A stretch of DNA of 64,000 nucleotides from Pseudochrobactrum asaccharolyticum (GTDB taxonomy: Bacteria > Pseudomonadota > Alphaproteobacteria > Rhizobiales > Rhizobiaceae), in contig NZ_QNRH01000003.1 of NCBI RefSeq assembly GCF_003314995.1, forward strand, positions 320,553-384,552. Direction: 5' to 3'. Numbering within the stretch: the first letter of the stretch is position 1; every line of letters starts with the position of its first letter. This document shows positions 1-64,000 of this stretch, piece after piece. The translations under genes were made by a program, and so were the position numbers. The notes below the pieces were generated by a model. It made no database searches, was not told the DNA's origin, and saw only the letters and a list, made by a program, of their open reading frames with translations.

Positions 1-396
1 TCGGCACTCACAAGCCGTGCACGCGCTGCGGAGGGTATTGAACGGCAGGCATTTCAACGTGCCGGTAAAGCGCTCGGTTTTGCACTGCGCAGTATATTCT
101 CATTAATTGATCCGGTGCCGCTGGCCTTTGTTGGGCCCGGAGTTCATGCCTTTGATCTCATTGAAGATGATCTGCGTAAAACAATCAGTGGCGGTATCGA
201 AAACGGTGTTCTGGCCGGTCCTCAAAACGGGCTGCGTTCACCGGAAGACCTGTCAATCTATCGCTATCCGTCTGAGCAACCGCTCATCTTGCAAGGCTGT
301 GCAATCACATCGCTGATACAGGCCGATGCCCGGCACAATAAACAATTAAAAAAGAGCACATCTGACGTGTCACAACTTCGGGGAGTACTGGCATGA
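1..396 (+). CDS. ROK-family protein, C-terminal part (5' end outside window)
   Basis: The frame is open from the first base to the stop, giving about 131 residues. The segment rich in Ala, Gly and Leu followed by a DPxxLAFVGPG stretch matches the end of the ROK (repressor/ORF/kinase) fold, where the second sugar-kinase half-domain normally carries a LDPExIVxGG strand. The N-terminal helix-turn-helix, or the kinase active site, lies outside the window, so regulator and kinase cannot be told apart. The stop overlaps the xylA start (ATGA), so it is translationally coupled to the xylose operon. I infer a XylR-like ROK repressor controlling the locus. Confidence 0.65.
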
Positions 397-1703
397 GTAC
401 GGGATTTTTCAATGCGACCACACCTGTTCAGTATGAAGGGCCGGACAGTACCAACCCGCTGGCCTACCGGTTTTATAATCCGGATGAAATCGTGCTGGGT
501 AAGCGCATGGAAGATCAGTTGCGTTTTGCTGTCGCCTATTGGCACAGTCTGGCCTGGCCGGGGGGCGATCCGTTTGGCGGCCAAACATTTGAACGCCCGT
601 GGTTTGGTGACAGTTTGCAGCACGCAAAACTAAAAGCTGATGTTGCGTTTGAACTTTGCACTCTTTTGCGTGCGCCGTATTATTGTTTTCACGATGCGGA
701 TATTCGTCCCGAGGGGCAAACATTTGCTGAGACATCGGCCAATCTCGACCATATGGCTGATTATTTGCAGAAAAAAATGGCTGAAACCGGCGTTAAGCTG
801 CTGTGGGGTACGGCCAATCTGTTTTCGCATCGCCGCTATATGGCGGGAGCTGCGACAAACCCTGATCCTGAAATTTTTGCCTATGCAGCTGCAACCGTTA
901 AACATTGTATGGATGTCACCAAGCGTCTCAATGGTGAAAATTACGTGCTTTGGGGCGGGCGCGAAGGCTATGAGACATTGCTCAATACAGACCTTAGCCG
1001 CGAACTTGATCAGATGGGGCGCTTCCTGTCGCTTGTCGTGGATTACAAGCATAAAACCGGCTTTAAAGGCACAATTCTGCTGGAGCCGAAGCCGCAGGAG
1101 CCGACCAAACATCAATATGATTATGATGTGGCAACGGTCTACGGCTTTTTGAAACGCTACGGTCTTGAGAACGAGGTTAAGGTCAATATCGAGCAGGGAC
1201 ACGCCATTCTGGCGGGACATTCCTTTGAGCATGAACTTGCCCTTGCCAATGCACTCGGCATTTTCGGTTCCATTGATATGAACCGTAATGATTATCAATC
1301 CGGCTGGGACACTGATCAGTTCCCGAACAACGTACCGGAAATGGCTTTGGCCTATTATCAGATATTGCAAGGCGGCGGCTTCACTACAGGCGGCACCAAT
1401 TTCGATGCGAAATTGCGGCGCCAGTCGCTTGATCCGCAAGATTTGCTGATCGGCCATATCGGCGCCATGGATTGCTGCGCTCGCGGTCTGAAAGCCGCGG
1501 CCAGAATGATTGAGGATCAGGCGCTCTCTGGTCCATTGCAACAGCGTTATGCCGGATGGAACAAGCCTCAGGCGCAAGCCATGCTCAAAGGTGAACAGCC
1601 ACTGGAAGAGATTGCCGCCTATGTTCACACCAGCAAAATTGAGCCGCAGCCGGTTTCTGGCCGGCAGGAACTCTTGGAAAATATCGTGAACCGCTACGTC
1701 TGA
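393..1703 (+). CDS. xylA: Xylose isomerase
   Basis: It interconverts D-xylose and D-xylulose in the cytoplasm. The 436-residue length is that of class II xylose isomerases. Visible active-site elements are the FHDAD motif (His100, Asp103), [13 protein letters not shown] (Glu231 metal ligand, Lys233) and the [18 protein letters not shown] metal-site segment. The ATG start overlaps the preceding ROK gene by four bases. xylB at the other end of the locus supports xylose as the substrate. Relaxed use of other aldoses by this family means the physiological sugar could differ. Confidence 0.97.
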
Positions 1704-1728
1704 CAGATAGTTTTTCTGAGGCTTTGTA

Positions 1729-1830
1729 GCATTTTCAGCAAAAAGTGGGAACCGGTTTTGCGTCGGATAATGCGTAAAAACAAATAGTTACAGCGGTTCC
1801 AACGATTCAGTTTTAGCTGGAACCGCTGTA
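1729..1830. repeat. Rhizobial-type intergenic mosaic element with palindrome
   Basis: The spacer between xylA and the next gene contains AAAAAGTGGGAACCGG followed by TTTTGCGT, a type of element scattered between genes in Rhizobiales genomes (RIME-like). It ends in a perfect 13-bp inverted repeat, TACAGCGGTTCCA at 1789-1801 and its complement at 1818-1830, with a 16-nt loop. It lacks a T-run, so it is more likely a processing or mRNA-stabilising hairpin than a terminator. The family assignment is from memory of the motif. Confidence 0.55.
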
Positions 1831-1854
1831 AAGCGCAAAAATGGGAGTGGGATA

Positions 1855-2907
1855 ATGAAAACGATTAAAGGACCAGCGATATTTTTGGCGCAGTTTGCAG
1901 GCGACAGCGCTCCTTTTCATTCTTTCGATGCTATCTGCAAATGGGCGGCATCGCTCGGCTATAAAGGCGTACAGATTCCCACTTGGGACAAGCGGTTGTT
2001 TGATCTGGAAAAAGCTTCAGATTCACAAACCTATTGCGATGAAATCAAAGGCATAGCGGCATCGCATGGTTTGGAAACTACTGAGCTTTCAACCCATCTT
2101 CAGGGACAGCTGGTTGCCGTTCATCCGGCCTATGATACTGCATTTGACGGTTTTGCAGATGAGAGTGTCCGTGGCAATCCGCAGGCACGAACGGAATGGG
2201 CGAATGATCAGGTGCGGCGGGCATTGCGCGCATCCAAGCGCTTAGGCCTTAATGCAATGGCATCATTTTCCGGTGCTCTCGCCTGGCCCTATGTTTATCC
2301 GTGGCCGCAGCGCCCCGCCGGTTTGGTGGAAACCGCTTTCGACGAGCTGGCAAGGCGCTGGACACCGCTGCTTGATTATGCGGATGAGAATGGCGTGGAT
2401 ATTTGCTACGAAATTCATCCCGGTGAAGATCTGCATGACGGTATTTCCTATGAGATGTTCCTTGAGTGTGTGAATAATCATGCGCGTGCCAATCTGCTCT
2501 ATGATCCTTCGCATTTTGTGCTTCAGCAGCTCGATTATCTGGATTTCATCGACATTTACCATCAGCGCATCAAAGCGTTCCACGTTAAGGATGCTGAATT
2601 TAATCCGACCGGACGGCAGGGCGTTTATGGTGGTTTTCAGAGCTGGGTCAATCGTGCCGGACGTTTCCGTTCGCTGGGTGACGGGCAGGTCGATTTTGGC
2701 AGCATCTTTTCCAAACTAACAGCTTATGATTTCGATAGCTGGGCGGTTCTGGAATGGGAATGTGCGCTGAAGCATCCGGAAGACGGTGCGCGTGAAGGCG
2801 CGGATTTCATCAAACATCACATTATTCGCGTCACCGAACATGCCTTCGATGATTTTGCCAATGCTGGCACTGATGAAGCAGCCAACCGTAAAATGCTTGG
2901 TCTTTGA
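1855..2907 (+). CDS. Sugar phosphate isomerase/epimerase family TIM-barrel protein
   Basis: A 350-residue protein of the xylose-isomerase-like TIM-barrel superfamily (AP_endonuc_2 fold). The metal-site signatures visible are YEIHPGED around residues 200-207, LLYDPSHFVLQQLD, FHVKDAEF and the late VLEWECALKHPED. Such proteins are isomerases or epimerases on sugars or keto-sugars, often paired with a Gfo/Idh/MocA dehydrogenase, as here. It lies 151 bp after xylA and 28 bp before the dehydrogenase. The exact substrate is unknown. The start is ATG preceded by GGGAGTGGG. Confidence 0.85.
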   Translation: MKTIKGPAIFLAQFAGDSAPFHSFDAICKWAASLGYKGVQIPTWDKRLFDLEKASDSQTYCDEIKGIAASHGLETTELSTHLQGQLVAVHPAYDTAFDGFADESVRGNPQARTEWANDQVRRALRASKRLGLNAMASFSGALAWPYVYPWPQRPAGLVETAFDELARRWTPLLDYADENGVDICYEIHPGEDLHDGISYEMFLECVNNHARANLLYDPSHFVLQQLDYLDFIDIYHQRIKAFHVKDAEFNPTGRQGVYGGFQSWVNRAGRFRSLGDGQVDFGSIFSKLTAYDFDSWAVLEWECALKHPEDGAREGADFIKHHIIRVTEHAFDDFANAGTDEAANRKMLGL

Positions 2908-2935
2908 TCGAGGCTTTCGCTGAAGGGAACATGCC

Positions 2936-4096
2936 ATGGCAACTGAACACCAGCAGCACCGTATCAGACTTGGAATGGTCGGCGGCGGACAAGGTGCATT
3001 TATCGGTGCGGTTCATCGGATTGCAGCTCGCATTGACGATCAATATGAGCTGGTAGCCGGAGCGCTCTCCTCTGATCCTGAGCGAGCCAGCGCGTCTGCG
3101 CGGGAACTCGGCGTTGCCGCAGATCGCAGCTATGCGTCTTATGAGGAAATGGCACAGGCAGAAGCTGCACGTACTGATGGCATTGAAGCTGTTTCAATCG
3201 TTACGCCCAATCATTTACATGCGCCGATCGCACGCGTGTTTTTAAATGCCGGTATTCATGTCATCTGCGACAAGCCACTGACAACATCGGTGAAAGAAGC
3301 GGAAGAGCTGGTCCGTCTGGTTGAAAAATCCGGCAAACTATTTGTTCTTACCCATAATTACAGCGGCTATCCGATGATACGGCAGGCCCGGAGCATGGTC
3401 GCCGGTGGTGAGCTTGGTGATATTCGGGTTATTCAGGTGGAATATCCGCAGGATTGGCTGACCGAGCGCTCGGAGCTAAGTGGTAATAAGCAGGCAGAAT
3501 GGCGCACCGATCCGGCACGTTCCGGTGCGGGCGGGGCGATTGGTGATATTGGCACCCACGCCTATCATCTGGCCGGTTTTGTTTCCGGACTTGAGACAGA
3601 GCAGGTGCTGGCACAACTGACTTCTTTTGTTGAGGGGCGCAGTCTTGATGATGATGTACAGATCATGCTGCGCTACAAAGGAGGTGCGCGTGGCTCTCTC
3701 TGGGCAAGTCAGGTGGCTGTCGGCAATGAAAATGGTCTGAAACTGCGTATTTATGGCAGTAAAGGCGGACTGGAATGGACGCAGGCTGACCCGAATTATT
3801 TGTGGTTTACGCGTTTTGGAGAGCCGAAACAACTGATCACCCGTGGCGGTGCCGGTGCCAATGCGGCTGCCAGCCGTGTTACCCGTATCCCCGGCGGACA
3901 TCCGGAAGGTTATCTGGAAGGCTTTGCAACGATTTATACGGAAGCAGCGCATGCAATCCGTGCTGCGCGTGCAGGTGAAAAACCTGATGCTCAGGTGCTT
4001 TATCCGACGGTCTATGATGGTCTGGATGGGATGCGCTTTATCGAAGCATCCGTTGCTTCCAGTCAGGCTGGCAATCAATGGACTCGCCTGAAATGA
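2936..4096 (+). CDS. Gfo/Idh/MocA family NAD(P)-dependent oxidoreductase
   Basis: The 386-residue protein opens with a Rossmann motif, [16 protein letters not shown] (residues 11-26). It continues with the family hallmark [11 protein letters not shown] and the catalytic CDKPLTTS lysine motif near residues 113-119, followed by the [17 protein letters not shown] segment of the substrate domain. These enzymes oxidise sugar hydroxyls (glucose, inositol and related compounds). Placement between the TIM-barrel isomerase and the ABC importer suggests an oxidation/epimerisation branch beside the xylA/xylB route. The stop overlaps the ABC ATPase start. The substrate cannot be told. Confidence 0.88.
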
Positions 4097-5667
4097 CAGC
4101 ACTATCCGGCGCACCCCACACAGAAAATACAGGGACAAAAAACCTTCCGCATATACCATTTATGCAGGTTGCAGGCCTGTCGAAATCCTTCGGACCTATC
4201 GAAGTGCTACGGGATATTGCGCTTGAAATCAGACAGGGCGAAATTCACGCTATAATTGGTGAAAATGGTGCCGGTAAATCGACACTGATGAAGTTGTTGG
4301 CAGGGCATCTGCAGCCAAGCCGCGGTACAATTGCTTTTGACGGTGAACCGGTCACCCTTTCAGGGCCGGTTGATGCGGAACATCGTGGTGTGGTGCTGGT
4401 TCATCAGGAAATTTTGCTCGCACCGGATATGACAGTTGCGCAGAATATTTTTCTGGGACGTGAGATCAGGCGTGGTCTGACACTCAACGACCGGAAGATG
4501 AATGACGAGGCAAAAGCAGCCATTGAAAGTCTGGGAGCTGCGATTGATCCCAAGGCACGCGTTGAGCAATTATCCATAGCCCAGCGGCAATTGGTACAAA
4601 TTGCCCGCGCATTGCTGGTGCCGCATCGGCTGGTGATTTTTGACGAGCCGACCGCTTCCTTAACGCCGATTGAAACAGAAGCACTGCTGAAAGTGATTAC
4701 GGGTATTCGTGATCGCGGTGCGGCAGTGCTTTATATCTCGCATCGTTTGCCTGAAGTGAAGGCTATTTCAGATCGCATTACTATCTTGCGTGACGGACAA
4801 CTGGTCTCATCGCATGATGCAGATGACTTACAGCCATTGGATATGGCGCGCCTGATGGTCGGGCGTGATATGTCTCAGCTCTATCCTGAGTATCACAGGT
4901 CTTCAGTCCAGAATGTTGTTCTGGAGGTGTCGGATTTCAATGTGCCGGGTTATGCCCAAAATTGCAGTTTTGCACTGCATAAAGGTGAAATTCTCGGATT
5001 TGCGGGCCTGATCGGCGCAGGTCGTACTGAGCTGCTTGAGGGGATTGTCGGTTTACGAGCGGCACATGGTAAAATCCGGCTGAACGGTAAACCAGTGCAA
5101 TTTCCGTCTGCGCGCGAAAGTATGGATGCGGGCATTGTTTATTTAAGCGAAGACCGCAAAGGCAAAGGCTTGCTGCTGGAGCAGAATTTACGCACCAATC
5201 TGACACTGGCATCGCTGGATAAATTCACGGAGCATTTTTTGATCAATACCGGCAAAGAGCAGGCCGCGCTTGATCAAGCAATCAGCGAGTTTGATATCCG
5301 CACCCGTGATCCGAATTTGCTCGCCGGACAGCTTTCCGGTGGCAATCAGCAAAAACTGCTTCTCGCAAAAATGATGCTGCTTGAGCCGGATATTATCATC
5401 ATTGATGAGCCCACCCGCGGTATCGATATCGGCACAAAAGAGCAGATTTATAAATTCATTGTTGCACTCGCAGCAGCAGGCAAGGCGGTTATCGTGATTT
5501 CTTCGGAAATGCCTGAACTGATCGGCATATGCGAACGCATTCTCGTCATGCGCAATGGCCGCATTGTCGCTGAAGTGAGCGGAGATCAGATGACCGAAAA
5601 CGAGATTGTCGTGCATGCCACCGGCGTCACAGCACAGGAGGCTGCCATCGTGGCGGAAATAATATGA
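4093..5667 (+). CDS. Sugar ABC importer, double ATP-binding subunit (RbsA/XylG class)
   Basis: It energises pentose/hexose uptake at the inner membrane. Two tandem nucleotide-binding domains are visible. The first has Walker A GENGAGKST, the signature LSIAQRQLVQIARAL and Walker B VIFDEPTASL. The second has the degenerate Walker A GLIGAGRTE, signature LSGGNQQKLLLAK and IIDEPTRGID. A degenerate second P-loop is normal for this CUT2 class. The ATG at 4093 forms an ATGA overlap with the upstream gene. An in-frame ATG at 4078 is also possible (529 residues) but would overlap by 19 bp. Confidence 0.95.
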   Translation: MTALSGAPHTENTGTKNLPHIPFMQVAGLSKSFGPIEVLRDIALEIRQGEIHAIIGENGAGKSTLMKLLAGHLQPSRGTIAFDGEPVTLSGPVDAEHRGVVLVHQEILLAPDMTVAQNIFLGREIRRGLTLNDRKMNDEAKAAIESLGAAIDPKARVEQLSIAQRQLVQIARALLVPHRLVIFDEPTASLTPIETEALLKVITGIRDRGAAVLYISHRLPEVKAISDRITILRDGQLVSSHDADDLQPLDMARLMVGRDMSQLYPEYHRSSVQNVVLEVSDFNVPGYAQNCSFALHKGEILGFAGLIGAGRTELLEGIVGLRAAHGKIRLNGKPVQFPSARESMDAGIVYLSEDRKGKGLLLEQNLRTNLTLASLDKFTEHFLINTGKEQAALDQAISEFDIRTRDPNLLAGQLSGGNQQKLLLAKMMLLEPDIIIIDEPTRGIDIGTKEQIYKFIVALAAAGKAVIVISSEMPELIGICERILVMRNGRIVAEVSGDQMTENEIVVHATGVTAQEAAIVAEII

Positions 5668-6677
5668 GTGATATGACAGGTAAAAATCAGAGCAACGTAA
5701 CCGGTAAGAGCTTCTGGCAGGATATAGATCTGCGCGCTGTAGCACCCTTCGTGGCTCTGGCTGTGCTGCTGATATTCGGTACTTTGGTCAATCCCAATTT
5801 TATCGGGGTCGACAACTTGTTAAATATCGCAACCCGCAGTGCTTTCATTGCAATCATTGCCATTGGTGCAACCTTTGTGATTGCATCCGGCGGGCTTGAT
5901 TTGTCTGTCGGCTCGATGTCTGCCTTTGTTGCGGCTGTCACTATTTTGTTCATGAATTCCGGCATTGTCAGTGGTAATTTGCCGATGTTAATTCTGGCGA
6001 TGTCTCTTGCGATTGCGGTGGGGGCTGCCTGCGGGCTTGCCAATGGTACAATCACCACAATGGGGCGTATTGAGCCTTTCATTGTCACGCTTGGTACAAT
6101 GGGGATTTTCCGTGCGCTGACCATTTATCTGGCTGAAGGCGGCTCGATTGCGATGAAATCGCAGGAACTGCGTGCCGCCTATCGTCCGGTTTATTTCGGC
6201 AATATTCTCGGTATTCCGATCCCAATTGTGGTGATCATTGTTGTCGCGCTTATCGCTGCTTTTCTGCTCTATCGTACGGCTTTCGGCCGCCATGTCATTG
6301 CTGTTGGCTCCAATCAGGATGTCGCGCGTTATTCGGGTATTCCGGTACGACGTGTGCGAACGCTGGCTTTTGTTATCCAGGGCATCTGCGTTGCCATTGC
6401 TGTGCTGGTTTATGTTCCGCGTTTGGGCGCAGCAACGCCGACGACCGGTCTGATGTGGGAGCTGCAGGCTATTACAGCCGTTGTTATTGGCGGCACGGCG
6501 CTGCGCGGCGGCGTTGGCCGCATCTGGGGCACGGTTTGCGGTGCGCTCATTCTCGAGGTTGTCGGCAATATCATGGTTCTGTCTGATCTGGTCAGTGAAT
6601 ATCTGATCGGCGCAGTGCAGGGCGCGATCATTATCATTGCAATGCTGGTGCAGCGTTCATTGTCACGGCGCCAGTAA
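5664..6677 (+). CDS. Sugar ABC importer, permease (RbsC/XylH class)
   Basis: A 337-residue integral membrane protein with about 8-10 hydrophobic segments, and the CUT2 motifs ASGGLDLSVGSM and GGTALRGGVGRIWGT that contact the ATPase. The ATG start overlaps the ATPase stop by four bases, so the two are coupled. It forms the channel with the neighbouring double ATPase and the downstream periplasmic protein. I infer xylose or a related pentose as cargo from the operon, not from the protein itself. Confidence 0.94.
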   Translation: MSDMTGKNQSNVTGKSFWQDIDLRAVAPFVALAVLLIFGTLVNPNFIGVDNLLNIATRSAFIAIIAIGATFVIASGGLDLSVGSMSAFVAAVTILFMNSGIVSGNLPMLILAMSLAIAVGAACGLANGTITTMGRIEPFIVTLGTMGIFRALTIYLAEGGSIAMKSQELRAAYRPVYFGNILGIPIPIVVIIVVALIAAFLLYRTAFGRHVIAVGSNQDVARYSGIPVRRVRTLAFVIQGICVAIAVLVYVPRLGAATPTTGLMWELQAITAVVIGGTALRGGVGRIWGTVCGALILEVVGNIMVLSDLVSEYLIGAVQGAIIIIAMLVQRSLSRRQ

Positions 6678-6722
6678 GCAAAAGTCACATACCGGTCGGG
6701 TTGATCCATACCGGCATCAGAA

Positions 6723-6748
6723 ACGGCGGAGGGAGGCCGGACCGCCGT
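6723..6748 (+). other. Intergenic hairpin before the binding-protein gene
   Basis: ACGGCGG and CCGCCGT form a perfect 7-bp stem with a 12-nt loop in the 103-bp spacer before the binding-protein gene. No T-run follows. Such stems upstream of binding-protein genes commonly stabilise the downstream mRNA so that more binding protein is made. Confidence 0.4.
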
Positions 6749-6780
6749 AGTGTCAGGCCTTAAAATGAGGGAGACGTAAA

Positions 6781-7722
6781 ATGAAGAAGATACTTTTAAG
6801 TGCTGTCTGCGGCGTCGCATTGCTGACAGGGGCTGCCTATGCTCAGGATAAGAAGGTGACGATTGCCGTTTCCATTCCGGCCGCAGATCATGGCTGGACA
6901 GGCGGTGTAGTGTATCACGCGGAACGTGCTAAAGCCGTTTTGGAAAAAGCCCATCCGGGTCTGAAGATCATTGTCAAAACATCGCCGGATGGTGCCTCTC
7001 AGGCCAATGCGCTGGAAGATCTGACAACGCAGGGCATGGATGCTCTGGTAACGTTGCCGCACAATTCGGACGAGCTGACCGATCCGATCCGTCAGGTCAA
7101 AGATAAGGGCATTTTTGTTACGGTTGTTGACCGCGCATTGTCTGATCCGTCCATTCAGGATCTGTATGTGGCCGGAAACAATGAAGAGCTCGGGCGCGTT
7201 GCCGGACAATATATCAAAGACACGCTTGGCTCCGGTGATGTCGTGGTCATTCGTGGCCTGCCGATTGTTATCGACGAAGAGCGCCAAAAAGGCTTTGACT
7301 CTGCCGTGGCCGGTAGCGACATCAAAGTTCTCGACAAGCAGTTCGGTAACTGGTCACGCGATGATGCATTTAAAGTGATGCAGGATTATCTGGTCAAATA
7401 CCCGAAAATTGATGCTGTCTGGACGCAGGATGACGATATGAGCGTTGGCGCTCTTGAGGCAATCCAGCAAGCAAACCGCTCGGATATCAAGATGGTAATC
7501 GGTGGCGCCGGTATGAAAGAAATGATCAAAAAAGTTGCCGATGGCGATGCTTTGATCCCTGTCGACGTGCTCTATCCGCCGGCAATGATTGCAACAGCAA
7601 TGGAGCTGACCGTTGCTAACTTCTACGATCAGGTTCCAATTCGCGGCAGCTATATTCTTGATGCGACTTTGGTGACGAAGGAAAATGCGCAGGAATTTTA
7701 TTTCCCTGACTCACCTTATTGA
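6781..7722 (+). CDS. Periplasmic sugar-binding protein of the CUT2 ABC importer
   Basis: The 313-residue protein starts with a signal peptide (KK, hydrophobic core, cleavage near AYAQDKK at about residue 22). A two-lobe periplasmic binding fold of the ribose/xylose type (Peripla_BP_4) follows. Typical elements are TIAVSIPAADHGWTGG, the hinge-region DGASQANALEDLTTQG and the late AVWTQDDDMSVGALEA. It delivers sugar to the permease encoded just upstream. GGGAGACGTAAA precedes the ATG. The ligand is probably xylose or a related aldose judging from the operon. Confidence 0.93.
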   Translation: MKKILLSAVCGVALLTGAAYAQDKKVTIAVSIPAADHGWTGGVVYHAERAKAVLEKAHPGLKIIVKTSPDGASQANALEDLTTQGMDALVTLPHNSDELTDPIRQVKDKGIFVTVVDRALSDPSIQDLYVAGNNEELGRVAGQYIKDTLGSGDVVVIRGLPIVIDEERQKGFDSAVAGSDIKVLDKQFGNWSRDDAFKVMQDYLVKYPKIDAVWTQDDDMSVGALEAIQQANRSDIKMVIGGAGMKEMIKKVADGDALIPVDVLYPPAMIATAMELTVANFYDQVPIRGSYILDATLVTKENAQEFYFPDSPY

Positions 7723-7735
7723 TCCGCTTGTTTGA

Positions 7736-7764
7736 AAACTCCCGCCTTTGGCGGGAGTTTTTTC
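7736..7764 (+). terminator. Rho-independent terminator after the binding-protein gene
   Basis: AAACTCCCGCC and GGCGGGAGTTT form a perfect 11-bp stem with a TTT loop and run into a T tract. It lies 13 bp after the binding-protein stop and 25 bp before xylB. It probably makes a partial stop, lowering xylB expression relative to the binding protein. Confidence 0.85.
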
Positions 7765-7788
7765 ATAAAGCATGGAAAGAAGCTTGAT

Positions 7789-9249
7789 ATGTATCTTGGT
7801 CTTGATCTCGGCACCTCAGGTATTAAAGCGCTGCTCATTGATGATGATCAGGGCATTGTCACTTCTGCTCATGCAGATCTGCATGTTGCGCGCCCTCATG
7901 CAGGCTGGTCGGAGCAAAATCCTCAGGATTGGTGTGCGGCCGCTGAAACGGCTTTGCTTGCACTCAAAGCTTCCCATCCGAGGGAAATGGCTACTGTCAA
8001 AGGCATCGGTCTGTCTGGGCAGATGCATGGTGCGGTTCTGTTGGATCAACATGCACAAGTCTTACGACCTGCCATTTTGTGGAATGATTCACGCAGTTAT
8101 ATTCAGGCGGCAAGGCTCGATGCCGATCCGCAGTTTCGTGCTATTTCCGGCAATATAGTTTTTCCGGGTTTTACGGTTCCCAAGCTCGTCTGGGTGAAAG
8201 AAAACGAGCCGGAGATTTTCGCCAAAATCCATAAAGTGCTGCTGCCTAAAGACTATTTGCGGCTCTGGCTGACCGGGGAATACTTGTCTGATTTCTCAGA
8301 TTCATCCGGAACAGCATGGCTGAATACTGCGCAGCGCCGATGGTCGGCTGAACTGCTCTCTGCCACGGATATGGATATTTCCCAGATGCCGGATTTGGTT
8401 GAAGGCACTGAGCAAGCGGGGCGTTTACGCCCCGAGATTGCATCACAATTCGGTCTGACACTAGGTACAATTATTGCTGGTGGCGGTGGTGATAATGCTG
8501 CCTCTGCCTGTGGTGTCGGAACCGTTGCTCCAAACCGCGCCTTCATTTCGCTGGGGACATCCGGTGTCGTTTTCGTTGCCAATCAGCAATATAGCCCTAA
8601 TGCTGAGAGTGCAGTGCATAGTTTTTGTCACGCATTGCCTGATATGTGGCATCAAATGGGGGTTATTTTATCGGCGACAGATTCCTTGAACTGGTTTGCT
8701 AAAATCTGCGGCCAGACACCGCCTGAATTAATCTCAGAGCTGGGAGAAACCTTGCAAGCACCGGGCGGGGTCAGTTTTCTGCCCTATTTATCCGGTGAAC
8801 GCACCCCCCATAATGACGCGGCACTTCGCGGTAGTTTCATAGGTCTGGGGCATGGAAGTGACCGTCCGGCACTCACACAGGCTGTTCTTGAAGGCGTAGC
8901 TTTTGCAGTGCGTGATAATCTTGAAGCTCTCCGTGCCGTTGGTGCAGAGATTACACAGGCAACTGCGATCGGCGGTGGTTCGCGATCCTTATACTGGTTG
9001 TCTGCGATCGCTACAATTTCAGGTATTCCGCTTGAGGTACCGCAGGACGGAGATTACGGCGCAGCTTTTGGCGCTGCACGCCTTGGCATGATCGCTGCCC
9101 ATAATCTCGACCCCGTTGCCGTTTGCACGCCCCCAAAAATTGCCCGTGTCGTCGAGCCTGTGCAACAGCTTACAGCAGCGTATGAAACAGCATATCTGCG
9201 ATACAAAGCCGCCCATCAGCGTATTGTGAATTTTAATCCGACTATGTAA
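7789..9249 (+). CDS. xylB: Xylulokinase
   Basis: It phosphorylates D-xylulose to D-xylulose 5-phosphate for the pentose phosphate pathway. The FGGY-kinase signs are LGLDLGTSGIKALL at the N terminus, GLSGQMHGAVLL, the GGGDNAASACG loop carrying the catalytic Asp, and PYLSGERTPHND. The ATG at 7789 (486 residues) has GGAAAGAAG before it. The frame stays open upstream to a TTG at 7732 but that lies inside the terminator, so it was rejected. This is the last gene of the xylose block. Confidence 0.95.
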   Translation: MYLGLDLGTSGIKALLIDDDQGIVTSAHADLHVARPHAGWSEQNPQDWCAAAETALLALKASHPREMATVKGIGLSGQMHGAVLLDQHAQVLRPAILWNDSRSYIQAARLDADPQFRAISGNIVFPGFTVPKLVWVKENEPEIFAKIHKVLLPKDYLRLWLTGEYLSDFSDSSGTAWLNTAQRRWSAELLSATDMDISQMPDLVEGTEQAGRLRPEIASQFGLTLGTIIAGGGGDNAASACGVGTVAPNRAFISLGTSGVVFVANQQYSPNAESAVHSFCHALPDMWHQMGVILSATDSLNWFAKICGQTPPELISELGETLQAPGGVSFLPYLSGERTPHNDAALRGSFIGLGHGSDRPALTQAVLEGVAFAVRDNLEALRAVGAEITQATAIGGGSRSLYWLSAIATISGIPLEVPQDGDYGAAFGAARLGMIAAHNLDPVAVCTPPKIARVVEPVQQLTAAYETAYLRYKAAHQRIVNFNPTM

Positions 9250-9563
9250 GTGATGGCAGATATTCTGGACGTTGGGAAAAACACTATCAGGAATATGAGG
9301 CTGATCAATTAGATATCCTGCGAAATGAGCAATCGCCAAACCACATATTCGGCCAGATCAATGTTGGTTTATCTGCTGACAACAGTAGAAGAGGGATATT
9401 TTCATCCTCACCCCACCATCATAGACACCGGTAATCGCAGTTCAGTGAATAAGAAGAATCCGGATTGTTAAGATCATAGCAATCCGGATTCTTACGAGAA
9501 GTTGAACTCTGTTTACAATCACCACTCCGCTTATGAAGCAGAGCAGTAATCCCCAGACATAAC
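9250..9563. other. Convergent intergenic region with inverted repeat
   Basis: About 310 bp between xylB (+) and the ABC binding protein (-) with no credible ORF. It holds a perfect 13-bp inverted repeat, AAGAATCCGGATT at 9454-9466 and its complement at 9481-9493, with a 14-nt loop. The T-run is weak, so it is only a possible bidirectional terminator. Confidence 0.5.
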
Positions 9564-10394
9564 TTATTTGATCAGGCGGGGTTCACCGACATCCGCGGCA
9601 CTATCCGACAAGCCGAATTCTTTCAGGATTTCAACCATACGGCCGGATTTATGCAGTTCTTTTACAACATCATCGGCGGCAACCAGCAGGTCCGGATTAT
9701 TTTTGGAAAGCGGCAGACCAGCCTGCGCCGGATAGACAGAGCTTTGTACGCGCTCGTCTTTTTCTGCAACCTTGATCTGGATGCCCTTCAAAGCGCCGCC
9801 CTGCTGCGCAGCAGTACCGACAGCAATGCCATCAACTGCTATTTCAATACGTCCGGCTTCCAGATCCTGATAGAGCGCAACATAGTTGTTATAAAGGCTG
9901 AGCTTGTCACCCAGAACGGCTTTCAGTTCATTAACCCAGAGATAACCCTGCACGGTACCGACATTGCGTCCTTCAAGCTGAGTGACAGTCGTCACGCCTT
10001 CTTTGGAATAGAGCCCCATCTCATCCAGATAAAGCGGAGCGGAAAGATTGACCGCTTTCTGGCGCTCGTCTGTGCGGTAATAATTGCCGATGGCAATATC
10101 TGCACGGCCGGAGACCACAAAAGGAATAGCCGTGGCATATTCTACTGCTGCGACTTTGATTTTGAGGCATTCTTTGGCCGCAATTTCTTTAACGATTTCG
10201 CCGTCAACGCCGGTCAGATCGCTCTCGCCTTTAGGAATGGAGAAAGGCGGGAAAGTTGGTGCGGCAATCGTCAGATATCCGGCTTCCACCGTAGTGATAT
10301 TGTGCAGCGGTTTGCAATCCTGCGCAAAGGCTGCCGAGGCCAGCATAGTGGTGCCGAGAGCGGCAGCAATTGTTAGAGTGATATGTTTTTTCAT
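9564..10394 (-). CDS. Polar amino-acid ABC importer, periplasmic binding protein (system 1)
   Basis: The 276-residue protein begins with a signal peptide cleaved near AAFAQDCKP (residue 24-25). The family 3 solute-binding fold (SBP_bac_3) follows, with DLTGVDGEIVKEIA, SGRADIAIGNYYRTDERQKAVNLS and VGTVQGYLW. These proteins bind amino acids or amine compounds. It is last in the order ATPase, permease, permease, binding protein, and is a clear paralogue of the protein at 36743-37576 (shared AQDCKP start and VGTVQGYLWV). The ligand is unknown. The neighbouring hydantoinase and FAD oxidase genes suggest a cyclic or N-substituted amino compound. Confidence 0.88.
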   Translation of the reverse strand: MKKHITLTIAAALGTTMLASAAFAQDCKPLHNITTVEAGYLTIAAPTFPPFSIPKGESDLTGVDGEIVKEIAAKECLKIKVAAVEYATAIPFVVSGRADIAIGNYYRTDERQKAVNLSAPLYLDEMGLYSKEGVTTVTQLEGRNVGTVQGYLWVNELKAVLGDKLSLYNNYVALYQDLEAGRIEIAVDGIAVGTAAQQGGALKGIQIKVAEKDERVQSSVYPAQAGLPLSKNNPDLLVAADDVVKELHKSGRMVEILKEFGLSDSAADVGEPRLIK

Positions 10395-10417
10395 GATTTT
10401 CCCCTTTAGTGTTATAA

Positions 10418-11071
10418 TTAATGGTGTGAACGCGCTTCAATAAAACCGACGATCATTGTCGCCGGAATACAAATGAGCAGGTAGAGAAGACCGGCCAGAA
10501 CAAGAGCTGGCAGATACTGGAATGAGTTGGTACCGATTTCATAAGCGCGGGCTGTCAGTTCGGGCAGCGCAATGGCGAAACACAGCGAAGTGGTCTGAAA
10601 AATCAGGATTGCGAAACCGAGCAAGGCCGGAATGGCAATGCGTAATCCCTGCGGCACGACGATAAAGCGCATCATGTCGAGTTTTGTCAGACCAATGGCT
10701 TCGGCAGCTTCACGCTGCCCTGCAGGCACCGATTGCAGACCGGCACGGATGATTTCACTGGTGTAAGCACCGGTCGTCCAGCTCAGCGCCAGAATACTCG
10801 CTGACCATGAGGTCAGTGTCAGACCGGCGGAAGGTAGGCCGAAATAGGCAAATTGCAACAGAACCAGTGAGGGTGCACCACGCCCCACCTCGACCAGTGT
10901 GAGTGCCGCCCAGCGGGTCGCCTTGATCTTGGACATCACACCGAGCGAGAGAAAAAAGCCCAGCGGAATACCAATCAGCAGGCTCATACCGGTGACGATC
11001 AGGCTGATGCGTAAGCCTCCGAGCAGCTGCGGCAGCCAGTTATGCAATTGTTCGCTGATAACAGTGATCAT
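10418..11071 (-). CDS. Amino-acid ABC importer permease (system 1, second permease)
   Basis: A HisM/HisQ-family permease of 217 residues with about five hydrophobic segments. The EAA loop reads SVPAGQREAAEAIGLTKLDMMRFIVVPQ. The ATG at 11071 overlaps the stop of the preceding permease gene (ATGA). The frame extends upstream to 11119 but that would overlap the neighbour. It pairs with the upstream permease as a heterodimeric channel and is encoded 23 bp before the binding protein. Confidence 0.88.
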   Translation of the reverse strand: MITVISEQLHNWLPQLLGGLRISLIVTGMSLLIGIPLGFFLSLGVMSKIKATRWAALTLVEVGRGAPSLVLLQFAYFGLPSAGLTLTSWSASILALSWTTGAYTSEIIRAGLQSVPAGQREAAEAIGLTKLDMMRFIVVPQGLRIAIPALLGFAILIFQTTSLCFAIALPELTARAYEIGTNSFQYLPALVLAGLLYLLICIPATMIVGFIEARSHH

Positions 11072-11709
11072 CGGGACACCTTCTTTCGCATGCGGGCATC
11101 TATACTGCGTGACATCCATGCAACCGGCAGGCTGAGCGCGATATACAGCAGGGCAACAAAGCTGAAGACCTCAAGGCCGCGATAGGTCGCCATAGAAGAC
11201 TGGTTGGCATAGAAGGTCATTTCGGAAACACCGATTGTCGAGGCAATGGCCGTGTCTTTCAAAAGACCAATGGCATAGGTTGCCATTGCAGGCAGTGCCA
11301 CGCGGATAAGCTGCGGCATGATCACATCAATCCACATACGAAAAGGATGCATGCCGAGCGCTGCAGCGCCCTCCCACTGGCCGCGATGGATGGATAAAAG
11401 CGCGCCGCGATAAATCTCCGCCATATAGGCGGAAGCAATCAGTCCCAAACCAACAACAGCGGCAGGGAACGGGGCAACACGGAGATAACCGCTGCCGAGC
11501 CCGAAAAAGATAACAAACAACCAGACAATCGGCGGAATGCTGCGGACAAAAGTAATCAGCGCCATTGCTGTCAGTCGCAACCAGAAATGTTTGGATATCC
11601 GCGCCAGCATCAATGGCACGCCCAGAACAAGACCGATAGACAGGGCTGCAATCGTCAAACCAATTGTTGACGGCAATCCTCTGATAATATTGAGAATTAT
11701 GTCCTGCAT
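11068..11709 (-). CDS. Amino-acid ABC importer permease (system 1, first permease)
   Basis: A 213-residue HisQ/HisM-type inner-membrane permease. The EAA motif region IHRGQWEGAAALGMHPFRMWIDVIMPQ docks to the ATPase, and four to five membrane segments are visible. Start and stop both overlap neighbours by a few bases, so the ATPase and two permeases are translationally coupled. Its closest relative in the window is the permease at 35410-36054. Confidence 0.88.
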   Translation of the reverse strand: MQDIILNIIRGLPSTIGLTIAALSIGLVLGVPLMLARISKHFWLRLTAMALITFVRSIPPIVWLFVIFFGLGSGYLRVAPFPAAVVGLGLIASAYMAEIYRGALLSIHRGQWEGAAALGMHPFRMWIDVIMPQLIRVALPAMATYAIGLLKDTAIASTIGVSEMTFYANQSSMATYRGLEVFSFVALLYIALSLPVAWMSRSIDARMRKKVSR

Positions 11710-12479
11710 CAGCGATCTCTCACCGCATGCAGAAACCGGCGTGCACGCTCCGTCTGCGGATCACGCATAACGTCTTTACTAATACCGGATTCAATGATGT
11801 TACCATCGGCCATAATCATTACATGGTCGGAAACGCTCTCGGCAAAATGCATTTCATGGGTGACGACAATCATGGTCATGCCATCTTGCGCCAGCTCACG
11901 CATAACAGCGAGAACCTCTAACCCAAGTTCGGGGTCAAGTGCTGAGGTAGGTTCATCAAACAGCATAATTTTCGGGTTAAGCGCCAGCGCGCGGGCAATG
12001 GCGATACGTTGCTGCTGGCCGCCGGAGCAACGGTGCGGATATTCTGCTGCCTTGGAATCCAAGCCCACACGTTTGAGCAGTTCAATGGAGCGCTCATCAG
12101 CCTCTTGCTGTGAACGGCCAAGCACACGTTTTTGTGCGAGCGATACGTTTTCCAGCACGCTCATATGCGGGAACAGGTTGAAGGACTGAAACACCATACC
12201 GGCCGAGCGGCGCAAATCGAGAATTTGCTTTTGGGACGGATGCTTTTCAGCGATCAGTTCCATATCACCCAATGTGATACGGCCTTTATCCGGTATTTCC
12301 AGATAGTTGAGGCAACGAAGCAACGTGCTTTTACCGGAGCCGCTGGGGCCGATAATCGCCAATACGCCGCCTGGTTGCACGCTCAGGCTAACACTCTTGA
12401 GAACTGAGAGTGAGCCGAAGTTTTTCTCAAGCGCTTCCACGTGCACCAGTGGTTTGATGTTATTTTGTGTCTGCTGCAT
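11709..12479 (-). CDS. Amino-acid ABC importer ATP-binding subunit (system 1)
   Basis: A single ABC domain of 256 residues of the GlnQ/HisP class: Walker [11 protein letters not shown], the Q-loop [15 protein letters not shown], signature [15 protein letters not shown], Walker [14 protein letters not shown] and H-loop VVTHEMHFAE. I chose the ATG at 12479, preceded by GGAAAAGG. A GTG at 12521 would add 14 residues but has no clear ribosome-binding site. First gene of the importer operon, whose presumed promoter and operator lie about 160 bp upstream. Confidence 0.92.
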   Translation of the reverse strand: MQQTQNNIKPLVHVEALEKNFGSLSVLKSVSLSVQPGGVLAIIGPSGSGKSTLLRCLNYLEIPDKGRITLGDMELIAEKHPSQKQILDLRRSAGMVFQSFNLFPHMSVLENVSLAQKRVLGRSQQEADERSIELLKRVGLDSKAAEYPHRCSGGQQQRIAIARALALNPKIMLFDEPTSALDPELGLEVLAVMRELAQDGMTMIVVTHEMHFAESVSDHVMIMADGNIIESGISKDVMRDPQTERARRFLHAVRDR

Positions 12480-12634
12480 TGCCTTTTCCGTCACCGCCGC
12501 CGGATGAAACCTGAACGGCACTGAAATGTGTTACCCCTCGGAGCGGCGGTGGCGGGCAAAGCTGTTTTTATTTTTGCAATTGTTTACGCCGTTCCGTACT
12601 GAGGTCAGTGTGCCGTGCAGGACGCGCGTACCAA

Positions 12635-12671
12635 ATCAAGAAAAGTGGCTAAACGACAAGATTTTCTTGAT
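12635..12671. promoter_or_regulatory. Dyad operator upstream of importer system 1
   Basis: ATCAAGAAAA (12635-12644) and its perfect complement TTTTCTTGAT (12662-12671) are separated by 17 nt. Left arm, right arm and much of the spacer (TAA-CGACAAGA) recur with identical spacing at 22509-22543, upstream of the hydantoinase operon. The rest of the 290-bp spacer holds no credible gene. The size suits a LysR-type binding site, and the LysR gene lies next door. Confidence 0.65.
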
Positions 12672-12770
12672 AGTGAGTTTGCAGAGAAAATCCCTGCCAG
12701 ACAAACGTGTTTCAATACCTGTCAGCATGGCTGCCGGCAGGTCAAAGCGACACAATTGTCAGGTTCTTCT

Positions 12771-13724
12771 TTATATCGTGTAAGGGATGTCGTCGGTAAC
12801 CATTTCACGGCGCAGCATGGCTGACCAGTCTTCGCCTTTGATCCAGTCGCAAAAAGCCGCAATGGTTTTCACACGCCGGTAGCCGCGTGGTACAACCAGA
12901 TAAAAACCCGGAATATCTTCTTCTTTCATGGTGCTTAAAGCATCAATACCAAGCGGTGCAATCAGCCGTCCCTGACGCAAATCGTCAATCGCATCAATGG
13001 CTGAAACCAACCCCATTCCCATACCTGCCAGAGTGGCGCGGCGCATGGTAGCGGCATCCTGAAACTGCACATCACCTTTGGCTTCAATATCCTGCAGATC
13101 AAGGTGACGCAGAACTTTTTGCCATAGATTGGTGGCTAGAACCGGATGCAGCAAAGTCATGCTCAGCAGATCCTCCGGTTTGCGCACCCGATGTGCGAGC
13201 GCCGGTGCACAACAGATAATTTTCGGGTCACGTACCAGCAATGTCTGATCAAATTCCGCCCATTCGCCAAAACCCCATTGAACTGAGACATCAATATCAT
13301 CGCGGCCAAAATCAGGAATTTCCACCATAGTGGTCAACTGCAAGACCACACCGGGCATAGTGGTGCGAAATTGCTCAAGGCGATCCATCAGATAGCGGGT
13401 GGCGAAATAGGGACTGGCATTGACATTGATGCGGTCGCGGTGACCGGTCTTGGTAACGCGACGCACGCCTTCGGCAAATTCATCAAAACCGGCTTGCACA
13501 AAATGCGCAAGCAGAATGGCTTGTTCTGTCGGATCAACCATGCGGCCTTTACGGTCAAACAGCATAATCCCCAGCGTGTCTTCCAGCAATTTGATCTGCT
13601 GGCTGACCGCTTGCGGACTGACAAATAATTCATCAGCCGCCTTGCGGAAACTGCGATAGCGCATCACTGCATGAAAGACGCGTAAAGCATTGAGCGGGGG
13701 AAGGCGCGGTACCCTGTCATTCAT
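12771..13724 (-). CDS. LysR-family transcriptional regulator (GcvA-like)
   Basis: A 317-residue protein. Its N-terminal winged HTH shows PPLNALRVFHAVMRYRSF and ADELFVSPQAVSQQIKLLE (residues about 9-50), typical of the GcvA branch, followed by a two-lobe effector domain. It sits between the hydantoinase operon and the importer, both on the same strand, each with a copy of one dyad operator. I infer it is their local regulator. The effector is unknown. There is 81 bp between it and the FAD oxidase gene upstream, so it may be partly co-transcribed. Confidence 0.9.
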   Translation of the reverse strand: MNDRVPRLPPLNALRVFHAVMRYRSFRKAADELFVSPQAVSQQIKLLEDTLGIMLFDRKGRMVDPTEQAILLAHFVQAGFDEFAEGVRRVTKTGHRDRINVNASPYFATRYLMDRLEQFRTTMPGVVLQLTTMVEIPDFGRDDIDVSVQWGFGEWAEFDQTLLVRDPKIICCAPALAHRVRKPEDLLSMTLLHPVLATNLWQKVLRHLDLQDIEAKGDVQFQDAATMRRATLAGMGMGLVSAIDAIDDLRQGRLIAPLGIDALSTMKEEDIPGFYLVVPRGYRRVKTIAAFCDWIKGEDWSAMLRREMVTDDIPYTI

Positions 13725-13805
13725 GGTCTGTAACCAATCTTGATCGTGACCTGACTGATATGCATTGCCTGCCTCCGCTCTCCCTTATGCTTGTTATGGT
13801 TTATA

Positions 13806-15011
13806 TCAAATCACAGCCTTTTCAAGGAAAGGCTTATTGGCAATCACGCGCTCATAGCCGACTTCGGAGAGGTCAAGCGTGCGGAACGCATTATAGGTGA
13901 TCAGCTCGGATACAGCACGTCCTGTTGCGGGACCCTGCTGCAAGCCGTGGCCGGAAAAACCATTGGCATAGATGAAGTTTTCCACCTCAGGGTGACGACC
14001 GACAATCAGGTTATGGTCCAGCACGTTGAAGTCATAATGCCCCGCCCATTGGTTGACGACTTTGATCGCCTCGAACGCCGGTGATCGCTCTGCAAGAGCG
14101 GGCCAGATGATCTCTTCAAACTCTTCATAACGCGGCGTGAAATCATCCCAGTCGACCGCAGGGTCTTCTACCGGCGGACAACCGGTCAGGAAGAAACGGC
14201 CTTCAGGGCGGCAGAAAACACCGCTCGGATCAATCATCAGCGGCAGTCGACCGCCATTGACTGTAGCACTGCCTTCCGGCGTCTGAGCGCAGTCATAGAC
14301 AAACAAGGTGCGTTTGCGCGGTTCAATCGGCACATCCAGCCCTGCCATACGTGCGGTCAAAGCCGCACTGACACCGGACGCATTGACGATCGTACCCGCT
14401 GAGATTGTCTGGCCGGATTTCAGCTCCACACCGGTGATGCGATTGCCATCCCGCTGAATGGCGATAACCTCATCAGTGATATAATCGGCACCGAGCTCAC
14501 GGGCTTTGTTCTTAAAGCCATACATCAGACCGGTATTGTTAAACCAGCCTTCACCGGAACGGCCATAGGAGGCCAGCAGAATATCGCCCGTATTGAGGTG
14601 CGGGAAAGCACGGCTCAGTTCCTCACGTTCCCACAGCACCACATCGGCACCGCAGGCGATCTGTACTTCGTGATTTTCGCGCAAAGTCTGAACCTGATCC
14701 GGCGTATTGGCGAGGAACAGATAACCGCCTTCGTGGAATTGCAGATCTGGCTTGTCGCCGGCAACCTGCATCACTTCTGCAAAATTGCGGATAAATTCTG
14801 TGCCGAAACGACTGATTTCCACATTAATCGGATTGGAAAACTGATTGCGGATCGAAGATGATGACAGTGATGTGGCCGCGCGCACATAGGTGGGATCGCG
14901 TTCCACAACGAGGATTGAGCCGTCAAAGTCAGGGTTCTGTGACAGGAAATAAGCGACCGAAGAACCGATCACCGCGCCGCCGATAATCACAACATCATAA
15001 TGCGGTTTCAT
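13806..15011 (-). CDS. FAD-dependent amine/amino-acid oxidoreductase (DAO family)
   Basis: A 401-residue flavoprotein of the glycine oxidase/sarcosine oxidase/DadA superfamily. It has the ADP-binding motif VVIIGGAVIGSSVAYFL at residues 6-22, VERDPTYVRAATSLSSSSIRNQFS, and the C-terminal NGFSGHGLQQGPATGRAVSELI. It would oxidatively deaminate or demethylate an amino acid. The start overlaps the SDR stop (ATGA). As the last enzyme of a six-gene operon it probably acts on the amine released by the upstream enzymes. Substrate unknown. Confidence 0.87.
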   Translation of the reverse strand: MKPHYDVVIIGGAVIGSSVAYFLSQNPDFDGSILVVERDPTYVRAATSLSSSSIRNQFSNPINVEISRFGTEFIRNFAEVMQVAGDKPDLQFHEGGYLFLANTPDQVQTLRENHEVQIACGADVVLWEREELSRAFPHLNTGDILLASYGRSGEGWFNNTGLMYGFKNKARELGADYITDEVIAIQRDGNRITGVELKSGQTISAGTIVNASGVSAALTARMAGLDVPIEPRKRTLFVYDCAQTPEGSATVNGGRLPLMIDPSGVFCRPEGRFFLTGCPPVEDPAVDWDDFTPRYEEFEEIIWPALAERSPAFEAIKVVNQWAGHYDFNVLDHNLIVGRHPEVENFIYANGFSGHGLQQGPATGRAVSELITYNAFRTLDLSEVGYERVIANKPFLEKAVI

Positions 15012-15820
15012 GATTTTGCCTCATCATCAGGATGGCCGATATCGACAAACCAGCCACCGAGATAGCGGGTGGCAGGCGCATAAGGATCAGAGCGCTTAGT
15101 GCGGCTTTCGACAGCAGTACGATAGCTTTCCGTATCATCCTGCGGCTGGTAACCGAGATGGCCTGCCTTGCTGTTGTCGACTGGTGATACGCGGTTATCC
15201 GACATACCGAAACTGACGGTAAAGCCGACGCGCGGGGCGGTGAGGGCGGCGGACACGAGGCGCACACAATCATCAAAGGACAGCCACGACCACAACATAC
15301 GACGGTCTGCTGGTTCAGGGAACGACGAGAAAATCCGCAGTGCGACTGTCTCTATGCCGAATTTATCCCAATAGAGCCGTCCGAGGTCTTCGACAAAACA
15401 TTTGGACAGTCCATAGAAACTGTCAGGCCGGTGCGGGGCATCTGCATCAATATGGGTTTCCAGCTCATGATAGCCGATGGCATGGACGGAGGAGGCATAG
15501 ATCACGCGCTTCACGCCATTTTTGCGGGCGGCTTCATAAATATTATAGCTGCCATGAATATTGGAGCGCAGAATGCGTTCCCAAGACACTTCCAGCGGCT
15601 CACCGCCGAAATGCAGGATTACATCTACACCTTCCGCCAATTTCATGATCGCATCGGCATCATCAAGATCGCAGATCACCGCTTCTTCATTCGGCTGCAG
15701 ATCATTGATCGCAACGCGGTCTGTGAGGCGCAATTTACGTGCCAGTGGTGCCAAGCCGCGGCGCAGTTCGGTGCCGAGCCTTCCGGCAGCGCCGGTGATA
15801 AGAATTGTATCAAAATCCAT
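15008..15820 (-). CDS. NAD(P)-dependent epimerase/dehydrogenase (extended SDR family)
   Basis: The 270-residue protein starts with the SDR glycine motif ILITGAAGRLGTELRRGL (residues 6-23), then VDVILHFGG and the catalytic Ser plus YGLSK (YxxxK) near residues 135-139. It resembles the uronate dehydrogenase/NAD-dependent epimerase group. It could oxidise a hydroxyl or aldehyde/lactol intermediate. The stop is followed by the FAD oxidase in an overlap, and the start lies 3 bp after the aminotransferase stop. The substrate cannot be told. Confidence 0.85.
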   Translation of the reverse strand: MDFDTILITGAAGRLGTELRRGLAPLARKLRLTDRVAINDLQPNEEAVICDLDDADAIMKLAEGVDVILHFGGEPLEVSWERILRSNIHGSYNIYEAARKNGVKRVIYASSVHAIGYHELETHIDADAPHRPDSFYGLSKCFVEDLGRLYWDKFGIETVALRIFSSFPEPADRRMLWSWLSFDDCVRLVSAALTAPRVGFTVSFGMSDNRVSPVDNSKAGHLGYQPQDDTESYRTAVESRTKRSDPYAPATRYLGGWFVDIGHPDDEAKS

Positions 15821-15823
15821 GAT

Positions 15824-17041
15824 TTATGCCTTTGATGCCGGTTTCAGACGTGCAACAGCACCGGCGATGCGTCTGATAGCTTCACCCAGAACCTCATCAG
15901 ATGTTGCTGTTGAGATGCGGAAATAAGGCGACATGCCATAAGCGGCACCCGGTACAGCTGCGACATGACCTTCATTGAGCAGGTAGTTTGCAACCGCCGT
16001 ATCATCATTCAGTACAGAGCCGTCCGGACATTGCTTGCCGATCAAACCGGCACAGTTGATAAAGGCATAGAACGCACCTTCCGGCACGCGCAGGCTCAGG
16101 CCTTCAATCGTATTGACGCCTTTAACCACCAGATCGCGGCGGTTTTGAAATGCATCGCGGAAGGTGCGGATATGATCCTGCGAGCCTTCAAGTGCCGCTG
16201 CACCGGCGGCCTGTGCAATGGAGCAGACGGATGTAATCGACTGGCTCTGCACGGTGGCCATGGCCTTGATCAGCGGCAGCGGGCCCGCGGCATAGCCGAC
16301 ACGCCAGCCGGTCATCGCATAGGCTTTGGACATGCCGTTGACGATCAGACTACGGTCTTTAAGCTGCGGACAGGCTTTGGCAAAAGAGATAAATTTCAGC
16401 CCGTCAAAGATGATGTGCTCATAAATTTCGTCAGACAGAACCAGCACATGCGGGTAGCGTTCCAGCACCGCGCCGAGCGCCTTGAGGCTGGCTTCATCAT
16501 AGACTGCACCGGACGGATTGCCGGGGGAGTTGAGGAACAACCATTTGGTTTTAGGTGTAATTGCCTGTTCCAGAATATCCGGTGTCAGACGAAACCCGTC
16601 TTCTTCACGGCAATGGGCAATCACCGGTTTGCCGCCGAGCAATTTCGCCATTTCCGGATAGGACACGAAATACGGTGTCGGCAGAATAACCTCGTCGTCG
16701 TCTTCCAGTGTTGCCATCAGCGCATTGAAAATGATTTGCTTGGCACCGTTGGAAGCGATGATCTCATCGCTGGTATAATCCAGCCCGTTCTCGCGGGAAA
16801 ATTTGGCGACGATCGCCCTGCGCAGCGCCAATGTGCCAAGCGCTGCTGTATAGAGCGTGTCACCGGCTTTGGCTGCCTGATACGCAGCCTCGGTAATATG
16901 CGCCGGTGTCGGAAAGTCCGGTTCGCCAAGTCCCAGATCAATCACATCAATGCCTTTGGCACTCAGTGCTTTGGCAGCTTGTGAAACGGCCATGGAGGCA
17001 GACGGTTTAACCGCTGCCAGCCGTGAAGAAATATAGGTCAT
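15824..17041 (-). CDS. PLP-dependent aminotransferase (AspC class I)
   Basis: The 405-residue protein belongs to fold type I, class I/II. It shows DLGLGEPDFPTPAHI near the N terminus, the NGAKQIIFNALMA cofactor loop, LNSPGNPSGAVY, VLSDEIYEHI and the Schiff-base lysine in VNGMSKAYAMTGWRVGY. It would transfer an amino group between an amino acid and a 2-oxo acid. Its start overlaps the HyuB stop. Within this operon it could feed a 2-oxo acid to the TPP-dependent enzyme encoded first. Confidence 0.9.
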   Translation of the reverse strand: MTYISSRLAAVKPSASMAVSQAAKALSAKGIDVIDLGLGEPDFPTPAHITEAAYQAAKAGDTLYTAALGTLALRRAIVAKFSRENGLDYTSDEIIASNGAKQIIFNALMATLEDDDEVILPTPYFVSYPEMAKLLGGKPVIAHCREEDGFRLTPDILEQAITPKTKWLFLNSPGNPSGAVYDEASLKALGAVLERYPHVLVLSDEIYEHIIFDGLKFISFAKACPQLKDRSLIVNGMSKAYAMTGWRVGYAAGPLPLIKAMATVQSQSITSVCSIAQAAGAAALEGSQDHIRTFRDAFQNRRDLVVKGVNTIEGLSLRVPEGAFYAFINCAGLIGKQCPDGSVLNDDTAVANYLLNEGHVAAVPGAAYGMSPYFRISTATSDEVLGEAIRRIAGAVARLKPASKA

Positions 17042-18657
17042 TGTCTCTCCTCCGTGACATAACCTTGAATTTTATCTTGCTCTTTGGCTGCCGCGCAGCG
17101 CTGTGCGGGATCGCCATATCCGCCGCCGCCCGGCAGGTTCAGCACCAGTCTTTTACCTGCAGGCACATGTTGCCAGCCTTTAGAGCGCATTGCGGTGCCG
17201 TCATCGAGTTTCACAGAACCTGCAGTCCCGTTTTGCCCGCCATTGCGGCCACGCGGCGCTTGTGTAACACGGTCAAACATCGCGGAAAAATCAAATTCAT
17301 GATTATCCGCCGCACCGATTTCGATGACTTGTCCGAGACCACCACGGAATTCACCGTCACCGCCGGAATCTGGTCGTAATTCTTTGCGCCAGATAATCAC
17401 TGGGCCGGTATGTTCAGTTGCTTCAATCGGCATTGTGTGGACACCGGACGGGAAGGCGGTTGCCGACAAGCCATCAAGGGCAGGGCGCGCACCCATGCCG
17501 CCGGAATTAAACATCAGCACTTCAGCATTCTGTCCGCTTTGTCCTGCTACAGGGCGCACGGAAATATGAATATTCCACAGCGCACCGGCACCTTCAGCCA
17601 TAATCTGACCCGGCAAAGCCTTGGCAAGCGCACCAAACACCAGATCCGGCACCATATGACCGATGACATGGCGCAGACTAACCGGTGCAGGGCGTTGCGC
17701 GTTAAGGATATTGGTCTCGGATGACACGGTGAAGAAAGCCAGCGAGGCAGCATTGTTCGGAATTTCCGGTGCCAGCACGCATTTCAGCGCATAAGATGCA
17801 TAGGCCTTGGTATAAATAATCGGAACATTGATACCCCAGCGGCTCATCGGGTCGCTGCCGGTGAAATCCACATTCACCAGACCGTCTTTCATATCCACAA
17901 CGGCTGCAAGACGGATCGGCTCATCATAGCCGTCTGTCATCAGCTCATTTGACCACGAGCCTTCAGGAAACTGTGCAAGACGCTCACGCATGGCATTGGT
18001 GGTACGCGAGAAGATAAATTCGGACAGGTTATCGAGCGATGTCAGGCCGATCTCGCGCATCATATCGACAAGACGGCGATGGCCGACTTCGTTACAGGCG
18101 GAGAGGGAGTAGAAATCGCCGATCACCTGATTAGGCTCGCGCACATTGGCACGCAGAATGCGGATCAGGTCTTTATTGACCAAGCCGCGTTCGGCAAATT
18201 TCATGATCGGAATCTGAATGCCTTCTTCATAGACAGATTTACCATCTGCACCGAAACCACGACCGCCGACATCGACCACATGGGCGGTACAGGCGAAGAA
18301 AGCGACCAGTTCGCCATTAAGGAAAGACGGCGAAACCATTGTGATATCATGGAGATGGCCGGTGCCTTTCCATGGATCATTGGTGACATAGGTGTCACCC
18401 TCGAACATGTCATCACGCGGAATTTCATTGATAAATTCCAGCACCGCTTCGGCCATAGTATTCACATGACCCGGTGTGCCGGTCACTGCCTGTGCCAGCA
18501 TTTGCCCTTGCGGATCAAACACACCGGCAGAAAGATCGCCAGCTTCACGCACCGAAGTGGAAAAAGCGGTGCGCAGCAACGTCAACGCCTGTTCTTCCAC
18601 CACGGAGATCAGGCGGTTCCACATGACCTGCATGCGGATTTCATCCAGTTCACTCAT
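17038..18657 (-). CDS. Hydantoinase B/oxoprolinase-family subunit
   Basis: The 539-residue protein has the HyuB hallmarks: SVREAGDLSAGVFDPQG, VTNDPWKGTGHLHDITMVSP, the middle MPIEATEHTGPVI segment and the C-terminal glycine-rich LNLPGGGGYGDPAQR. With HyuA it forms an ATP-dependent amidohydrolase or carboxylase acting on cyclic amides (hydantoins, 5-oxoproline) or, in related complexes, on acetone or acetophenone. Four-base overlaps join it to HyuA and to the aminotransferase. Confidence 0.9.
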   Translation of the reverse strand: MSELDEIRMQVMWNRLISVVEEQALTLLRTAFSTSVREAGDLSAGVFDPQGQMLAQAVTGTPGHVNTMAEAVLEFINEIPRDDMFEGDTYVTNDPWKGTGHLHDITMVSPSFLNGELVAFFACTAHVVDVGGRGFGADGKSVYEEGIQIPIMKFAERGLVNKDLIRILRANVREPNQVIGDFYSLSACNEVGHRRLVDMMREIGLTSLDNLSEFIFSRTTNAMRERLAQFPEGSWSNELMTDGYDEPIRLAAVVDMKDGLVNVDFTGSDPMSRWGINVPIIYTKAYASYALKCVLAPEIPNNAASLAFFTVSSETNILNAQRPAPVSLRHVIGHMVPDLVFGALAKALPGQIMAEGAGALWNIHISVRPVAGQSGQNAEVLMFNSGGMGARPALDGLSATAFPSGVHTMPIEATEHTGPVIIWRKELRPDSGGDGEFRGGLGQVIEIGAADNHEFDFSAMFDRVTQAPRGRNGGQNGTAGSVKLDDGTAMRSKGWQHVPAGKRLVLNLPGGGGYGDPAQRCAAAKEQDKIQGYVTEERQ

Positions 18658-20738
18658 GCGGATTTTCCTTTTTTCACCAGCAGAATTGTGCCGTCATGCT
18701 GGATAACCGCATCAAATGGTGCGGTCACAATGGTAGAGGTTTCGCGCTCGGTAATGATCGCTGGCCCCGCTACACGATCGCCGATCTGTAAGGTGCCACG
18801 GTCAAAAATGCCGGTCGGCAACATCGCGCCGTTGCTCGGGTCAAATACATCGCGCTGTAAGGCAGGGGTGACAACGCGTTCGCCATAGCTGACAGTGCCG
18901 CTTTGGGTGAAGTTTTGTTTGACTTCCACTTTGACCGACCATGTGACGATTTCAATCTCCGCGCCTTCAATCGGACGGCCAAAGAAGCGGGCATAATTCT
19001 CAAGGAAACGCTCGCGGATTGTCGCCAGCGCCTCATCGTTGAATGGCGGCTGTGGTGCCGTGACGGGAATTTCCCAACCCTGACCGGCATAGCGCATGAA
19101 AGCAGTAACTTCGCGCTCCAGCGGCGCATTAGTGCCGCTGCGCACAAAGCTTTCAGCAGCGGTGCTGAGATCTGCCAGCGTGGCATTGACCGCATCGAGA
19201 TTAATGCCGGATAACTTCGCCAGATGCGAAACCAGAGCCTCATAGCCGAACGGTGCTTTGAGGAAGCCGATAGCAGAGCCGACACCGGCACCCTGCGGGA
19301 TGAGGCATTCCTCAACACCGAGTTTTTCGCAGAGACGGGCAGCATGCAAAGGTGCGGCACCGCCAAAGGCGATCATAATATTATCGGAGATGTTTTTGCC
19401 GTTTTCCACCGCATGAACACGGGCGGCATTGGCCATATTTTCATCCACCACTTCGCTAATACCGAAAGCAGCGGAGAGCGGCTTCAGATTGAGTTTGGAA
19501 CCAACATCTTTGTTGATTGCCGTTTCGGCATTTTGCACCGAGAGTTTAATCGCGCCACCGGCGAAATTATCGGCATCAAGTTTACCCAGCATCAAATCGG
19601 CATCGGTAATCGCAGGACGCTCACCACCGCGCTGATAGCAGGCTGGGCCGGGCTCAGAGGCAGCGCTTTCTGGGCCGGTCTGAATGCGACCCATCGAGTC
19701 CACCCATGCAATGGAGCCGCCACCTGCGCCGATTTCGATCATCTCGATCACCGGAATGGAGATCGGCATACCGGAACCTTTGCAAAAGCGATAGGTGCGG
19801 GCGACTTCAAAAGTACGCGCGGTTTTCGGAACGAAATTTTCGATCAGGCAAATCTTGGCTGTTGTGCCGCCCATATCGTAGGAAACGACATTCTCAATAC
19901 CAAAACGACGGGCAATATCAGCGGCAAAGATTGCACCACCCGCAGGGCCGGATTCCACCAGACGCACCGGAAATTCAGACGCTGTATCAACGGAAATCAG
20001 GCTGCCTCCGGAATGGATCATGAAGACAGGGCAGGTTGCACCCATTTCTTTGAGCCGTACTTGCAGGCGAGCCAGATAATCAGCCATTTGCGGGCGCACA
20101 TAGGCATTTGCGCAAACTGTGTTGAAGCGTTCAAATTCGCGCATTTGCGGCGAGACTTCCGCCGAAATGGAAATAGGTACAGAAAGTTTGCGCTGCAAAA
20201 TCGCACGGGCACGGCGTTCATGCTCCGGATTCATGTAAGAGTGGATAAAGCCGATGGCGACTGCACCAAAACCGCCTTCTGAAATCGCATTGGCGATTTC
20301 TTCCAGTTTTGCCTCATCCAGCGGCTGCAATTCCTGACCCTGAGCATTCATGCGGCCTTTGACCGTAAAACGATGTTCACGCGCAACCAGAGGGGCAGGG
20401 AGTTTCAGGTTGAGATCATATTGCTCGAAGCGGTTTTCACTGCGCATTTCGATCACATCGCGATAGCCTTCAGTGGTCACAAAAGCTGTCTTGGCACCGC
20501 GTCGTTCAATCAGCGCATTGGTGGCCAGTGTGGTGCCGTGAATAACAATATCGAGCTCAGCAGGGCTGATGCCTGCCTGTTCCGTGACAATGCGGATACC
20601 GTCGAGAATAGCCTGCTCCGGCGCGGTATAATTGGTCAAAACTTTGGTGGAGTAGAGCGTTCCACGCATATCCAGTGCGATATCGGTGAATGTGCCGCCG
20701 ATATCTGCACCAAGCCGGATGTCGTTTCGGGATGTCAT
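18654..20738 (-). CDS. Hydantoinase A/oxoprolinase-family subunit (ATP-dependent)
   Basis: The 694-residue protein opens with LGADIGGTFTDIALD, the ASKHA-type phosphate loop of Hydant_A_N. HGTTLATNALIERRG, SYDMGGTTAKICLIE and EIGAGGGSIAWVD follow, then the C-terminal Hydant_A_C region ending with GPAIITERETSTIV. It activates the substrate with ATP for the HyuB partner encoded immediately downstream. Separate A and B subunits are usual in bacteria, whereas 5-oxoprolinase of eukaryotes fuses them. The start overlaps the TPP-enzyme stop. Confidence 0.92.
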   Translation of the reverse strand: MTSRNDIRLGADIGGTFTDIALDMRGTLYSTKVLTNYTAPEQAILDGIRIVTEQAGISPAELDIVIHGTTLATNALIERRGAKTAFVTTEGYRDVIEMRSENRFEQYDLNLKLPAPLVAREHRFTVKGRMNAQGQELQPLDEAKLEEIANAISEGGFGAVAIGFIHSYMNPEHERRARAILQRKLSVPISISAEVSPQMREFERFNTVCANAYVRPQMADYLARLQVRLKEMGATCPVFMIHSGGSLISVDTASEFPVRLVESGPAGGAIFAADIARRFGIENVVSYDMGGTTAKICLIENFVPKTARTFEVARTYRFCKGSGMPISIPVIEMIEIGAGGGSIAWVDSMGRIQTGPESAASEPGPACYQRGGERPAITDADLMLGKLDADNFAGGAIKLSVQNAETAINKDVGSKLNLKPLSAAFGISEVVDENMANAARVHAVENGKNISDNIMIAFGGAAPLHAARLCEKLGVEECLIPQGAGVGSAIGFLKAPFGYEALVSHLAKLSGINLDAVNATLADLSTAAESFVRSGTNAPLEREVTAFMRYAGQGWEIPVTAPQPPFNDEALATIRERFLENYARFFGRPIEGAEIEIVTWSVKVEVKQNFTQSGTVSYGERVVTPALQRDVFDPSNGAMLPTGIFDRGTLQIGDRVAGPAIITERETSTIVTAPFDAVIQHDGTILLVKKGKSA

Positions 20739-22399
20739 GCCGTTTCCTTCGCTGCCAATGCGGCAGCGCGCATCTGGCTTAATGTCTGGCGGGGTGTAAG
20801 GGCTTCCGGTGAAATGTTCAGTTCAAGAACCGCACCGGTTTTAGACTCTGCTGCACGTTCAAAAGCGGCTGCAAAATCTGCCGTGGTTTCGACCCGCTCA
20901 GCATGGAAACGGTAGGATTTTGCCAGTGTCACAAAGTCCGGGTTTTCCATAGTGGTGCCGGAGACCCGTGCCGGATAGTGCTTTTCCTGATGGGCGCGGA
21001 TGGTGCCGTAAATGCCGTTATTGAGAATAAGGATGATCGGTTGCGCACCGGCCTGCATGGCAGAGCCGAGTTCCTGACAATTCATCTGGAAATCGCCGTC
21101 ACCGGCAAAACAGATGACCATACGCTCAGGTTCTGCCACTTTGGCGGCAATCGCTGCCGGAACCCCATAGCCCATGGCACCGGATTGCGGAGCGAGCAGT
21201 CGTGCTTTGGTACCGAATTTTGCAAACTTATTCGGCCAGACAGTGAAATTGCCTGCGCCATTGGTCAGGATCACATCTTCCGGCAGGCGGTCGCGCAAGT
21301 AAGCCATAACCGCAACCATATCCACCGGTGACGGCTGGGCAGGGGCATCAAAACTGGCAAGATAGGCATCCCGAGCGGCTTTGCGCCAGTCTGCCCATGC
21401 ACCGCTGACCGGCTGCAGGCTCTGCGCAAAGCTGTTCGGACAGGCATGAACACCTAAATCGGGTACATAGATTTTGCCGATTTCCGCATCGGACGGATGG
21501 ACATGGATCAGCTTCTGCTGCGGCACCGGTACATTGAGCAATGTATAGCCGTCAGTGGTCATCTCACCAAAACGGACATTGATTGCTAGAATAAGATCGG
21601 CATCACGGATCAGTGCTTTGACATGGGGCAACATGCCGACACCGGCTTCACCGACAAAGGCTGAAGAGAAATTGTCAAACTGATCCTGATAGCGGAAGGC
21701 TGCAACCACCGGAATATCGGACTGTTCAGCGAAGCTGTGCAGTGCCGCACGACCTGTTTTTGACCAGTTGGTGCCGCCCATCAGAATGACCGGCTTTTTC
21801 GCGGCTTTCAGCATTTGTTGTGCTGTCGCCATTGTTTCTGTCTGCGGGGCAGGGGAGGCGATTTTAGCCGGTGCAGTCAGAGGTGATTTGTCTGTCAGGC
21901 TGGTCAGCATATCTTCCGGCAGTGCAATGACGACAGGTCCCGGACGACCGGTTGTGGCCACTGTCCATGCGCGTGCCAGAATTTCCGGAATACGCTCGAC
22001 CTGATTGATCTGCACTGCCCATTTGGCAACTGTACCAAACATGGCGCGGTAGTCGATCTCCTGAAAAGCTTCCCGACCGGTCATATCGGTGCCGACCTGA
22101 CCGATGAACAGCAGCATCGGTGCGCTGTCCTGCATGGCCGTATGTACGCCAATGGAAGCATTGGTGGCACCGGGGCCACGGGTAACAAAGCAAATGCCGG
22201 GGGTATTGGTCAACTTGCCATAGGCCGCAGCCATAAAGGCGGCACCGCCTTCATTCCGGCACAGGATATAATCCAGCTTGCCCTTGGTGTCGTGAAGTGC
22301 GTCCAGCACTGCCAGATAGCTTTCTCCCGGAACACCGAAACTCTTGCGTGCTCCAAGCGCGATCAGACTTTCAACAAGGAGCTCTCCCCCGTTACGCAT
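20735..22399 (-). CDS. Thiamine-diphosphate-dependent enzyme (acetolactate synthase-like)
   Basis: The 554-residue protein has the three-domain layout of the IlvB/benzoylformate-decarboxylase superfamily. The activating glutamate is in CRNEGGAAFMA. FVTRGPGATNASIGVHTA comes next, and the ThDP/Mg motif is GDGDFQMNCQELGSA...LNNGIYG. It could decarboxylate or ligate a 2-oxo acid. As first gene of the operon it follows the dyad operator at 22509-22543 by about 110 bp. No regulatory small subunit is nearby, so a housekeeping acetolactate synthase role is unlikely. Confidence 0.88.
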   Translation of the reverse strand: MRNGGELLVESLIALGARKSFGVPGESYLAVLDALHDTKGKLDYILCRNEGGAAFMAAAYGKLTNTPGICFVTRGPGATNASIGVHTAMQDSAPMLLFIGQVGTDMTGREAFQEIDYRAMFGTVAKWAVQINQVERIPEILARAWTVATTGRPGPVVIALPEDMLTSLTDKSPLTAPAKIASPAPQTETMATAQQMLKAAKKPVILMGGTNWSKTGRAALHSFAEQSDIPVVAAFRYQDQFDNFSSAFVGEAGVGMLPHVKALIRDADLILAINVRFGEMTTDGYTLLNVPVPQQKLIHVHPSDAEIGKIYVPDLGVHACPNSFAQSLQPVSGAWADWRKAARDAYLASFDAPAQPSPVDMVAVMAYLRDRLPEDVILTNGAGNFTVWPNKFAKFGTKARLLAPQSGAMGYGVPAAIAAKVAEPERMVICFAGDGDFQMNCQELGSAMQAGAQPIILILNNGIYGTIRAHQEKHYPARVSGTTMENPDFVTLAKSYRFHAERVETTADFAAAFERAAESKTGAVLELNISPEALTPRQTLSQMRAAALAAKETA

Positions 22400-22508
22400 T
22401 ATGCCTTACCCTCCGACTTATAAACTGCTGAACCTTTGCAGGTTCGTCAAAGCCGGAGATACCCATTTCCGGCCTTGTTTATAAATGCATGTCGGGGTTG
22501 GTTCAAAA

Positions 22509-22543
22509 ATCAAGAAAACGCGTTAATCGACAAGATTTACTTG
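22509..22543. promoter_or_regulatory. Dyad operator upstream of the hydantoinase operon
   Basis: ATCAAGAAAA (22509-22518) followed 17 nt later by TTTACTTG (22536-22543), with TTAATCGACAAGA between. The arrangement repeats that at 12635-12671, including the 27-nt distance between arm starts. It lies in the 191-bp spacer upstream of the TPP-enzyme gene. I infer the GcvA-like LysR protein as the binder. Confidence 0.62.
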
Positions 22544-22590
22544 CCCTGAGGAATTCACTGTTCGCATGATTTTATTGATATGCTTATTCT

Positions 22591-24066
22591 TTATTTTATA
22601 TACCAGCCCCATGGTTCATCACTGACCAGGCGAGTAATTTGCTTAATTTCAAGGTAGTTTTCTAATCCCCAGCGACCCAGTTCCCGTCCGATACCGGATT
22701 GTTTGTAGCCTCCCCATGGTGCTTCGGTAAATGTTGGTTGTGAACAGTTGATCCAGACAATTCCTGCCCGTAAATTAGCTGCAACACGTTCTGTTCGCGC
22801 GTCATCTGCTGACATCACTGCTGCAGCTAAGCCAAACGGACTATCATTGGCGAGTTTTACAGCCTCGGATTCTTCTGAGAATCGCCTGACACATACTACC
22901 GGACCAAAAATTTCCTCGCGCCATGCAGCACTATTAAGAGGTACATCAGACAAAATGGTTGGTTCGACGTAATATCCTTTTGTAAGTCCCTCGGGTCGCT
23001 TACCGCCGAAGGCTAATTTTGCTCCGTCAAGACATGCCTGCGTAATGGCATCTAAAACTTGATCATATTGTTGTTTGGAAACCAGAGGGCCTAATAAAAC
23101 ACCGGCATCAAGACCATTCCCGATTTTAATTTTACGTGCTTCTTCAATTAAACGGGATAACAGGCGATCGTAAATAGTATCGTGAACGAAAACCCGTGAC
23201 GTTGCAGAGCAGACTTGTCCTTGATTCCAAAAGATGCCGAATAAAATCCATTCAACAGCTTTCTCAATGTCGGAATCTTCAAAAATAATAAATGGTGATT
23301 TACCGCCGAGTTCAAGGCTAATACGCTTGATATCGCGTGCTGCTGCTGCCATCACTTTGGAGCCTGTCGCAACCGAGCCGGTAAAAGCGATTTTATCGAC
23401 TTGAGGATGTTCACTAAGTGCCTGACCCGCTACAGAACCAAGACCAGTAATGATGTTCACGACACCAGCGGGTAACCCTGCTTGATCAATTATTGTACTG
23501 AGTTCCATTGCCGTAAGCGGAGTTTGTTCTGCAGGTTTCAGTACGATTGTGCACCCAGCCGCAAGAGCAGGGGCAATTTTCCAGCTGGCCATCAATAAAG
23601 GATAATTCCATGGAATGATGGCGGCCGCAACGCCCATAGGCTCCCGGACTACTTTGGTTTTGAAACGCGTATCAGTTAAAGATAAATGTTCTTCTGGCTG
23701 CGCATCAAGCTCTTCAGCTAGTCCTGCATAATAATCAAAACATCCTGCTGCATCTGTAATATCTCCGAGAGCCTCAGGTAACGGTTTCCCATTGTCCATT
23801 ACCTCCATCTCTGCAAGTTGATTTTGTTTGGCGCGGATACTTTGCGCAATTAACCGCAGATAGTTCGCGCGTTCGTGCCCTGTCATTCTGGACCACGGCC
23901 CCGTATCAAATGCTTGTCGTGCTGCTTTTACAGCTGCATCAACATCATCAACGGACGCGGCCGGAGCCTTATGAATAAGGTCTTCGGTTGCCGGATTAAT
24001 GACGTCGAAGAGCCCATCATATTTAGGTTTAATCCATTCGCCATTGATGTAGAGGTAGTCACGCAT
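22591..24066 (-). CDS. NAD(P)-dependent aldehyde dehydrogenase
   Basis: It oxidises an aldehyde to the carboxylic acid. The 491-residue length and motifs fit the ALDH superfamily close to betaine/aminoaldehyde dehydrogenases: PWNYPLLMASWKIAPALAAG, LELGGKSPFII (general-base Glu) and FWNQGQVCSATSRVFV (catalytic Cys), plus WINCSQPTFTEAPWGGYKQSG near the end. It diverges from the class V aminotransferase across an AT-rich spacer. That arrangement suggests a shared pathway in which an amine is converted to an aldehyde and then an acid. Substrate not determined. Confidence 0.92.
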   Translation of the reverse strand: MRDYLYINGEWIKPKYDGLFDVINPATEDLIHKAPAASVDDVDAAVKAARQAFDTGPWSRMTGHERANYLRLIAQSIRAKQNQLAEMEVMDNGKPLPEALGDITDAAGCFDYYAGLAEELDAQPEEHLSLTDTRFKTKVVREPMGVAAAIIPWNYPLLMASWKIAPALAAGCTIVLKPAEQTPLTAMELSTIIDQAGLPAGVVNIITGLGSVAGQALSEHPQVDKIAFTGSVATGSKVMAAAARDIKRISLELGGKSPFIIFEDSDIEKAVEWILFGIFWNQGQVCSATSRVFVHDTIYDRLLSRLIEEARKIKIGNGLDAGVLLGPLVSKQQYDQVLDAITQACLDGAKLAFGGKRPEGLTKGYYVEPTILSDVPLNSAAWREEIFGPVVCVRRFSEESEAVKLANDSPFGLAAAVMSADDARTERVAANLRAGIVWINCSQPTFTEAPWGGYKQSGIGRELGRWGLENYLEIKQITRLVSDEPWGWYIK

Positions 24067-24530
24067 AAGATTCTCCTGTCATGTCGGGGGATTAATATTT
24101 TTCAAGATTTATAATGCATATACTTAAGAATATGTTTTATCGGCTAGTTATAGGATTATTTTGTTGCTTTAATTATGTATATTATTGTTTAATAAGAATT
24201 GTTAAATATTTTTACTCATGCATAATTTAACTTTATATTTTAATTTTACAGAGGTTTATTGATGATCAATAATAAATTGACATATTTTGTTGTTATGTGT
24301 GGCGAATATTTATCTGTTTTTAAGAAAATCTCTTATTATAATCATACATTTTTAGATCTCTGAAAGAATAATGCTGCTGCTGTTGTTGCTCTTGTCGAAT
24401 AGTGTTTCAGTTTAGTGTTTTGCTGACTATCCTCCTTTGGGGCGATGGCGGACGATCCAATGCATACAGATAATCAGCGATAATACTTATTCGTCTGATA
24501 TCATTGCTGTAAGCCATAAGAGAGTTCATT
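24067..24530. other. AT-rich divergent promoter region
   Basis: About 460 bp with strongly raised A+T compared with flanking genes and no credible ORF. It must hold the divergent promoters of the aldehyde dehydrogenase and the class V aminotransferase. A TTGACA is seen at 24277-24282 but no convincing -10 box at the right distance. No strong hairpin or repeat was recognised. Confidence 0.5.
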
Positions 24531-25802
24531 ATGAAACACGTCGGCTCAAATACCATCTTTCCAGTTCTTGACGTTCGTAGCCGGTTTCCGGCTTTGTCGA
24601 GAGAGATAACTCCACCTGTCTATCTGGATAATCCTGCAGGAACTCTGGTTCCGCGAATGGTGATTGACGAGGTGGCTGAGGCAATGGCGTCAGCAAGCAG
24701 TAATCTGGGTGGTGCTTTTGCAGCATCAAAACGTGCTGATACTATCTGGCAGCGGGCACATGAAGCCGCCGCAGATCTTCTTGGTGCTTCTTCGATGCGG
24801 GAAATCGTCATAGGGCAGAATATGACGACACTGACATTGCACTTATCACGCTCGATCGGCCGTACTTTGAAGGCGGGTGATGAGATTATTGTCACACAGA
24901 TGGACCATGAAGGTGATGTTGCTCCATGGTTATTGCTGGCACAGGATTTGGGGTTGACAGTAAAGTGGCTGCCTTTCAGCCGTGATAGCTGGCGAATTGA
25001 GCCGGAAGCCTTACAAAACCTGATTAGTGATAGAACCCGTTTGGTTGCGCTGAACTTTGCCAGCAATATGACAGGTTCCGTTAATGATATTGCCGCTCTT
25101 TCGGCAATTGCCAAAGCTGCCGGCGCTTTGGTTTATGTTGATGCCGTACAATTATTGCCGCACCGTTTGCCTAATGTGCAGGCGTTAGGTTGTGATTTCC
25201 TTGCCTGCTCGTCTTATAAGTTTTTTGGCCCGCATTTAGGGATTGTCTGGGGACGTGAGGAGTTGCTTGCTTCACTGGAGCCATATAAGTGCCGTTGCGC
25301 CAGTGACGCTTTGCCGGAACGCTTTGAAACAGGCACACCTCAGACGGAATTACTTGCCGGTTTTATAGGGACAGTGAACTATCTGGAATGGTTGGGCGAA
25401 GCCACGGGTCACAGCGGAACACGACAGGAGAAATTGCAGGGTGCCTATACCAGCTTCGACGCCTATGAGATGGAATTAACAAAGCTGCTTATCTCCGGAC
25501 TAAACAAAATTGCAGGTGTGACTATTCAGGGCATTACGAGCCCGGAGCAGTTTGCACATCGTGTCCCTACTGTTTCCTTTACTCATGCAAATATTTCAAC
25601 CCATGTGATCGCAGAGGCACTGGCTGCTGAGAATATTTATTGTTGGTCAGGGCATAACTATGCCTATGAGGCAGCATTGTTGCTCGGCCTGGATGAAAAT
25701 GAAGGCGTTGTCCGCTTAGGTATTGCGCATTACAATACGCAGGCCGAAATTGAACAAGCTTTAAGCGCTATTGAAAAAATTATTACAAGCTATGCGCATT
25801 GA
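24531..25802 (+). CDS. Class V aminotransferase / cysteine-desulfurase-like protein
   Basis: A 423-residue PLP protein of the group annotated as cysteine desulfurase-like (NifS/SufS relatives). It has VYLDNPAGTLVP at the N terminus, VTQMDHEGDVAPW, the cofactor Asp region VYVDAVQLLPH, the Schiff-base Lys in CSSYKFFGPH and ERFETGTPQTE. No Fe-S assembly gene is nearby, so sulfur transfer is doubtful. A small-molecule aminotransferase or lyase role is more likely. It is followed 100 bp later by a LuxR-type regulator. Confidence 0.85.
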   Translation: MKHVGSNTIFPVLDVRSRFPALSREITPPVYLDNPAGTLVPRMVIDEVAEAMASASSNLGGAFAASKRADTIWQRAHEAAADLLGASSMREIVIGQNMTTLTLHLSRSIGRTLKAGDEIIVTQMDHEGDVAPWLLLAQDLGLTVKWLPFSRDSWRIEPEALQNLISDRTRLVALNFASNMTGSVNDIAALSAIAKAAGALVYVDAVQLLPHRLPNVQALGCDFLACSSYKFFGPHLGIVWGREELLASLEPYKCRCASDALPERFETGTPQTELLAGFIGTVNYLEWLGEATGHSGTRQEKLQGAYTSFDAYEMELTKLLISGLNKIAGVTIQGITSPEQFAHRVPTVSFTHANISTHVIAEALAAENIYCWSGHNYAYEAALLLGLDENEGVVRLGIAHYNTQAEIEQALSAIEKIITSYAH

Positions 25803-25904
25803 TGATCTGCAAATAGTGGATATCATGAAAGTGGTGACGATTTTATACAAGATGCCGGCTTGGGCTTTTTCCAAGCCGGCTAAACCCATTGAGGTAGGAT
25901 TCTG

Positions 25905-26774
25905 GTGACAAAAACTGATGATTTTATCCTTGCTGTTGCCCAGGCAATCGAGCGATTTGATCATACTGACGGTCCTTATATATTGCTTGACGCAATTAAC
26001 CGGATCATGCCTTTCAATCTGGCAATGTCAGCAGTTTACAGGAAGGATACAGCGCCGGTCTATATTGCTGATACGTTTAAGAATATACAGGCAAAGAGGG
26101 CGCTGGAGCATTATTTTGAAGGAACATATATTCTTAATCCGGTCTATAATGCTTACCTTGGTGGATTAAAAACGGGCATCTACCGGATCACGGAATTAGC
26201 TCCGGATGCATATTTTAGCTCAGATCATTATAAGCACCTCAATGTTCACCGACATGAGGATGAAGAGCTGGGATATCGTACCTATGGCTGGCCTGCAGGT
26301 ATGGAGGAGTTGATTGTTGCGATTGAATTACCCGAAGGTGATATGGCGGAAATTAGCCTGTCAAGAAAAGTCAGTCAGGGCGGATTTTCAGATTTACACA
26401 TACAGACTGTGAGCAGTATCGCACCAATCATCTATGCGCTGTACCGGCGAATTTGGCAGCACGTGAAAAAAGCTGAACGTCAGGACACCGAGATTCTGAC
26501 ATTTGATTATCTGCTCAACGGCTTTTGTCAGGACACTCTCAGCCCACGTGAACGGGAAGTAACCCATTTGATCCTAAAAGGGCACTCCAGTGAATCCATC
26601 GGCTATAATCTGGGGATTTCAATTGCTACGGTGAAAACACATCGTAAAAACTTATACGCGAAACTAGGTCTGTCGACGCAACAGGAGTTGTTTTCACTGT
26701 TTTTGAAGTCGATACAAAAAAGAACCGGTCAACGATCGCCAGATCCTTCATATGATGAATTAAATAAAAATTAG
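25905..26774 (+). CDS. LuxR-family (HTH) transcriptional regulator
   Basis: A 289-residue protein. The C-terminal domain (residues about 215-275) is a LuxR/GerE HTH: LSPREREVTHLILKGHSSESIGYNLGIS followed by TVKTHRKNLYAKLGLS. The N-terminal 200 residues have no autoinducer-binding or receiver signature that I recognise and probably sense a small ligand. The start is GTG preceded by GAGGTAGG. It lies between the class V aminotransferase and the ABC importer, so it likely controls one or both. Confidence 0.87.
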   Translation: MTKTDDFILAVAQAIERFDHTDGPYILLDAINRIMPFNLAMSAVYRKDTAPVYIADTFKNIQAKRALEHYFEGTYILNPVYNAYLGGLKTGIYRITELAPDAYFSSDHYKHLNVHRHEDEELGYRTYGWPAGMEELIVAIELPEGDMAEISLSRKVSQGGFSDLHIQTVSSIAPIIYALYRRIWQHVKKAERQDTEILTFDYLLNGFCQDTLSPREREVTHLILKGHSSESIGYNLGISIATVKTHRKNLYAKLGLSTQQELFSLFLKSIQKRTGQRSPDPSYDELNKN

Positions 26775-27164
26775 TGCACCTTACAAAATATATTATGATG
26801 CCACAGAAAAATTTTCAAATTTCATCTTTATTCTCAGTTTTAATCGATAATAAAATAATTGAACTACCTTTAATTGTGAAATTATTCTCGATTATTATCA
26901 AGTTAAATAAGAATTAAAATCAATAAATATTATTTATATTAGTTATATATTTAAATTGTAATTTTTCTTGAGAATGGTGGGCGTCAGAGATCAAAAAACA
27001 TTGAAGGTGATAGCTCCGGGATGGAATAAGCCATCATCCTTTGGGGGGATAACATTGCACGCAGATTTACTGAACATTTATCAAATAATTGCTGATCGAG
27101 AATTTTATATTGGAGGATTTTTTTGATCCGCAAGAAAATAAAAAATATTTGAGGGAACCCTGTT
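26775..27164. other. AT-rich spacer before the HisJ-like importer
   Basis: About 390 bp, very A+T rich, without a credible ORF. It separates the LuxR-type gene from the importer and presumably holds its promoter. GGGGGGATAACATTGC is seen near 27040, and GAGGGAACCCTGTT at 27151-27164 contains the ribosome-binding site for the binding protein. No clear inverted repeat was recognised. Confidence 0.45.
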
Positions 27165-28001
27165 ATGTCAGTTAAGAAGCTTGCTTTATACGGAATGCTG
27201 ACAGCATTCTCCGCTATTTCTTTTATGCCATTCCAGCCAAATGTAGCTCAGGCTGAGACATTGCGTGTTGGCATGGAATGTACCTATGCACCATTTAATT
27301 ATCGTCTGCCTACCGGAGAAATGGCTGGCTATGATGTGGATGTAGCCAAAGGCGTTGCTGAACTCATCGGAGCAGATCTGGAATATGTCTGTCAGCAGTT
27401 TGATGGGATGATACCGGCTCTGTTGGCGAATAAATTTGATCTGATCATTGCATCTTTGTCGATTACAAAAGAGCGGCTTGAGAAAATTGATTTCTCAATA
27501 CCTTACCGAGTATCAATTGGCCGTTTCCTGGGCCCAAAGGGTAAAAATCTGAATCTTTTTGATGAAGCAGGAAATGTTATTCCTGATAATTTTAAAGGGC
27601 TGAAAGTTGGCGTTGAACGGGCCACAACCTATAACAAGTGGATTGAAGCTGAACTTCCGGACGCCAATATTCAGCTTTATGATAGTGGTCAGGCGATGTT
27701 GCTGGATTTACGTAGCGGTCGTGTAGATATCGCTATTACTAATCCTATGAAAGCCTACCTTGATTTCCTCAGTCAGGAAAATGGTTCTGGTTTTGAATTC
27801 GTTTCACCGGTTATTGATAAAAAAGAATATTTTGGTGAAGGCGTGGGAATTGGCGCGCAAAAAGGTTCTGAAGAGCTGATGGCGCGTGTGAATAATGCTT
27901 TGGCAACCTTGATCAAAAACGGCGATCTGGAAAAATTCAGCCATAAGTATTTCCCATTCAATATTAATCCGGAAAATTGGCAGGGTATTGAAGCCAATTA
28001 A
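27165..28001 (+). CDS. Periplasmic binding protein, HisJ/ArtJ/OccT-like ABC importer
   Basis: A 278-residue SBP_bac_3 protein with a signal peptide (cleavage near NVAQAETLRVG, residue 29-31). The ligand-site features are RVGMECTYAPFNYRLPTGEMAGYDVDVAKGVA and IIASLSITKERLEKIDFSIPY, as in lysine/arginine/ornithine, histidine and opine binding proteins. The order binding protein, permease, permease, ATPase is typical of that branch. Two phosphatase-like genes follow the importer, so the cargo may be a phosphorylated or unusual amino compound. Confidence 0.9.
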   Translation: MSVKKLALYGMLTAFSAISFMPFQPNVAQAETLRVGMECTYAPFNYRLPTGEMAGYDVDVAKGVAELIGADLEYVCQQFDGMIPALLANKFDLIIASLSITKERLEKIDFSIPYRVSIGRFLGPKGKNLNLFDEAGNVIPDNFKGLKVGVERATTYNKWIEAELPDANIQLYDSGQAMLLDLRSGRVDIAITNPMKAYLDFLSQENGSGFEFVSPVIDKKEYFGEGVGIGAQKGSEELMARVNNALATLIKNGDLEKFSHKYFPFNINPENWQGIEAN

Positions 28002-28322
28002 TGCTTTACTCTGCTTTTAAAAAGCAAAATTCAGTTTTGTGGAAGCAGTATAATAATGAAGGATCAGGGCGGAATTATAATACCTCTGCACAGAGGCCGC
28101 TCTGATCGTACTTTCCGGTTCTGATCATTTGCAAGATGCTGATAGCATTCTTGCGAGCTAACCGATCGTGTCATTTATTACCCGGATAAATAATTGAATG
28201 ATCCAGAAATGCACATTGTAAGCCCCAAAATAAAAGATTTGCAAAAATTGAGACGCAAGTTTCAGTATTAGTTCAGCAAATTTATTTTTTATTACAATGT
28301 GCCTTCGGTGGAAAGGATTGTA
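28002..28322. other. Intergenic region after the binding-protein gene
   Basis: About 320 bp with no credible ORF. Weak imperfect stems are visible, such as GCAAGATGCT/AGCATTCTTGC near 28131-28154. Such spacers after highly expressed binding-protein genes often reduce read-through into permease genes. A GTG at 28299 could extend the permease by 8 residues. Confidence 0.4.
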
Positions 28323-29018
28323 ATGACTGTACTTTCAGGATGGTGGGATGATTTCTTTTTCGGAACATTAGTTGTTTTGAAATTATTCGTAGTTGCCCTG
28401 ATTTTATCTGTTATTTTTGGATTAATTGGTTCGACAGCTAAACTATCGCGAAATCGCACGCTTCGTTTCTTTGCTAATGCTTATACAGTTATTTTTCGCG
28501 GAACGCCGGAACTGATTGTTTTGCTGATCTTTTATTACGGAACAGCAATTTCGCTGACTTGGTTTATACAGCTTTTTAATCCGCAAATTAAGTTTGTTGA
28601 TCTGCCGCCGTTTTGGGCTGGCGCAACAGCAATCGGCTTTATTGTCGGTGCTTATATGACTGAAACTTTTCGTGGTGCATTTCTTGGTGTGCCCGAGGGG
28701 CAGGTCGAAGCAGCACATGCTCTGGGTCTTTCAAAAGCGCAGACTTTTTTCTATGTGCGTGTTCCGCAAATGTGGCGTCTGGCTTTGCCAAATTTTGGCA
28801 ACCATTTGCTATCAATTATGAAAGATACAGCCCTCATTTCGGTTATCGGGCTTGAAGAAATTGTCTTCGTCGGTGCGATGGCAACAGCCGTCACGCATCA
28901 GCCGTTCCTAATGTATATGGTGGTGGCGCTGATCTATCTGGCAATCACGACTTTTATCACTGTCTCGGTTGCCGGTCTGGAACAATACGCCAATCGTCAT
29001 ATGAGGAGAGCAGTATGA
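28323..29018 (+). CDS. ABC importer permease (HisQ/OccQ-like)
   Basis: About 231 residues with five hydrophobic segments. Its EAA loop, VPEGQVEAAHALGLSKAQTFFYVRVPQMW, marks a HisMQ-family permease. The ATG at 28323 is preceded by GGAAAGG at a good distance. The stop overlaps the next permease start (ATGA), so the two subunits are made together as a heterodimer. Confidence 0.9.
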   Translation: MTVLSGWWDDFFFGTLVVLKLFVVALILSVIFGLIGSTAKLSRNRTLRFFANAYTVIFRGTPELIVLLIFYYGTAISLTWFIQLFNPQIKFVDLPPFWAGATAIGFIVGAYMTETFRGAFLGVPEGQVEAAHALGLSKAQTFFYVRVPQMWRLALPNFGNHLLSIMKDTALISVIGLEEIVFVGAMATAVTHQPFLMYMVVALIYLAITTFITVSVAGLEQYANRHMRRAV

Positions 29019-29710
29019 GCTTTGATTTGAGCCTCGTTGCGTCGAGTTTACCCCTTATTGCCAGCGGCATCTGGATTACGCTTAAACTATTAGTTCTTTC
29101 CTCTGTTATGGGAATGATCCTTGCAGTTGGTATATTATTGCTGCGGATTAGCGGGCGTTGGTACCTCGCGTGGCCGGCAATGGCTTATATCTACTTCCTG
29201 CGCGGAACACCTATCCTGGTACAAATCTTCATTATCTACTACGGCCTGCCGCAGTTTGAATTCGTGCGTAACAGTATCTTTTGGCCTTTGTTGCGCGAAC
29301 CGTTTGGCTGTTGTTTTTTGGCCTTGTCGCTCAATTCCTCGGCGTATGTGTCCGAGATTTTGCGCGGTGGTGTGCTTGGTGTTGACCGAGGTGTTAATGA
29401 GGCTGCTAAAGCTCTCTGTCTTTCAACACGCCAGCGTTTTGTCCATGTTGTAGCACCAATTGCCATCCGTATTTCATTACCTGCTTATGGAAATGAATTT
29501 ATTTCTATGATGAAGGCAACGGCACTGGCCAGCACTGTGACACTTATGGACATTACCGGTGTCGCCCGCACAATTGTTGCTAAAACATTTGCTCCCTATG
29601 AGGTCTTCATAGCGGCCGCGCTTATTTATCTGATTATGGCATGGGTTTTTCAGACCGGGTTTGGAAAACTTGAACAGGCAACTGGCCGTTATTTAAAAAA
29701 GGAAAGCTGA
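29015..29710 (+). CDS. ABC importer permease (HisM/OccM-like)
   Basis: A 231-residue partner permease with [24 protein letters not shown] near the N terminus and the EAA loop [26 protein letters not shown]. These are normal for polar amino-acid importers. It starts within the stop of the first permease and ends 1 bp before the ATPase gene. Confidence 0.9.
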
Positions 29711-29711
29711 T

Positions 29712-30458
29712 ATGGTAGCTTCTCATGAGACTATTGTTCTTGAAGACGTATGCAAGCATTACGGAGCTTTTCAGGCACTAAAAAACATCAATCTTGTGGT
29801 TAATAAAGGTGAGCGTCTGGTTGTTTGTGGGCCGTCCGGTTCCGGGAAGTCGACAATGATCCGCTGTATTAACAGGCTGGAGGAGCACAATAGCGGACGT
29901 ATCACGGTAAATGGTCATGAGCTGACAAATGATAATAATAAGATTGATGCAGTACGTCGTGAAGTGGGCATGGTTTTCCAGAATTTTAATCTGTTTCCAC
30001 ATCTCACCATTGTGAAAAACCTGATGCTTGCACAGCGTCTTGTTCGTAAAAAGAGTAAACCTGAGGCTCATGCAACAGCGATGAAATATCTGGAACGAGT
30101 AAAAATTCCAGATCAGGCCAATAAATATCCGATACAGCTTTCAGGGGGACAGCAGCAGCGCGTTGCGATTGCCCGGGCTTTATGTATGAACCCCGAAGTT
30201 ATGTTGTTTGATGAGCCAACCTCTGCCCTTGATCCGGAAATGATTTCAGAAGTGCTGGATGTGATGATTGATCTGGCACGCGAAGGCATGACGATGATTT
30301 GTGTGACGCATGAAATGGGCTTTGCACGATCAGTCGCGGATAAAATCGTTTTCATGGATGCCGGCCAAATTGTTGAAACTGCAACGCCGCAAGCATTCTT
30401 TGACAATCCTCAGAGCGAACGCGCCAAAACATTCCTGAGCCAGATTTTGCATAAATAG
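29712..30458 (+). CDS. ABC importer ATP-binding subunit (HisP/OccP-like)
   Basis: A 248-residue single ABC domain: Walker [12 protein letters not shown]-loop [14 protein letters not shown], signature [15 protein letters not shown], Walker [15 protein letters not shown]-loop [11 protein letters not shown]. It energises the importer encoded directly upstream and is followed 7 bp later by an inositol-monophosphatase-family gene, so import and dephosphorylation appear to be co-expressed. Confidence 0.93.
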
Positions 30459-30465
30459 GTGATTT

Positions 30466-31245
30466 ATGGATAAAAATTTAGCGGACGAATTTCTGGATTT
30501 TTCAGAAGTACTTGCTGATACAAGCCGAACAATTTTGCTCAATGCAATCCGGTATTCGCACGAAATAGATATTAAAGCCGATGCAAGTTTTGTCACAGCG
30601 ACTGACCGGGCTATTGAAATGCGGTTGCGTGAAATGATTGAGGCTAAGTATCCCCATCATGGTATTCTGGGCGAGGAATTCGGCGCAATCAGCTTGGATA
30701 AGGAATTTGTCTGGGTGATCGATCCTATTGATGGAACAGCACCGTTTATTGCCGGAATACCCGTCTATGGGACTCTGATCAGCGTTGCCAGAAATGGTAA
30801 GCCATGGACAGGGATTATGGATTTCCCTGCAACCAGTGAGCGTCTGACGGGCATTGCCGGCATGTGTGCACATCATAACGACCGGGCTATTCGTTGTCGT
30901 CCGCTTGTTGAACTGGAAAACGCTTTTGTGACCAGTTCTAACCCCGGTTTTATGTCTGAAGTCGAACTGAAGTCATTGGCTAAACTTAATCAAGCCGCAC
31001 GGTACACCCAATATGGCGGCAGCTGCTATGCATATGGTTGCCTGGCTCGTGGTCAGACAGATATTGCTGTTGATGCCGGATTTAATACTTATGACGTTTT
31101 TGCCCCGATTGCGATTATTGAGGGTGCAGGAGGAGTTGTGAGTGACTGGGATGGTCAGTCGATCACGCTTGATTGGGAGGGGCAGATCATTGCCGCAGGG
31201 GATTCCGCAATACATGCGCAGGCAATCGAGTTGTTTAATAACTAG
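30466..31245 (+). CDS. Inositol-monophosphatase-family phosphatase (HisN-like), copy 1
   Basis: A 259-residue Mg-dependent phosphatase. The metal-binding motifs are GILGEEFG (Glu), WVIDPIDGT (the DPxDGT motif) and the C-terminal YDVFAPIAIIEGAGGVVSDW. The YD-type second motif resembles histidinol-phosphate phosphatase (HisN) and related enzymes more than classic inositol phosphatases. It hydrolyses a phosphate ester in the cytoplasm. Co-location with an amino-acid-type importer and a second, different copy suggests a phosphorylated amino compound as substrate. Unproven. Confidence 0.88.
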   Translation: MDKNLADEFLDFSEVLADTSRTILLNAIRYSHEIDIKADASFVTATDRAIEMRLREMIEAKYPHHGILGEEFGAISLDKEFVWVIDPIDGTAPFIAGIPVYGTLISVARNGKPWTGIMDFPATSERLTGIAGMCAHHNDRAIRCRPLVELENAFVTSSNPGFMSEVELKSLAKLNQAARYTQYGGSCYAYGCLARGQTDIAVDAGFNTYDVFAPIAIIEGAGGVVSDWDGQSITLDWEGQIIAAGDSAIHAQAIELFNN

Positions 31246-31280
31246 TTAGTCGCTTTTGCAATTAAATTGGGTAAAATTTC

Positions 31281-32069
31281 ATGCAGTGTCTAGATGAGTA
31301 TGTATCTTTTGCCGAACATTTGGCTGATTTAGTACGACCTGTTTTGATTGAAGCTTATGAGACAGGCTTTGATTACGAGAAAAAGGGTGATGGTAGTCCG
31401 GTTACGGAGATCGATAAGCGTATTGAAGCAATCTTGCGTAAAGAAATTCTTGTGCATTATCCCGAACACGGAATTCTGGGAGAGGAGTTCGGGTCACAAG
31501 GATTGGACAAGGATTTTATATGGGTAATTGACCCAATAGATGGTACCCGTTCCTTTACTGCCGGATTACCCACTTTTGGGTCACTTATTGCGTTATGTTA
31601 TCTGGAAAAACCTGTTTTGGGTATCATCGAAGCACCTATAGCACGGTTGCGAGCTGTCGGAGTTACTGGTCGTCCAACATTATGCAATGGTAAACCGGTG
31701 AGGGTTCGCGATTGTTTGATGCTTGAGCAGGCGGTGTTATCTGATTGGACTAATAATGCGCAAAAACCGGATGAGCCGGGTGCCGAGCGGTTGAAGAATG
31801 CCGTTAACTGGTCCGTCCGTGACGGTGGTTGTATAGGCTATATTTCATTGGCGCGTGGTTTTATTGACCTGTGTATTGATGGCAATCTCGATGCTTACGA
31901 TTTTTGTGCTCTGGTTCCGGTCATTGAAGGTGCTGGCGGAGTTATAACAGACTGGAATGGCCTACCATTAAAATTGAGCTCAGGACCACTCGTCGTGGCC
32001 GCGGGCTCAGTTGTCTGTCATGAGCAAGCAATGCAGTTACTTCAGAAAAATCTGACAAGTGAGATCTGA
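31281..32069 (+). CDS. Inositol-monophosphatase-family phosphatase (HisN-like), copy 2
   Basis: A 262-residue paralogue of the preceding gene, with GILGEEFG, WVIDPIDGTRSFTAGLPTFG and YDFCALVPVIEGAGGVITDW. Its DPIDGTRSF sequence is closer to the HisN consensus than copy 1, which has DPIDGTAPF. Both copies retain the metal ligands, so both should be active. The spacing of 35 bp suggests one operon. Tandem copies could act on two stereoisomers or successive phosphates, or form a heteromer. Confidence 0.88.
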   Translation: MQCLDEYVSFAEHLADLVRPVLIEAYETGFDYEKKGDGSPVTEIDKRIEAILRKEILVHYPEHGILGEEFGSQGLDKDFIWVIDPIDGTRSFTAGLPTFGSLIALCYLEKPVLGIIEAPIARLRAVGVTGRPTLCNGKPVRVRDCLMLEQAVLSDWTNNAQKPDEPGAERLKNAVNWSVRDGGCIGYISLARGFIDLCIDGNLDAYDFCALVPVIEGAGGVITDWNGLPLKLSSGPLVVAAGSVVCHEQAMQLLQKNLTSEI

Positions 32070-32206
32070 AATGAGCACTTTCATTTAGCTTCAGCGCAGA
32101 CAGACTACTCCGTGAGTAACTGGAAAACCCCGATACCGATCGTTGATGCTGCGGATCTTACAACACATTTATGGTTCATGAAGATACCTCAGAGTAGTAT
32201 TGCCAG

Positions 32207-33016
32207 ATGAGCAAAGGACGATTCCAAATTATTCGTTGCGACATGACGGATGTGGAAGCCGTGATAGCGGATTCAACACATAAATTCGGCCGTCATACTC
32301 ATGATCAATTCGGTATTGGTGTAATCATTCGTGGCGCTCAAAAATCATTGAGCGGACGAGGTATTGTCGAAGCTGAGGCCGGAGATGTGATTACTGTCAA
32401 TCCCGGGGAAGTACATGATGGCTCACCTGTCGGCGATGTCGGCCGCGCATGGAAAATGCTGTATTTTGATCCGGCAGCACTTGCTGAGCCGATACACATT
32501 TTGAGTGACGGTAAAATTACGATGGCAGAGCTCACGCACCCTGCTCTGACTGATCGGGCAGCCGCAGCGGGTTTCCGGTTGTTGTTTCGTGCTGTTACCG
32601 ATAAGAATGGGGGCAATAGTGAAATTGAAGCTGCTGAAAAACTGCTCATCCTGCTGGAACGCCTCATCCGTCAACATTCCGGCGAGCGTGAGCTTAATGT
32701 TCCCAGTGCAATTAAACAAGCGCGTAGCCGCATTGATGACGATCCTGTTTCGCAACTCTCACTGAACGAGTTAGCGGCAATCGGAGGGGTTAGCCAGTTC
32801 CAGCTTATACGTGGATTTTCACGACTTACGGGTCTCACCCCTCACGCTTATTTAGTCCAGCGCAGATTACTTCGGGCGCGCAGAATGATCGCATCCGGAG
32901 AAACACTTACGAACACCGCTCATGCATCAGGGTTTGCTGATCAGAGTCACATGACCCGGCTTTTTGTAAGCGCTTACGGTATGTCTCCGGGACAGTACGC
33001 CACGGCGATGCGTTGA
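32207..33016 (+). CDS. AraC-family transcriptional regulator
   Basis: A 269-residue protein with an N-terminal cupin ligand domain (FGRHTHDQFGIGVIIRGAQ, then VITVNPGEVHDG) and a C-terminal double HTH (residues about 170-268: LSLNELAAIGGVSQFQLIRGF, FADQSHMTRLFVSAYGMSPGQY). It precedes a B3/4-domain protein and a LysE exporter on the same strand. This trio is common in proteobacteria, with the regulator controlling the exporter. Confidence 0.92.
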   Translation: MSKGRFQIIRCDMTDVEAVIADSTHKFGRHTHDQFGIGVIIRGAQKSLSGRGIVEAEAGDVITVNPGEVHDGSPVGDVGRAWKMLYFDPAALAEPIHILSDGKITMAELTHPALTDRAAAAGFRLLFRAVTDKNGGNSEIEAAEKLLILLERLIRQHSGERELNVPSAIKQARSRIDDDPVSQLSLNELAAIGGVSQFQLIRGFSRLTGLTPHAYLVQRRLLRARRMIASGETLTNTAHASGFADQSHMTRLFVSAYGMSPGQYATAMR

Positions 33017-33086
33017 ACTGCAATTTCCTTCAAGACTACATGAAATGAAACTGGTCAGATGATTGTTTAATCAACGAGACCAGAAC

Positions 33087-33764
33087 ATGTCCATTCAGTT
33101 TTATTATGCCGTTGGGATACACCAGCGTTTCCCGCAACTACAGGCCCGTGCTTTGTTTGCAGAGGGTATAAATGCAAACGCAGTACCGTCCACTATAATT
33201 AACGGTCTGATGGCTGTCGCCAACCATCGGCTTTCCGTCTTCGGTGAAAGCGAATTCCCTGAAATTCAGGCATGGCGGCGCGCTTTTTCCACAATGGGAC
33301 TTAAACCAACGCAATATCGTTGTGCTTCAGAAGCGTTATTACGGCGCTATCGTAAGGAGGGTTCACTTCCAAAACTCCACCCGCTGATTGACTTGTGTAA
33401 CAGCCTGTCGCTTGCCTATGCAATACCGGTCGCAGTGTTCGATCTTGACAGAATTGAAGGTAACCTGTGTGTTTGCTTTGCTCATGGCGATGAGGCATAT
33501 GAGAGCTTTAGCGGTGAAATTGAAAATCCTGAACAAGGTGAAGTGATTTTTGCGGATGATGCAAGGCGTGCTCATGCACGACGCTGGACCAATCGTCAGA
33601 GTGGTTGGTCTGCGGTTCAAAAGCAAACCGAACGCGTTTTGATCGTTGCGGAAGCTTTGCATGACGATGCGGGTGATGATGTCGCTGCTCTAATGTTTTC
33701 ACTGGTTGAGGCGCTGCGGTTGACTTGGCCTGAAGTTAAACTCAGGAAGGGTAGTGTAGCATGA
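33087..33764 (+). CDS. B3/4 (tRNA-binding domain) family protein
   Basis: About 225 residues matching the stand-alone B3/4 domain found in the editing region of phenylalanyl-tRNA synthetase beta chains: FPEIQAWRRAFSTMGLKPTQYRCASEALLRR and PLIDLCNSLSLAYAIPVAVFD. Stand-alone forms may deacylate mischarged tRNA or bind amino acids. The ATG at 33087 was chosen over a TTG at 33063. The stop overlaps the LysE-family gene (ATGA), which links amino-acid stress to export. Confidence 0.85.
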   Translation: MSIQFYYAVGIHQRFPQLQARALFAEGINANAVPSTIINGLMAVANHRLSVFGESEFPEIQAWRRAFSTMGLKPTQYRCASEALLRRYRKEGSLPKLHPLIDLCNSLSLAYAIPVAVFDLDRIEGNLCVCFAHGDEAYESFSGEIENPEQGEVIFADDARRAHARRWTNRQSGWSAVQKQTERVLIVAEALHDDAGDDVAALMFSLVEALRLTWPEVKLRKGSVA

Positions 33765-34375
33765 CGCCGGAATTTTATTTCACATCTTTAGTTATTATAG
33801 CAACGCCCGGAACGGGCGCGATATATACGGTTGCGGCAGGTCTTTCCGGTGGTATGCGTGCCAGTTTCGTTGCTGCTTTCGGATGCACAATGGGTATAAT
33901 CCCGCATATGATTGCAGCAATAAGCGGTTTGGCCGCACTTCTTTATACGAGCGTGATGGTTTTTCAGCTGATTAAATATCTTGGTGTAATCTATTTGCTT
34001 TATATGGCATGGGTTCTGTTCCATGGACATGGAAGGCTAAGCCTCAGCGGGCAAGAAACAGATCAGAAGAACAAAGGACAAGTGATCCGTTCAGCCATTC
34101 TGATTAATGTACTGAATCCAAAACTTTCGATCTTCTTTTTTGCCTTTCTTCCGCAATTTATTTCAGCTGGAAACGGGCCTGCTTTCGGTCAGATGCTGGA
34201 GTTAAGCTTGATCTTTATGCTGCTTACTTTCATGGTCTTTTCAGCTTATGGCGTTTTTGCAGCTTCCGTTCGGCAATATGTTCTTTCCAGTGTTGCTGTG
34301 CAGAGCCGGATGCAACGCGGATTTGCAATAGCATTCGCGGGTCTGGCCGTTCAACTTGCATTTACACGTCAATAA
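33761..34375 (+). CDS. LysE/RhtB-family amino-acid exporter
   Basis: A 204-residue membrane protein with about six hydrophobic segments and the family start TPGTGAIYTVAAGLSGGMRASFVAAFGC, plus the mid-protein NPKLSIFFFAFLPQFI. It exports amino acids or their analogues across the inner membrane. It is coupled to the B3/4 gene by a four-base overlap and probably controlled by the AraC-family protein. Confidence 0.92.
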   Translation: MTPEFYFTSLVIIATPGTGAIYTVAAGLSGGMRASFVAAFGCTMGIIPHMIAAISGLAALLYTSVMVFQLIKYLGVIYLLYMAWVLFHGHGRLSLSGQETDQKNKGQVIRSAILINVLNPKLSIFFFAFLPQFISAGNGPAFGQMLELSLIFMLLTFMVFSAYGVFAASVRQYVLSSVAVQSRMQRGFAIAFAGLAVQLAFTRQ

Positions 34376-34609
34376 AATCGGGTCTGTAAGCGAATACGTG
34401 CCATGCTGATTTCAAGCGGTGAGGTCATTACTTCAGGTTATCGGGTGCCGGACTTTTTTTGCATTGGTAATCTATCGGTTCGGCACTATCGTGTCATAAC
34501 ATGGGAACACGACCGGAAGAATAAAGCTCAATAAGAACGCTGTCTCCGGTGCAATTTATCTATCAATTCCATACATTGTGACGATTGTTGTGGAAGAGGG
34601 GGAGAGCCG

Positions 34610-35413
34610 TTGAGTGCAGTTCAGCCGGTTATGGCATCAGGAATGGCAAACGCTTCTGCCGCTACAGAAAAACTCATACGCCTTGAAAAACTAAGCAAAC
34701 ATTTCGGTTCTCACAAGGTCCTTGAAGATATTGATCTTGAGGTCGAGCAGGGGGAAGTGCTTGCGATTATCGGGCCGAGCGGATCAGGTAAAAGCACATT
34801 ACTTCGCTGTATCAACTATCTGGAAAAACCGGACGGCGGATTGCTGACTGTCGGTAAACTTCAGCTCGATGCAACAAAGCCGCCACAGCGCGCGCAGCTG
34901 AAAGAACTGCGCAGTGGTGTAGGTATGGTGTTTCAGTCCTTTAATCTGTTTCCGCATTTAAGTGTGTTGCGCAATGTCAGCCTGCCGCAAGAGCGTGTGC
35001 TGAAATGCAGCCGTAAACAAGCCGAAGAGCGGGCCATGCAATTGCTTGACCGTGTTGGTCTTGCGGATAAGGCCCATCAATATCCAGGCCGGTGCTCCGG
35101 CGGGCAACAGCAGCGTATCGCAATTGCGCGCTCCTTGGCACTCAATCCGCAGGTAATGCTGTTTGATGAGCCGACTTCCGCGCTTGATCCTGAACTGGGG
35201 CTGGAAGTACTGGCCGTTATGCGTGAGCTTGCCGAAAGCGGCATGACAATGCTGGTCGTTACTCATGAAATGGGCTTTGCCGAAAATGTTTCCGATACAG
35301 TTATGATTATGGCTGACGGAAAAATTATCGAGAAAGGCCCGTCAAAAGATATTATGCGCAATCCGCAGGAAGAGCGCACCAAACGGTTTTTGCGGGCGGT
35401 GCATGACCGATGA
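34610..35413 (+). CDS. Amino-acid ABC importer ATP-binding subunit (system 2)
   Basis: A 267-residue GlnQ/HisP-class ATPase: Walker [12 protein letters not shown]-loop [14 protein letters not shown], signature [15 protein letters not shown], Walker [15 protein letters not shown]-loop [10 protein letters not shown]. The start is TTG at 34610, preceded by a strong AGAGGGGGAG. In-frame ATGs at 34631 and 34643 lack one. It is closely related to the system 1 ATPase (11709-12479). First gene of a coupled four-gene importer. Confidence 0.92.
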
Positions 35414-36054
35414 CAGTTGACAATGTTTTGCTTATTCTCAGCGGTCTGCCATGGACGGTTGTTCTGACATTCGGTGCCTTTGCAATCGGTTGTTTGCTGG
35501 GTGTGCCATTGGTTGCAGCCAGAAAATCCACCTTTGCACCTTTCCGCTGGACTGCCGCAGTTTTCATTCAGATCGTGCGGGCGCTGCCGCCAATATTGTG
35601 GCTGTTTATTATCTTTTTCGGCGTGGGCATGAGCTTAATGCCGATTAATCCGCTCCTTGCAGCCCTGATCGGTCTTGGTGTGATCGCCGGTGCCAATATG
35701 GCTGAGATTTATCGCGGAGCGCTTGCATCTTTGCACCATGGTCAATGGGAAGCGACAACGGCGCTTAATTTCAGCAGACGCCATACATTGATTGATGTGG
35801 TGATACCGCAGGCCTTTCGTGTCGCTCTGCCGTCTTCCGCGAGCTATCTGATTGGCTTGATGAAGGAAACGGCTGTGGCATCGACAATCGGGGTTACCGA
35901 TCTTGCATTTCGCGGTAATCAGTTGTCGCAGCTGACTTTCAAGGGGATTGAGGTCTTTGCTTTGGTTGGCTTGTTTTATATTTTTATGAGCCTGCCGATT
36001 GCGTGGTTGTCCCGTTCTGCTGATCGTTATTTACGAGCGAAGGTGGCACGCTGA
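35410..36054 (+). CDS. Amino-acid ABC importer permease (system 2, first permease)
   Basis: A 214-residue HisMQ-type permease with the EAA loop [27 protein letters not shown] and five hydrophobic stretches. It overlaps both neighbours by one to four bases. Its best match in the window is the permease at 11068-11709, which occupies the same position in importer system 1. Confidence 0.9.
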
Positions 36055-36716
36055 TGTTTCCGACACTTGAAGAATTTCACGAATGGATGCCGGCTCTGCT
36101 CGGCGGATTGAAAATCAGCCTGCAAGTAGCAACATGCAGTTTGATTATTGGCGTGCCGCTCGGGCTTTTACTGGCACTTGGTGTTGAAGCCAAAACACGC
36201 GCATGGCGTATCCTGAGCCTGTTTCTGGTCGAAGTAGGGCGCGGCGCTCCGGCACTTGTTCTGCTGCAATTTATGTATTTCGGCTTGCCTTCGACCGGAT
36301 TGACCATGAGTTCGTTCGGTGCTGCTGTCGTGGCTTTGGCGTGGAATACCGGCGCTTATACCAGTGAGATTATTCGTGCCAGTTTGCATGCCATCCCCGC
36401 CGGACAGAAAGAAGCTGCCGAGGCAATGGGGTTCAGTGCTTTGGATGAATTGCGCTTTGTCCTGTTGCCGCAAGCATTGCGTGTCGCACTTCCGGCACTC
36501 TTGGCATTTGCCATTCTTATTTTTCAGGGAACTTCGCTTTGTTTCACGATTGCTCTGCCTGAACTGGTTAGCAATGCTTATGAGATCGGGTCGAATACAT
36601 TCCGCTATATGCCTGCGCTTCTGCTCGCAGGACTGCTGTATGCCAGTATTTGTGTACCGGCAGCGTGGATTGTTTCCTATGTGGAAAGACGTTCATCCGC
36701 TTATACCATCCGATAA
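36054..36716 (+). CDS. Amino-acid ABC importer permease (system 2, second permease)
   Basis: A 220-residue permease with LVEVGRGAPALVLLQFMYFGLPSTGLTMS and the EAA loop IPAGQKEAAEAMGFSALDELRFVLLPQ, nearly the same as its system 1 counterpart (LVEVGRGAPSLVLLQFAYFGLPSAGLTLT). The start overlaps the preceding stop by one base. Forms a heterodimer with the preceding permease. Confidence 0.9.
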   Translation: MFPTLEEFHEWMPALLGGLKISLQVATCSLIIGVPLGLLLALGVEAKTRAWRILSLFLVEVGRGAPALVLLQFMYFGLPSTGLTMSSFGAAVVALAWNTGAYTSEIIRASLHAIPAGQKEAAEAMGFSALDELRFVLLPQALRVALPALLAFAILIFQGTSLCFTIALPELVSNAYEIGSNTFRYMPALLLAGLLYASICVPAAWIVSYVERRSSAYTIR

Positions 36717-36742
36717 AGTAAAGACAAAAAAGGGGAATAAAG

Positions 36743-37576
36743 ATGATCAACGCAATTTGGAAAAAGACACTTACGGGAGCCGCTGCGGCGCTGCTGCTGG
36801 CATCTGTTGCACAGGCGCAGGACTGTAAGCCAAAACATGAGTTTAAAACAATAACACCCGGGGTTCTGACAATTGCGGTTACCAATTATGCGCCGCATTC
36901 TTTTATCGATGAGAGTGGTGCGATGCGTGGTCTGGATGGCGACATCGCCACAGAATTTGCAAAGCGCGAATGTCTGACAGTCAAGCCGATTGCTGTCGAT
37001 CCGGCGGCGGCTATTCAGTATGTTTTATCCGGTCAGGCCGACATTACAACAGGGGACTGGTATCGTACGGCGGAGCGCGCCAAAGTGATGAACCTGTCTT
37101 ATCCGCTCTATAAAGATCAGATGGGTCTTTACTCGAAAGACGGGGTAAAAACTGTTGAAGATCTGGTCGGCAAGAAGGTCGGCACCGTTCAGGGCTATCT
37201 CTGGGTCACGGATGCCAAGAAAATGCTGGGCGCAGATCTGCGACTATATCCGAATTCGGTAAATATGCATCAGGATCTTCAGTCGGGGCGTATTGATATC
37301 GGGATCGACGGCTATTCAAATGGCGCATATGCCGCGAAAAACGGCTCTCTTAAAGATGTGAAAATTGAAATTGCACAGCCGGATGATCGTATTCGTGCCA
37401 CCAAAGAGGCTGCACAGGCAAGTCTTCCTTACGCCAAAAGCGCAACTGATTTTGGTACGGCACTGGATGCCAATATTCAGGATATGCATAAAGACGGGAC
37501 GATTGCAGCAATCCTGAAATCCTATGGTCTTGATGAAAAAGCAGGCGACACCGGCGAGCCGATGCTGATCGAATAG
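36743..37576 (+). CDS. Periplasmic binding protein of amino-acid importer (system 2)
   Basis: A 277-residue SBP_bac_3 protein with a signal peptide ending near VAQAQDCKP (residue 25-26). It has RGLDGDIATEFAKRECL, SGQADITTGDWYRTAERAKVMNLS and KKVGTVQGYLWVTD, paralogous throughout to the protein at 9564-10394. AAAGGGGAATAAAG precedes the ATG. The ligand is unknown. The downstream dimethylglycine-dehydrogenase-like gene suggests an N-methylated amino acid. Confidence 0.9.
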   Translation: MINAIWKKTLTGAAAALLLASVAQAQDCKPKHEFKTITPGVLTIAVTNYAPHSFIDESGAMRGLDGDIATEFAKRECLTVKPIAVDPAAAIQYVLSGQADITTGDWYRTAERAKVMNLSYPLYKDQMGLYSKDGVKTVEDLVGKKVGTVQGYLWVTDAKKMLGADLRLYPNSVNMHQDLQSGRIDIGIDGYSNGAYAAKNGSLKDVKIEIAQPDDRIRATKEAAQASLPYAKSATDFGTALDANIQDMHKDGTIAAILKSYGLDEKAGDTGEPMLIE

Positions 37577-37591
37577 ACGCGTTTACAGAGG

Positions 37592-37655
37592 CGGAGCAGC
37601 AGTTGAATTCTTTTTGCTTACTGCAACAAGGATAGCCATTGTTGCTCCGTTTCTT
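37592..37655 (+). terminator. Possible terminator hairpin after importer system 2
   Basis: CGGAGCAGC (37592-37600) can pair with GTTGCTCCG (37641-37649) with one wobble or mismatch, and TTTCTTT follows. The 40-nt loop makes it weak. It sits between the importer and the aldo/keto reductase gene. Confidence 0.3.
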
Positions 37656-37698
37656 TCAATGAAGAATGACAGACAGTCCGTTTCATAAGGTGCTTATC

Positions 37699-38829
37699 AT
37701 GACGCTCGACAGTTACTACTTGCTTGGCCGGTCGGGGTTACGCGTCAGTCGCCTTGCATTGGGCACAATGACCTTTGGCAATGCCGGTATTCGGGGCATT
37801 GGTGGCTCTTGGGGAACGGATGAAAATAATGCCCGTGCTATTTTTCATCACTATATCGATAAGGGTGGTAACTTTATCGATACGGCCAATTCCTATGGAG
37901 CGGGTTTAAGCGAAAGTCTGATCGGTCAGTATATTGAAGATGCCGGACTGCGTGATCATGTTGTGCTTACAACAAAATATTCCAATAACCTGCAGCCTGG
38001 AAATCCGAATTCCGGTGGCAATGGCCGGAAGAATATGATGCAGGCAGTGGATGCCTCATTAAAGCGGCTGAAAACCGACTATATCGATCTCTATATGCTG
38101 CATACTTGGGATGGCATGACGCCGGTTGAAGAGGTTGTGCGGACCTTTGATGATTTAATCCGTGCCGGTAAAATCCGTTATTATGGCCTGTCTGATGTAC
38201 CCGCATGGTATGCTGCCCGTGCAATGACATGGGCTGAAGCGCATGCGCTTGCACAACCGATTAATCTGCAACTGCCTTACTCTCTGGTAGAGCGCAATAT
38301 TGAGCAGGAATTTGTGCCGCTGGGGCAGACCTTAGGGATGGGCATTACCGCATGGAGCCCGCTGGCTATGGGGCTGCTTTCCGGAAAATACCGGTCTGGC
38401 GGACAAGGACGCCTGAACAATGATGATGCGAATGGCTTGGGATTGTTTACAGAGCGCAATATGCGCATCGTGGCAGCACTCGCAGATGTTTCCGACACGA
38501 TGGGAAAATCTATGGCGCAGGTTGCGCTGAACTGGGTCGCGACCCAACCCGGTATTGCCGCTGCAATTATTGGCGCCAGTAAAATAACACAGCTTGATGA
38601 TAATCTGTCAGCGCTTGATTTTACAATTCCGCCGGAACTGCGCGCTCTGCTGGATGATGCCAGTGCCGTGCAGCCTGCTTATCCTTATTCGCTGTTTTCG
38701 CCAGAATATCAGGCCGGTATCTTAAATACGGGTGTGTCCGTAGGTGATAAACCGACGGGATATTGCCGGACAAAATTTGTGCCAAAAATTGAGAACTATG
38801 CATTTGGCAAAGCTGATGAGACAAGCTGA
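37699..38829 (+). CDS. Aldo/keto reductase
   Basis: An NADPH-dependent oxidoreductase with a TIM barrel of about 376 residues. It shows LGTMTFGN, GGNFIDTANSYGAGLSE (catalytic Asp and Tyr), TKYSNN with the catalytic Lys, YIDLYMLHTWD (catalytic His) and the C-terminal IIGASKITQLDDNLSAL cofactor segment. The ATG at 37699 is preferred, though 37666 would add 11 residues. It stands alone between importer system 2 and a convergent LysR gene. The substrate is not predictable. Confidence 0.92.
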   Translation: MTLDSYYLLGRSGLRVSRLALGTMTFGNAGIRGIGGSWGTDENNARAIFHHYIDKGGNFIDTANSYGAGLSESLIGQYIEDAGLRDHVVLTTKYSNNLQPGNPNSGGNGRKNMMQAVDASLKRLKTDYIDLYMLHTWDGMTPVEEVVRTFDDLIRAGKIRYYGLSDVPAWYAARAMTWAEAHALAQPINLQLPYSLVERNIEQEFVPLGQTLGMGITAWSPLAMGLLSGKYRSGGQGRLNNDDANGLGLFTERNMRIVAALADVSDTMGKSMAQVALNWVATQPGIAAAIIGASKITQLDDNLSALDFTIPPELRALLDDASAVQPAYPYSLFSPEYQAGILNTGVSVGDKPTGYCRTKFVPKIENYAFGKADETS

Positions 38830-38866
38830 GACGTAAGCTTTTAATCACGCACAGATAGCGCCTCAC

Positions 38867-39847
38867 TCATTCAAAATCGTTCGTCCACCCGAGCGGTGAT
38901 GCCGCAATATCATGCACAGTTTCAGCAGAACTGAGATCAGCATCTGCTCCCTGCATTAACAGCCAGTCACGGAAAATTTCGGCACCACGTTTCGGTGGCC
39001 GTTGAGCTGGCATAACCAGATGCACCGTATCACCGGAGCGATGGCAGACATCAATCGCAGGCACAAGTCTGCCCGCAGTAATATGATCATGCACAAGATG
39101 TTTCCAGCCAAGCGCGATGCCTTGCCCGTGAACGGCTGCCTTGATCGAGCTGAGAGCGTCCGTGAACACAAAATCCTGCTCGATCTGCGGAGCCATGACC
39201 CCATTATGTTCGAGCCATTCACGCCAGCCTAGACGGGAGCGATGACGCTCTTCAAAATGCAGCAATGTATGTTGCAGCAAATCCTGTGGCGTCAGCGGTA
39301 ATTTGTGTTCTTTAAGATAAGCAGGGCTGCAAACCGGCCAGACTTCTTCGGTTACAAAATGCCAGGCGTTGATGCCGGGCCATTTGCCTTTACCCAATCG
39401 TGCCGAGATATCGATATCTTCCTCAAGCATATCTTGGTTATCACGGCTGCTTTCTTCAATACGCAATGCCACATCAGGATGGAGCTGCTTGAATCCTTTG
39501 AGGCGGGGCAGCAACCAGAGCTGCACAAAGGACGTCGAAAACGAAACGCGGATAATATCCCGTGAGTGTTTCTTACGCATGGATGAGATCACCATATGCA
39601 GGTGATCAAAGGTTTCCTGCGTTTCTTTATAGAGCCGCTCACCCTCTGCGGTCAGCTCCAGACGACTGCGCTCTCTGCGAAACAGTTTCAGCCCAGTTGC
39701 TTCTTCCAGCAGCTTGATGGTCTTGCTGACTGCCGGTTGGCTGACATTCAGTTCCTCAGCGGCAGCCGTAAAATTCAGCCGGCGTGCAGCGGCTTCAAAG
39801 ACGAACAGATAATTGGCCGATGGGATGAGCGAACGGAGTCTGTGCAT
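38867..39847 (-). CDS. LysR-family transcriptional regulator (GcvA-like)
   Basis: A 326-residue regulator with an N-terminal HTH (SANYLFVFEAAARRLNFTAAAEELNVSQPAVSKTIKLLE, residues about 9-50) and a LysR substrate-binding domain. It diverges from the large flavoprotein gene across 140 bp, the usual geometry for a LysR protein controlling its neighbour. It is of the same GcvA branch as the protein at 12771-13724 but clearly distinct. Confidence 0.92.
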   Translation of the reverse strand: MHRLRSLIPSANYLFVFEAAARRLNFTAAAEELNVSQPAVSKTIKLLEEATGLKLFRRERSRLELTAEGERLYKETQETFDHLHMVISSMRKKHSRDIIRVSFSTSFVQLWLLPRLKGFKQLHPDVALRIEESSRDNQDMLEEDIDISARLGKGKWPGINAWHFVTEEVWPVCSPAYLKEHKLPLTPQDLLQHTLLHFEERHRSRLGWREWLEHNGVMAPQIEQDFVFTDALSSIKAAVHGQGIALGWKHLVHDHITAGRLVPAIDVCHRSGDTVHLVMPAQRPPKRGAEIFRDWLLMQGADADLSSAETVHDIAASPLGWTNDFE

Positions 39848-39987
39848 AATCTGAAGTTATACCTTTCGCAATATTTTATCAAGCTCACAGATGGAGGAAG
39901 CTTCTGTAATGTAACACTTAAAAGGGCTCAGAATAGTGCCGTACGGCCTGTTCTGAAGCTTAAACAATATTTTGAAGGGAACCTGAA

Positions 39988-42429
39988 ATGCAAACTCATG
40001 CACGTGCGGTCGTTATTGGTGGCGGTTGTGTCGGCGCGTCCATTCTTTATGGTTTGGCAAAGCGCGGCTGGTCAGATGTTGTGTTGCTGGAGCGTACACA
40101 ATTAACAGCCGGATCAACATGGCATGCCGCAGGTCTGATCCCTTCTTATGCGCGCAGCATCAATATCGGCCGGATGATCGCGAAATCCATCGAAATCTAT
40201 GAAGGACTTGAAGCCGAGACCGGTCAGCATGTCGGCTGGCATAAATGCGGCCAGCTGCGTATCGCCAATACGCGCGACCGTATGGATGAATATAAAAGCT
40301 ATATGAGTGTGGCTGAAGTACAGGGTATTCGCTCGGAACTGGTTTCTCCGGCACGTGCCCGTGAAATCTGGCCGCTGCTGGAAAATAACCATGATATGCT
40401 GGGCGCACTTTATCATCCGGATGATGGTCATATTGCACCCGCTGACGTGACGATGGCACTTGCCAAAGGTGCGCGCGATCACGGTGCAAAGATCCATCTG
40501 AATACTGAAGTGCGCAGCATTGAGCGTCTGCCGAATGGCGAATGGAAAATCTCAACCAATCAGGGCGACATTGTTTGTGAGCATGTCATTTCCGCTACCG
40601 GAAATTATGCGCGTCAGACCGGGGCAATGCTGGGGCTGGATATACCGGCTATTCCGATTATCCATCAATACTGGATTACAGATGCTGTGCCGGAAATCAT
40701 GGAGCGTAAACGTCAGGGGTTGCCGGAGATGCCGATCCTTCGTGATGAAGGATTTGAAGGTTATCTGCGTGAAGAAGGCGACGGTCTGATGTTCGGCCCT
40801 TATGAGAAAACCGAGCACTTACAATTATTTGCCGAAAATGGTGTTCCTGAATGGTTTGGTGCTGATCTTCTGGAGGAAGACTTCGATTCCGTTTCATGGA
40901 ACTGGGAACGGGCGATTGATATGGTGCCGTCACTGGGGCGTGTTGGTATCAAAGCGAATGTGCGCGGCCCGTTTCAGATGACTGCAGATGAGCTGCCTTT
41001 GGTAGGCCCTGCATGGGGATTAAACAATGTCTGGCTGGCCGAGGGCGTGCCGGGCGGCATCCTGTGGGGTGGGGCAATCGGCTATTACCTGTCCGAGCGT
41101 ATCGTCGAGGGTGGCAACAGTCTGGATACGAGCGAGCTCGACCCGCGCCGTTTTGGTGATTATGCTAATAAAAACTGGACACGGGAAAAAGTGCGTGAAG
41201 CGTGGGGAACACATGCCGAGCAGCATTATCCGGGGCAGGATATGCCTGCGGCACGACCACAGAAAACCGCGCCGTCCTATGATCGTCTGAATGAGCTTGG
41301 TGCCGTATGGGGCGTGCTGAACGGCTGGGAAATTCCGAACTGGTATGCACCTGAAGGCGTGGAAGCCAAAGACCAATATAGCTGGCGCTGGACGGAAAAA
41401 GGCAAATATGTCGGCGAGGAAGTTGCTGCTGTACGTAATGCTGTCGGTTTGGTGGAAATGACACCAATGACCAAGTTTGAAGTCAGCGGCGCAGGGGCAG
41501 AGGCCTGGCTGGATGGTATTCTCGCTAACCGCCTGCCGAAAACCGGTCGTGTCAATCTGACCCATCATTTGACCCCAAAAGGCACTGTTCAGGCGGAATA
41601 TGTTGTCGCGCGGATGAGCGAAGACAGTTTTTATATGATCTCGACACCGCGTGCCGAGCGCTGGAACTTTGATGATTTGTCCAAGCTTTTGCCTTCGGAT
41701 GGCAGTGTTACATTACGCAATGTCACGAATGACCGTGGTTGCTTCACGCTTGTGGGGCCAAAAGCGCGCGACGTTCTGCAGTCTCTGACAGAGATTGATC
41801 TATCGAACGAGGCTTTCCCGTGGTTTGACATAAAAACCGGCACCGTTGGCCTTGCCAGCGATGTCCGCTTGCTTCGTGTCAATTATGAAGGCGAACTGGG
41901 ATGGGAGCTCTATCATCCTTTGGCCTATCAGCGGCAGTTACTGGAAGCTTTGCTCACTGCGGGTAAGGAGCATGGTCTGCGGCTGGTTGGTCTCCATGCG
42001 CTGGAATCTCTGCGTTTGGATAAGTCCTATCGTGCGATGTATCGGGATATGAATCCGGAGCTCAGTGCATGGGAAAGCGGGCTCGACCGGTTTATCCGTC
42101 TGGATAAAGGTGATTTCATCGGGCGTCAGGCTTTGCTGGAAGATAAAGAACGCGGTGTTCAACAGCGTATTGTAACGCTGGCGATTGAAGCGGATGGCTT
42201 TAGCGTGTTGAGTAATGAGGGGCTTTACCATCAGGGTAAACTTGTCGGACGCGTCACTTCAGGCAGCTATTCCTACACATTCGGTCACGATATTGCGCTG
42301 GGGTTGTTGCCTGTAAAACTGGCGGTGCCGGGGGCTGAATTTGATGTGCCGGTGTTGGGAGAGATGCGTAAAGCACGGGTGATTGAAGAGTCACCTTATG
42401 ATCCGGAAGCAAAACGCGCACGGCTCTAA
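39988..42429 (+). CDS. Dimethylglycine/sarcosine dehydrogenase-like flavoprotein with GcvT domain
   Basis: An 813-residue two-part enzyme. Residues 1-400 form a DAO-type FAD domain (VVIGGGCVGASILYGLAKRGW, then TAGSTWHAAGLIPSY, whose His is the site of covalent FAD in this family). Residues about 425-800 form a GcvT-like folate domain with VNYEGELGWELYHP and LHALESLRLDKSYR. It probably oxidatively demethylates an N-methyl amino acid and passes the one-carbon unit to tetrahydrofolate. The gene diverges from the LysR gene. The exact substrate (dimethylglycine, sarcosine or another) is open. Confidence 0.9.
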   Translation: MQTHARAVVIGGGCVGASILYGLAKRGWSDVVLLERTQLTAGSTWHAAGLIPSYARSINIGRMIAKSIEIYEGLEAETGQHVGWHKCGQLRIANTRDRMDEYKSYMSVAEVQGIRSELVSPARAREIWPLLENNHDMLGALYHPDDGHIAPADVTMALAKGARDHGAKIHLNTEVRSIERLPNGEWKISTNQGDIVCEHVISATGNYARQTGAMLGLDIPAIPIIHQYWITDAVPEIMERKRQGLPEMPILRDEGFEGYLREEGDGLMFGPYEKTEHLQLFAENGVPEWFGADLLEEDFDSVSWNWERAIDMVPSLGRVGIKANVRGPFQMTADELPLVGPAWGLNNVWLAEGVPGGILWGGAIGYYLSERIVEGGNSLDTSELDPRRFGDYANKNWTREKVREAWGTHAEQHYPGQDMPAARPQKTAPSYDRLNELGAVWGVLNGWEIPNWYAPEGVEAKDQYSWRWTEKGKYVGEEVAAVRNAVGLVEMTPMTKFEVSGAGAEAWLDGILANRLPKTGRVNLTHHLTPKGTVQAEYVVARMSEDSFYMISTPRAERWNFDDLSKLLPSDGSVTLRNVTNDRGCFTLVGPKARDVLQSLTEIDLSNEAFPWFDIKTGTVGLASDVRLLRVNYEGELGWELYHPLAYQRQLLEALLTAGKEHGLRLVGLHALESLRLDKSYRAMYRDMNPELSAWESGLDRFIRLDKGDFIGRQALLEDKERGVQQRIVTLAIEADGFSVLSNEGLYHQGKLVGRVTSGSYSYTFGHDIALGLLPVKLAVPGAEFDVPVLGEMRKARVIEESPYDPEAKRARL

Positions 42430-42431
42430 AG

Positions 42432-42474
42432 ATGACTGGCCGGGCAGGGAAAACTGTTCTTGCCCGGCAGTCAT
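42432..42474. terminator. Bidirectional terminator hairpin
   Basis: ATGACTGGCCGGGCA pairs with TGCCCGGCAGTCAT with one bulged base and a loop of about 14 nt. It lies in the 72-bp space between the convergent flavoprotein gene and the PTS IIB gene. T-runs on either side are short, so strength is uncertain. Confidence 0.6.
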
Positions 42475-42501
42475 GTTCAAAACATACAGATAAGTGATAA
42501 A

Positions 42502-42789
42502 TTACTTACGCAGCTCTGCTTCAATTTCATCAAGAATTTTATCTTTGCCAATACCAGTGAGAAAGGCCAGACCTTTGATAACCGGTTTGGTAACAGAAGC
42601 TGAGATTGGTGTCGTTGACACGATGAAATCAACATTTTCTGCAAGGGAAGGCACCTCAGTAGCTTTCGCCTGCTGAGCGTTAAAAGTTAGTCCGCGCTTT
42701 TTCATTTCCTCAGATACAGCCGCATTGACAGCTGTTGAGGTCGCCACACCGGTGCCGCAGGCAAAGAGAATGGTTTTCTGTCTGGCCAT
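42502..42789 (-). CDS. PTS IIB subunit, galactitol type
   Basis: A 95-residue cytoplasmic phosphocarrier. The sequence KTILFACGTGVATSTAVN holds the phospho-cysteine loop (Cys12) of GatB-type IIB proteins. It receives phosphate from the IIA protein encoded next to it and passes it to the polyol entering through the IIC. Transcription order is IIC, IIA, IIB. The promoter region is shared with the DRL operon and carries the common ACAAATGTT element. Confidence 0.9.
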   Translation of the reverse strand: MARQKTILFACGTGVATSTAVNAAVSEEMKKRGLTFNAQQAKATEVPSLAENVDFIVSTTPISASVTKPVIKGLAFLTGIGKDKILDEIEAELRK

Positions 42790-42812
42790 AGGATCGTTCC
42801 TTATAATATCAA

Positions 42813-43274
42813 TTAACTGAGCAGTTTCTTGAGATCGTCTGATGTTTGTGCCAGTTTCAGACCATCAAGAATTTCCGTTGACTGAATTGCGCTCATAATG
42901 GATTGCAGTGTTTCAATCTGCTTGTCCTTATCGTCAATAGCAAGCAGGAAGACTGTGCCGACAGGTACGGTCTCATCCGGATCTTCCATATTGGCAAAAT
43001 CAACGGGGTTTCGCAGTGTTGCCATGGCAATCGCGGCTTTCAGAACATGTTCCGGATCGGTATGCGGCACAGCTACATTGTCATCACGCTCCAGTGGCAA
43101 GCCGGTGGGCATGGATTGCTCGCGTTTTACAACAGCATCGGCATAGCTGTCTTTGACATAACCGAGCTGATGCAGCCGACCGGCCAGAAGGCGGATCACC
43201 TCTTCGTTGGTTTTGGCCTCGACACCAAGAAAAACTGCATCTGGTGTCAAGGAATGAAAGAGGCTGTTTGCCAT
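42813..43274 (-). CDS. PTS IIA subunit, fructose/galactitol type
   Basis: A 153-residue IIA protein of the PTS_EIIA_2 fold. The phosphorylated histidine is in DDNVAVPHTDPEHV. The ATG at 43274 gives the normal length. The frame extends 73 codons further but overlaps the IIC gene and is not protein-like there. It should take phosphate from the HPr domain of the HPr-EI fusion encoded about 11 kb away. No PTSNtr-type neighbours are present, so a sugar-transport rather than nitrogen-regulatory role is likely. Confidence 0.88.
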   Translation of the reverse strand: MANSLFHSLTPDAVFLGVEAKTNEEVIRLLAGRLHQLGYVKDSYADAVVKREQSMPTGLPLERDDNVAVPHTDPEHVLKAAIAMATLRNPVDFANMEDPDETVPVGTVFLLAIDDKDKQIETLQSIMSAIQSTEILDGLKLAQTSDDLKKLLS

Positions 43275-43357
43275 CTTGTGTCTCCGTTCGGCTGCATTCG
43301 GGGGTGTCTCATTAACACGTACTGTGCCCCGATTGCTCGGGGCATAGTCTTCTCTGA

Positions 43358-44767
43358 TCAGGCAGATATCTGGTCTGCGGGTTCGTCCGCTGCACCGGCT
43401 GCGCGTTCCCAAGCGAGCGTATTGCGGCGATAGAGCCCAAAGAGTGCTGCTACAATCACAGCCAAGACGCCGATACCGGCAACACCAAGCCACTGGATTG
43501 CTTCAATAATGACATATGGAATCCACAGGAAGCCATCGACCACCGAAGTAATCTGCAAGGCATTGTCCGGCAGCTTGAAGCCTGAGGATACGGCGGCGCT
43601 GGTAAACAGTGGTGCCAGAGCATTCGCTACATAGAAGCCTATGGTCAGAGTGATAGTTCCGACAATAACCATACGGAACACATTGCCTTTCAAAAGCGGA
43701 GCTGTAAGCGCCACGATGAAAGGAATAACAGCAAGATCGGCGAACAGGATCACACGGTTGCCCGGCAGGATAACAGAGAGCAGGATCGCAATCGGCACAA
43801 GGATCAGTGAGGACGAGATTGCTGCCGGATGCCCGATCAGGATTGCTGAATCGAGACCGACCAGCAACTCGCGATCACCGGTACGCTTGCGCACAAATTC
43901 TTGCGCTGCATCGGATACCGGTAGCAGACCTTCCATGAGGATTTTTACCATACGCGGCAGAAGCAGCATTACTGCAGCCAGTGTCATGCCGGTGCCGAGT
44001 ATTTTTGCCAGAACCGTACCAAAATCACCGGCATTGTAAAAAGCGATGGTACCGAGAACCAGACCGATAATCAGGCCGAGGACAACCGGCTCACCAAAAA
44101 CACCAAAACGGCGCTCAATGGTTTCAGTACTGATATTGACCTTGTTGATGCCCGGAATACGATCCAGAACCCAATTAACAATAATGGCAATTGGCAGAAT
44201 TTGTGCTGAAGCAATATGTGGTACGGAAATCCCCGGCACATCATAGAATTGCTGAACAGCACGGGCTGACCAGTCGGCAAACAGCAGTGACAATGCGGCG
44301 ACCAATGCAGCAATAGCGATGCCATAGGCCAGATTGTCAGTAGCAGCCACGACAAGTGAACCAATAAATGCAAAGTGCCAGAAATTCCACACGTCTACGT
44401 TCAGGGTACGGGTCCAGCGCATCAGCAGCAGCGCAATATTAACAAGAATACCTACCGGAATAACCCAAAGTCCGACAGAAGAACCAAATGCAATGGCAGC
44501 GGCAGAAGGCCAGCCGACATCCACAATATCCCGCTTAATACCTGTATTGGTAACGATTGCCTGTGCTACCTCGCCGATTGAGGTGAACATCAATCCCAGC
44601 ACCAGATTGATACCGATAAAAGCCACGCCGATGGTAACAGCAGCACGAAAAGCTTTGCCGACCTTCGCGCCGAGGATAACGGCGATAATAAAGATTACGA
44701 TTGGCAGCAGGACTGTGGGCCCCAATGTGTCGATCGCAGATTTTAGTCCATTAAGAAATTCATTCAT
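43358..44767 (-). CDS. PTS IIC permease, galactitol type
   Basis: A 469-residue membrane protein with about 10-12 hydrophobic segments and the GatC-family features LGPTVLLPIVIFIIAVILG near the start and VGLDSAILIGHPAAISSS in the middle. It carries a polyol across the inner membrane with phosphorylation by its IIB. GatC relatives handle galactitol, arabitol and related polyols. It diverges from the DRL gene, whose product acts on a branched polyol phosphate in known cases. Confidence 0.92.
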   Translation of the reverse strand: MNEFLNGLKSAIDTLGPTVLLPIVIFIIAVILGAKVGKAFRAAVTIGVAFIGINLVLGLMFTSIGEVAQAIVTNTGIKRDIVDVGWPSAAAIAFGSSVGLWVIPVGILVNIALLLMRWTRTLNVDVWNFWHFAFIGSLVVAATDNLAYGIAIAALVAALSLLFADWSARAVQQFYDVPGISVPHIASAQILPIAIIVNWVLDRIPGINKVNISTETIERRFGVFGEPVVLGLIIGLVLGTIAFYNAGDFGTVLAKILGTGMTLAAVMLLLPRMVKILMEGLLPVSDAAQEFVRKRTGDRELLVGLDSAILIGHPAAISSSLILVPIAILLSVILPGNRVILFADLAVIPFIVALTAPLLKGNVFRMVIVGTITLTIGFYVANALAPLFTSAAVSSGFKLPDNALQITSVVDGFLWIPYVIIEAIQWLGVAGIGVLAVIVAALFGLYRRNTLAWERAAGAADEPADQISA

Positions 44768-44815
44768 ATCTCCATGCCTCCCGGGATATGTAAGAGAATT
44801 AGTATGCCGTGAACT

Positions 44816-44824
44816 AACATTTGT
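44816..44824 (-). promoter_or_regulatory. ACAAATGTT element before the galactitol-type PTS operon
   Basis: On the minus strand it reads AAAG-ACAAATGTT-AGTTCA, about 50 bp upstream of the IIC start. The same nonamer lies in the promoters of the DRL and gutM operons. Probable binding site of a SorC-family regulator. Confidence 0.5.
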
Positions 44825-45043
44825 CTTTTTATTTATACTAAAGTTTATCTGTGATATTTATGCTCAAGTCAATCGGGGCTCTTCACTCGTCTAATGGAGA
44901 GAGCAAAAATTCATGTTTCACGCGCTTTTCCTGCTGATACTAGCTCTGAAAAGGGTGTTTTGAGCGCCTGCTTTTTACGTTGCAGGGTATCCTGTGCATT
45001 TCTTGTGCGACGGTTTTGCAAATCAGGAATATGAACATAGGTA

Positions 45044-45074
45044 TTGACTTAAATACAAATGTTACTTAATCGAT
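45044..45074 (+). promoter_or_regulatory. Promoter/operator of the DRL operon
   Basis: A -35 box TTGACT (45044-45049) is followed by ACAAATGTT (45055-45063) and CTTAATCGAT. The -10 box is probably within TTAATC at 45066-45071. The whole block resembles the gutM promoter at 50846-50881, so a repressor binding between the core elements could control both. Confidence 0.6.
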
Positions 45075-45137
45075 AAGGCAAGCTGATAAAATCAGAAAGA
45101 GCGGCTGAATAAGCATAAGCGCTCACAGGAGGATTTC

Positions 45138-46457
45138 ATGACGACAAATGTTGCTCTGACAGGGCTTGCCCGCGATATGAAAGCGCGTGCGGATACCGGC
45201 CGGCCAATCCGCATTGGTTTGATCGGTTCCGGCGAAATGGGCACTGATATTGTGACCCGTGTCGCGCATATGCCAGGCATTGAAATCGGCGCAATTTCCG
45301 AACTGCGCGTGCCGAATGCGCTTAAGGCCGTAGACATTGCCTATCAGGAAAGCGGCCATGGCCGTGAAGCGAATACTGCATCCGAACTGACTGCTGCTAT
45401 GGAAGCGCATAAGGTTGCGGTGACAGATAATGCCGATCTGATCCTTGAAAATGACCTGATTGATGTTGTGATCGATGCGACCGGCGTTCCCGCTGTTGGT
45501 GCGGAAATCGGCCTGCGCGCGATGGAGCACGGCAAACATCTCGTGATGATGAATGTTGAAGCAGATGTCACCATCGGTGCCTACCTGAAAAGTGAAGCGG
45601 AGCGCCTTGGCGTTACCTATTCCCTCGGCGCCGGTGACGAGCCTTCATCTTGCATGGAATTGATTGAATTCGTTTCCGCTATGGGACATCCGATTGTTGC
45701 TGCCGGTAAAGGCAAGAACAATCCGCTCAATATTGATGCGGTGCCGGATGCCTATATGGAAGAAGCAATTCGCCGTAACATGAACGTGCGTATGCTGGTG
45801 GAATTTGTTGACGGTTCCAAAACCATGGTGGAAATGGCAGCCATTGCCAATGCCACCGGGCTGGTTCCTGATAAGGCCGGCATGCACGGTCCGGCAGCAA
45901 CACTGGACCAGCTTTCCTCCACCCTTATTCCTGAGAAAGACGGTGGTGTGCTGTCTAAGGTTGGTGTGGTCGATTATACTATCGGCAAAGGTGTTGCGCC
46001 TGGTGTGTTCGTGGTTGCTGACATGTCCCATCCGCGTATTTCTGAGCGTATGGAAGACCTTAAAATGGGCAAAGGTCCTTACTTTACCTTCCATCGTCCG
46101 TATCACCTGACGTCACTGGAAGTGCCACTGACTTGCGCACGCGTTGTCCTCTACGGCAAACCGGATATGGTGCCGTTGGATAAGCCTGTTGCTGAAGTCG
46201 CTGCCGTAGCCAAAAAAGACATGGCAATTGGTGAAAGCCTCGATGCGATCGGTGAATATTGCTACCGCGCATGGATTATGACAGCCGGTGAAGCGCGCGC
46301 TGCCAAAGCCATTCCGTGTGGCCTGCTGCAGGGCGGTACAGTAATTGCCCCGATTAAAAAGGGTGAGTTGATCACATATGCCAATGCGGCTGTGGCTCCG
46401 AATTCCAAAATTGCCGAATTGCGCGCCCGTCAGGATAAGCTCGTCTACGGCGCCTGA
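45138..46457 (+). CDS. drl: DXP reductoisomerase-like (DRL/DXR-II) oxidoreductase with SAF domain
   Basis: A 439-residue protein with an NAD(P)-binding Rossmann domain (RIGLIGSGEMGTDIV, residues about 24-38), a homoserine-dehydrogenase-like middle with NVEADVTIGAYL, SLGAGDEPSSCMELIEF and GKGKNNPLN, and a C-terminal SAF domain (about residues 345-425). This architecture is that of DRL of Brucella abortus, which interconverts 1-deoxy-D-xylulose 5-phosphate and 2-C-methyl-D-erythritol 4-phosphate. The family is often misnamed homoserine dehydrogenase or FlgA. The gene leads an operon with acetoin-dehydrogenase-like genes, so it may run in the catabolic direction here. A biosynthetic role remains possible. 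Confidence 0.85.
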   Translation: MTTNVALTGLARDMKARADTGRPIRIGLIGSGEMGTDIVTRVAHMPGIEIGAISELRVPNALKAVDIAYQESGHGREANTASELTAAMEAHKVAVTDNADLILENDLIDVVIDATGVPAVGAEIGLRAMEHGKHLVMMNVEADVTIGAYLKSEAERLGVTYSLGAGDEPSSCMELIEFVSAMGHPIVAAGKGKNNPLNIDAVPDAYMEEAIRRNMNVRMLVEFVDGSKTMVEMAAIANATGLVPDKAGMHGPAATLDQLSSTLIPEKDGGVLSKVGVVDYTIGKGVAPGVFVVADMSHPRISERMEDLKMGKGPYFTFHRPYHLTSLEVPLTCARVVLYGKPDMVPLDKPVAEVAAVAKKDMAIGESLDAIGEYCYRAWIMTAGEARAAKAIPCGLLQGGTVIAPIKKGELITYANAAVAPNSKIAELRARQDKLVYGA

Positions 46458-46541
46458 TACATCTGAATTTCGATAATACGGCGATTGCAACTTCCGGAAC
46501 CTGTCCGAAAGTCTGCAAGGTGCCTTGAGGAGTAAACTTTG

Positions 46542-47579
46542 ATGGCTCAGGTCAAAAAAGCTCAGACGGAAGACGGAGTGAAGGGCGAATTACGCAATCT
46601 GCCTTTTGCTTTCCGTGAATATTCACCGGAAAAGCTCAAAGAAGCCCTGCATAAAATGTATCTCATCCGCCGTTTTGAAGAGGGCGCAGAAGAAAGTTAT
46701 ATGCGCGGGCTGATCCACGGCACGATGCATTTGTCGATCGGGCAGGAAGCCAGCGCGATGGGGGTTTGTCTGCCGCTGGAAGACAATGACATGATCGGCT
46801 CGACCCATCGCGGCCATGGCCATTGTATTGCCAAAGGCGCTGATATCGGCCGCATGTTTGCCGAGTTTTTCGGCAAGGAAACCGGCTATTGTAAAGGCCG
46901 TGGCGGCTCCATGCATATTGCTGACGTATCCAAGGGTAATCTCGGTGCCAATGGTATTGTCGGTGGAGGCATTCCGATTGCTGTTGGTGCTGCGCTTTCT
47001 GCCAAGAAGCAGAAAAACGGTAAAGTCGTAATTTCCTTCTTTGGTGACGGTGCAAACAATGAAGGCGCCTTCCACGAAGCACTGAATATGGCCTCTGTCT
47101 GGAAATTGCCGGTGGTGTTTGTTTGTGAAAACAACGGTTATGGCATGTCGACATCGACCAAACGCTCGACGGCAGTTGAAAATATTGCCGACCGCGCTGT
47201 CGCTTATAATATGCCGGGCGTAATCGTTGACGGGAACAATCTTTCCGATGTTGCCGAAGCCACCCATGAGGCGGTTGAACGTGCCCGTCGCGGTGAGGGG
47301 CCGACGCTGATTGAGAATAAGACATATCGTCTGCGCGGTCATTCCAAGAGTGATCGCAATCGTTACCGCACCAAGGAAGAGATCGAGGACTGGGCGACCA
47401 ATCGTGATCCGATCGCCCGTTTCGAGGCCGATCTGAAGGAATACGGCTTCATCAATGATGCCGAGATTGAAACAATCCGCACCACTGTCGAAAAAGAGAT
47501 CGCAGACGCAATCGAGTTCGCCAAGAACAGCCCAGCGCCTGACCTTCATAATCTGACACGCGACGTATACACGGACTGA
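46542..47579 (+). CDS. acoA: TPP-dependent dehydrogenase E1 alpha subunit (acetoin dehydrogenase type)
   Basis: A 345-residue E1 alpha subunit. The ThDP motif is [19 protein letters not shown]...[34 protein letters not shown] and the phosphorylation-loop region [14 protein letters not shown] are as in AcoA and PdhA proteins. The ATG at 46542 has TGAGGAG upstream. With the beta subunit it decarboxylates a 2-oxo acid or cleaves a 2-hydroxy-ketone such as acetoin. It lies 84 bp after drl and 5 bp before the beta gene. The E2 partner points to the acetoin class. Confidence 0.88.
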
Positions 47580-47584
47580 TAAAT

Positions 47585-48583
47585 ATGAGCACGACAACCC
47601 GTGAGTTGAGCTATTCACAGGCTATTCAGGAAGCCATGGCCATTGCTATGGAACGCGATGACCGCGTGTTTCTGATGGGTGAAGATATCGGTGTGTATGG
47701 CGGTGCCTTTCAGGTTACCGGTGATCTGGTACACCGTTTCGGTGAAGATCGCGTTATGGATACGCCGATCTCCGAACTTGGCGGAGCCGGTGTGGCCGTC
47801 GGTGCGGCGCTGACCGGTATGCGCCCGATTTTTGAGTTTCAGTTCTCCGATTTTGCCGCGCTGGCGCTGGAGCAGATCGTCAATCAGGCCGCAAAAATCC
47901 GCTACATGCTGGGCGGTGCGGTTTCTGTACCTCTGGTGATGCGTTTTCCTGCGGGTTCGGGCACTGGTGCCGCAGCGCAGCACAGCCAGAGTATTGAGGC
48001 ATGGCTTGGCCATGTGCCGGGTTTGAAAGTCGTTCAGCCTGCAACGCCTTATGACATGAAAGGCATGTTGCTGGCCGCCGTTGAAGACCCTGATCCGGTG
48101 ATGATTTTCGAGCACAAGCTGCTTTACAAGATGAAGGGCGAAGTGCCAGAAGGTTATTACACGGTTCCGCTCAACAAGGCGAAAGTGGTGCGTGAAGGCA
48201 CAGACCTTACTATCGTCGCCTCGGCGATCATGGTGCATAAGGCACTGGATGCAGCGACAGAACTTGCCAAAGAAGGCATCAATGTTGAAGTGATTGATCT
48301 GCGCTCGGTGCGCCCGATTGACCGTGAAACCATCATTGCAAGTGTCAAAAAAACATCAAAGCTGATGTGCGTTTACGAAGCGGTGAAAACGCTGGGTATT
48401 GGTGCGGAAATCAGTGCTCTTGTCGCTGAAAGCGATGCATTCGATTATCTGGATGCGCCGATTGTGCGTCTGGGCGGGGCGGAAACGCCGATCCCGTATA
48501 ATCCGGATCTGGAACGTGCAACGGTGCCACAGGTACCAGATATCCTGAAAAGTGCGCGTGAACTTGTGAAGGGAGCTCGCTAG
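47585..48583 (+). CDS. acoB: TPP-dependent dehydrogenase E1 beta subunit (acetoin dehydrogenase type)
   Basis: A 332-residue transketolase-like protein with [58 protein letters not shown] and the C-terminal [16 protein letters not shown] region. It forms the heterotetramer with the alpha subunit encoded 5 bp upstream. The next gene starts 2 bp after its stop. The beta family does not by itself separate pyruvate, branched-chain and acetoin substrates. Confidence 0.9.
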
Positions 48584-48585
48584 TC

Positions 48586-49926
48586 ATGGCTGTCGAAGTC
48601 ATCCTGCCTAAAGTTGATATGGATATGGAGACCGGCCAGATTTCGCGTTGGTACGCCAAGGATGGCGATACGGTCACCAAAGGACAATTGCTGTTTGAGA
48701 TTGAGACCGATAAAGCGGCCATGGAAGTGGACGCTCCAGCTTCCGGTATTCTCGGTGATGTTTCTGCCGCAGAAGGCGCTGTGGTTCCTGTTGGTCAGGC
48801 AGTTGCGTGGATTTATGCGGAAGGTGAAGAGCGCAAGGGCGGAAATGCCACTGCCGCTGAGACTGCAATTGTCGCGGAAGCAGCTGTCTCAGCACCAATA
48901 ACCTCTGTTGCACTGCCGGAAGTTACCCTCGCTCCGGTTGTGCTGGCAGAAGATTCCGGTGTGCGGGCAACGCCTTTGGCGCGCCGTCTGGCACGTGAGG
49001 CCGGTCTTGATCTGAATACGGTTGCGGGCTCAGGTCCTAAAGGCCGTATCCAGAAAAAAGACGTCGAAGCATGTCTGGCCACAGTTGCGCCTGCCGCAGG
49101 TGTAACGCAACCTGTTGCCATACCTGCGCCACGCCCGGTTGCAGTGTCTCAGACTGAGGGTATATTGAATGCCACATGGTTGCGGCAGGGTGAAGCCGGA
49201 TATTTGCCAATCGTGCTGATCCACGGTTTTGCCTCCGATCTCAACAGCTGGCGTATGCTGTTGGCCGGTAGCAACCTTCGCAATCCGGTGCTGGCACTTG
49301 ATCTGCCTGCGCATGGTCAGTCGCCGCGTTATGTGCCGGATAGTATCGACATGATTGCTGCGGCGGTTGAGACGACTCTAACTGCGCATAATGTGGGATC
49401 ATGCATTCTCGTTGGTCATTCGATGGGCGGTGCGGTGGCGACTGTTACCGCTGCGCGTGGCTTTACGGATGTGCGCTCACTGGTACTGATCTCCTCAGCC
49501 GGTCTGGGGCCACAGATCAACGGGGCTTTCCTTGAAGGGCTGGTGCGGGCGAAATCTGAGGCCAGTGTAACGCCTTGGCTCAAAGAGCTGTTTGCCGATG
49601 AAGCACTGCTGTCAAAAGCCTTCATCAATGCAACTGTTGCACAGGCGAATGATGCTGAACTACGTAATGCGCAGGCAGGCATGGCGGCACAGCTTTGCAC
49701 TGACGGTACACAAACCTTTGAAATCCGCTCAAGCCTTGCGCAATTGAATATTCCGGTGCGTCTGATCTTCGGTGCACAGGATCGTATTATTCCGGTTGCT
49801 CATGCGTCCGGTTTGCCGGGTGAAATCGGTGTGCATGTATTCCAAAAATGCGGACATATGCCTCAGATTGAACAGCGCGATGCCGTACTGCGTATCATCA
49901 GCGAGTGCAGCAAAGCCGCACATTAG
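48586..49926 (+). CDS. acoC: Lipoyl-domain alpha/beta-hydrolase E2 component (AcoC type)
   Basis: A 446-residue fusion. Residues 1-80 form a lipoyl domain with [17 protein letters not shown] (Lys carries lipoate). Residues about 125-160 form a subunit-binding domain ([15 protein letters not shown], then [15 protein letters not shown]). Residues about 200-445 form an alpha/beta hydrolase with [12 protein letters not shown], nucleophile Ser in [10 protein letters not shown] and a C-terminal GHMPQ His. This replaces the usual CAT-type acyltransferase domain and is the hallmark of AcoC in acetoin dehydrogenase complexes. It transfers the acyl group to CoA. No E3 gene is nearby. Confidence 0.9.
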
Positions 49927-49930
49927 AACG

Positions 49931-49960
49931 CGCTTCGATCTGATTGGATCAGATCGGCGC
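49931..49960. repeat. Small palindromic intergenic element
   Basis: CGATCTGA and TCAGATCG form an 8-bp stem around TTGGA, flanked by GCGC on both sides. It resembles the small REP-like palindromes scattered between genes in Brucellaceae. It lies just after the acoC stop. Confidence 0.4.
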
Positions 49961-50020
49961 TCTAAACCTGCAGATAACAGACCGCACACCGTTCCCTCTG
50001 TCCGGTCTGTATTCTGATCA

Positions 50021-50060
50021 CACTCCGGATAATTGTCATGATTATCCGGAGTGCTTTTTA
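50021..50060 (+). terminator. Rho-independent terminator of the drl-aco operon
   Basis: CACTCCGGATAAT and ATTATCCGGAGTG form a perfect 13-bp stem with a 7-nt loop, followed by CTTTTTATT. It ends the operon before the convergent hypothetical gene. Confidence 0.88.
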
Positions 50061-50065
50061 TTAGC

Positions 50066-50716
50066 TTAATTATGTGAAGGTTCTGTGAGCGCAGATGCGG
50101 GATGATCTGCTCCGAGTGCGCGTTGTACGGCTGCGCGGGCGGAAGCAAAATCAGGCATCACCCAATTAGGCTCTTGACCCAGAAACTTATCGAGAAAAGC
50201 AATGGCAAAGCCCGGCATCTCCGATGCATTTTCACGATAAGTCCACCATGTGCGCAGATCACTGGCACTTTGGTCGATATCAGGGCTGGTGCCGAACTCC
50301 TGTTCCTGCACGGCAGCAATCGCGCAGATGCAGTAGTTGGTATAAAGGAAACCCTCCGGCCAAAAACGGATGATTTCAGTTAAATTTTCAAGCTCACCGC
50401 TCAGTTCGTTGTCGGATGGATTTACGGCTTTTGCGGGTGCGAGACGGATCAATTCTTTCAGAACCAGACCGGCTGCAAAAATAATGAAATCTTTCCGGTC
50501 AACAGCCGCGTAATGCTTGTTCTGATTGACCAGCTCAATCCAGTTCAGAAAGGCTTCAGTCAGACGTTTTTCATCAATATCATAACGCACACCGGTCATT
50601 TCGGAGATCAGATTGGCATGTTTGCGCAAAGTCGCCCGAAACCAGCGTAACTGACGCAGCCTGTGGCGTAGATCAGGTACATTTGCCATCTGGTTTTTGA
50701 ACAGCAGATCCATCAT
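50066..50716 (-). CDS. Conserved-looking hypothetical protein
   Basis: A 216-residue soluble protein that I do not recognise. It is mostly helical in appearance, rich in Trp and charged residues (HRLRQLRWFRATLRK, LNWIELVNQNKHYAAVDRKDF, DLRTWWTYRENA). No signal peptide or membrane segment is seen. It sits on the opposite strand between the drl-aco operon and the gutM operon, so it interrupts the cluster and may be a modulator or an unrelated insertion. Codon use looks like its neighbours. The start at 50716 (MMDLL) is preceded by AAGAAAGAGCTC. Confidence 0.7.
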   Translation of the reverse strand: MMDLLFKNQMANVPDLRHRLRQLRWFRATLRKHANLISEMTGVRYDIDEKRLTEAFLNWIELVNQNKHYAAVDRKDFIIFAAGLVLKELIRLAPAKAVNPSDNELSGELENLTEIIRFWPEGFLYTNYCICAIAAVQEQEFGTSPDIDQSASDLRTWWTYRENASEMPGFAIAFLDKFLGQEPNWVMPDFASARAAVQRALGADHPASALTEPSHN

Positions 50717-50845
50717 GAGCTCTTTCTTGTATGCTGACTTTTATGCGGGCACTTCATTGACAGCAATCATAAGCGATGACAGGAGAAATGTCATTGCTAT
50801 TCGCTGGAACAATCGCTGTGTTCTGCTGGCTTTAAATTATACATA

Positions 50846-50881
50846 TTGACATTTAAAAAAACAAATGTTCTTTAATTCGAT
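50846..50881 (+). promoter_or_regulatory. Promoter/operator of the gutM PTS operon
   Basis: A -35 box TTGACA (50846-50851) is followed by ACAAATGTT (50861-50869) and CTTTAATTCGAT. It matches the DRL promoter at most positions, indicating control by the same regulator. Confidence 0.6.
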
Positions 50882-50929
50882 CAGGAGAATACTCCGGAAA
50901 GATAGAGGAGCAACCGGAGGAGATATCAT

Positions 50930-51364
50930 ATGGCGATATGGCAATGGGCATTATTGGCATTGGCATTGCTGTGGGGATTCCAGTCGCTCGGTGTCTGGTT
51001 TCAGATGCGCCACTATACGGATGTCATGAAAGGCATCAGTAACAAATACAAGGACGGATATGTTGGTGCAGGCCATGTGCGCGGGCGTTTCGGCAAAGGC
51101 GTTATTGTATTAATTGTGGTGGATGAGGATCGGGTCGTACGCAGGTTTTTGGAGATGAGCGGGCGTACGGTCTTCGTTAAATTTATTCGTCAGGAAGCCT
51201 TTGAAGGTCTGACATTGGCGCAGCTTCGCGAGCAGCTTGAACAGGATAAATTTCAGCCTGCTGTAGCACATGCGGTGCGTTCTGCCATTGAACAGGCGGA
51301 GAGACTGGCGGAGCAGTCAGATGGCGGGGAGGGGCTGACCGGTCTGAAACCGGTGAAAGCCTAG
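50930..51364 (+). CDS. gutM: Glucitol operon activator GutM family
   Basis: A 144-residue protein with one N-terminal membrane segment (WALLALALLWGFQSLGVWFQM) and a cytoplasmic part with DGYVGAGHVRGRFGKGVIVLIVVDEDRVV. GutM proteins accompany glucitol-type PTS genes and act as an activator or accessory factor. GGAGGAGATATC precedes the ATG. It is the first gene of the glucitol-type PTS operon. Confidence 0.88.
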   Translation: MAIWQWALLALALLWGFQSLGVWFQMRHYTDVMKGISNKYKDGYVGAGHVRGRFGKGVIVLIVVDEDRVVRRFLEMSGRTVFVKFIRQEAFEGLTLAQLREQLEQDKFQPAVAHAVRSAIEQAERLAEQSDGGEGLTGLKPVKA

Positions 51365-51419
51365 CTTATAGAATTTATAGGGGAGGCCGCATCAAAAATG
51401 CGGTAATCAGGGAGGTAAT

Positions 51420-52217
51420 ATGTCTATTACAGCAATGTTGGCGCAACATGCCGACGTCACTATGCAATCCCTGCATCATGCGGGCGGGCTGGTGTCCGAT
51501 GCAGTCCTGAACAGCGGATTGCATGGAAAAATGACGGCGCAAAACAGCATCAATGACTTTGTGGTGCTGGCGCAGGCAACCACAGACACGGGCGCAGCGG
51601 CAGCGAGTGATAATATCACCGTTGATCAGTTTCGCGAACGTCTGCAAAATGTGCAGCAGGAAGAACAACTGGGTTGGCTGACGGCGCTCGGCAAACACTT
51701 TATCGGTGTTTTCCAGAAGGGCGGCGAAGTACTGACCGGTTTTGTTACCGGCATTATTCCGACTCTTATCGTGCTGATGACGGCTTTTTACGCGATCACT
51801 GAACTGGTGGGCGAAAAGCGCGTGCATGGTCTGGCGCGCGGTGCCGGTCGTATTGCGCTGACACGTTATACCGTGTTGCCGCTGCTGTCGGTGTTCTTTC
51901 TCACGAATCCGATGGCCTATACATTCGGCTCGTTTCTGGAAGAAAAGCACAAGCCTGCCTTCTATGATGCTGCTGTTTCCTATGTACATCCGCCGCTTGG
52001 CCTGTTTCCGCATATCAATCCGGGCGAATATTTCGTCTGGGGCGGCATTCTGGTCGCACTGATGGAGCTGGAAAAGAAGGGCGCAGTTCCGGGCGGATAT
52101 CACATCACTGTAGCGATCTGGTACGCACTGGTCGGTCTCGTGGTGATCCTGCTTAAAGGCATGCTGACAGAACGCATTACAGCCATTATGGCGCGCCGTC
52201 AGGGCATTGAGCTCTGA
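51420..52217 (+). CDS. srlA: PTS IIC subunit, glucitol/sorbitol type (SrlA), extended N terminus
   Basis: From about residue 85 the protein follows the SrlA family: FIGVFQKGGEVLTGFVTGIIPTLI, FLTNPMAYTFGSFLEEKHKPAFYDA, GLFPHINPGEYFVWGGI. It has about four to five hydrophobic segments. At 265 residues it is some 75-80 longer than E. coli SrlA, the excess being a soluble N-terminal extension rich in His, Gln and Ala. The sequence around the ATG (GGGAGGTAAT before it) supports the long start. It forms the membrane channel with SrlE. Confidence 0.88.
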   Translation: MSITAMLAQHADVTMQSLHHAGGLVSDAVLNSGLHGKMTAQNSINDFVVLAQATTDTGAAAASDNITVDQFRERLQNVQQEEQLGWLTALGKHFIGVFQKGGEVLTGFVTGIIPTLIVLMTAFYAITELVGEKRVHGLARGAGRIALTRYTVLPLLSVFFLTNPMAYTFGSFLEEKHKPAFYDAAVSYVHPPLGLFPHINPGEYFVWGGILVALMELEKKGAVPGGYHITVAIWYALVGLVVILLKGMLTERITAIMARRQGIEL

Positions 52218-52234
52218 GAAGCGGGAGGGGAAAA

Positions 52235-53224
52235 ATGGCGAAATCCTATAAGTCCGTAACAATTCAGGCTGGTTCCGGCGGCTGGGGCGGCCCGCTGACT
52301 ATTCAGCCAACTGAACAGCGTAATAAAGTCGTTTCGGTTACAGGTGGCGGTATTCATCCGATTGCCCGTCAGATCGCTGATATAACCGGCGCAGAAGCGG
52401 TAGACGGCTTCAAAGCACCGCCGATTGAAAGCGAAATGGCTGTGGTGGTCGTGGATTGCGGTGGCACCGCGCGTTGTGGTGTCTATCCGCGTAAGCGTAT
52501 ACCTACCATCAATGTCATGCCTGTCGGCCAGTCCGGCCCGCTCGCGCAATATATTACCGAGGATATTTATGTATCGGGTGTAAAACCTGAAAATATTACA
52601 ATCTCCGATGGTTCTGCTCCCGCAGCATCTGCTACGCAGACAATGCATGAAACACCGGTTACAGCTCCTGTTGAGCAGCCGTCGGAAGGCGGTATTATCG
52701 GACTGATCAGCAGTGTTGGTCGCGTGATGGGTGGTATTGTCGGTGTGTTCTTCAATGCCGGTCGCCGCACTATTGATCAGGTTATCCGTAACGTGCTGCC
52801 ATTTATGGCCTTTGTTACCATGCTGATCGGTTTCATCCTCTATACCGGCATTGGTGATATTCTTGCTCAGCCTCTGGGGCCTCTCGCCAATAATATTATC
52901 GGTCTTCTGATCCTGTCTGCGATTTGCGGATTACCGTTCTTGTCTCCGGTGCTCGGACCCGGTGCGGTCATCGCGCAGGTGGTTGGTGTGGCGATCATCG
53001 GCCCGCAGATTGCCAATGGTACAATTGCACCGGCAATGGCTCTGCCAGCCTTGTTTGCCTATAACACGCAAGTCGGTTGTGACTTCGTGCCGGTTGGTCT
53101 GGCACTGGGAGAAGCCAAGCCTAAAACTATTGAGATCGGTGTTCCGGCGGTTCTGATCAGCCGCCAGATCATGGGGCCGGTTTCTGTGCTGATTGCATGG
53201 GCTGTCAGCCTGTTGGTTCTTTAA
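52235..53224 (+). CDS. srlE: PTS IIBC subunit, glucitol/sorbitol type (SrlE)
   Basis: A 329-residue protein. An N-terminal IIB domain begins YKSVTIQAGSGGWGGPLTI and includes VVVDCGGTARCGVYPRKRIPTINV with cysteines, one being the likely phosphorylation site. A linker about 150-170 rich in Ala, Pro and Glu is followed by a C-terminal membrane part (about five segments) with ILSAICGLPFLSPVLGPGAVIAQVVG and NTQVGCDFVPVGLALGEAKPKT. Length is as in E. coli SrlE. It takes phosphate from SrlB and phosphorylates the entering polyol. Confidence 0.92.
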   Translation: MAKSYKSVTIQAGSGGWGGPLTIQPTEQRNKVVSVTGGGIHPIARQIADITGAEAVDGFKAPPIESEMAVVVVDCGGTARCGVYPRKRIPTINVMPVGQSGPLAQYITEDIYVSGVKPENITISDGSAPAASATQTMHETPVTAPVEQPSEGGIIGLISSVGRVMGGIVGVFFNAGRRTIDQVIRNVLPFMAFVTMLIGFILYTGIGDILAQPLGPLANNIIGLLILSAICGLPFLSPVLGPGAVIAQVVGVAIIGPQIANGTIAPAMALPALFAYNTQVGCDFVPVGLALGEAKPKTIEIGVPAVLISRQIMGPVSVLIAWAVSLLVL

Positions 53225-53232
53225 ATATACAG

Positions 53233-53265
53233 AGAGCGGTTTGGTCGCTAATGACCGGCCGCTCT
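53233..53265 (+). other. Intergenic hairpin between srlE and srlB
   Basis: AGAGCGG and CCGCTCT form the outer stem and GGTC/GACC an inner one, in the 82-bp srlE-srlB spacer. No T-run follows, so it may tune srlB and ptsI expression by mRNA processing. Confidence 0.4.
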
Positions 53266-53306
53266 TCAATAAAGATATGAAATATTGACTGAAAGGTACC
53301 GCTATT

Positions 53307-53687
53307 ATGACAATTTCTCTGAATACGCGGGTGACTGCTGTAGGGCCTGAAGTAGCGGATCTGGCTGAAGGCGGCGTTGTTATTCTGTTTGCTGACGGTT
53401 CCCCGTCAGAACTGGCTGAAGTTTCCGTTCTGCATGCGATTACAGCAGAGCCATCGGCTGAAGCACCGGTCACCGGTGCAACGATCAGCATTGGTTCACT
53501 TGAGGCAAAAATCACCTCTGTCGGTGCCAGCGCATGGCAAAAAGTACTTGATATCGGCCATGTGGTGATTTCGTTTAACGGTGCTGATAATGCCGAGCGT
53601 CCGGGTGAAATCTGCGCCTCTGAAGTGGATACAGAAGTGCTGGTTGCGCAGTTGCAGGCCGGTGCCAACATTATCATTCGCGCATAA
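53307..53687 (+). CDS. srlB: PTS IIA subunit, glucitol/sorbitol type (SrlB)
   Basis: A 126-residue cytoplasmic phosphocarrier of the PTSIIA_gutA family, close to the E. coli SrlB length of 123. It has FADGSPSELAEVSVLHAI with the likely active-site His, and the closing KVLDIGHVVISFNGADNAERPGEICA. It accepts phosphate from the HPr domain encoded 31 bp downstream and hands it to SrlE. Confidence 0.9.
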   Translation: MTISLNTRVTAVGPEVADLAEGGVVILFADGSPSELAEVSVLHAITAEPSAEAPVTGATISIGSLEAKITSVGASAWQKVLDIGHVVISFNGADNAERPGEICASEVDTEVLVAQLQAGANIIIRA

Positions 53688-53718
53688 TATTGAAAAGCAT
53701 TGAGACAGGTATAGCATC

Positions 53719-55689
53719 ATGGAACGCTCGACAATCGTACGGGTGCATGAAGGATTGCATGCACGACCGGCTACCCGCTTTGTAAAGCTTGCCAAAGGCT
53801 TTGAAGCGGACATTGAGATTGCGAAAGCGGGTAAGAGCGTCAGTGCAAAAAGCTCTGTCAAACTCATGCTGCTCGGTGTGAAAGAAAATGACACTGTGAC
53901 CATACGGGCTGACGGCGCTGATGCTATTGAAGCGCTGGAGGCGCTGATTGGCTATCTGGAAAATCCGTTGTCAGGGTTGGAAGATCATGCTGACGCGCCC
54001 GTTGCTTCCGGTGCGGCTGTCTCTGTTGAAAACAAAGCACCGGTAATTCCTATAGGACAACCGGATGAGACCGGTTTTATCTCCGGCATTGCTGCCAGTG
54101 AAGGCATGGCTCTTGGTGCAGCCTATCCATTTTTTTCGCCGGAAATTACCGCCGATAACCGGATGCTGAAACCGGAGGAAATACCGGCAGAGTTGCAACG
54201 GTTCCATGAGGCCGTTGCCTGTGTTCAGCAGCGTATGGATGCGGAACTGCAAGCGGATAATCTTGCCGAAAGTGATCGCGGTATTATTGCAGCGCTGAAA
54301 GATATTGCCGCAGATGAAGTTTTGCTGGACGAAGCAAAGGGTCTGATCCGTGGCGGGCTGGATGCTCTCTCTGCCATGCTTGGTGCCAGTGCTGCGGTTG
54401 CCCGTCAGTTTTCAGAGATCGATGATCCTTACCTCAATGCGCGTGCTGATGATGTGCAGGCTGTTGGTCGTCAGATTTGTCTGGCGCTGCTCGGGCAGCA
54501 GGATATCAGTCTCGAAGCGCTGCCGTATGGTGCAATCCTGATTGCTGAGGATATCGGCGCATGGGATTTTGCCCGTGCACCTTTGAAAAAGATTGGCGCG
54601 ATTGTCTGTGGTCATGGCGGGGCAACGTCTCATGTGGCCATCATTGCACGCACACATGGTATTCCTGCTGTTTTGGGGCTTGGCAAGGCAATATATCAGC
54701 TCAAAGATGTAAAACAGATCGCTGTTGATGGTAGCAAAGGCCGCGTTGCGCCTGAGCCTGATGCACTTATTCGCACAGGTTTTGAACAGGGTATTGCAGC
54801 GGCTAAAGCTGAAAAGCTGGCTCTGGAAGTCTATCGCACTCTGATCCCGCAGCGTGCCGATGGCGTGGTGATTGAGATTGCCGCCAATCTCGGTGCTCTG
54901 GAAGAGATTGAAGTGGCGCAAGCCGCCGGTGCAATGGGCGTTGGTTTGTTTCGCACTGAACTCTTGTTTATGAAACATATGCATCTGCCGTCTGAGGATA
55001 TGCAGACGGAAACCTATGCTGCTTTACTCAAGGCCTTTGCGCCTTATTCTGTGATTGTCCGTACGCTGGATATTGGTGGTGATAAGCCGGTTGCCGGTAT
55101 TGAATTTCCGCAGGAGGAAAATCCGTTTCTCGGCTGGCGCGGTATTCGTATGTGCCTCGACAGGCCGGATATTTTCAAGCCGCAACTGCGCGCTTTATTG
55201 CGCGCGGCGGTTCACGGTAAACTCAAAGTCATGCTGCCGATGATCTCGGACGCGGGAGAAATTCGCGCAACGAAAACCCTGATTGAAACTTGCAGGCAAG
55301 AGCTGATCGGTGAGGGGAAAGCTTGCGGTGAATTTGAACTGGGTGTGATGATTGAAACACCTGCAGCCGTTTTTGCTGCCCGCCAGCTGGCTCAGGAAGC
55401 GGCTTTTTTCTCAATCGGCACCAATGATCTGACGCAATATGTCATGGCCGCAGACCGGTTGAACCCGACCGTCGCTAAGCTGAATGATGTATCGCATCCT
55501 GCGGTGATGGCGGCCATTGAGATGACGGCAAAAGCAGCAAACGAAGCCGGAATTATGGTGGGGATGTGTGGTGAGGCGGCTGCACGACCGGATTTGATCG
55601 CGGAATTTATCCGCATGGGGCTGACGGAGCTGAGCATGAGCCCTGCCTCAATCCCGCGCGCAAAAAAGCTTATTTCCGAACTGAACTAA
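53719..55689 (+). CDS. HPr-Enzyme I fusion of the phosphotransferase system
   Basis: A 656-residue two-module protein. Residues 1-88 are HPr with phosphorylated His14 (EGLHARPATRF) and the Ser-containing AKSSVKLMLLGV segment. After a linker (about 90-110), residues 115-656 are Enzyme I: SGIAASEGMALGAAYPF, the phospho-His in GHGGATSHVAIIARTHG, VGLFRTELLFM, and the PEP site FSIGTNDLTQYVMAADR. No GAF domain is present, which sets it apart from PtsP/EINtr. It draws phosphate from PEP to drive both PTS permeases here. Confidence 0.93.
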   Translation: MERSTIVRVHEGLHARPATRFVKLAKGFEADIEIAKAGKSVSAKSSVKLMLLGVKENDTVTIRADGADAIEALEALIGYLENPLSGLEDHADAPVASGAAVSVENKAPVIPIGQPDETGFISGIAASEGMALGAAYPFFSPEITADNRMLKPEEIPAELQRFHEAVACVQQRMDAELQADNLAESDRGIIAALKDIAADEVLLDEAKGLIRGGLDALSAMLGASAAVARQFSEIDDPYLNARADDVQAVGRQICLALLGQQDISLEALPYGAILIAEDIGAWDFARAPLKKIGAIVCGHGGATSHVAIIARTHGIPAVLGLGKAIYQLKDVKQIAVDGSKGRVAPEPDALIRTGFEQGIAAAKAEKLALEVYRTLIPQRADGVVIEIAANLGALEEIEVAQAAGAMGVGLFRTELLFMKHMHLPSEDMQTETYAALLKAFAPYSVIVRTLDIGGDKPVAGIEFPQEENPFLGWRGIRMCLDRPDIFKPQLRALLRAAVHGKLKVMLPMISDAGEIRATKTLIETCRQELIGEGKACGEFELGVMIETPAAVFAARQLAQEAAFFSIGTNDLTQYVMAADRLNPTVAKLNDVSHPAVMAAIEMTAKAANEAGIMVGMCGEAAARPDLIAEFIRMGLTELSMSPASIPRAKKLISELN

Positions 55690-55690
55690 G

Positions 55691-55730
55691 AAAACACCGC
55701 CGCATAAATTCACTGATGCGGCGGTGTTTT
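55691..55730. terminator. Bidirectional terminator after the HPr-EI gene
   Basis: AAAACACCGCCGCAT and ATGCGGCGGTGTTTT form a perfect 15-bp stem with a 10-nt loop. A tracts and T tracts at either side allow it to serve both the HPr-EI gene (+) and the convergent hypothetical gene (-). Confidence 0.9.
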
Positions 55731-55734
55731 ACAT

Positions 55735-56487
55735 TTACGGCAAGTGAAAAATCAGTGTAGCGAAGAGCTTTTGCAGAGCAACGCTATCATTCTGACTGAC
55801 GCCTTCAATAATACGATCTTCACGCGCTTCAACAGCCAGCAATGCACTTTCCAGATTGTCGATATTTTCCATATCGGCAGGTTTTGCCGTTGCTAATGCA
55901 CAGGCCAGTGCAATGGCTGCAAAGCCGCTGATCATTGCAGATTTTGACAAGGTGCCTGACTGGCGTACCGGTTGTTGCCGCAACATTTCCTGAAACAGTG
56001 TCGTACACAGCTTGGCACTTTGCTGGATAATATCGGTTGCCGGATCTTGCAGGCGGGCAATATCGGCGCCATGCTGTTGTTTGATCCGCGTATAAACGGT
56101 CTTGAAAACGGCTTCCTGAATCAGCAGGTTTTCGGCTTTATACCGGTGCAGAACGGCTTTCGTAAGGTAATACATATCACGGTGAAATGCCCGCTGTCCT
56201 TCAGAACTACCGTTAAAGTAAAAGCTTAAACTCCGGACATCCGGCGCGGTTTCATGAATGGACGGATTGTCCGAGACAAGGGATATGGAAATCGTTTCGG
56301 CAGTGCTGAACGCCTTATCCATAACCGTTGCCGCCACATGCGCCGCACGGTTCATAACAAGTTCAGGCAGAACTACAGATTTTTCAGCTGGCTGCTGACC
56401 ATAACGGGTGTGTCGCAGAGCATAGCGCAAACCGCGCAGCTTATCTTTAATGCTAACGGCGATGTCGTTGGGAATGTCCTGATGCAT
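55735..56487 (-). CDS. Hypothetical protein with one possible membrane segment
   Basis: A 250-residue protein that I do not recognise. It has a basic N-terminal third, a serine-rich middle (SISLVSDNPSIHETAPDVRSLSFYF) and a hydrophobic stretch near residues 185-205 (SAMISGFAAIALACALATA) that could be a membrane helix. An acidic tail follows. It is convergent with the HPr-EI gene and divergent from the first SorC-family regulator. No function is proposed. Confidence 0.65.
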   Translation of the reverse strand: MHQDIPNDIAVSIKDKLRGLRYALRHTRYGQQPAEKSVVLPELVMNRAAHVAATVMDKAFSTAETISISLVSDNPSIHETAPDVRSLSFYFNGSSEGQRAFHRDMYYLTKAVLHRYKAENLLIQEAVFKTVYTRIKQQHGADIARLQDPATDIIQQSAKLCTTLFQEMLRQQPVRQSGTLSKSAMISGFAAIALACALATAKPADMENIDNLESALLAVEAREDRIIEGVSQNDSVALQKLFATLIFHLP

Positions 56488-56651
56488 GGTCGTTCATCCT
56501 GCGCGCATGATGCGGGTATAACCCGAAATGATGACGGGATTATTGTTTCTTCATGACATAAAAAGCAATAAGCTGCATGCAGAAAAGCCTGCATATCTGT
56601 GCCCTTATGCAGCGGGCGCAATAAACTGACGCAAATAATCGGGGAATTGGG

Positions 56652-57686
56652 TTGAAAAGCACGAAACGTAAGTCGGGAACACCTCAGGAAGCAATTGAAC
56701 TTATCGTCGGATCAGAGAGCGTTGCCAGTGAGAATAAGACAAACCGGCTACGTACCCGAGCAGCCTGGATGTATTATGTCGAGCAAATGACCCAGAACGA
56801 TATTGCCGATGTTCTGGGCGTTGGCCGTGTAACGATTGTCCGCCTGCTGGCTGAAGCGCGGGCGCGCAATGAAGTGAAAATTACCATTGAAGGCAAGCTG
56901 GCCGGTCTGACAGCACTGGAGCGGATGCTGGAGCAGACATTCGGGTTGGAGCGCGCAATTGTAGCTCCGTTATCGACGCCGGACACTGATCCGGTAGCGC
57001 CGATTGCGGCGGCGACCGGCGCTTATCTTTCGGAGAAAGTACAGCATGGTATGCGTATTGGCGTTGGCTGGGGGCGGACATTATCCGGCACCTTGCAACA
57101 TATCGGTGCGCGTAATCTCAATGATCTTAAAGTCATTTCGCTGCTTGGCGGGATCGCGCAGCCGCGCCGTTTCAACCCGCCGGAATTTGCCTGGCAGTTT
57201 GCGCAGATTTTTCAGGGGGAGGGCTATCTGATCCCGGCGCCGGCTCTGGTCGACAGCAAAGAAACCCGTGAGGCTTTGATTGAGCGTTGCGGGCTGAAAG
57301 ATGTTTTCGAAATGGCTGATGATCTGGATATGGTTCTGCTCAGCATTGGTGGCATTGAGACTGCCAGCAGCACATCTTATCGCGTTGGTCTGATTGATGA
57401 TGTGCAGAAGCGCTCATTGCTCGAAAATGGTGCGGTCGGCGATATGCTGTTTCATTTCTATGATTGCAACGGCGAGATAGTGTCCGATCCGGTGCATGAG
57501 CGGGTGATGTCGGTCAGCATGGATAAGCTGCAAAAAGCGCCTATACGTATTCTCACCTCCGGCGGGCCGGAAAAAGTTGCAGCGCTGCTCGGCGCGATGA
57601 AACTGCTGAAACCGACGGTCTTTATTACCGACGAGGTGAGCGCGGCGGCAATGCTGACCAGAATACAGGCGGAAAATGCCGGATAA
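56652..57686 (+). CDS. SorC/DeoR-type sugar-binding transcriptional regulator, copy 1
   Basis: A 344-residue regulator. An N-terminal HTH (MYYVEQMTQNDIADVLGVGRVTIVRLLAEAR, residues about 37-68) is followed by a sugar-phosphate-binding domain (IGVGWGRTLSGTLQH, VISLLGGIAQPR, FITDEVSAAAMLTR). This is the family of SorC and of EryD, the Brucella erythritol regulator. The TTG start is preceded by GGGGAA. I infer it controls the ACAAATGTT sites of the PTS, DRL and gut operons with a polyol phosphate as effector. Copy 2 could do so instead. Confidence 0.9.
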   Translation: MKSTKRKSGTPQEAIELIVGSESVASENKTNRLRTRAAWMYYVEQMTQNDIADVLGVGRVTIVRLLAEARARNEVKITIEGKLAGLTALERMLEQTFGLERAIVAPLSTPDTDPVAPIAAATGAYLSEKVQHGMRIGVGWGRTLSGTLQHIGARNLNDLKVISLLGGIAQPRRFNPPEFAWQFAQIFQGEGYLIPAPALVDSKETREALIERCGLKDVFEMADDLDMVLLSIGGIETASSTSYRVGLIDDVQKRSLLENGAVGDMLFHFYDCNGEIVSDPVHERVMSVSMDKLQKAPIRILTSGGPEKVAALLGAMKLLKPTVFITDEVSAAAMLTRIQAENAG

Positions 57687-57695
57687 AGCCTGATG

Positions 57696-58676
57696 TCAGA
57701 TCAGGCTTTTCAAGTTCAGTAATTCTTGCGCTGTTGCTTCATCAGTAATCAGCACCTGTGCCTTTGTGGTCAGGATACTTGCGCGGATAGCCTGCGCTTT
57801 GCGCACGCCACCGGCAGAGATGATCACCTTTGGCACTTTGCGCAATTCTGTCGGATTAATCGCCATAGCGCGCTTATTGACGGGATGATCGACAATCTCA
57901 CCCGCTTCATTGACGAACTGACACAAAACATCGCCGACAGCGCCTGCTGCCTGCAGGCTTTCAGCGTCTTCGCTTGTCAAAAGTCCGCGGCGGAAAATGG
58001 ATGCTTGTTTGCTGACATCCGCAACGCTCAGAATTGCAAGATCAATCTCTGATACTTTCTTTTTCAGCGCTTTCAGATCCTGAATTTCCCATAATTCCTG
58101 CGCCAGTTTTTCATGTGGCACAAAGACCGGAGCGGTGATCTGAAACAGTTCTGTTTTGTAAAACTCCGCCAGTCGCCATGCGACCGCAGACGGGTTATAG
58201 GCCATGGAATGGGTCAGACCGCCCAGCAGAGAGATAACTGAAAGATCGCTGATTTCGCGCCACTTCAGATTGCTCATACAGGCTTGCAGAGTTGCACCCC
58301 AGCCAACACCGATTGTCAGTCCGTCTTGCAGACGATCGGAGAGATAGCGCCCTGTGGCATGACCGATGACCGCAGACAGACTGGCTTCCGACTGGTCAGA
58401 GGATGGCACAACAATCGCCTCAAATAATCCGAGATGCTTCTCCAATGCCCGTTGCAATTTGATCAACGGCTCCGCATGGGAATTAAGCGAGATTTGCACA
58501 ATGCCTTCTTCGCGGGTTGCTGCCAGCAAGCGGAAAGCCTTGATCCGGCTGATATCCAGATTTTGCGCAACTTGTTCTTGTGTCAGCCCTTCAATGTAAT
58601 AGAGCCATGCGGCGCGCAGTTTTAATTCGTCCTGATCGGCCTGAAATTTGGTTTTCGGCTTACTGCTGCGGGCCAT
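57696..58676 (-). CDS. SorC/DeoR-type sugar-binding transcriptional regulator, copy 2
   Basis: A 326-residue protein with the same plan as copy 1: HTH (LYYIEGLTQEQVAQNLDISRIKAFRLLAATRE) then the ligand domain (IGVGWGATLQACMSN, VISLLGGLTHSMAYN). The ATG at 58676 has AAAGG before it. The frame continues to 58787 but that part overlaps the operator and was rejected. It is convergent with copy 1 and divergent from the surE-like gene, across a spacer with the TTGAAC-N20-TTTTGTACA operator, so autoregulation is likely. Confidence 0.9.
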   Translation of the reverse strand: MARSSKPKTKFQADQDELKLRAAWLYYIEGLTQEQVAQNLDISRIKAFRLLAATREEGIVQISLNSHAEPLIKLQRALEKHLGLFEAIVVPSSDQSEASLSAVIGHATGRYLSDRLQDGLTIGVGWGATLQACMSNLKWREISDLSVISLLGGLTHSMAYNPSAVAWRLAEFYKTELFQITAPVFVPHEKLAQELWEIQDLKALKKKVSEIDLAILSVADVSKQASIFRRGLLTSEDAESLQAAGAVGDVLCQFVNEAGEIVDHPVNKRAMAINPTELRKVPKVIISAGGVRKAQAIRASILTTKAQVLITDEATAQELLNLKSLI

Positions 58677-58779
58677 TCTTCTACCTTTTATGTCTTTTTC
58701 ACACAAAGCATTATCTGTCATCTGTTTGTGATAATGGCGTGATATCAGTGCAAAGGTCAAGATTTCTCTAAAAACATAT

Positions 58780-58815
58780 TTGAACAAAATTATTTAATTT
58801 GCAAATTTTGTACAA
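58780..58815. promoter_or_regulatory. SorC-type operator between copy 2 and the surE-like gene
   Basis: TTGAACAAAAT (58780-58790) and ATTTTGTACAA (58805-58815) form an inverted repeat with one mismatch. The core TTGAAC-N20-TTTTGTACA is repeated with identical spacing at 60620-60654 on the minus strand. It is likely bound by SorC copy 2. Confidence 0.65.
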
Positions 58816-58885
58816 ATAAATCATATATTCCATCACAATTTGCGAGACTCTCCTGTTGCGGAGAGGAGTTATCAAGAGGTGGAAT

Positions 58886-59632
58886 ATGCGAATTCTGATT
58901 TCAAATGACGACGGTATTGATGCATCCGGCATTGCGGTGCTTGAAAAGGCTGCGCGTCTTTTGACTGATGATGTTTGGATCATTGCGCCGGACGGCAATC
59001 GGAGTGCTAACGGTCATTGCGTATCGCTGACCGCCGGATTTTCTGTGAATAAAGTCGCTGATAAGCGCTATGCCTGTACCGGAACGCCGGTTGATTGTGT
59101 GATTGCCGCTGTTCACTGGGTTTTCCGCGATCAGAAACTGCCGGATCTGGTTCTTTCAGGTATTAATGCGGGGCGCAATGTTGCGGAAGATGTATCTTAT
59201 TCCGGCACCATGGCGGTCGCACGTGAGGGCGCACTGAACGGTATTGCATCTGTTGCTTTTTCTGCGCCGCGCGATTTTGAACCGGCAGATACAGCGGCAC
59301 TTGAATGGCTTGCCAGTCATATCCGTAATTTCTGGGAGACCAGAAGTGACTGGGCGCATGATGGTCACTGGCTCAATATCAATCTGCCGCGCAAATTGCC
59401 TGCCGCTTTGGAAATGGCTGAAATCGGCCGCGATAAGAATTTGAAATATGTGACTATTCTGGAAGAAACGGAAACTTCGGTGCGCATCCAGCCGCTTGCG
59501 GATCGTGATTATATGACCAATGGCAAGGATGAAAATGCGCTGATTGATGCCGGTAAAGCCAGCGTCACCAATCCGAACTGGTTTGGACATTCACCAGTGC
59601 CAGCATCCGTGACAGCCCATAAGCCAGCCTGA
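58886..59632 (+). CDS. surE: SurE-family 5'/3'-nucleotidase (phosphatase)
   Basis: About 248 residues of the metal-dependent SurE fold: ILISNDDGIDASG at the N terminus (metal-binding NDDG), APDGNRSANGH, TGTPVDCV and LSGINAGRNVAEDVSYSGTMAVAREG. It removes phosphate from nucleotides or other small phosphate esters. The ATG at 58886 follows AAGAGGTGGA. It is not in the usual pcm/nlpD neighbourhood, so it is probably a specialised second copy working with the adjacent importer. Confidence 0.88.
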   Translation: MRILISNDDGIDASGIAVLEKAARLLTDDVWIIAPDGNRSANGHCVSLTAGFSVNKVADKRYACTGTPVDCVIAAVHWVFRDQKLPDLVLSGINAGRNVAEDVSYSGTMAVAREGALNGIASVAFSAPRDFEPADTAALEWLASHIRNFWETRSDWAHDGHWLNINLPRKLPAALEMAEIGRDKNLKYVTILEETETSVRIQPLADRDYMTNGKDENALIDAGKASVTNPNWFGHSPVPASVTAHKPA

Positions 59633-59658
59633 GTGCTGACAAAAGCATTGTAAAAAAC

Positions 59659-59692
59659 AACCCCGCTCTGAACCTCAAAGCGGGGTTATTTT
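59659..59692. terminator. Bidirectional terminator between the surE-like gene and the phosphoesterase
   Basis: AACCCCGCT and AGCGGGGTT form a perfect 9-bp stem with an 11-nt loop, with AAAAAACA before and ATTTTGT after. It separates the two convergent genes. Confidence 0.8.
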
Positions 59693-59721
59693 GTATGGCG
59701 CGCCGGAAAACCGGCTTATTT

Positions 59722-60573
59722 TTAGCCGCCGATCAGCGGATAAACAATTTTAATCACGTCTTCCAGATGATTGTTGGCGAAGCCTTCCTGCTTCAGGACT
59801 TTGCTTTCAACGCTGCCATCATCAGAAAAATGATGTTCCATGTAGCCCACTTCGCGTGTGCCACCCATTTCCGGCACCAGTTCGTCTGTGGTGGTAAAAG
59901 CGATTGAAGAGCACCATTCCAGATGTACATTACCACGCTTAGCGGAGCGCTGCTGGTGTAAATGCCCGCTGGCAATCAGGCGCAGTTGCGGATGATTAAT
60001 CAGGGTTTCAAGACGTCGCCAGCCTTTCGGATCAACCGTCCAGTAGGTCAGTTCGGTGCTATCGGTATTGTCGATATAGATCGGCTGATGGGAGAAAACA
60101 GCCAGATAGCGCTGTCCAAGTGATGCGATCTGCGCGTCGATCCAGTCATATTGCTCGGCTTCCTGTGGCAGTCCGGAGCCGATCAACATCGAGCTGATGC
60201 CAATGATCCGCCAGTTACCCTGATCGATTGCCCAGCGGTCAGCACCGAAATAATCCGCAAATTTAGCATAGCGCGCAGCATTGATGGCGCTGCCGTTTTC
60301 ACTTTCCGGCTTGGAAAGGTTCGGATTGTCGCCGATGTCGTGGTTGCCGGCGAGAAAATGAATGACCTTGCCGGATTCCTGAAAGAAATCCCGGCACAGC
60401 GCATAGTCTTCATCATAGCGGATTCCATCCAGCGTGATGTCGCCGGTGTGGATGATGAAATCATGATTTGATTCCGCCAGCGGCTTGGCCAGCAGGCGAT
60501 TATTTTCACGAAAATGCTCCGTGCGCGGAGAAAGATGCGTGTCTGAGATTTGTAATATGCTGAATTTGGACAT
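59722..60573 (-). CDS. Metallophosphoesterase (CpdA/GpdQ-like phosphodiesterase)
   Basis: A 283-residue calcineurin-like enzyme with all metal-site motifs: ISDTHLS (DxH), HTGDITLDG (GD), AGNHDIGDNP (GNHD), VFSHQPIYID and ASGHLHQQRS (GHxH). It hydrolyses phosphodiesters or monoesters in the cytoplasm. The ATG at 60573 is preceded by GGGAG. It diverges from the UgpC-like importer, and the operator between them suggests joint control. Glycerophosphodiesters are a plausible but unproven substrate. Confidence 0.9.
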   Translation of the reverse strand: MSKFSILQISDTHLSPRTEHFRENNRLLAKPLAESNHDFIIHTGDITLDGIRYDEDYALCRDFFQESGKVIHFLAGNHDIGDNPNLSKPESENGSAINAARYAKFADYFGADRWAIDQGNWRIIGISSMLIGSGLPQEAEQYDWIDAQIASLGQRYLAVFSHQPIYIDNTDSTELTYWTVDPKGWRRLETLINHPQLRLIASGHLHQQRSAKRGNVHLEWCSSIAFTTTDELVPEMGGTREVGYMEHHFSDDGSVESKVLKQEGFANNHLEDVIKIVYPLIGG

Positions 60574-60619
60574 GTTTTGCTCCCGTCTATGAATGAGTTT
60601 GGTGCAAATCAACTCATTC

Positions 60620-60660
60620 TGTACAAAAGTATTGACTGTGAATAAAAAGTTCAATAATTT
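60620..60660. promoter_or_regulatory. Promoter and SorC-type operator before the UgpC-like gene
   Basis: TGTACAAAA (60620-60628), 20 nt, then GTTCAA (60649-60654) repeats the operator at 58780-58814 on the other strand with identical spacing. A plus-strand -35 TTGACT (60632-60637) lies between the arms and TAATTT (60655-60660) fits a -10 box, so a bound protein would overlap the promoter. Confidence 0.6.
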
Positions 60661-60777
60661 TTTTGAAAAGTGATGCCGGTTTCTGTTGTTTTAGCAAAAA
60701 TGGTTCCGGTGAAATGCTGCCATAGCAAATGAAGAAAGTATTGCATGGCGGTTGTAAGTCTCGGGGAGGGGAAGCGG

Positions 60778-61845
60778 ATGTCCGGTATTGAGATCGTCAA
60801 TCTCAACAAGAAGTGGACGACATTCCACGCAGTGAATGATGTGAATTTTACCGTAGAGCCCGGAACACTGACCGTGCTGCTGGGGCCTTCCGGTTGCGGA
60901 AAATCAACGTCGCTGCGTCTGATTGCGGGTCTGGACTCTGTCACCTCCGGTCAGATTATCATCGGCGGTAAAGATGTAACCAATGCTGCACCGGCAAAGC
61001 GTGGTCTGGCAATGGTGTTTCAGTCCTATGCTTTGTTTCCGCACCTGACTGTTGCTGAAAATATTATCTTTGGTCTGCGTGTGCGCAAGGTTTCTGCCGG
61101 TGAACGCGATCAGCGTCTAAAGCGGGCAGCTGATATTCTCGGCCTGTCGCATCTGCTGGACCGGCGTCCTTCACAATTATCCGGTGGCCAGCAACAGCGA
61201 GTGGCGCTGGGGCGAGCCATTGTGGCCGAAGCTTCTGTTTGCCTGATGGATGAGCCGCTTTCCAATCTTGATGCGCAGTTGCGCCACGAAATGCGCAAGG
61301 AAATCCGCAATCTGCAACAGCAGCTGGGTATGACCATGGTCTATGTGACCCATGATCAGATTGAGGCAATGAGCCTTGCCGATCAGGTCATTCTGATGAA
61401 GGGCGGCAAGATTGAGCAGAAGGCGAAACCCGCAGAGCTCTATCTGGAACCTGCCACCACTTTTGTTGCCCGTTTCATTGGCACACCACCAATGAATGTT
61501 ATTCGTATGGCTGATTATGACGGCAAAGCCACGATCAGCGGTGCAGCGGATGCTCCGGCAATTATTGACGGTTCTGCAAGCGGCCTTGCTCTGGGTTTGC
61601 GTCCGGAAGAAATCCGCATCGCGGATGAAGGGCGTGTCAAAGCCCGTATTGAGGCCATCGAATATCATGGTGCGGACAGTATTCTGGACTGCCGCGTTGG
61701 CGATCAGAATTTACAAGTGCGTATCGAAGGCATTCGCCAGTTCCATACCGGTGACATGGTTGGCCTGACATGGGCGCCATCCGCTGTGCATGTGTTTGAC
61801 GAAGCAGCAGGGCATCGGGTCGAACGCTCCGCTCTGCCGCTTTAA
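60778..61845 (+). CDS. ABC importer ATP-binding subunit (UgpC/MalK class)
   Basis: About 355 residues: Walker A LGPSGCGKST, Q-loop QSYALFPHLTVAEN, signature [15 protein letters not shown], Walker B CLMDEPLSNLDAQLR, H-loop YVTHDQIEAM, and a C-terminal TOBE/MalK regulatory domain (about 235-350, with LGLRPEEIRI). The ATG at 60778 follows GGGGAGGGG. It energises CUT1-type importers for oligosaccharides, glycerol 3-phosphate or glycerophosphodiesters. It is transcribed with the binding protein and permease that follow. Confidence 0.92.
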   Translation: MSGIEIVNLNKKWTTFHAVNDVNFTVEPGTLTVLLGPSGCGKSTSLRLIAGLDSVTSGQIIIGGKDVTNAAPAKRGLAMVFQSYALFPHLTVAENIIFGLRVRKVSAGERDQRLKRAADILGLSHLLDRRPSQLSGGQQQRVALGRAIVAEASVCLMDEPLSNLDAQLRHEMRKEIRNLQQQLGMTMVYVTHDQIEAMSLADQVILMKGGKIEQKAKPAELYLEPATTFVARFIGTPPMNVIRMADYDGKATISGAADAPAIIDGSASGLALGLRPEEIRIADEGRVKARIEAIEYHGADSILDCRVGDQNLQVRIEGIRQFHTGDMVGLTWAPSAVHVFDEAAGHRVERSALPL

Positions 61846-61888
61846 CCGCAATACCCGGAACATTACCATCCATCTGGAGATAATAACA

Positions 61889-63193
61889 ATGACTATGCAG
61901 GCAAAACGAACTGTGAAAACGCTCTTTGCAACATCTGCAATACTGGCGGTGCTGGGCGGTTGGGGAACAGCCCATGCTGAACAGGTTGAAATCAGTTTTT
62001 ATTATCCGGTGGCGATCGGCGGGCCGGTAACAAAAATCGTGGATGATCTGATCACTCGTTTTGAAGGGCAAAATCCGGAGATCAAGGTCAAGCCGATTTA
62101 TTCCGGCACCTACCCTGAAACACTGAGCAAGTCGCTCACAGCCTTCAAGTCCGGTCAAGCGCCGGAAGTGGCGGTGATGCTCTCGACAGATATGTTTACG
62201 CTGATCGAAGAAGACGCCATTATTCCATATGAAGATCTGGCAAAAACCGATGATGACAAAGCATGGCTTGCAGGTTTTTCGCCGGTTTTCATGATAAACA
62301 GCAAGAGTGAAGATAAAACATGGGGCGTGCCTTTCCAGCGTGGCACCACAGTTTTCTTCTGGAACAAAGATGCTTTCAAGGAAGTTGGACTTGATCCGGA
62401 AAAAGGCCCGCAGGACTGGTCAGAGGTGGTTGATTTTGCAACTAAACTGACCAAACGTTCCGGTAGCGGTAATGTTGAACGCTGGGGCATGCAGGTGCCG
62501 TCATCGCTCACATCTTATTGGCTGTTGCAGGGTTATGTTGCGCAAAACGGCGGCAAGATTGCTGAGCCGGACGGTAAAAAAACCTACTTCAATTCGTCTG
62601 AAGTTGTTGAAGCCATGCAATATTGGGTCGATCTGGCACACAAACACAAAGTAATGAAGCCGGGCGTGATCGAATGGGCGACCAATCCGAAGGATTTCTT
62701 CGAGGGGCGTGCAGCCATGATCACCACCACCAGCGGCAACCTGACCAATGTAAAAAACAATGCGCCTTTCCCGTTCGGCGTGCAGATTTTGCCAAAGAAC
62801 AAGGCCTATGGCGCCCCGACAAGTGGTGGCAATGCTTATATTTTCAATGTTGAAGATGATGCAAAGCAGCAGGCAGCCTTTAAATTTGTAAAATGGCTGT
62901 CTTCGGCAGATCAGGCTGCCGAGTGGAGCATCAAAACCGGCTATATCGCTGCGCGCGATGATGCATGGGAAACCGAAGCGATGAAGAAATATGTTGCCGA
63001 ATTCCCGGGTGCAAAAGTCCCGCATGACCAGATTCAATATATGGTGCCGGAACTTTCAACCTATGAAAATCAGCGGGTTGCCCGTGTGATTGATGACGCG
63101 ATTGAAGCGGCGTTGACCGGCAATAAGAGCGTTGAAAAAGCGCTGGAAGATGCTCAGACCGAAGCCGAGCGCATTCTCAAGCCTTATCAGTAA
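61889..63193 (+). CDS. Periplasmic binding protein of CUT1/UgpB-like importer
   Basis: A 434-residue SBP_bac_1 protein with a signal peptide cleaved near AHAEQVEIS (residue 30-31). It has EISFYYPVAIGGPVTKIVDDLITRFE, GTYPETLSKSLTAFKSGQAPEVAV and AAMITTTSGNLTNVKNN, like UgpB and similar glycerol-phosphate or polyol binding proteins. CTGGAGATAA precedes the ATG. The phosphoesterase and phosphatase in the same regulon suggest a phosphorylated ligand. Confidence 0.9.
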   Translation: MTMQAKRTVKTLFATSAILAVLGGWGTAHAEQVEISFYYPVAIGGPVTKIVDDLITRFEGQNPEIKVKPIYSGTYPETLSKSLTAFKSGQAPEVAVMLSTDMFTLIEEDAIIPYEDLAKTDDDKAWLAGFSPVFMINSKSEDKTWGVPFQRGTTVFFWNKDAFKEVGLDPEKGPQDWSEVVDFATKLTKRSGSGNVERWGMQVPSSLTSYWLLQGYVAQNGGKIAEPDGKKTYFNSSEVVEAMQYWVDLAHKHKVMKPGVIEWATNPKDFFEGRAAMITTTSGNLTNVKNNAPFPFGVQILPKNKAYGAPTSGGNAYIFNVEDDAKQQAAFKFVKWLSSADQAAEWSIKTGYIAARDDAWETEAMKKYVAEFPGAKVPHDQIQYMVPELSTYENQRVARVIDDAIEAALTGNKSVEKALEDAQTEAERILKPYQ

Positions 63194-63208
63194 GTCTTAA
63201 AGTAATTC

Positions 63209-63239
63209 AGCTGTGCATGACGGGAGGTCATGCACAGCT
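63209..63239 (+). other. Hairpin between binding-protein and permease genes
   Basis: AGCTGTGCATGA and TCATGCACAGCT form a perfect 12-bp stem with a 7-nt loop, 16 bp after the binding-protein stop. The T-run is short (CATTCC follows), so it is likely a partial terminator or 3' mRNA-stabilising stem, giving more binding protein than permease. Confidence 0.6.
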
Positions 63240-63316
63240 CATTCCATCAATAAAGTAATGCAGTGCAGCGCGAATAAATTCCGAGCGCACTGATATAAAA
63301 GGCTGGAGGGGCTCGC

Positions 63317-64000
63317 GTGACTCAGGCGAAAAACCAGATAACACCTTGGCTGTTGCTTTTGCCGGCCACAGTTTTGCTGGCAGTGTTTACGCATATTCCT
63401 GCGGTGATGACATTCATCAACAGCTTCTATCAGACGCCGCGCGGCAAGCGTCCGCCGCAATTTGTCGGGACAGATCATTATACAACAATGATCAATGATC
63501 CGGTGTTTTGGGCAGCTCTGAAGAATAATGCGATTTATGCGCTCGGCACCGTGCCTGCCTCGATCGCGCTGGCAATGCTGATGGCGATTATCGTCAACTC
63601 ATCCATTCGCGGTCGCTCGCTGATGCGGATGTCTTTCTTCTTGCCAACCGTCTTGCCGATGATCGCGGTCGCTAATATCTGGCTGTTTTTCTACACGCCG
63701 GGTTATGGCCTGATTGATCAGTTTCTCGGACTGTTCGGCTTTCATGAAACGAACTGGCTGGGCAATCCTGATACTGTGCTTGGCAGCCTGATGGCGCTGG
63801 CAATCTGGAAAGAAGCTGGTTTCTTCATGATTTTTTATCTGGCTGCTTTGCAGCAGATCAGTCCCAGCTTGTCGGAGGCGGCAGCACTGGAGGGCACAGG
63901 GCGTTGGTACTTCTTCCGTCGCGTAACATTTCCGCTGCTGATGCCAACCACATTGTTTGTGCTGATTAATGCGGTGATTAATGCCTTCCGTCTGATTGAT
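63317..64000 (+). CDS. CUT1 ABC importer permease, UgpA-like (3' end outside window)
   Basis: The frame is open for 228 codons to the window edge from a GTG start preceded by GGAGGGG. It begins TQAKNQITPWLLLLPATVLLAVF and shows five membrane segments, with the EAA loop LSEAAALEGTGRWYFFRRVTFPLLMP near residue 195. UgpA-type proteins are about 295 residues, so roughly 65 residues are missing. It forms the channel with a second permease presumably encoded next. Confidence 0.9.
   Translation, partial: MTQAKNQITPWLLLLPATVLLAVFTHIPAVMTFINSFYQTPRGKRPPQFVGTDHYTTMINDPVFWAALKNNAIYALGTVPASIALAMLMAIIVNSSIRGRSLMRMSFFLPTVLPMIAVANIWLFFYTPGYGLIDQFLGLFGFHETNWLGNPDTVLGSLMALAIWKEAGFFMIFYLAALQQISPSLSEAAALEGTGRWYFFRRVTFPLLMPTTLFVLINAVINAFRLID

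What the first reader, a model, noticed from the sequence alone, without database searches (positions are those of the whole stretch)
42502..55689. Candidate 2-C-methyl-D-erythritol catabolic system: polyol PTS, DRL and acetoin-dehydrogenase-like complex
Seen: two polyol-type PTS permeases, an HPr-EI fusion, a DRL-type oxidoreductase and AcoA/AcoB/AcoC-like subunits in one cluster. Known: DRL/DXR-II of Brucella interconverts DXP and MEP; acetoin dehydrogenase cleaves CH3-CO-CH(OH)-R compounds to acetyl-CoA and an aldehyde. Inference: the PTS imports methylerythritol as its 4-phosphate (MEP). DRL, run backwards, makes DXP, a methyl hydroxy-ketone of exactly the type AcoABC cleaves, giving acetyl-CoA plus glyceraldehyde 3-phosphate. 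Every step then has an enzyme in the cluster, with no kinase needed. I know of no described pathway like this. MEP formation is favoured thermodynamically, so the cleavage step would have to pull the reaction.
Basis: partly seen in the sequence, partly recalled or inferred. Interest (0 to 1): 0.92.

Follow-up and report, generated by a model that had tools for sequence, protein, structure and literature searches.

The report
Likely methylerythritol-degrading gene cluster
Soil and plant-associated bacteria carry a conserved, probably jointly controlled set of genes that may take up a small branched sugar alcohol and burn it by running an isoprenoid-making enzyme backwards, which could explain why that enzyme exists in two unrelated forms.

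Summary
They behave as one unit. acoA directly follows drl in 67 of the 80 best related loci. An operator-like motif lies before drl and gutM, the only two exact copies in the genome; a lax form precedes 72 of 88 aco-linked drl genes but 1 of 62 unlinked ones. In an order-wide sample, 9 of 21 linked loci have the gut PTS and 9 others an ABC importer and/or PfkB kinase, so import with phosphorylation looks like the common step. The genome lacks DXR-I but has a second, standalone DRL. 17 of 21 genomes with aco-linked drl own a spare MEP-forming enzyme, against 6 of 34 others. The E1 proteins form their own clade, apart from acetoin dehydrogenase and PDH. Best reading: a 2-C-methyltetritol enters as MEP, DRL runs backwards to DXP, AcoABC cleaves DXP to acetyl-CoA and glyceraldehyde 3-phosphate. 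Substrate, direction and cleavage are inferred. Ten literature searches found no such pathway.

The parts
42502..42789 (-). galactitol-type PTS EIIB (GatB-like)
   Evidence: PF02302, E 3.4e-10; below the NCBIfam galactitol cut-off (41 of 95 bits)
42813..43280 (-). PTS EIIA (GatA-like)
   Evidence: PF00359 E 1.7e-33; start chosen by me inside a longer frame
43358..44767 (-). galactitol-type PTS EIIC (GatC-like)
   Evidence: PF03611 E 3.7e-86; TIGR00827 440 of 542 bits needed
44810..44825 (-). possible operator-like site before gatC
   Evidence: 1 mismatch to a lax pattern that gave 18 window hits at up to 3 mismatches, 10.8 expected; weak on its own
45044..45063 (+). operator-like site TTGAC-N6-ACAAATGTT before drl
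   Evidence: one of only two exact hits in the genome; 45054-45070; same site in 3 of 3 genus relatives with the cluster
45138..46457 (+). drl: DXR-II-type oxidoreductase (DRL)
   Evidence: DRL_cat PF21135 E 1.1e-66; 76% identical to PDB 3UPL, all 11 sites checked identical
46539..47579 (+). acoA-like TPP-dependent E1 alpha
   Evidence: PF00676 E 1.9e-94; own clade apart from acetoin DH and PDH
47585..48583 (+). acoB-like E1 beta
   Evidence: PF02779 and PF02780
48586..49926 (+). acoC-like E2: lipoyl + E3-binding + alpha/beta-hydrolase domains
   Evidence: PF00364, PF02817, PF00561; NF011457 430 bits, cut-off 307
50066..50716 (-). conserved protein of unknown function that travels with the system
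   Evidence: tblastn relatives above 30% identity in 33 loci, including ABC-type ones; no Pfam family over cut-off
50846..50869 (+). operator-like site TTGAC-N10-ACAAATGTT before gutM
   Evidence: second of the two exact genome hits; lax form before 25 of 30 gutM genes
50930..51364 (+). gutM
   Evidence: PF06923 E 6.3e-25
51420..52217 (+). srlA, glucitol-type PTS EIIC
   Evidence: NF049923 184 of 150 bits
52235..53224 (+). srlE, glucitol-type PTS EIIBC
   Evidence: NF049924 449 of 400 bits
53307..53687 (+). srlB, glucitol-type PTS EIIA
   Evidence: TIGR00849 E 9.5e-17, 61 of 190 bits needed
53719..55689 (+). HPr-EI fusion
   Evidence: TIGR01417 448 of 342 bits; TIGR01003 80 of 48 bits
55735..56487 (-). 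conserved mostly helical protein of unknown function
   Evidence: relatives in 11 loci; no Pfam hit over cut-off; no PDB match at E<=0.001
56652..57686 (+). SorC/DeoR/LsrR-type sugar-binding regulator, likely regulator of the unit
   Evidence: NF053881 E 1e-54, below cut-off; kept beside the cluster in genus and Brucella/Ochrobactrum loci
57696..58787 (-). second SorC-type regulator
   Evidence: NF053881 E 1.5e-61, below cut-off; membership uncertain

Best explanation
The cluster is one regulon that imports a branched five-carbon polyol (most likely 2-C-methyl-D-erythritol or a near relative) through the glucitol-type PTS as its 4-phosphate (MEP), using its own HPr-EI. [quoted passage not shown] The AcoAB E1 adds TPP to the C2 ketone of DXP, splits the C2-C3 bond, releases D-glyceraldehyde 3-phosphate and passes the acetyl group via the E2 lipoyl arm to CoA; an E3 from elsewhere in the genome (not searched for) reoxidises the lipoyl group. 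Net products: acetyl-CoA and glyceraldehyde 3-phosphate; the exergonic last step pulls the unfavourable DRL equilibrium. A SorC-type regulator acting at the shared TTGAC-N-ACAAATGTT sites would switch drl-acoABC and gutM-srlAEB-EI together. Shown: gene content, linkage, shared motif, residue conservation, spare biosynthetic enzymes. Inferred: substrate, direction, DXP cleavage, identity of the regulator. The galactitol-type PTS may admit a second substrate feeding the same route.
For: (1) acoA follows drl within 400 bp in 67 of 80 drl loci of genome contigs (the 80 best of at least 583 matches) and in 21 of 70 drl loci (>=50% identity, window's own not counted) from 297 genomes of the order. 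(2) Conversely the AcoA family (E<=1e-100) occurs in 27 of 297 genomes; 26 of the 27 hold a DRL of >=50% identity (55 of 297 overall; p 5e-21, not corrected for kinship); 22 of 28 copies lie directly beside drl and one more within 8 kb. (3) Of the 21 linked order loci, 9 have the gut PTS, 9 others an ABC importer and/or PfkB kinase, 3 neither; gut PTS and kinase never co-occur. (4) On plasmids, S. meliloti Rm41 and A. tumefaciens add lpdA (E3) and lipA, R. sophoriradicis lpdA and a class II aldolase, behind acoC; the S. meliloti E2 is a CoA acyltransferase, PF00198. (5) Motif TTGA[C/T]-N3..12-ACANATGTT within 300 bp before drl: 72 of 88 aco-linked, 1 of 62 unlinked; before gutM 25 of 30; 0 of 7500 mononucleotide shuffles. 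In the genus: 3 of 3 cluster drl and 3 of 3 gutM, 0 of 4 standalone drl. Exact form: 2 copies in the genome, both here; the own standalone drl lacks it. (6) 17 of 21 genomes with linked drl have another DRL or DXR-I, against 6 of 34 without (hand counts). (7) DRL substrate-site residues K191, K193, T229 are kept in 88 of 88 linked drl, and equally in 62 of 62 unlinked: the chemistry should be unchanged. (8) E1 alpha is one clade (SH-aLRT 98, quick tree, 29 cluster rows) with R273 and R275 in 92 of 92 and K or R at 270, in the loop that aligns with human PDH loop A, where the 3 acetoin E1 have E, P/A, L/T and the 2 PDH chains M, P, K. (9) Chemistry: E. coli PDH E1 mutants allow DXP production in vivo, by a reaction the authors call unknown, and purified PDH makes deoxyxylulose from pyruvate and glyceraldehyde (PMC3424233, abstract and passages; it cites Yokota and Sasajima 1986 on PDH and acetoin dehydrogenase, title only seen). 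(10) dN/dS 0.008-0.035 for drl, acoA, acoB within the genus.
Against: No experiment shows reverse DRL flux or DXP cleavage. 38 of the 67 linked genome-contig loci show no gut/gat PTS, matching ABC or kinase; 21 of the 38 have under 5 kb of sequence downstream, but 17 have the full 10 kb. 16 of 88 linked drl lack the motif: 8 of ABC/kinase type, 3 from the distant branch, 5 others. acoABC lies apart from drl in G210, G282 and G155, although in G155 it is next to a gut PTS. In Listeria and Ligilactobacillus drl sits with the gut PTS but no acoABC. G085, G188 and G264 lack DXR-I and show only the linked drl, so there it must also serve biosynthesis. Many counted loci are close relatives. One search scored at most 5 candidates per genome and at most 7. 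The wild-type E. coli PDH did not make enough DXP to replace DXS. The E1 residue argument rests on alignment and few contrast chains.
Confidence: 0.62

Rival explanations
1. Isoprenoid salvage or supply: DRL works in its biosynthetic direction and the PTS imports methylerythritol as MEP merely to feed the MEP pathway; AcoABC is an unrelated acetoin or pyruvate dehydrogenase.
For: DRL replaces DXR-I in most genomes that hold it (46 of 55 lack DXR-I); in G085, G188 and G264 the linked drl is the only MEP-forming enzyme found. The genome has dxs and ispF.
Against: AcoABC is tied to drl by position, motif and co-occurrence. 17 of 21 linked genomes have a spare MEP-forming enzyme. A salvage route needs no DRL and no E1-E2-E3 complex. 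PMC3847144 reports functional DXR-II in Chloroflexus (MVA pathway only) and Finegoldia (neither pathway found).
Confidence: 0.12
2. The same machinery, but for a different branched polyol: for example 2-C-(hydroxymethyl)tetritol (apiitol type), whose phosphate DRL would turn into a pentulose phosphate, cleaved by E1 to glycolyl-CoA and triose phosphate; or 2-C-methylthreitol.
For: Transporters give no substrate; the E1 pocket motif (HGTMHLS against GFxHLY) differs from acetoin and PDH enzymes. L. salivarius couples drl and gut PTS to fructose-6-phosphate aldolase and transketolase.
Against: Relatives of this E1 (PDH, acetoin DH) carry acetyl units (recalled); the DXR-II residues for MEP/DXP are kept.
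Confidence: 0.15
3. AcoAB acts as a second DXP synthase (pyruvate + glyceraldehyde 3-phosphate to DXP) and DRL makes MEP from it: an alternative entry into isoprenoid synthesis.
For: PDH E1 mutants can supply DXP in E. coli (PMC3424233).
Against: The genome has a normal dxs (E 6e-121). E2, E3 and LipA partners and a sugar importer make no sense for it.
Confidence: 0.05
4. Plain acetoin or 2,3-butanediol catabolism plus an unrelated polyol operon, neighbours by accident.
For: The E2 is of the acetoin type by NCBIfam.
Against: Acetoin-type clusters fetched for contrast (Acinetobacter, Mycetohabitans, Paracoccus, and Enterococcus by its reading frames) hold butanediol/acetoin dehydrogenases, an NAD-kinase-annotated gene (AcoX by recall) or sigma-54 regulators; none of these is among the 20 window proteins scanned, and their E1 falls in another clade.
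Confidence: 0.04

Closest known systems
DXR-II / DRL of Brucella abortus (PDB 3UPL, 3UPY) and the DXR-II family of PMC3847144
   Same: 76% identity, same domains, all 11 checked sites identical. [quoted passage not shown]
   Different: Here drl is in an operon with acoABC beside polyol PTS genes under a shared motif, and a standalone second copy exists in the genome; the proposed direction is the reverse.
Acetoin dehydrogenase complex AcoABC
   Same: E1 alpha, E1 beta and alpha/beta-hydrolase-type E2.
   Different: E1 is a separate clade with altered pocket motif and a more basic loop; no acetoin-cluster partner genes among the 20 proteins scanned; linked to drl.
Glucitol/sorbitol PTS operon of E. 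coli, srlAEBD-gutM (recalled)
   Same: gutM, srlA, srlE, srlB.
   Different: No SrlD-type dehydrogenase among the 20 proteins scanned; own HPr-EI fusion; DRL takes the dehydrogenase's place.
Galactitol PTS
   Same: GatA, GatB and GatC homologues.
   Different: All below the NCBIfam cut-offs, so specificity is unknown.

Membership tests
DXR-II (DRL) | DRL catalytic domain over the Pfam cut-off | tested here: met
   224 bits, cut-off 27
DXR-II (DRL) | residues named in PMC3847144: K191, K193, T229, H250, R320, Y322, G121 | tested here: met
   identical to 3UPL in the window; the own DLO-type paralogue L003 differs at T229, H250 and R320
DXR-II (DRL) | DXP/MEP interconversion | not testable with these tools
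   needs an enzyme assay; inferred from close relatives reported functional
Acetoin dehydrogenase | E2 with lipoyl, E3-binding and alpha/beta-hydrolase domains | tested here: met
Acetoin dehydrogenase | E1 alpha groups with E1 of acetoin clusters | tested here: not met
   29 cluster rows one clade (98), 4 acetoin rows another (94), quick tree with some long branches
Acetoin dehydrogenase | butanediol/acetoin dehydrogenase, AcoX or AcoR nearby | tested here: not met
   none among the 20 proteins scanned between 38.9 and 60.7 kb; not searched genome-wide
Pyruvate dehydrogenase | E1 groups with housekeeping PDH | tested here: not met
   separate clade; the genome's PDH-like E1 alpha/beta pair is elsewhere
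Glucitol-type PTS | SrlA and SrlE over NCBIfam equivalog cut-offs | tested here: met
   184/150 and 449/400 bits
Glucitol-type PTS | transport of sorbitol | not testable with these tools
   specificity not readable from sequence
Galactitol PTS | GatA, GatB, GatC over equivalog/subfamily cut-offs | tested here: not met
   72/139, 41/95 and 440/542 bits

The most novel reading that the evidence does not exclude
DXR-II, known as an alternative isoprenoid enzyme, is at root a catabolic enzyme: bacteria degrade environmental 2-C-methyltetritols (plant methylerythritol, isoprene-aerosol 2-methyltetrols) to acetyl-CoA and triose phosphate through reverse DRL and a new DXP-cleaving E1-E2-E3 complex ('DXP dehydrogenase'). 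Its use in isoprenoid synthesis, replacing DXR-I, would be a later takeover by copies freed from the operon, such as the standalone drl of this genome, whose nearest kin in the thinned tree is the cluster drl.
Probability: 0.45. Interest if true: 0.92.

Novelty: new variant of a known kind. Interest (0 to 1): 0.85.

Why it matters
It would be a route from MEP-type compounds back to central metabolism; I found none described (ten searches, listed under Tried and rejected). It offers an answer to a question posed in PMC3847144 (Discussion read): how a redundant DXR-II could arise in organisms that already had DXR-I. It would explain functional DXR-II in genomes lacking the rest of the MEP pathway. 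It predicts a biological sink for methylerythritol and for the 2-methyltetrols that PMC7377252 measures with its isoprene aerosol markers (passages). It also warns that a drl gene alone does not show which process it serves, which matters for MEP-pathway drug targeting, and it offers a candidate DXP-cleaving enzyme for isoprenoid engineering.

Tried and rejected

Counts made by hand from listings: DXR-I presence per genome, second-enzyme counts (fed), drl-acoA adjacency per genome. Contrast sets for E1 were small: 3 acetoin clusters and 2 (alpha) or 1 (beta) PDH chains; 4 and 2. The motif was found in the window and then counted elsewhere in a laxer form; mononucleotide shuffles were the control. 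In one search the reversed-pattern control also gave 2 genome hits, so the number alone means nothing; the positions do. In one search the simpler scorer ranked another site above the drl site in two genus relatives; one search shows the drl site is present in all three. The DRL tree was thinned to 75 rows at 90% identity within each label, used the quick method and has a very long outgroup branch.
Full report
WHAT IS THERE. The window lies in a 4.65 Mb alphaproteobacterial genome (39 contigs). Best named DRL relatives are a 'Brucellaceae bacterium' MAG (98%) and Brucella/Ochrobactrum species (92-93%). Its own genus has 7 genomes in the collection, itself included. The reported genes are all present and intact. 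Order: gatB-gatA-gatC on the minus strand, divergent from drl-acoA-acoB-acoC; then an unknown gene on the minus strand, gutM-srlA-srlE-srlB-HPrEI, a second unknown gene, and two SorC-type regulators. AcoA/B match E1 alpha/beta of the PDH/acetoin family; AcoC is an acetoin-type E2 with lipoyl, E3-binding and alpha/beta-hydrolase domains. No E3 is encoded in the cluster; I did not search the genome for one.

DRL IN ITS GENOME. The genome has no DXR-I but three DRL_cat proteins: the cluster drl, a standalone drl 87% identical to it (L126, beside a HAD phosphatase) and a DLO-type paralogue (33%). Dxs and IspF are present, so the MEP pathway seems in use and needs one of the two close DRLs. The cluster drl has every diagnostic DXR-II residue checked. 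PMC3847144 (Background, section on clades part 1 of 2, sections on functional divergence and distribution, and Discussion read; [quoted passage not shown]

LINKAGE. The genome-contig scan kept the best 80 of at least 583 drl matches. In these, acoA follows drl within 400 bp on the same strand in 67 of 80; the 13 others have at least 5 kb of downstream sequence, so they are real negatives. In an even sample of 297 genomes of the order, 71 DRL matches of at least 50% identity were found in 55 genomes (E<=1e-60, at most 5 candidates scored per genome); I fetched the 70 besides the window's own: 21 are aco-linked, in 20 genomes. Of these 21, 9 carry the gut PTS, 9 an ABC sugar importer and/or a PfkB kinase, and 3 neither (two of those with under 3 kb of downstream sequence); no locus in either set has gut PTS and kinase together. 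Of the 67 linked genome-contig loci, 26 show the gut PTS, and 38 no gut, gat, matching ABC or kinase hit; 21 of these 38 are short downstream, 17 are not. In the reverse direction, AcoA relatives at E<=1e-100 occur in 27 of 297 genomes (28 copies, at most 7 candidates scored per genome); 26 of 27 genomes hold a DRL of at least 50% (hypergeometric p 5e-21, ignoring kinship); 22 of 28 copies are directly beside drl, one more is in the same cluster (G266), G162 (58% complete) starts at a contig edge with acoABC, unknown gene and gut PTS, G155 has acoABC beside a gut PTS, and G210, G282 and G257 (a 53% relative) are elsewhere.

ALTERNATIVE IMPORT. On rhizobial plasmids the same drl-acoA-acoB-E2 core stands with a SorC-type regulator, a carbohydrate ABC importer and a PfkB or 'sugar' kinase, followed by lpdA and lipA (S. 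meliloti Rm41; A. tumefaciens) or lpdA and a class II fructose-bisphosphate aldolase (R. sophoriradicis). The S. meliloti E2 is a CoA acyltransferase of PF00198 type. Rhizobium sp. L51/94 has both PTSs and a thiamine biosynthesis operon next door. M. jarvisii has an aminoethylphosphonate-type ABC importer behind the cluster, below the curated cut-offs, which could take up a ready phosphate ester (inference). PTS on the one hand, importer plus kinase on the other, have one thing in common: a phosphorylated substrate in the cell. That is what DRL needs.

ONE REGULON. A shared sequence, TTGAC-N6 or N10-ACAAATGTT, precedes drl and gutM in the window, and a weaker copy precedes gatC. Exact matches in the whole genome: two, these two (the reversed control pattern also gave two, so it is position, not number, that counts). 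In a laxer form, TTGA[C/T]-N3..12-ACANATGTT, it lies within 300 bp upstream of 72 of 88 aco-linked drl genes, 1 of 62 unlinked drl genes (L024) and 25 of 30 gutM genes, 0 of 7500 shuffled upstreams. Of the 16 linked loci without it, 8 are of ABC/kinase type, 3 belong to the distant drl branch, 5 are others. In the genus it is before 3 of 3 cluster drl and 3 of 3 gutM but 0 of 4 standalone drl; the own standalone drl lacks it too. The site begins with a -35-like TTGAC; which SorC protein binds it, if any, is not shown.

NOT JUST THE BIOSYNTHETIC COPY. Reading by hand: 46 of 55 genomes with DRL (>=50%) lack DXR-I, so DRL usually carries isoprenoid synthesis. But of the 21 genomes with an aco-linked drl (window included) 17 have a second DRL or DXR-I, against 6 of 34 without (p 4.5e-6, kinship ignored; G266, whose drl and acoABC are 8 kb apart, counts among the 34). 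G023, G116, G134 and G172 have DXR-I and a linked drl only. Exceptions: G085, G188, G264 (one linked drl, no DXR-I) and G183 (two linked, no DXR-I): there it must do both jobs, if the assemblies are complete.

E1 SUBFAMILY. The cluster E1 alpha is one clade (SH-aLRT 98, 29 rows) apart from acetoin-cluster E1 (94, 4 rows) and two PDH-like E1 of the genome; a C. difficile E1 is its nearest outgroup (85). Against 3 acetoin and 2 PDH chains, 92 cluster E1 alpha rows share T62, M63, S66 where the others have F, I/V/C and Y, and a loop GHS-K/R-S-D-R-N-R-Y-R with R273, N274, R275 invariant and K (86) or R (6) at 270, where acetoin E1 has E, P/A, G/Q, L/T and PDH M, P, A, K; 90 E1 beta rows add invariant Q86, S88, K182 and K268. 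By the alignment to human PDH the loop is phosphorylation loop A, at the substrate channel (recalled). A wider and more basic pocket suits a phosphorylated five-carbon ketose better than pyruvate or acetoin; this is an argument, not a test.

CHEMISTRY. DXP has the CH3-CO-CH(OH)-R pattern cleaved by acetoin dehydrogenases. PMC3424233 (abstract and passages) reports E. coli PDH E1 mutants that lead to DXP by a reaction the authors call unknown, and states that purified PDH forms 1-deoxyxylulose from pyruvate and D-glyceraldehyde: the same bond, made; wild-type PDH did not make enough to replace DXS. DXR-type reactions are reversible but favour MEP (recalled); oxidative cleavage to acetyl-CoA would pull.

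HISTORY. On the DRL tree (75 rows after thinning at 90% identity, quick method, long outgroup branch) aco-linkage needs 11 changes, at least 7 by well supported branches, in three separate parts of the tree. Among the rows kept, the standalone drl of this genome groups with the cluster drl (98); closer orthologues of either were thinned out. Linked genes dominate the clade around them (17 of 22 rows). Direction of change cannot be read from such counts, but copies freed from the operon and kept for biosynthesis fit. In Bacillota the SorC-drl-gutM-srlAEB gene set exists without acoABC (Listeria innocua; Ligilactobacillus salivarius, in another gene order and with fructose-6-phosphate aldolase and transketolase), so the tie of DRL to a polyol PTS is older or more general than AcoABC.

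MAINTENANCE. Within the genus dN/dS is 0.008-0.022 for drl, 0.011-0.035 for acoA and 0.011-0.015 for acoB (three relatives, dS 0.4-1.0): a working set. The unknown gene at 50066 has relatives in 33 loci, of PTS and of ABC type, without a Pfam family.

VERDICT. Observation confirmed. A catabolic unit through DRL and a dedicated E1-E2 complex: very likely. DXP as the cleaved intermediate and a 2-C-methyltetritol as the substrate: more likely than not, unproven.

Noticed in passing
G300 (same genus): A 99% complete genome of the same genus shows neither DRL nor DXR-I, so its MEP-forming enzyme is unexplained (assembly gap, masked stretch or a third enzyme type).
   Followed up: partly
L196 and L202 (C. 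difficile record NZ_CP149680.1): SorC-type regulator, E1 alpha/beta, E2, lpdA, sigma-54-interacting regulator, galactitol-type PTS, class II aldolase and lipoate ligase in a row; its E1 shares the HGTxHLS and GHSKSD motifs of the drl-linked clade but no drl is annotated there. It may degrade another phospho-ketose.
   Followed up: partly
[not shown]
   Followed up: partly
L089 18817-24026: A thiamine biosynthesis operon (thiC-thiO-thiS-thiazole synthase-thiamine phosphate synthase-thiD) lies next to the drl-aco cluster of Rhizobium sp. L51/94; the E1 needs TPP.
   Followed up: no
L145, L146, L151: In genomes of group g3 (family of the window) galactitol-type PTS genes sit beside the second, unlinked drl (67% identity), an independent PTS-drl pairing.
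   Followed up: no
L085 7995-15566: L. salivarius: drl and gut PTS followed by fructose-6-phosphate aldolase and transketolase, possibly a different way to break down the DRL product.
   Followed up: no
L003 973-3092: Third DRL_cat protein of the genome, DLO type, followed by another frame that I did not identify.
   Followed up: no
L093 1498-2532: A PDH-like E1 alpha with no E1 beta hit within the 3.9 kb examined.
   Followed up: no
window 39988-42429: Sarcosine-dehydrogenase/GcvT-like protein directly before the cluster; hits of 25-30% identity also lie some kilobases before the standalone drl, probably chance.
   Followed up: no
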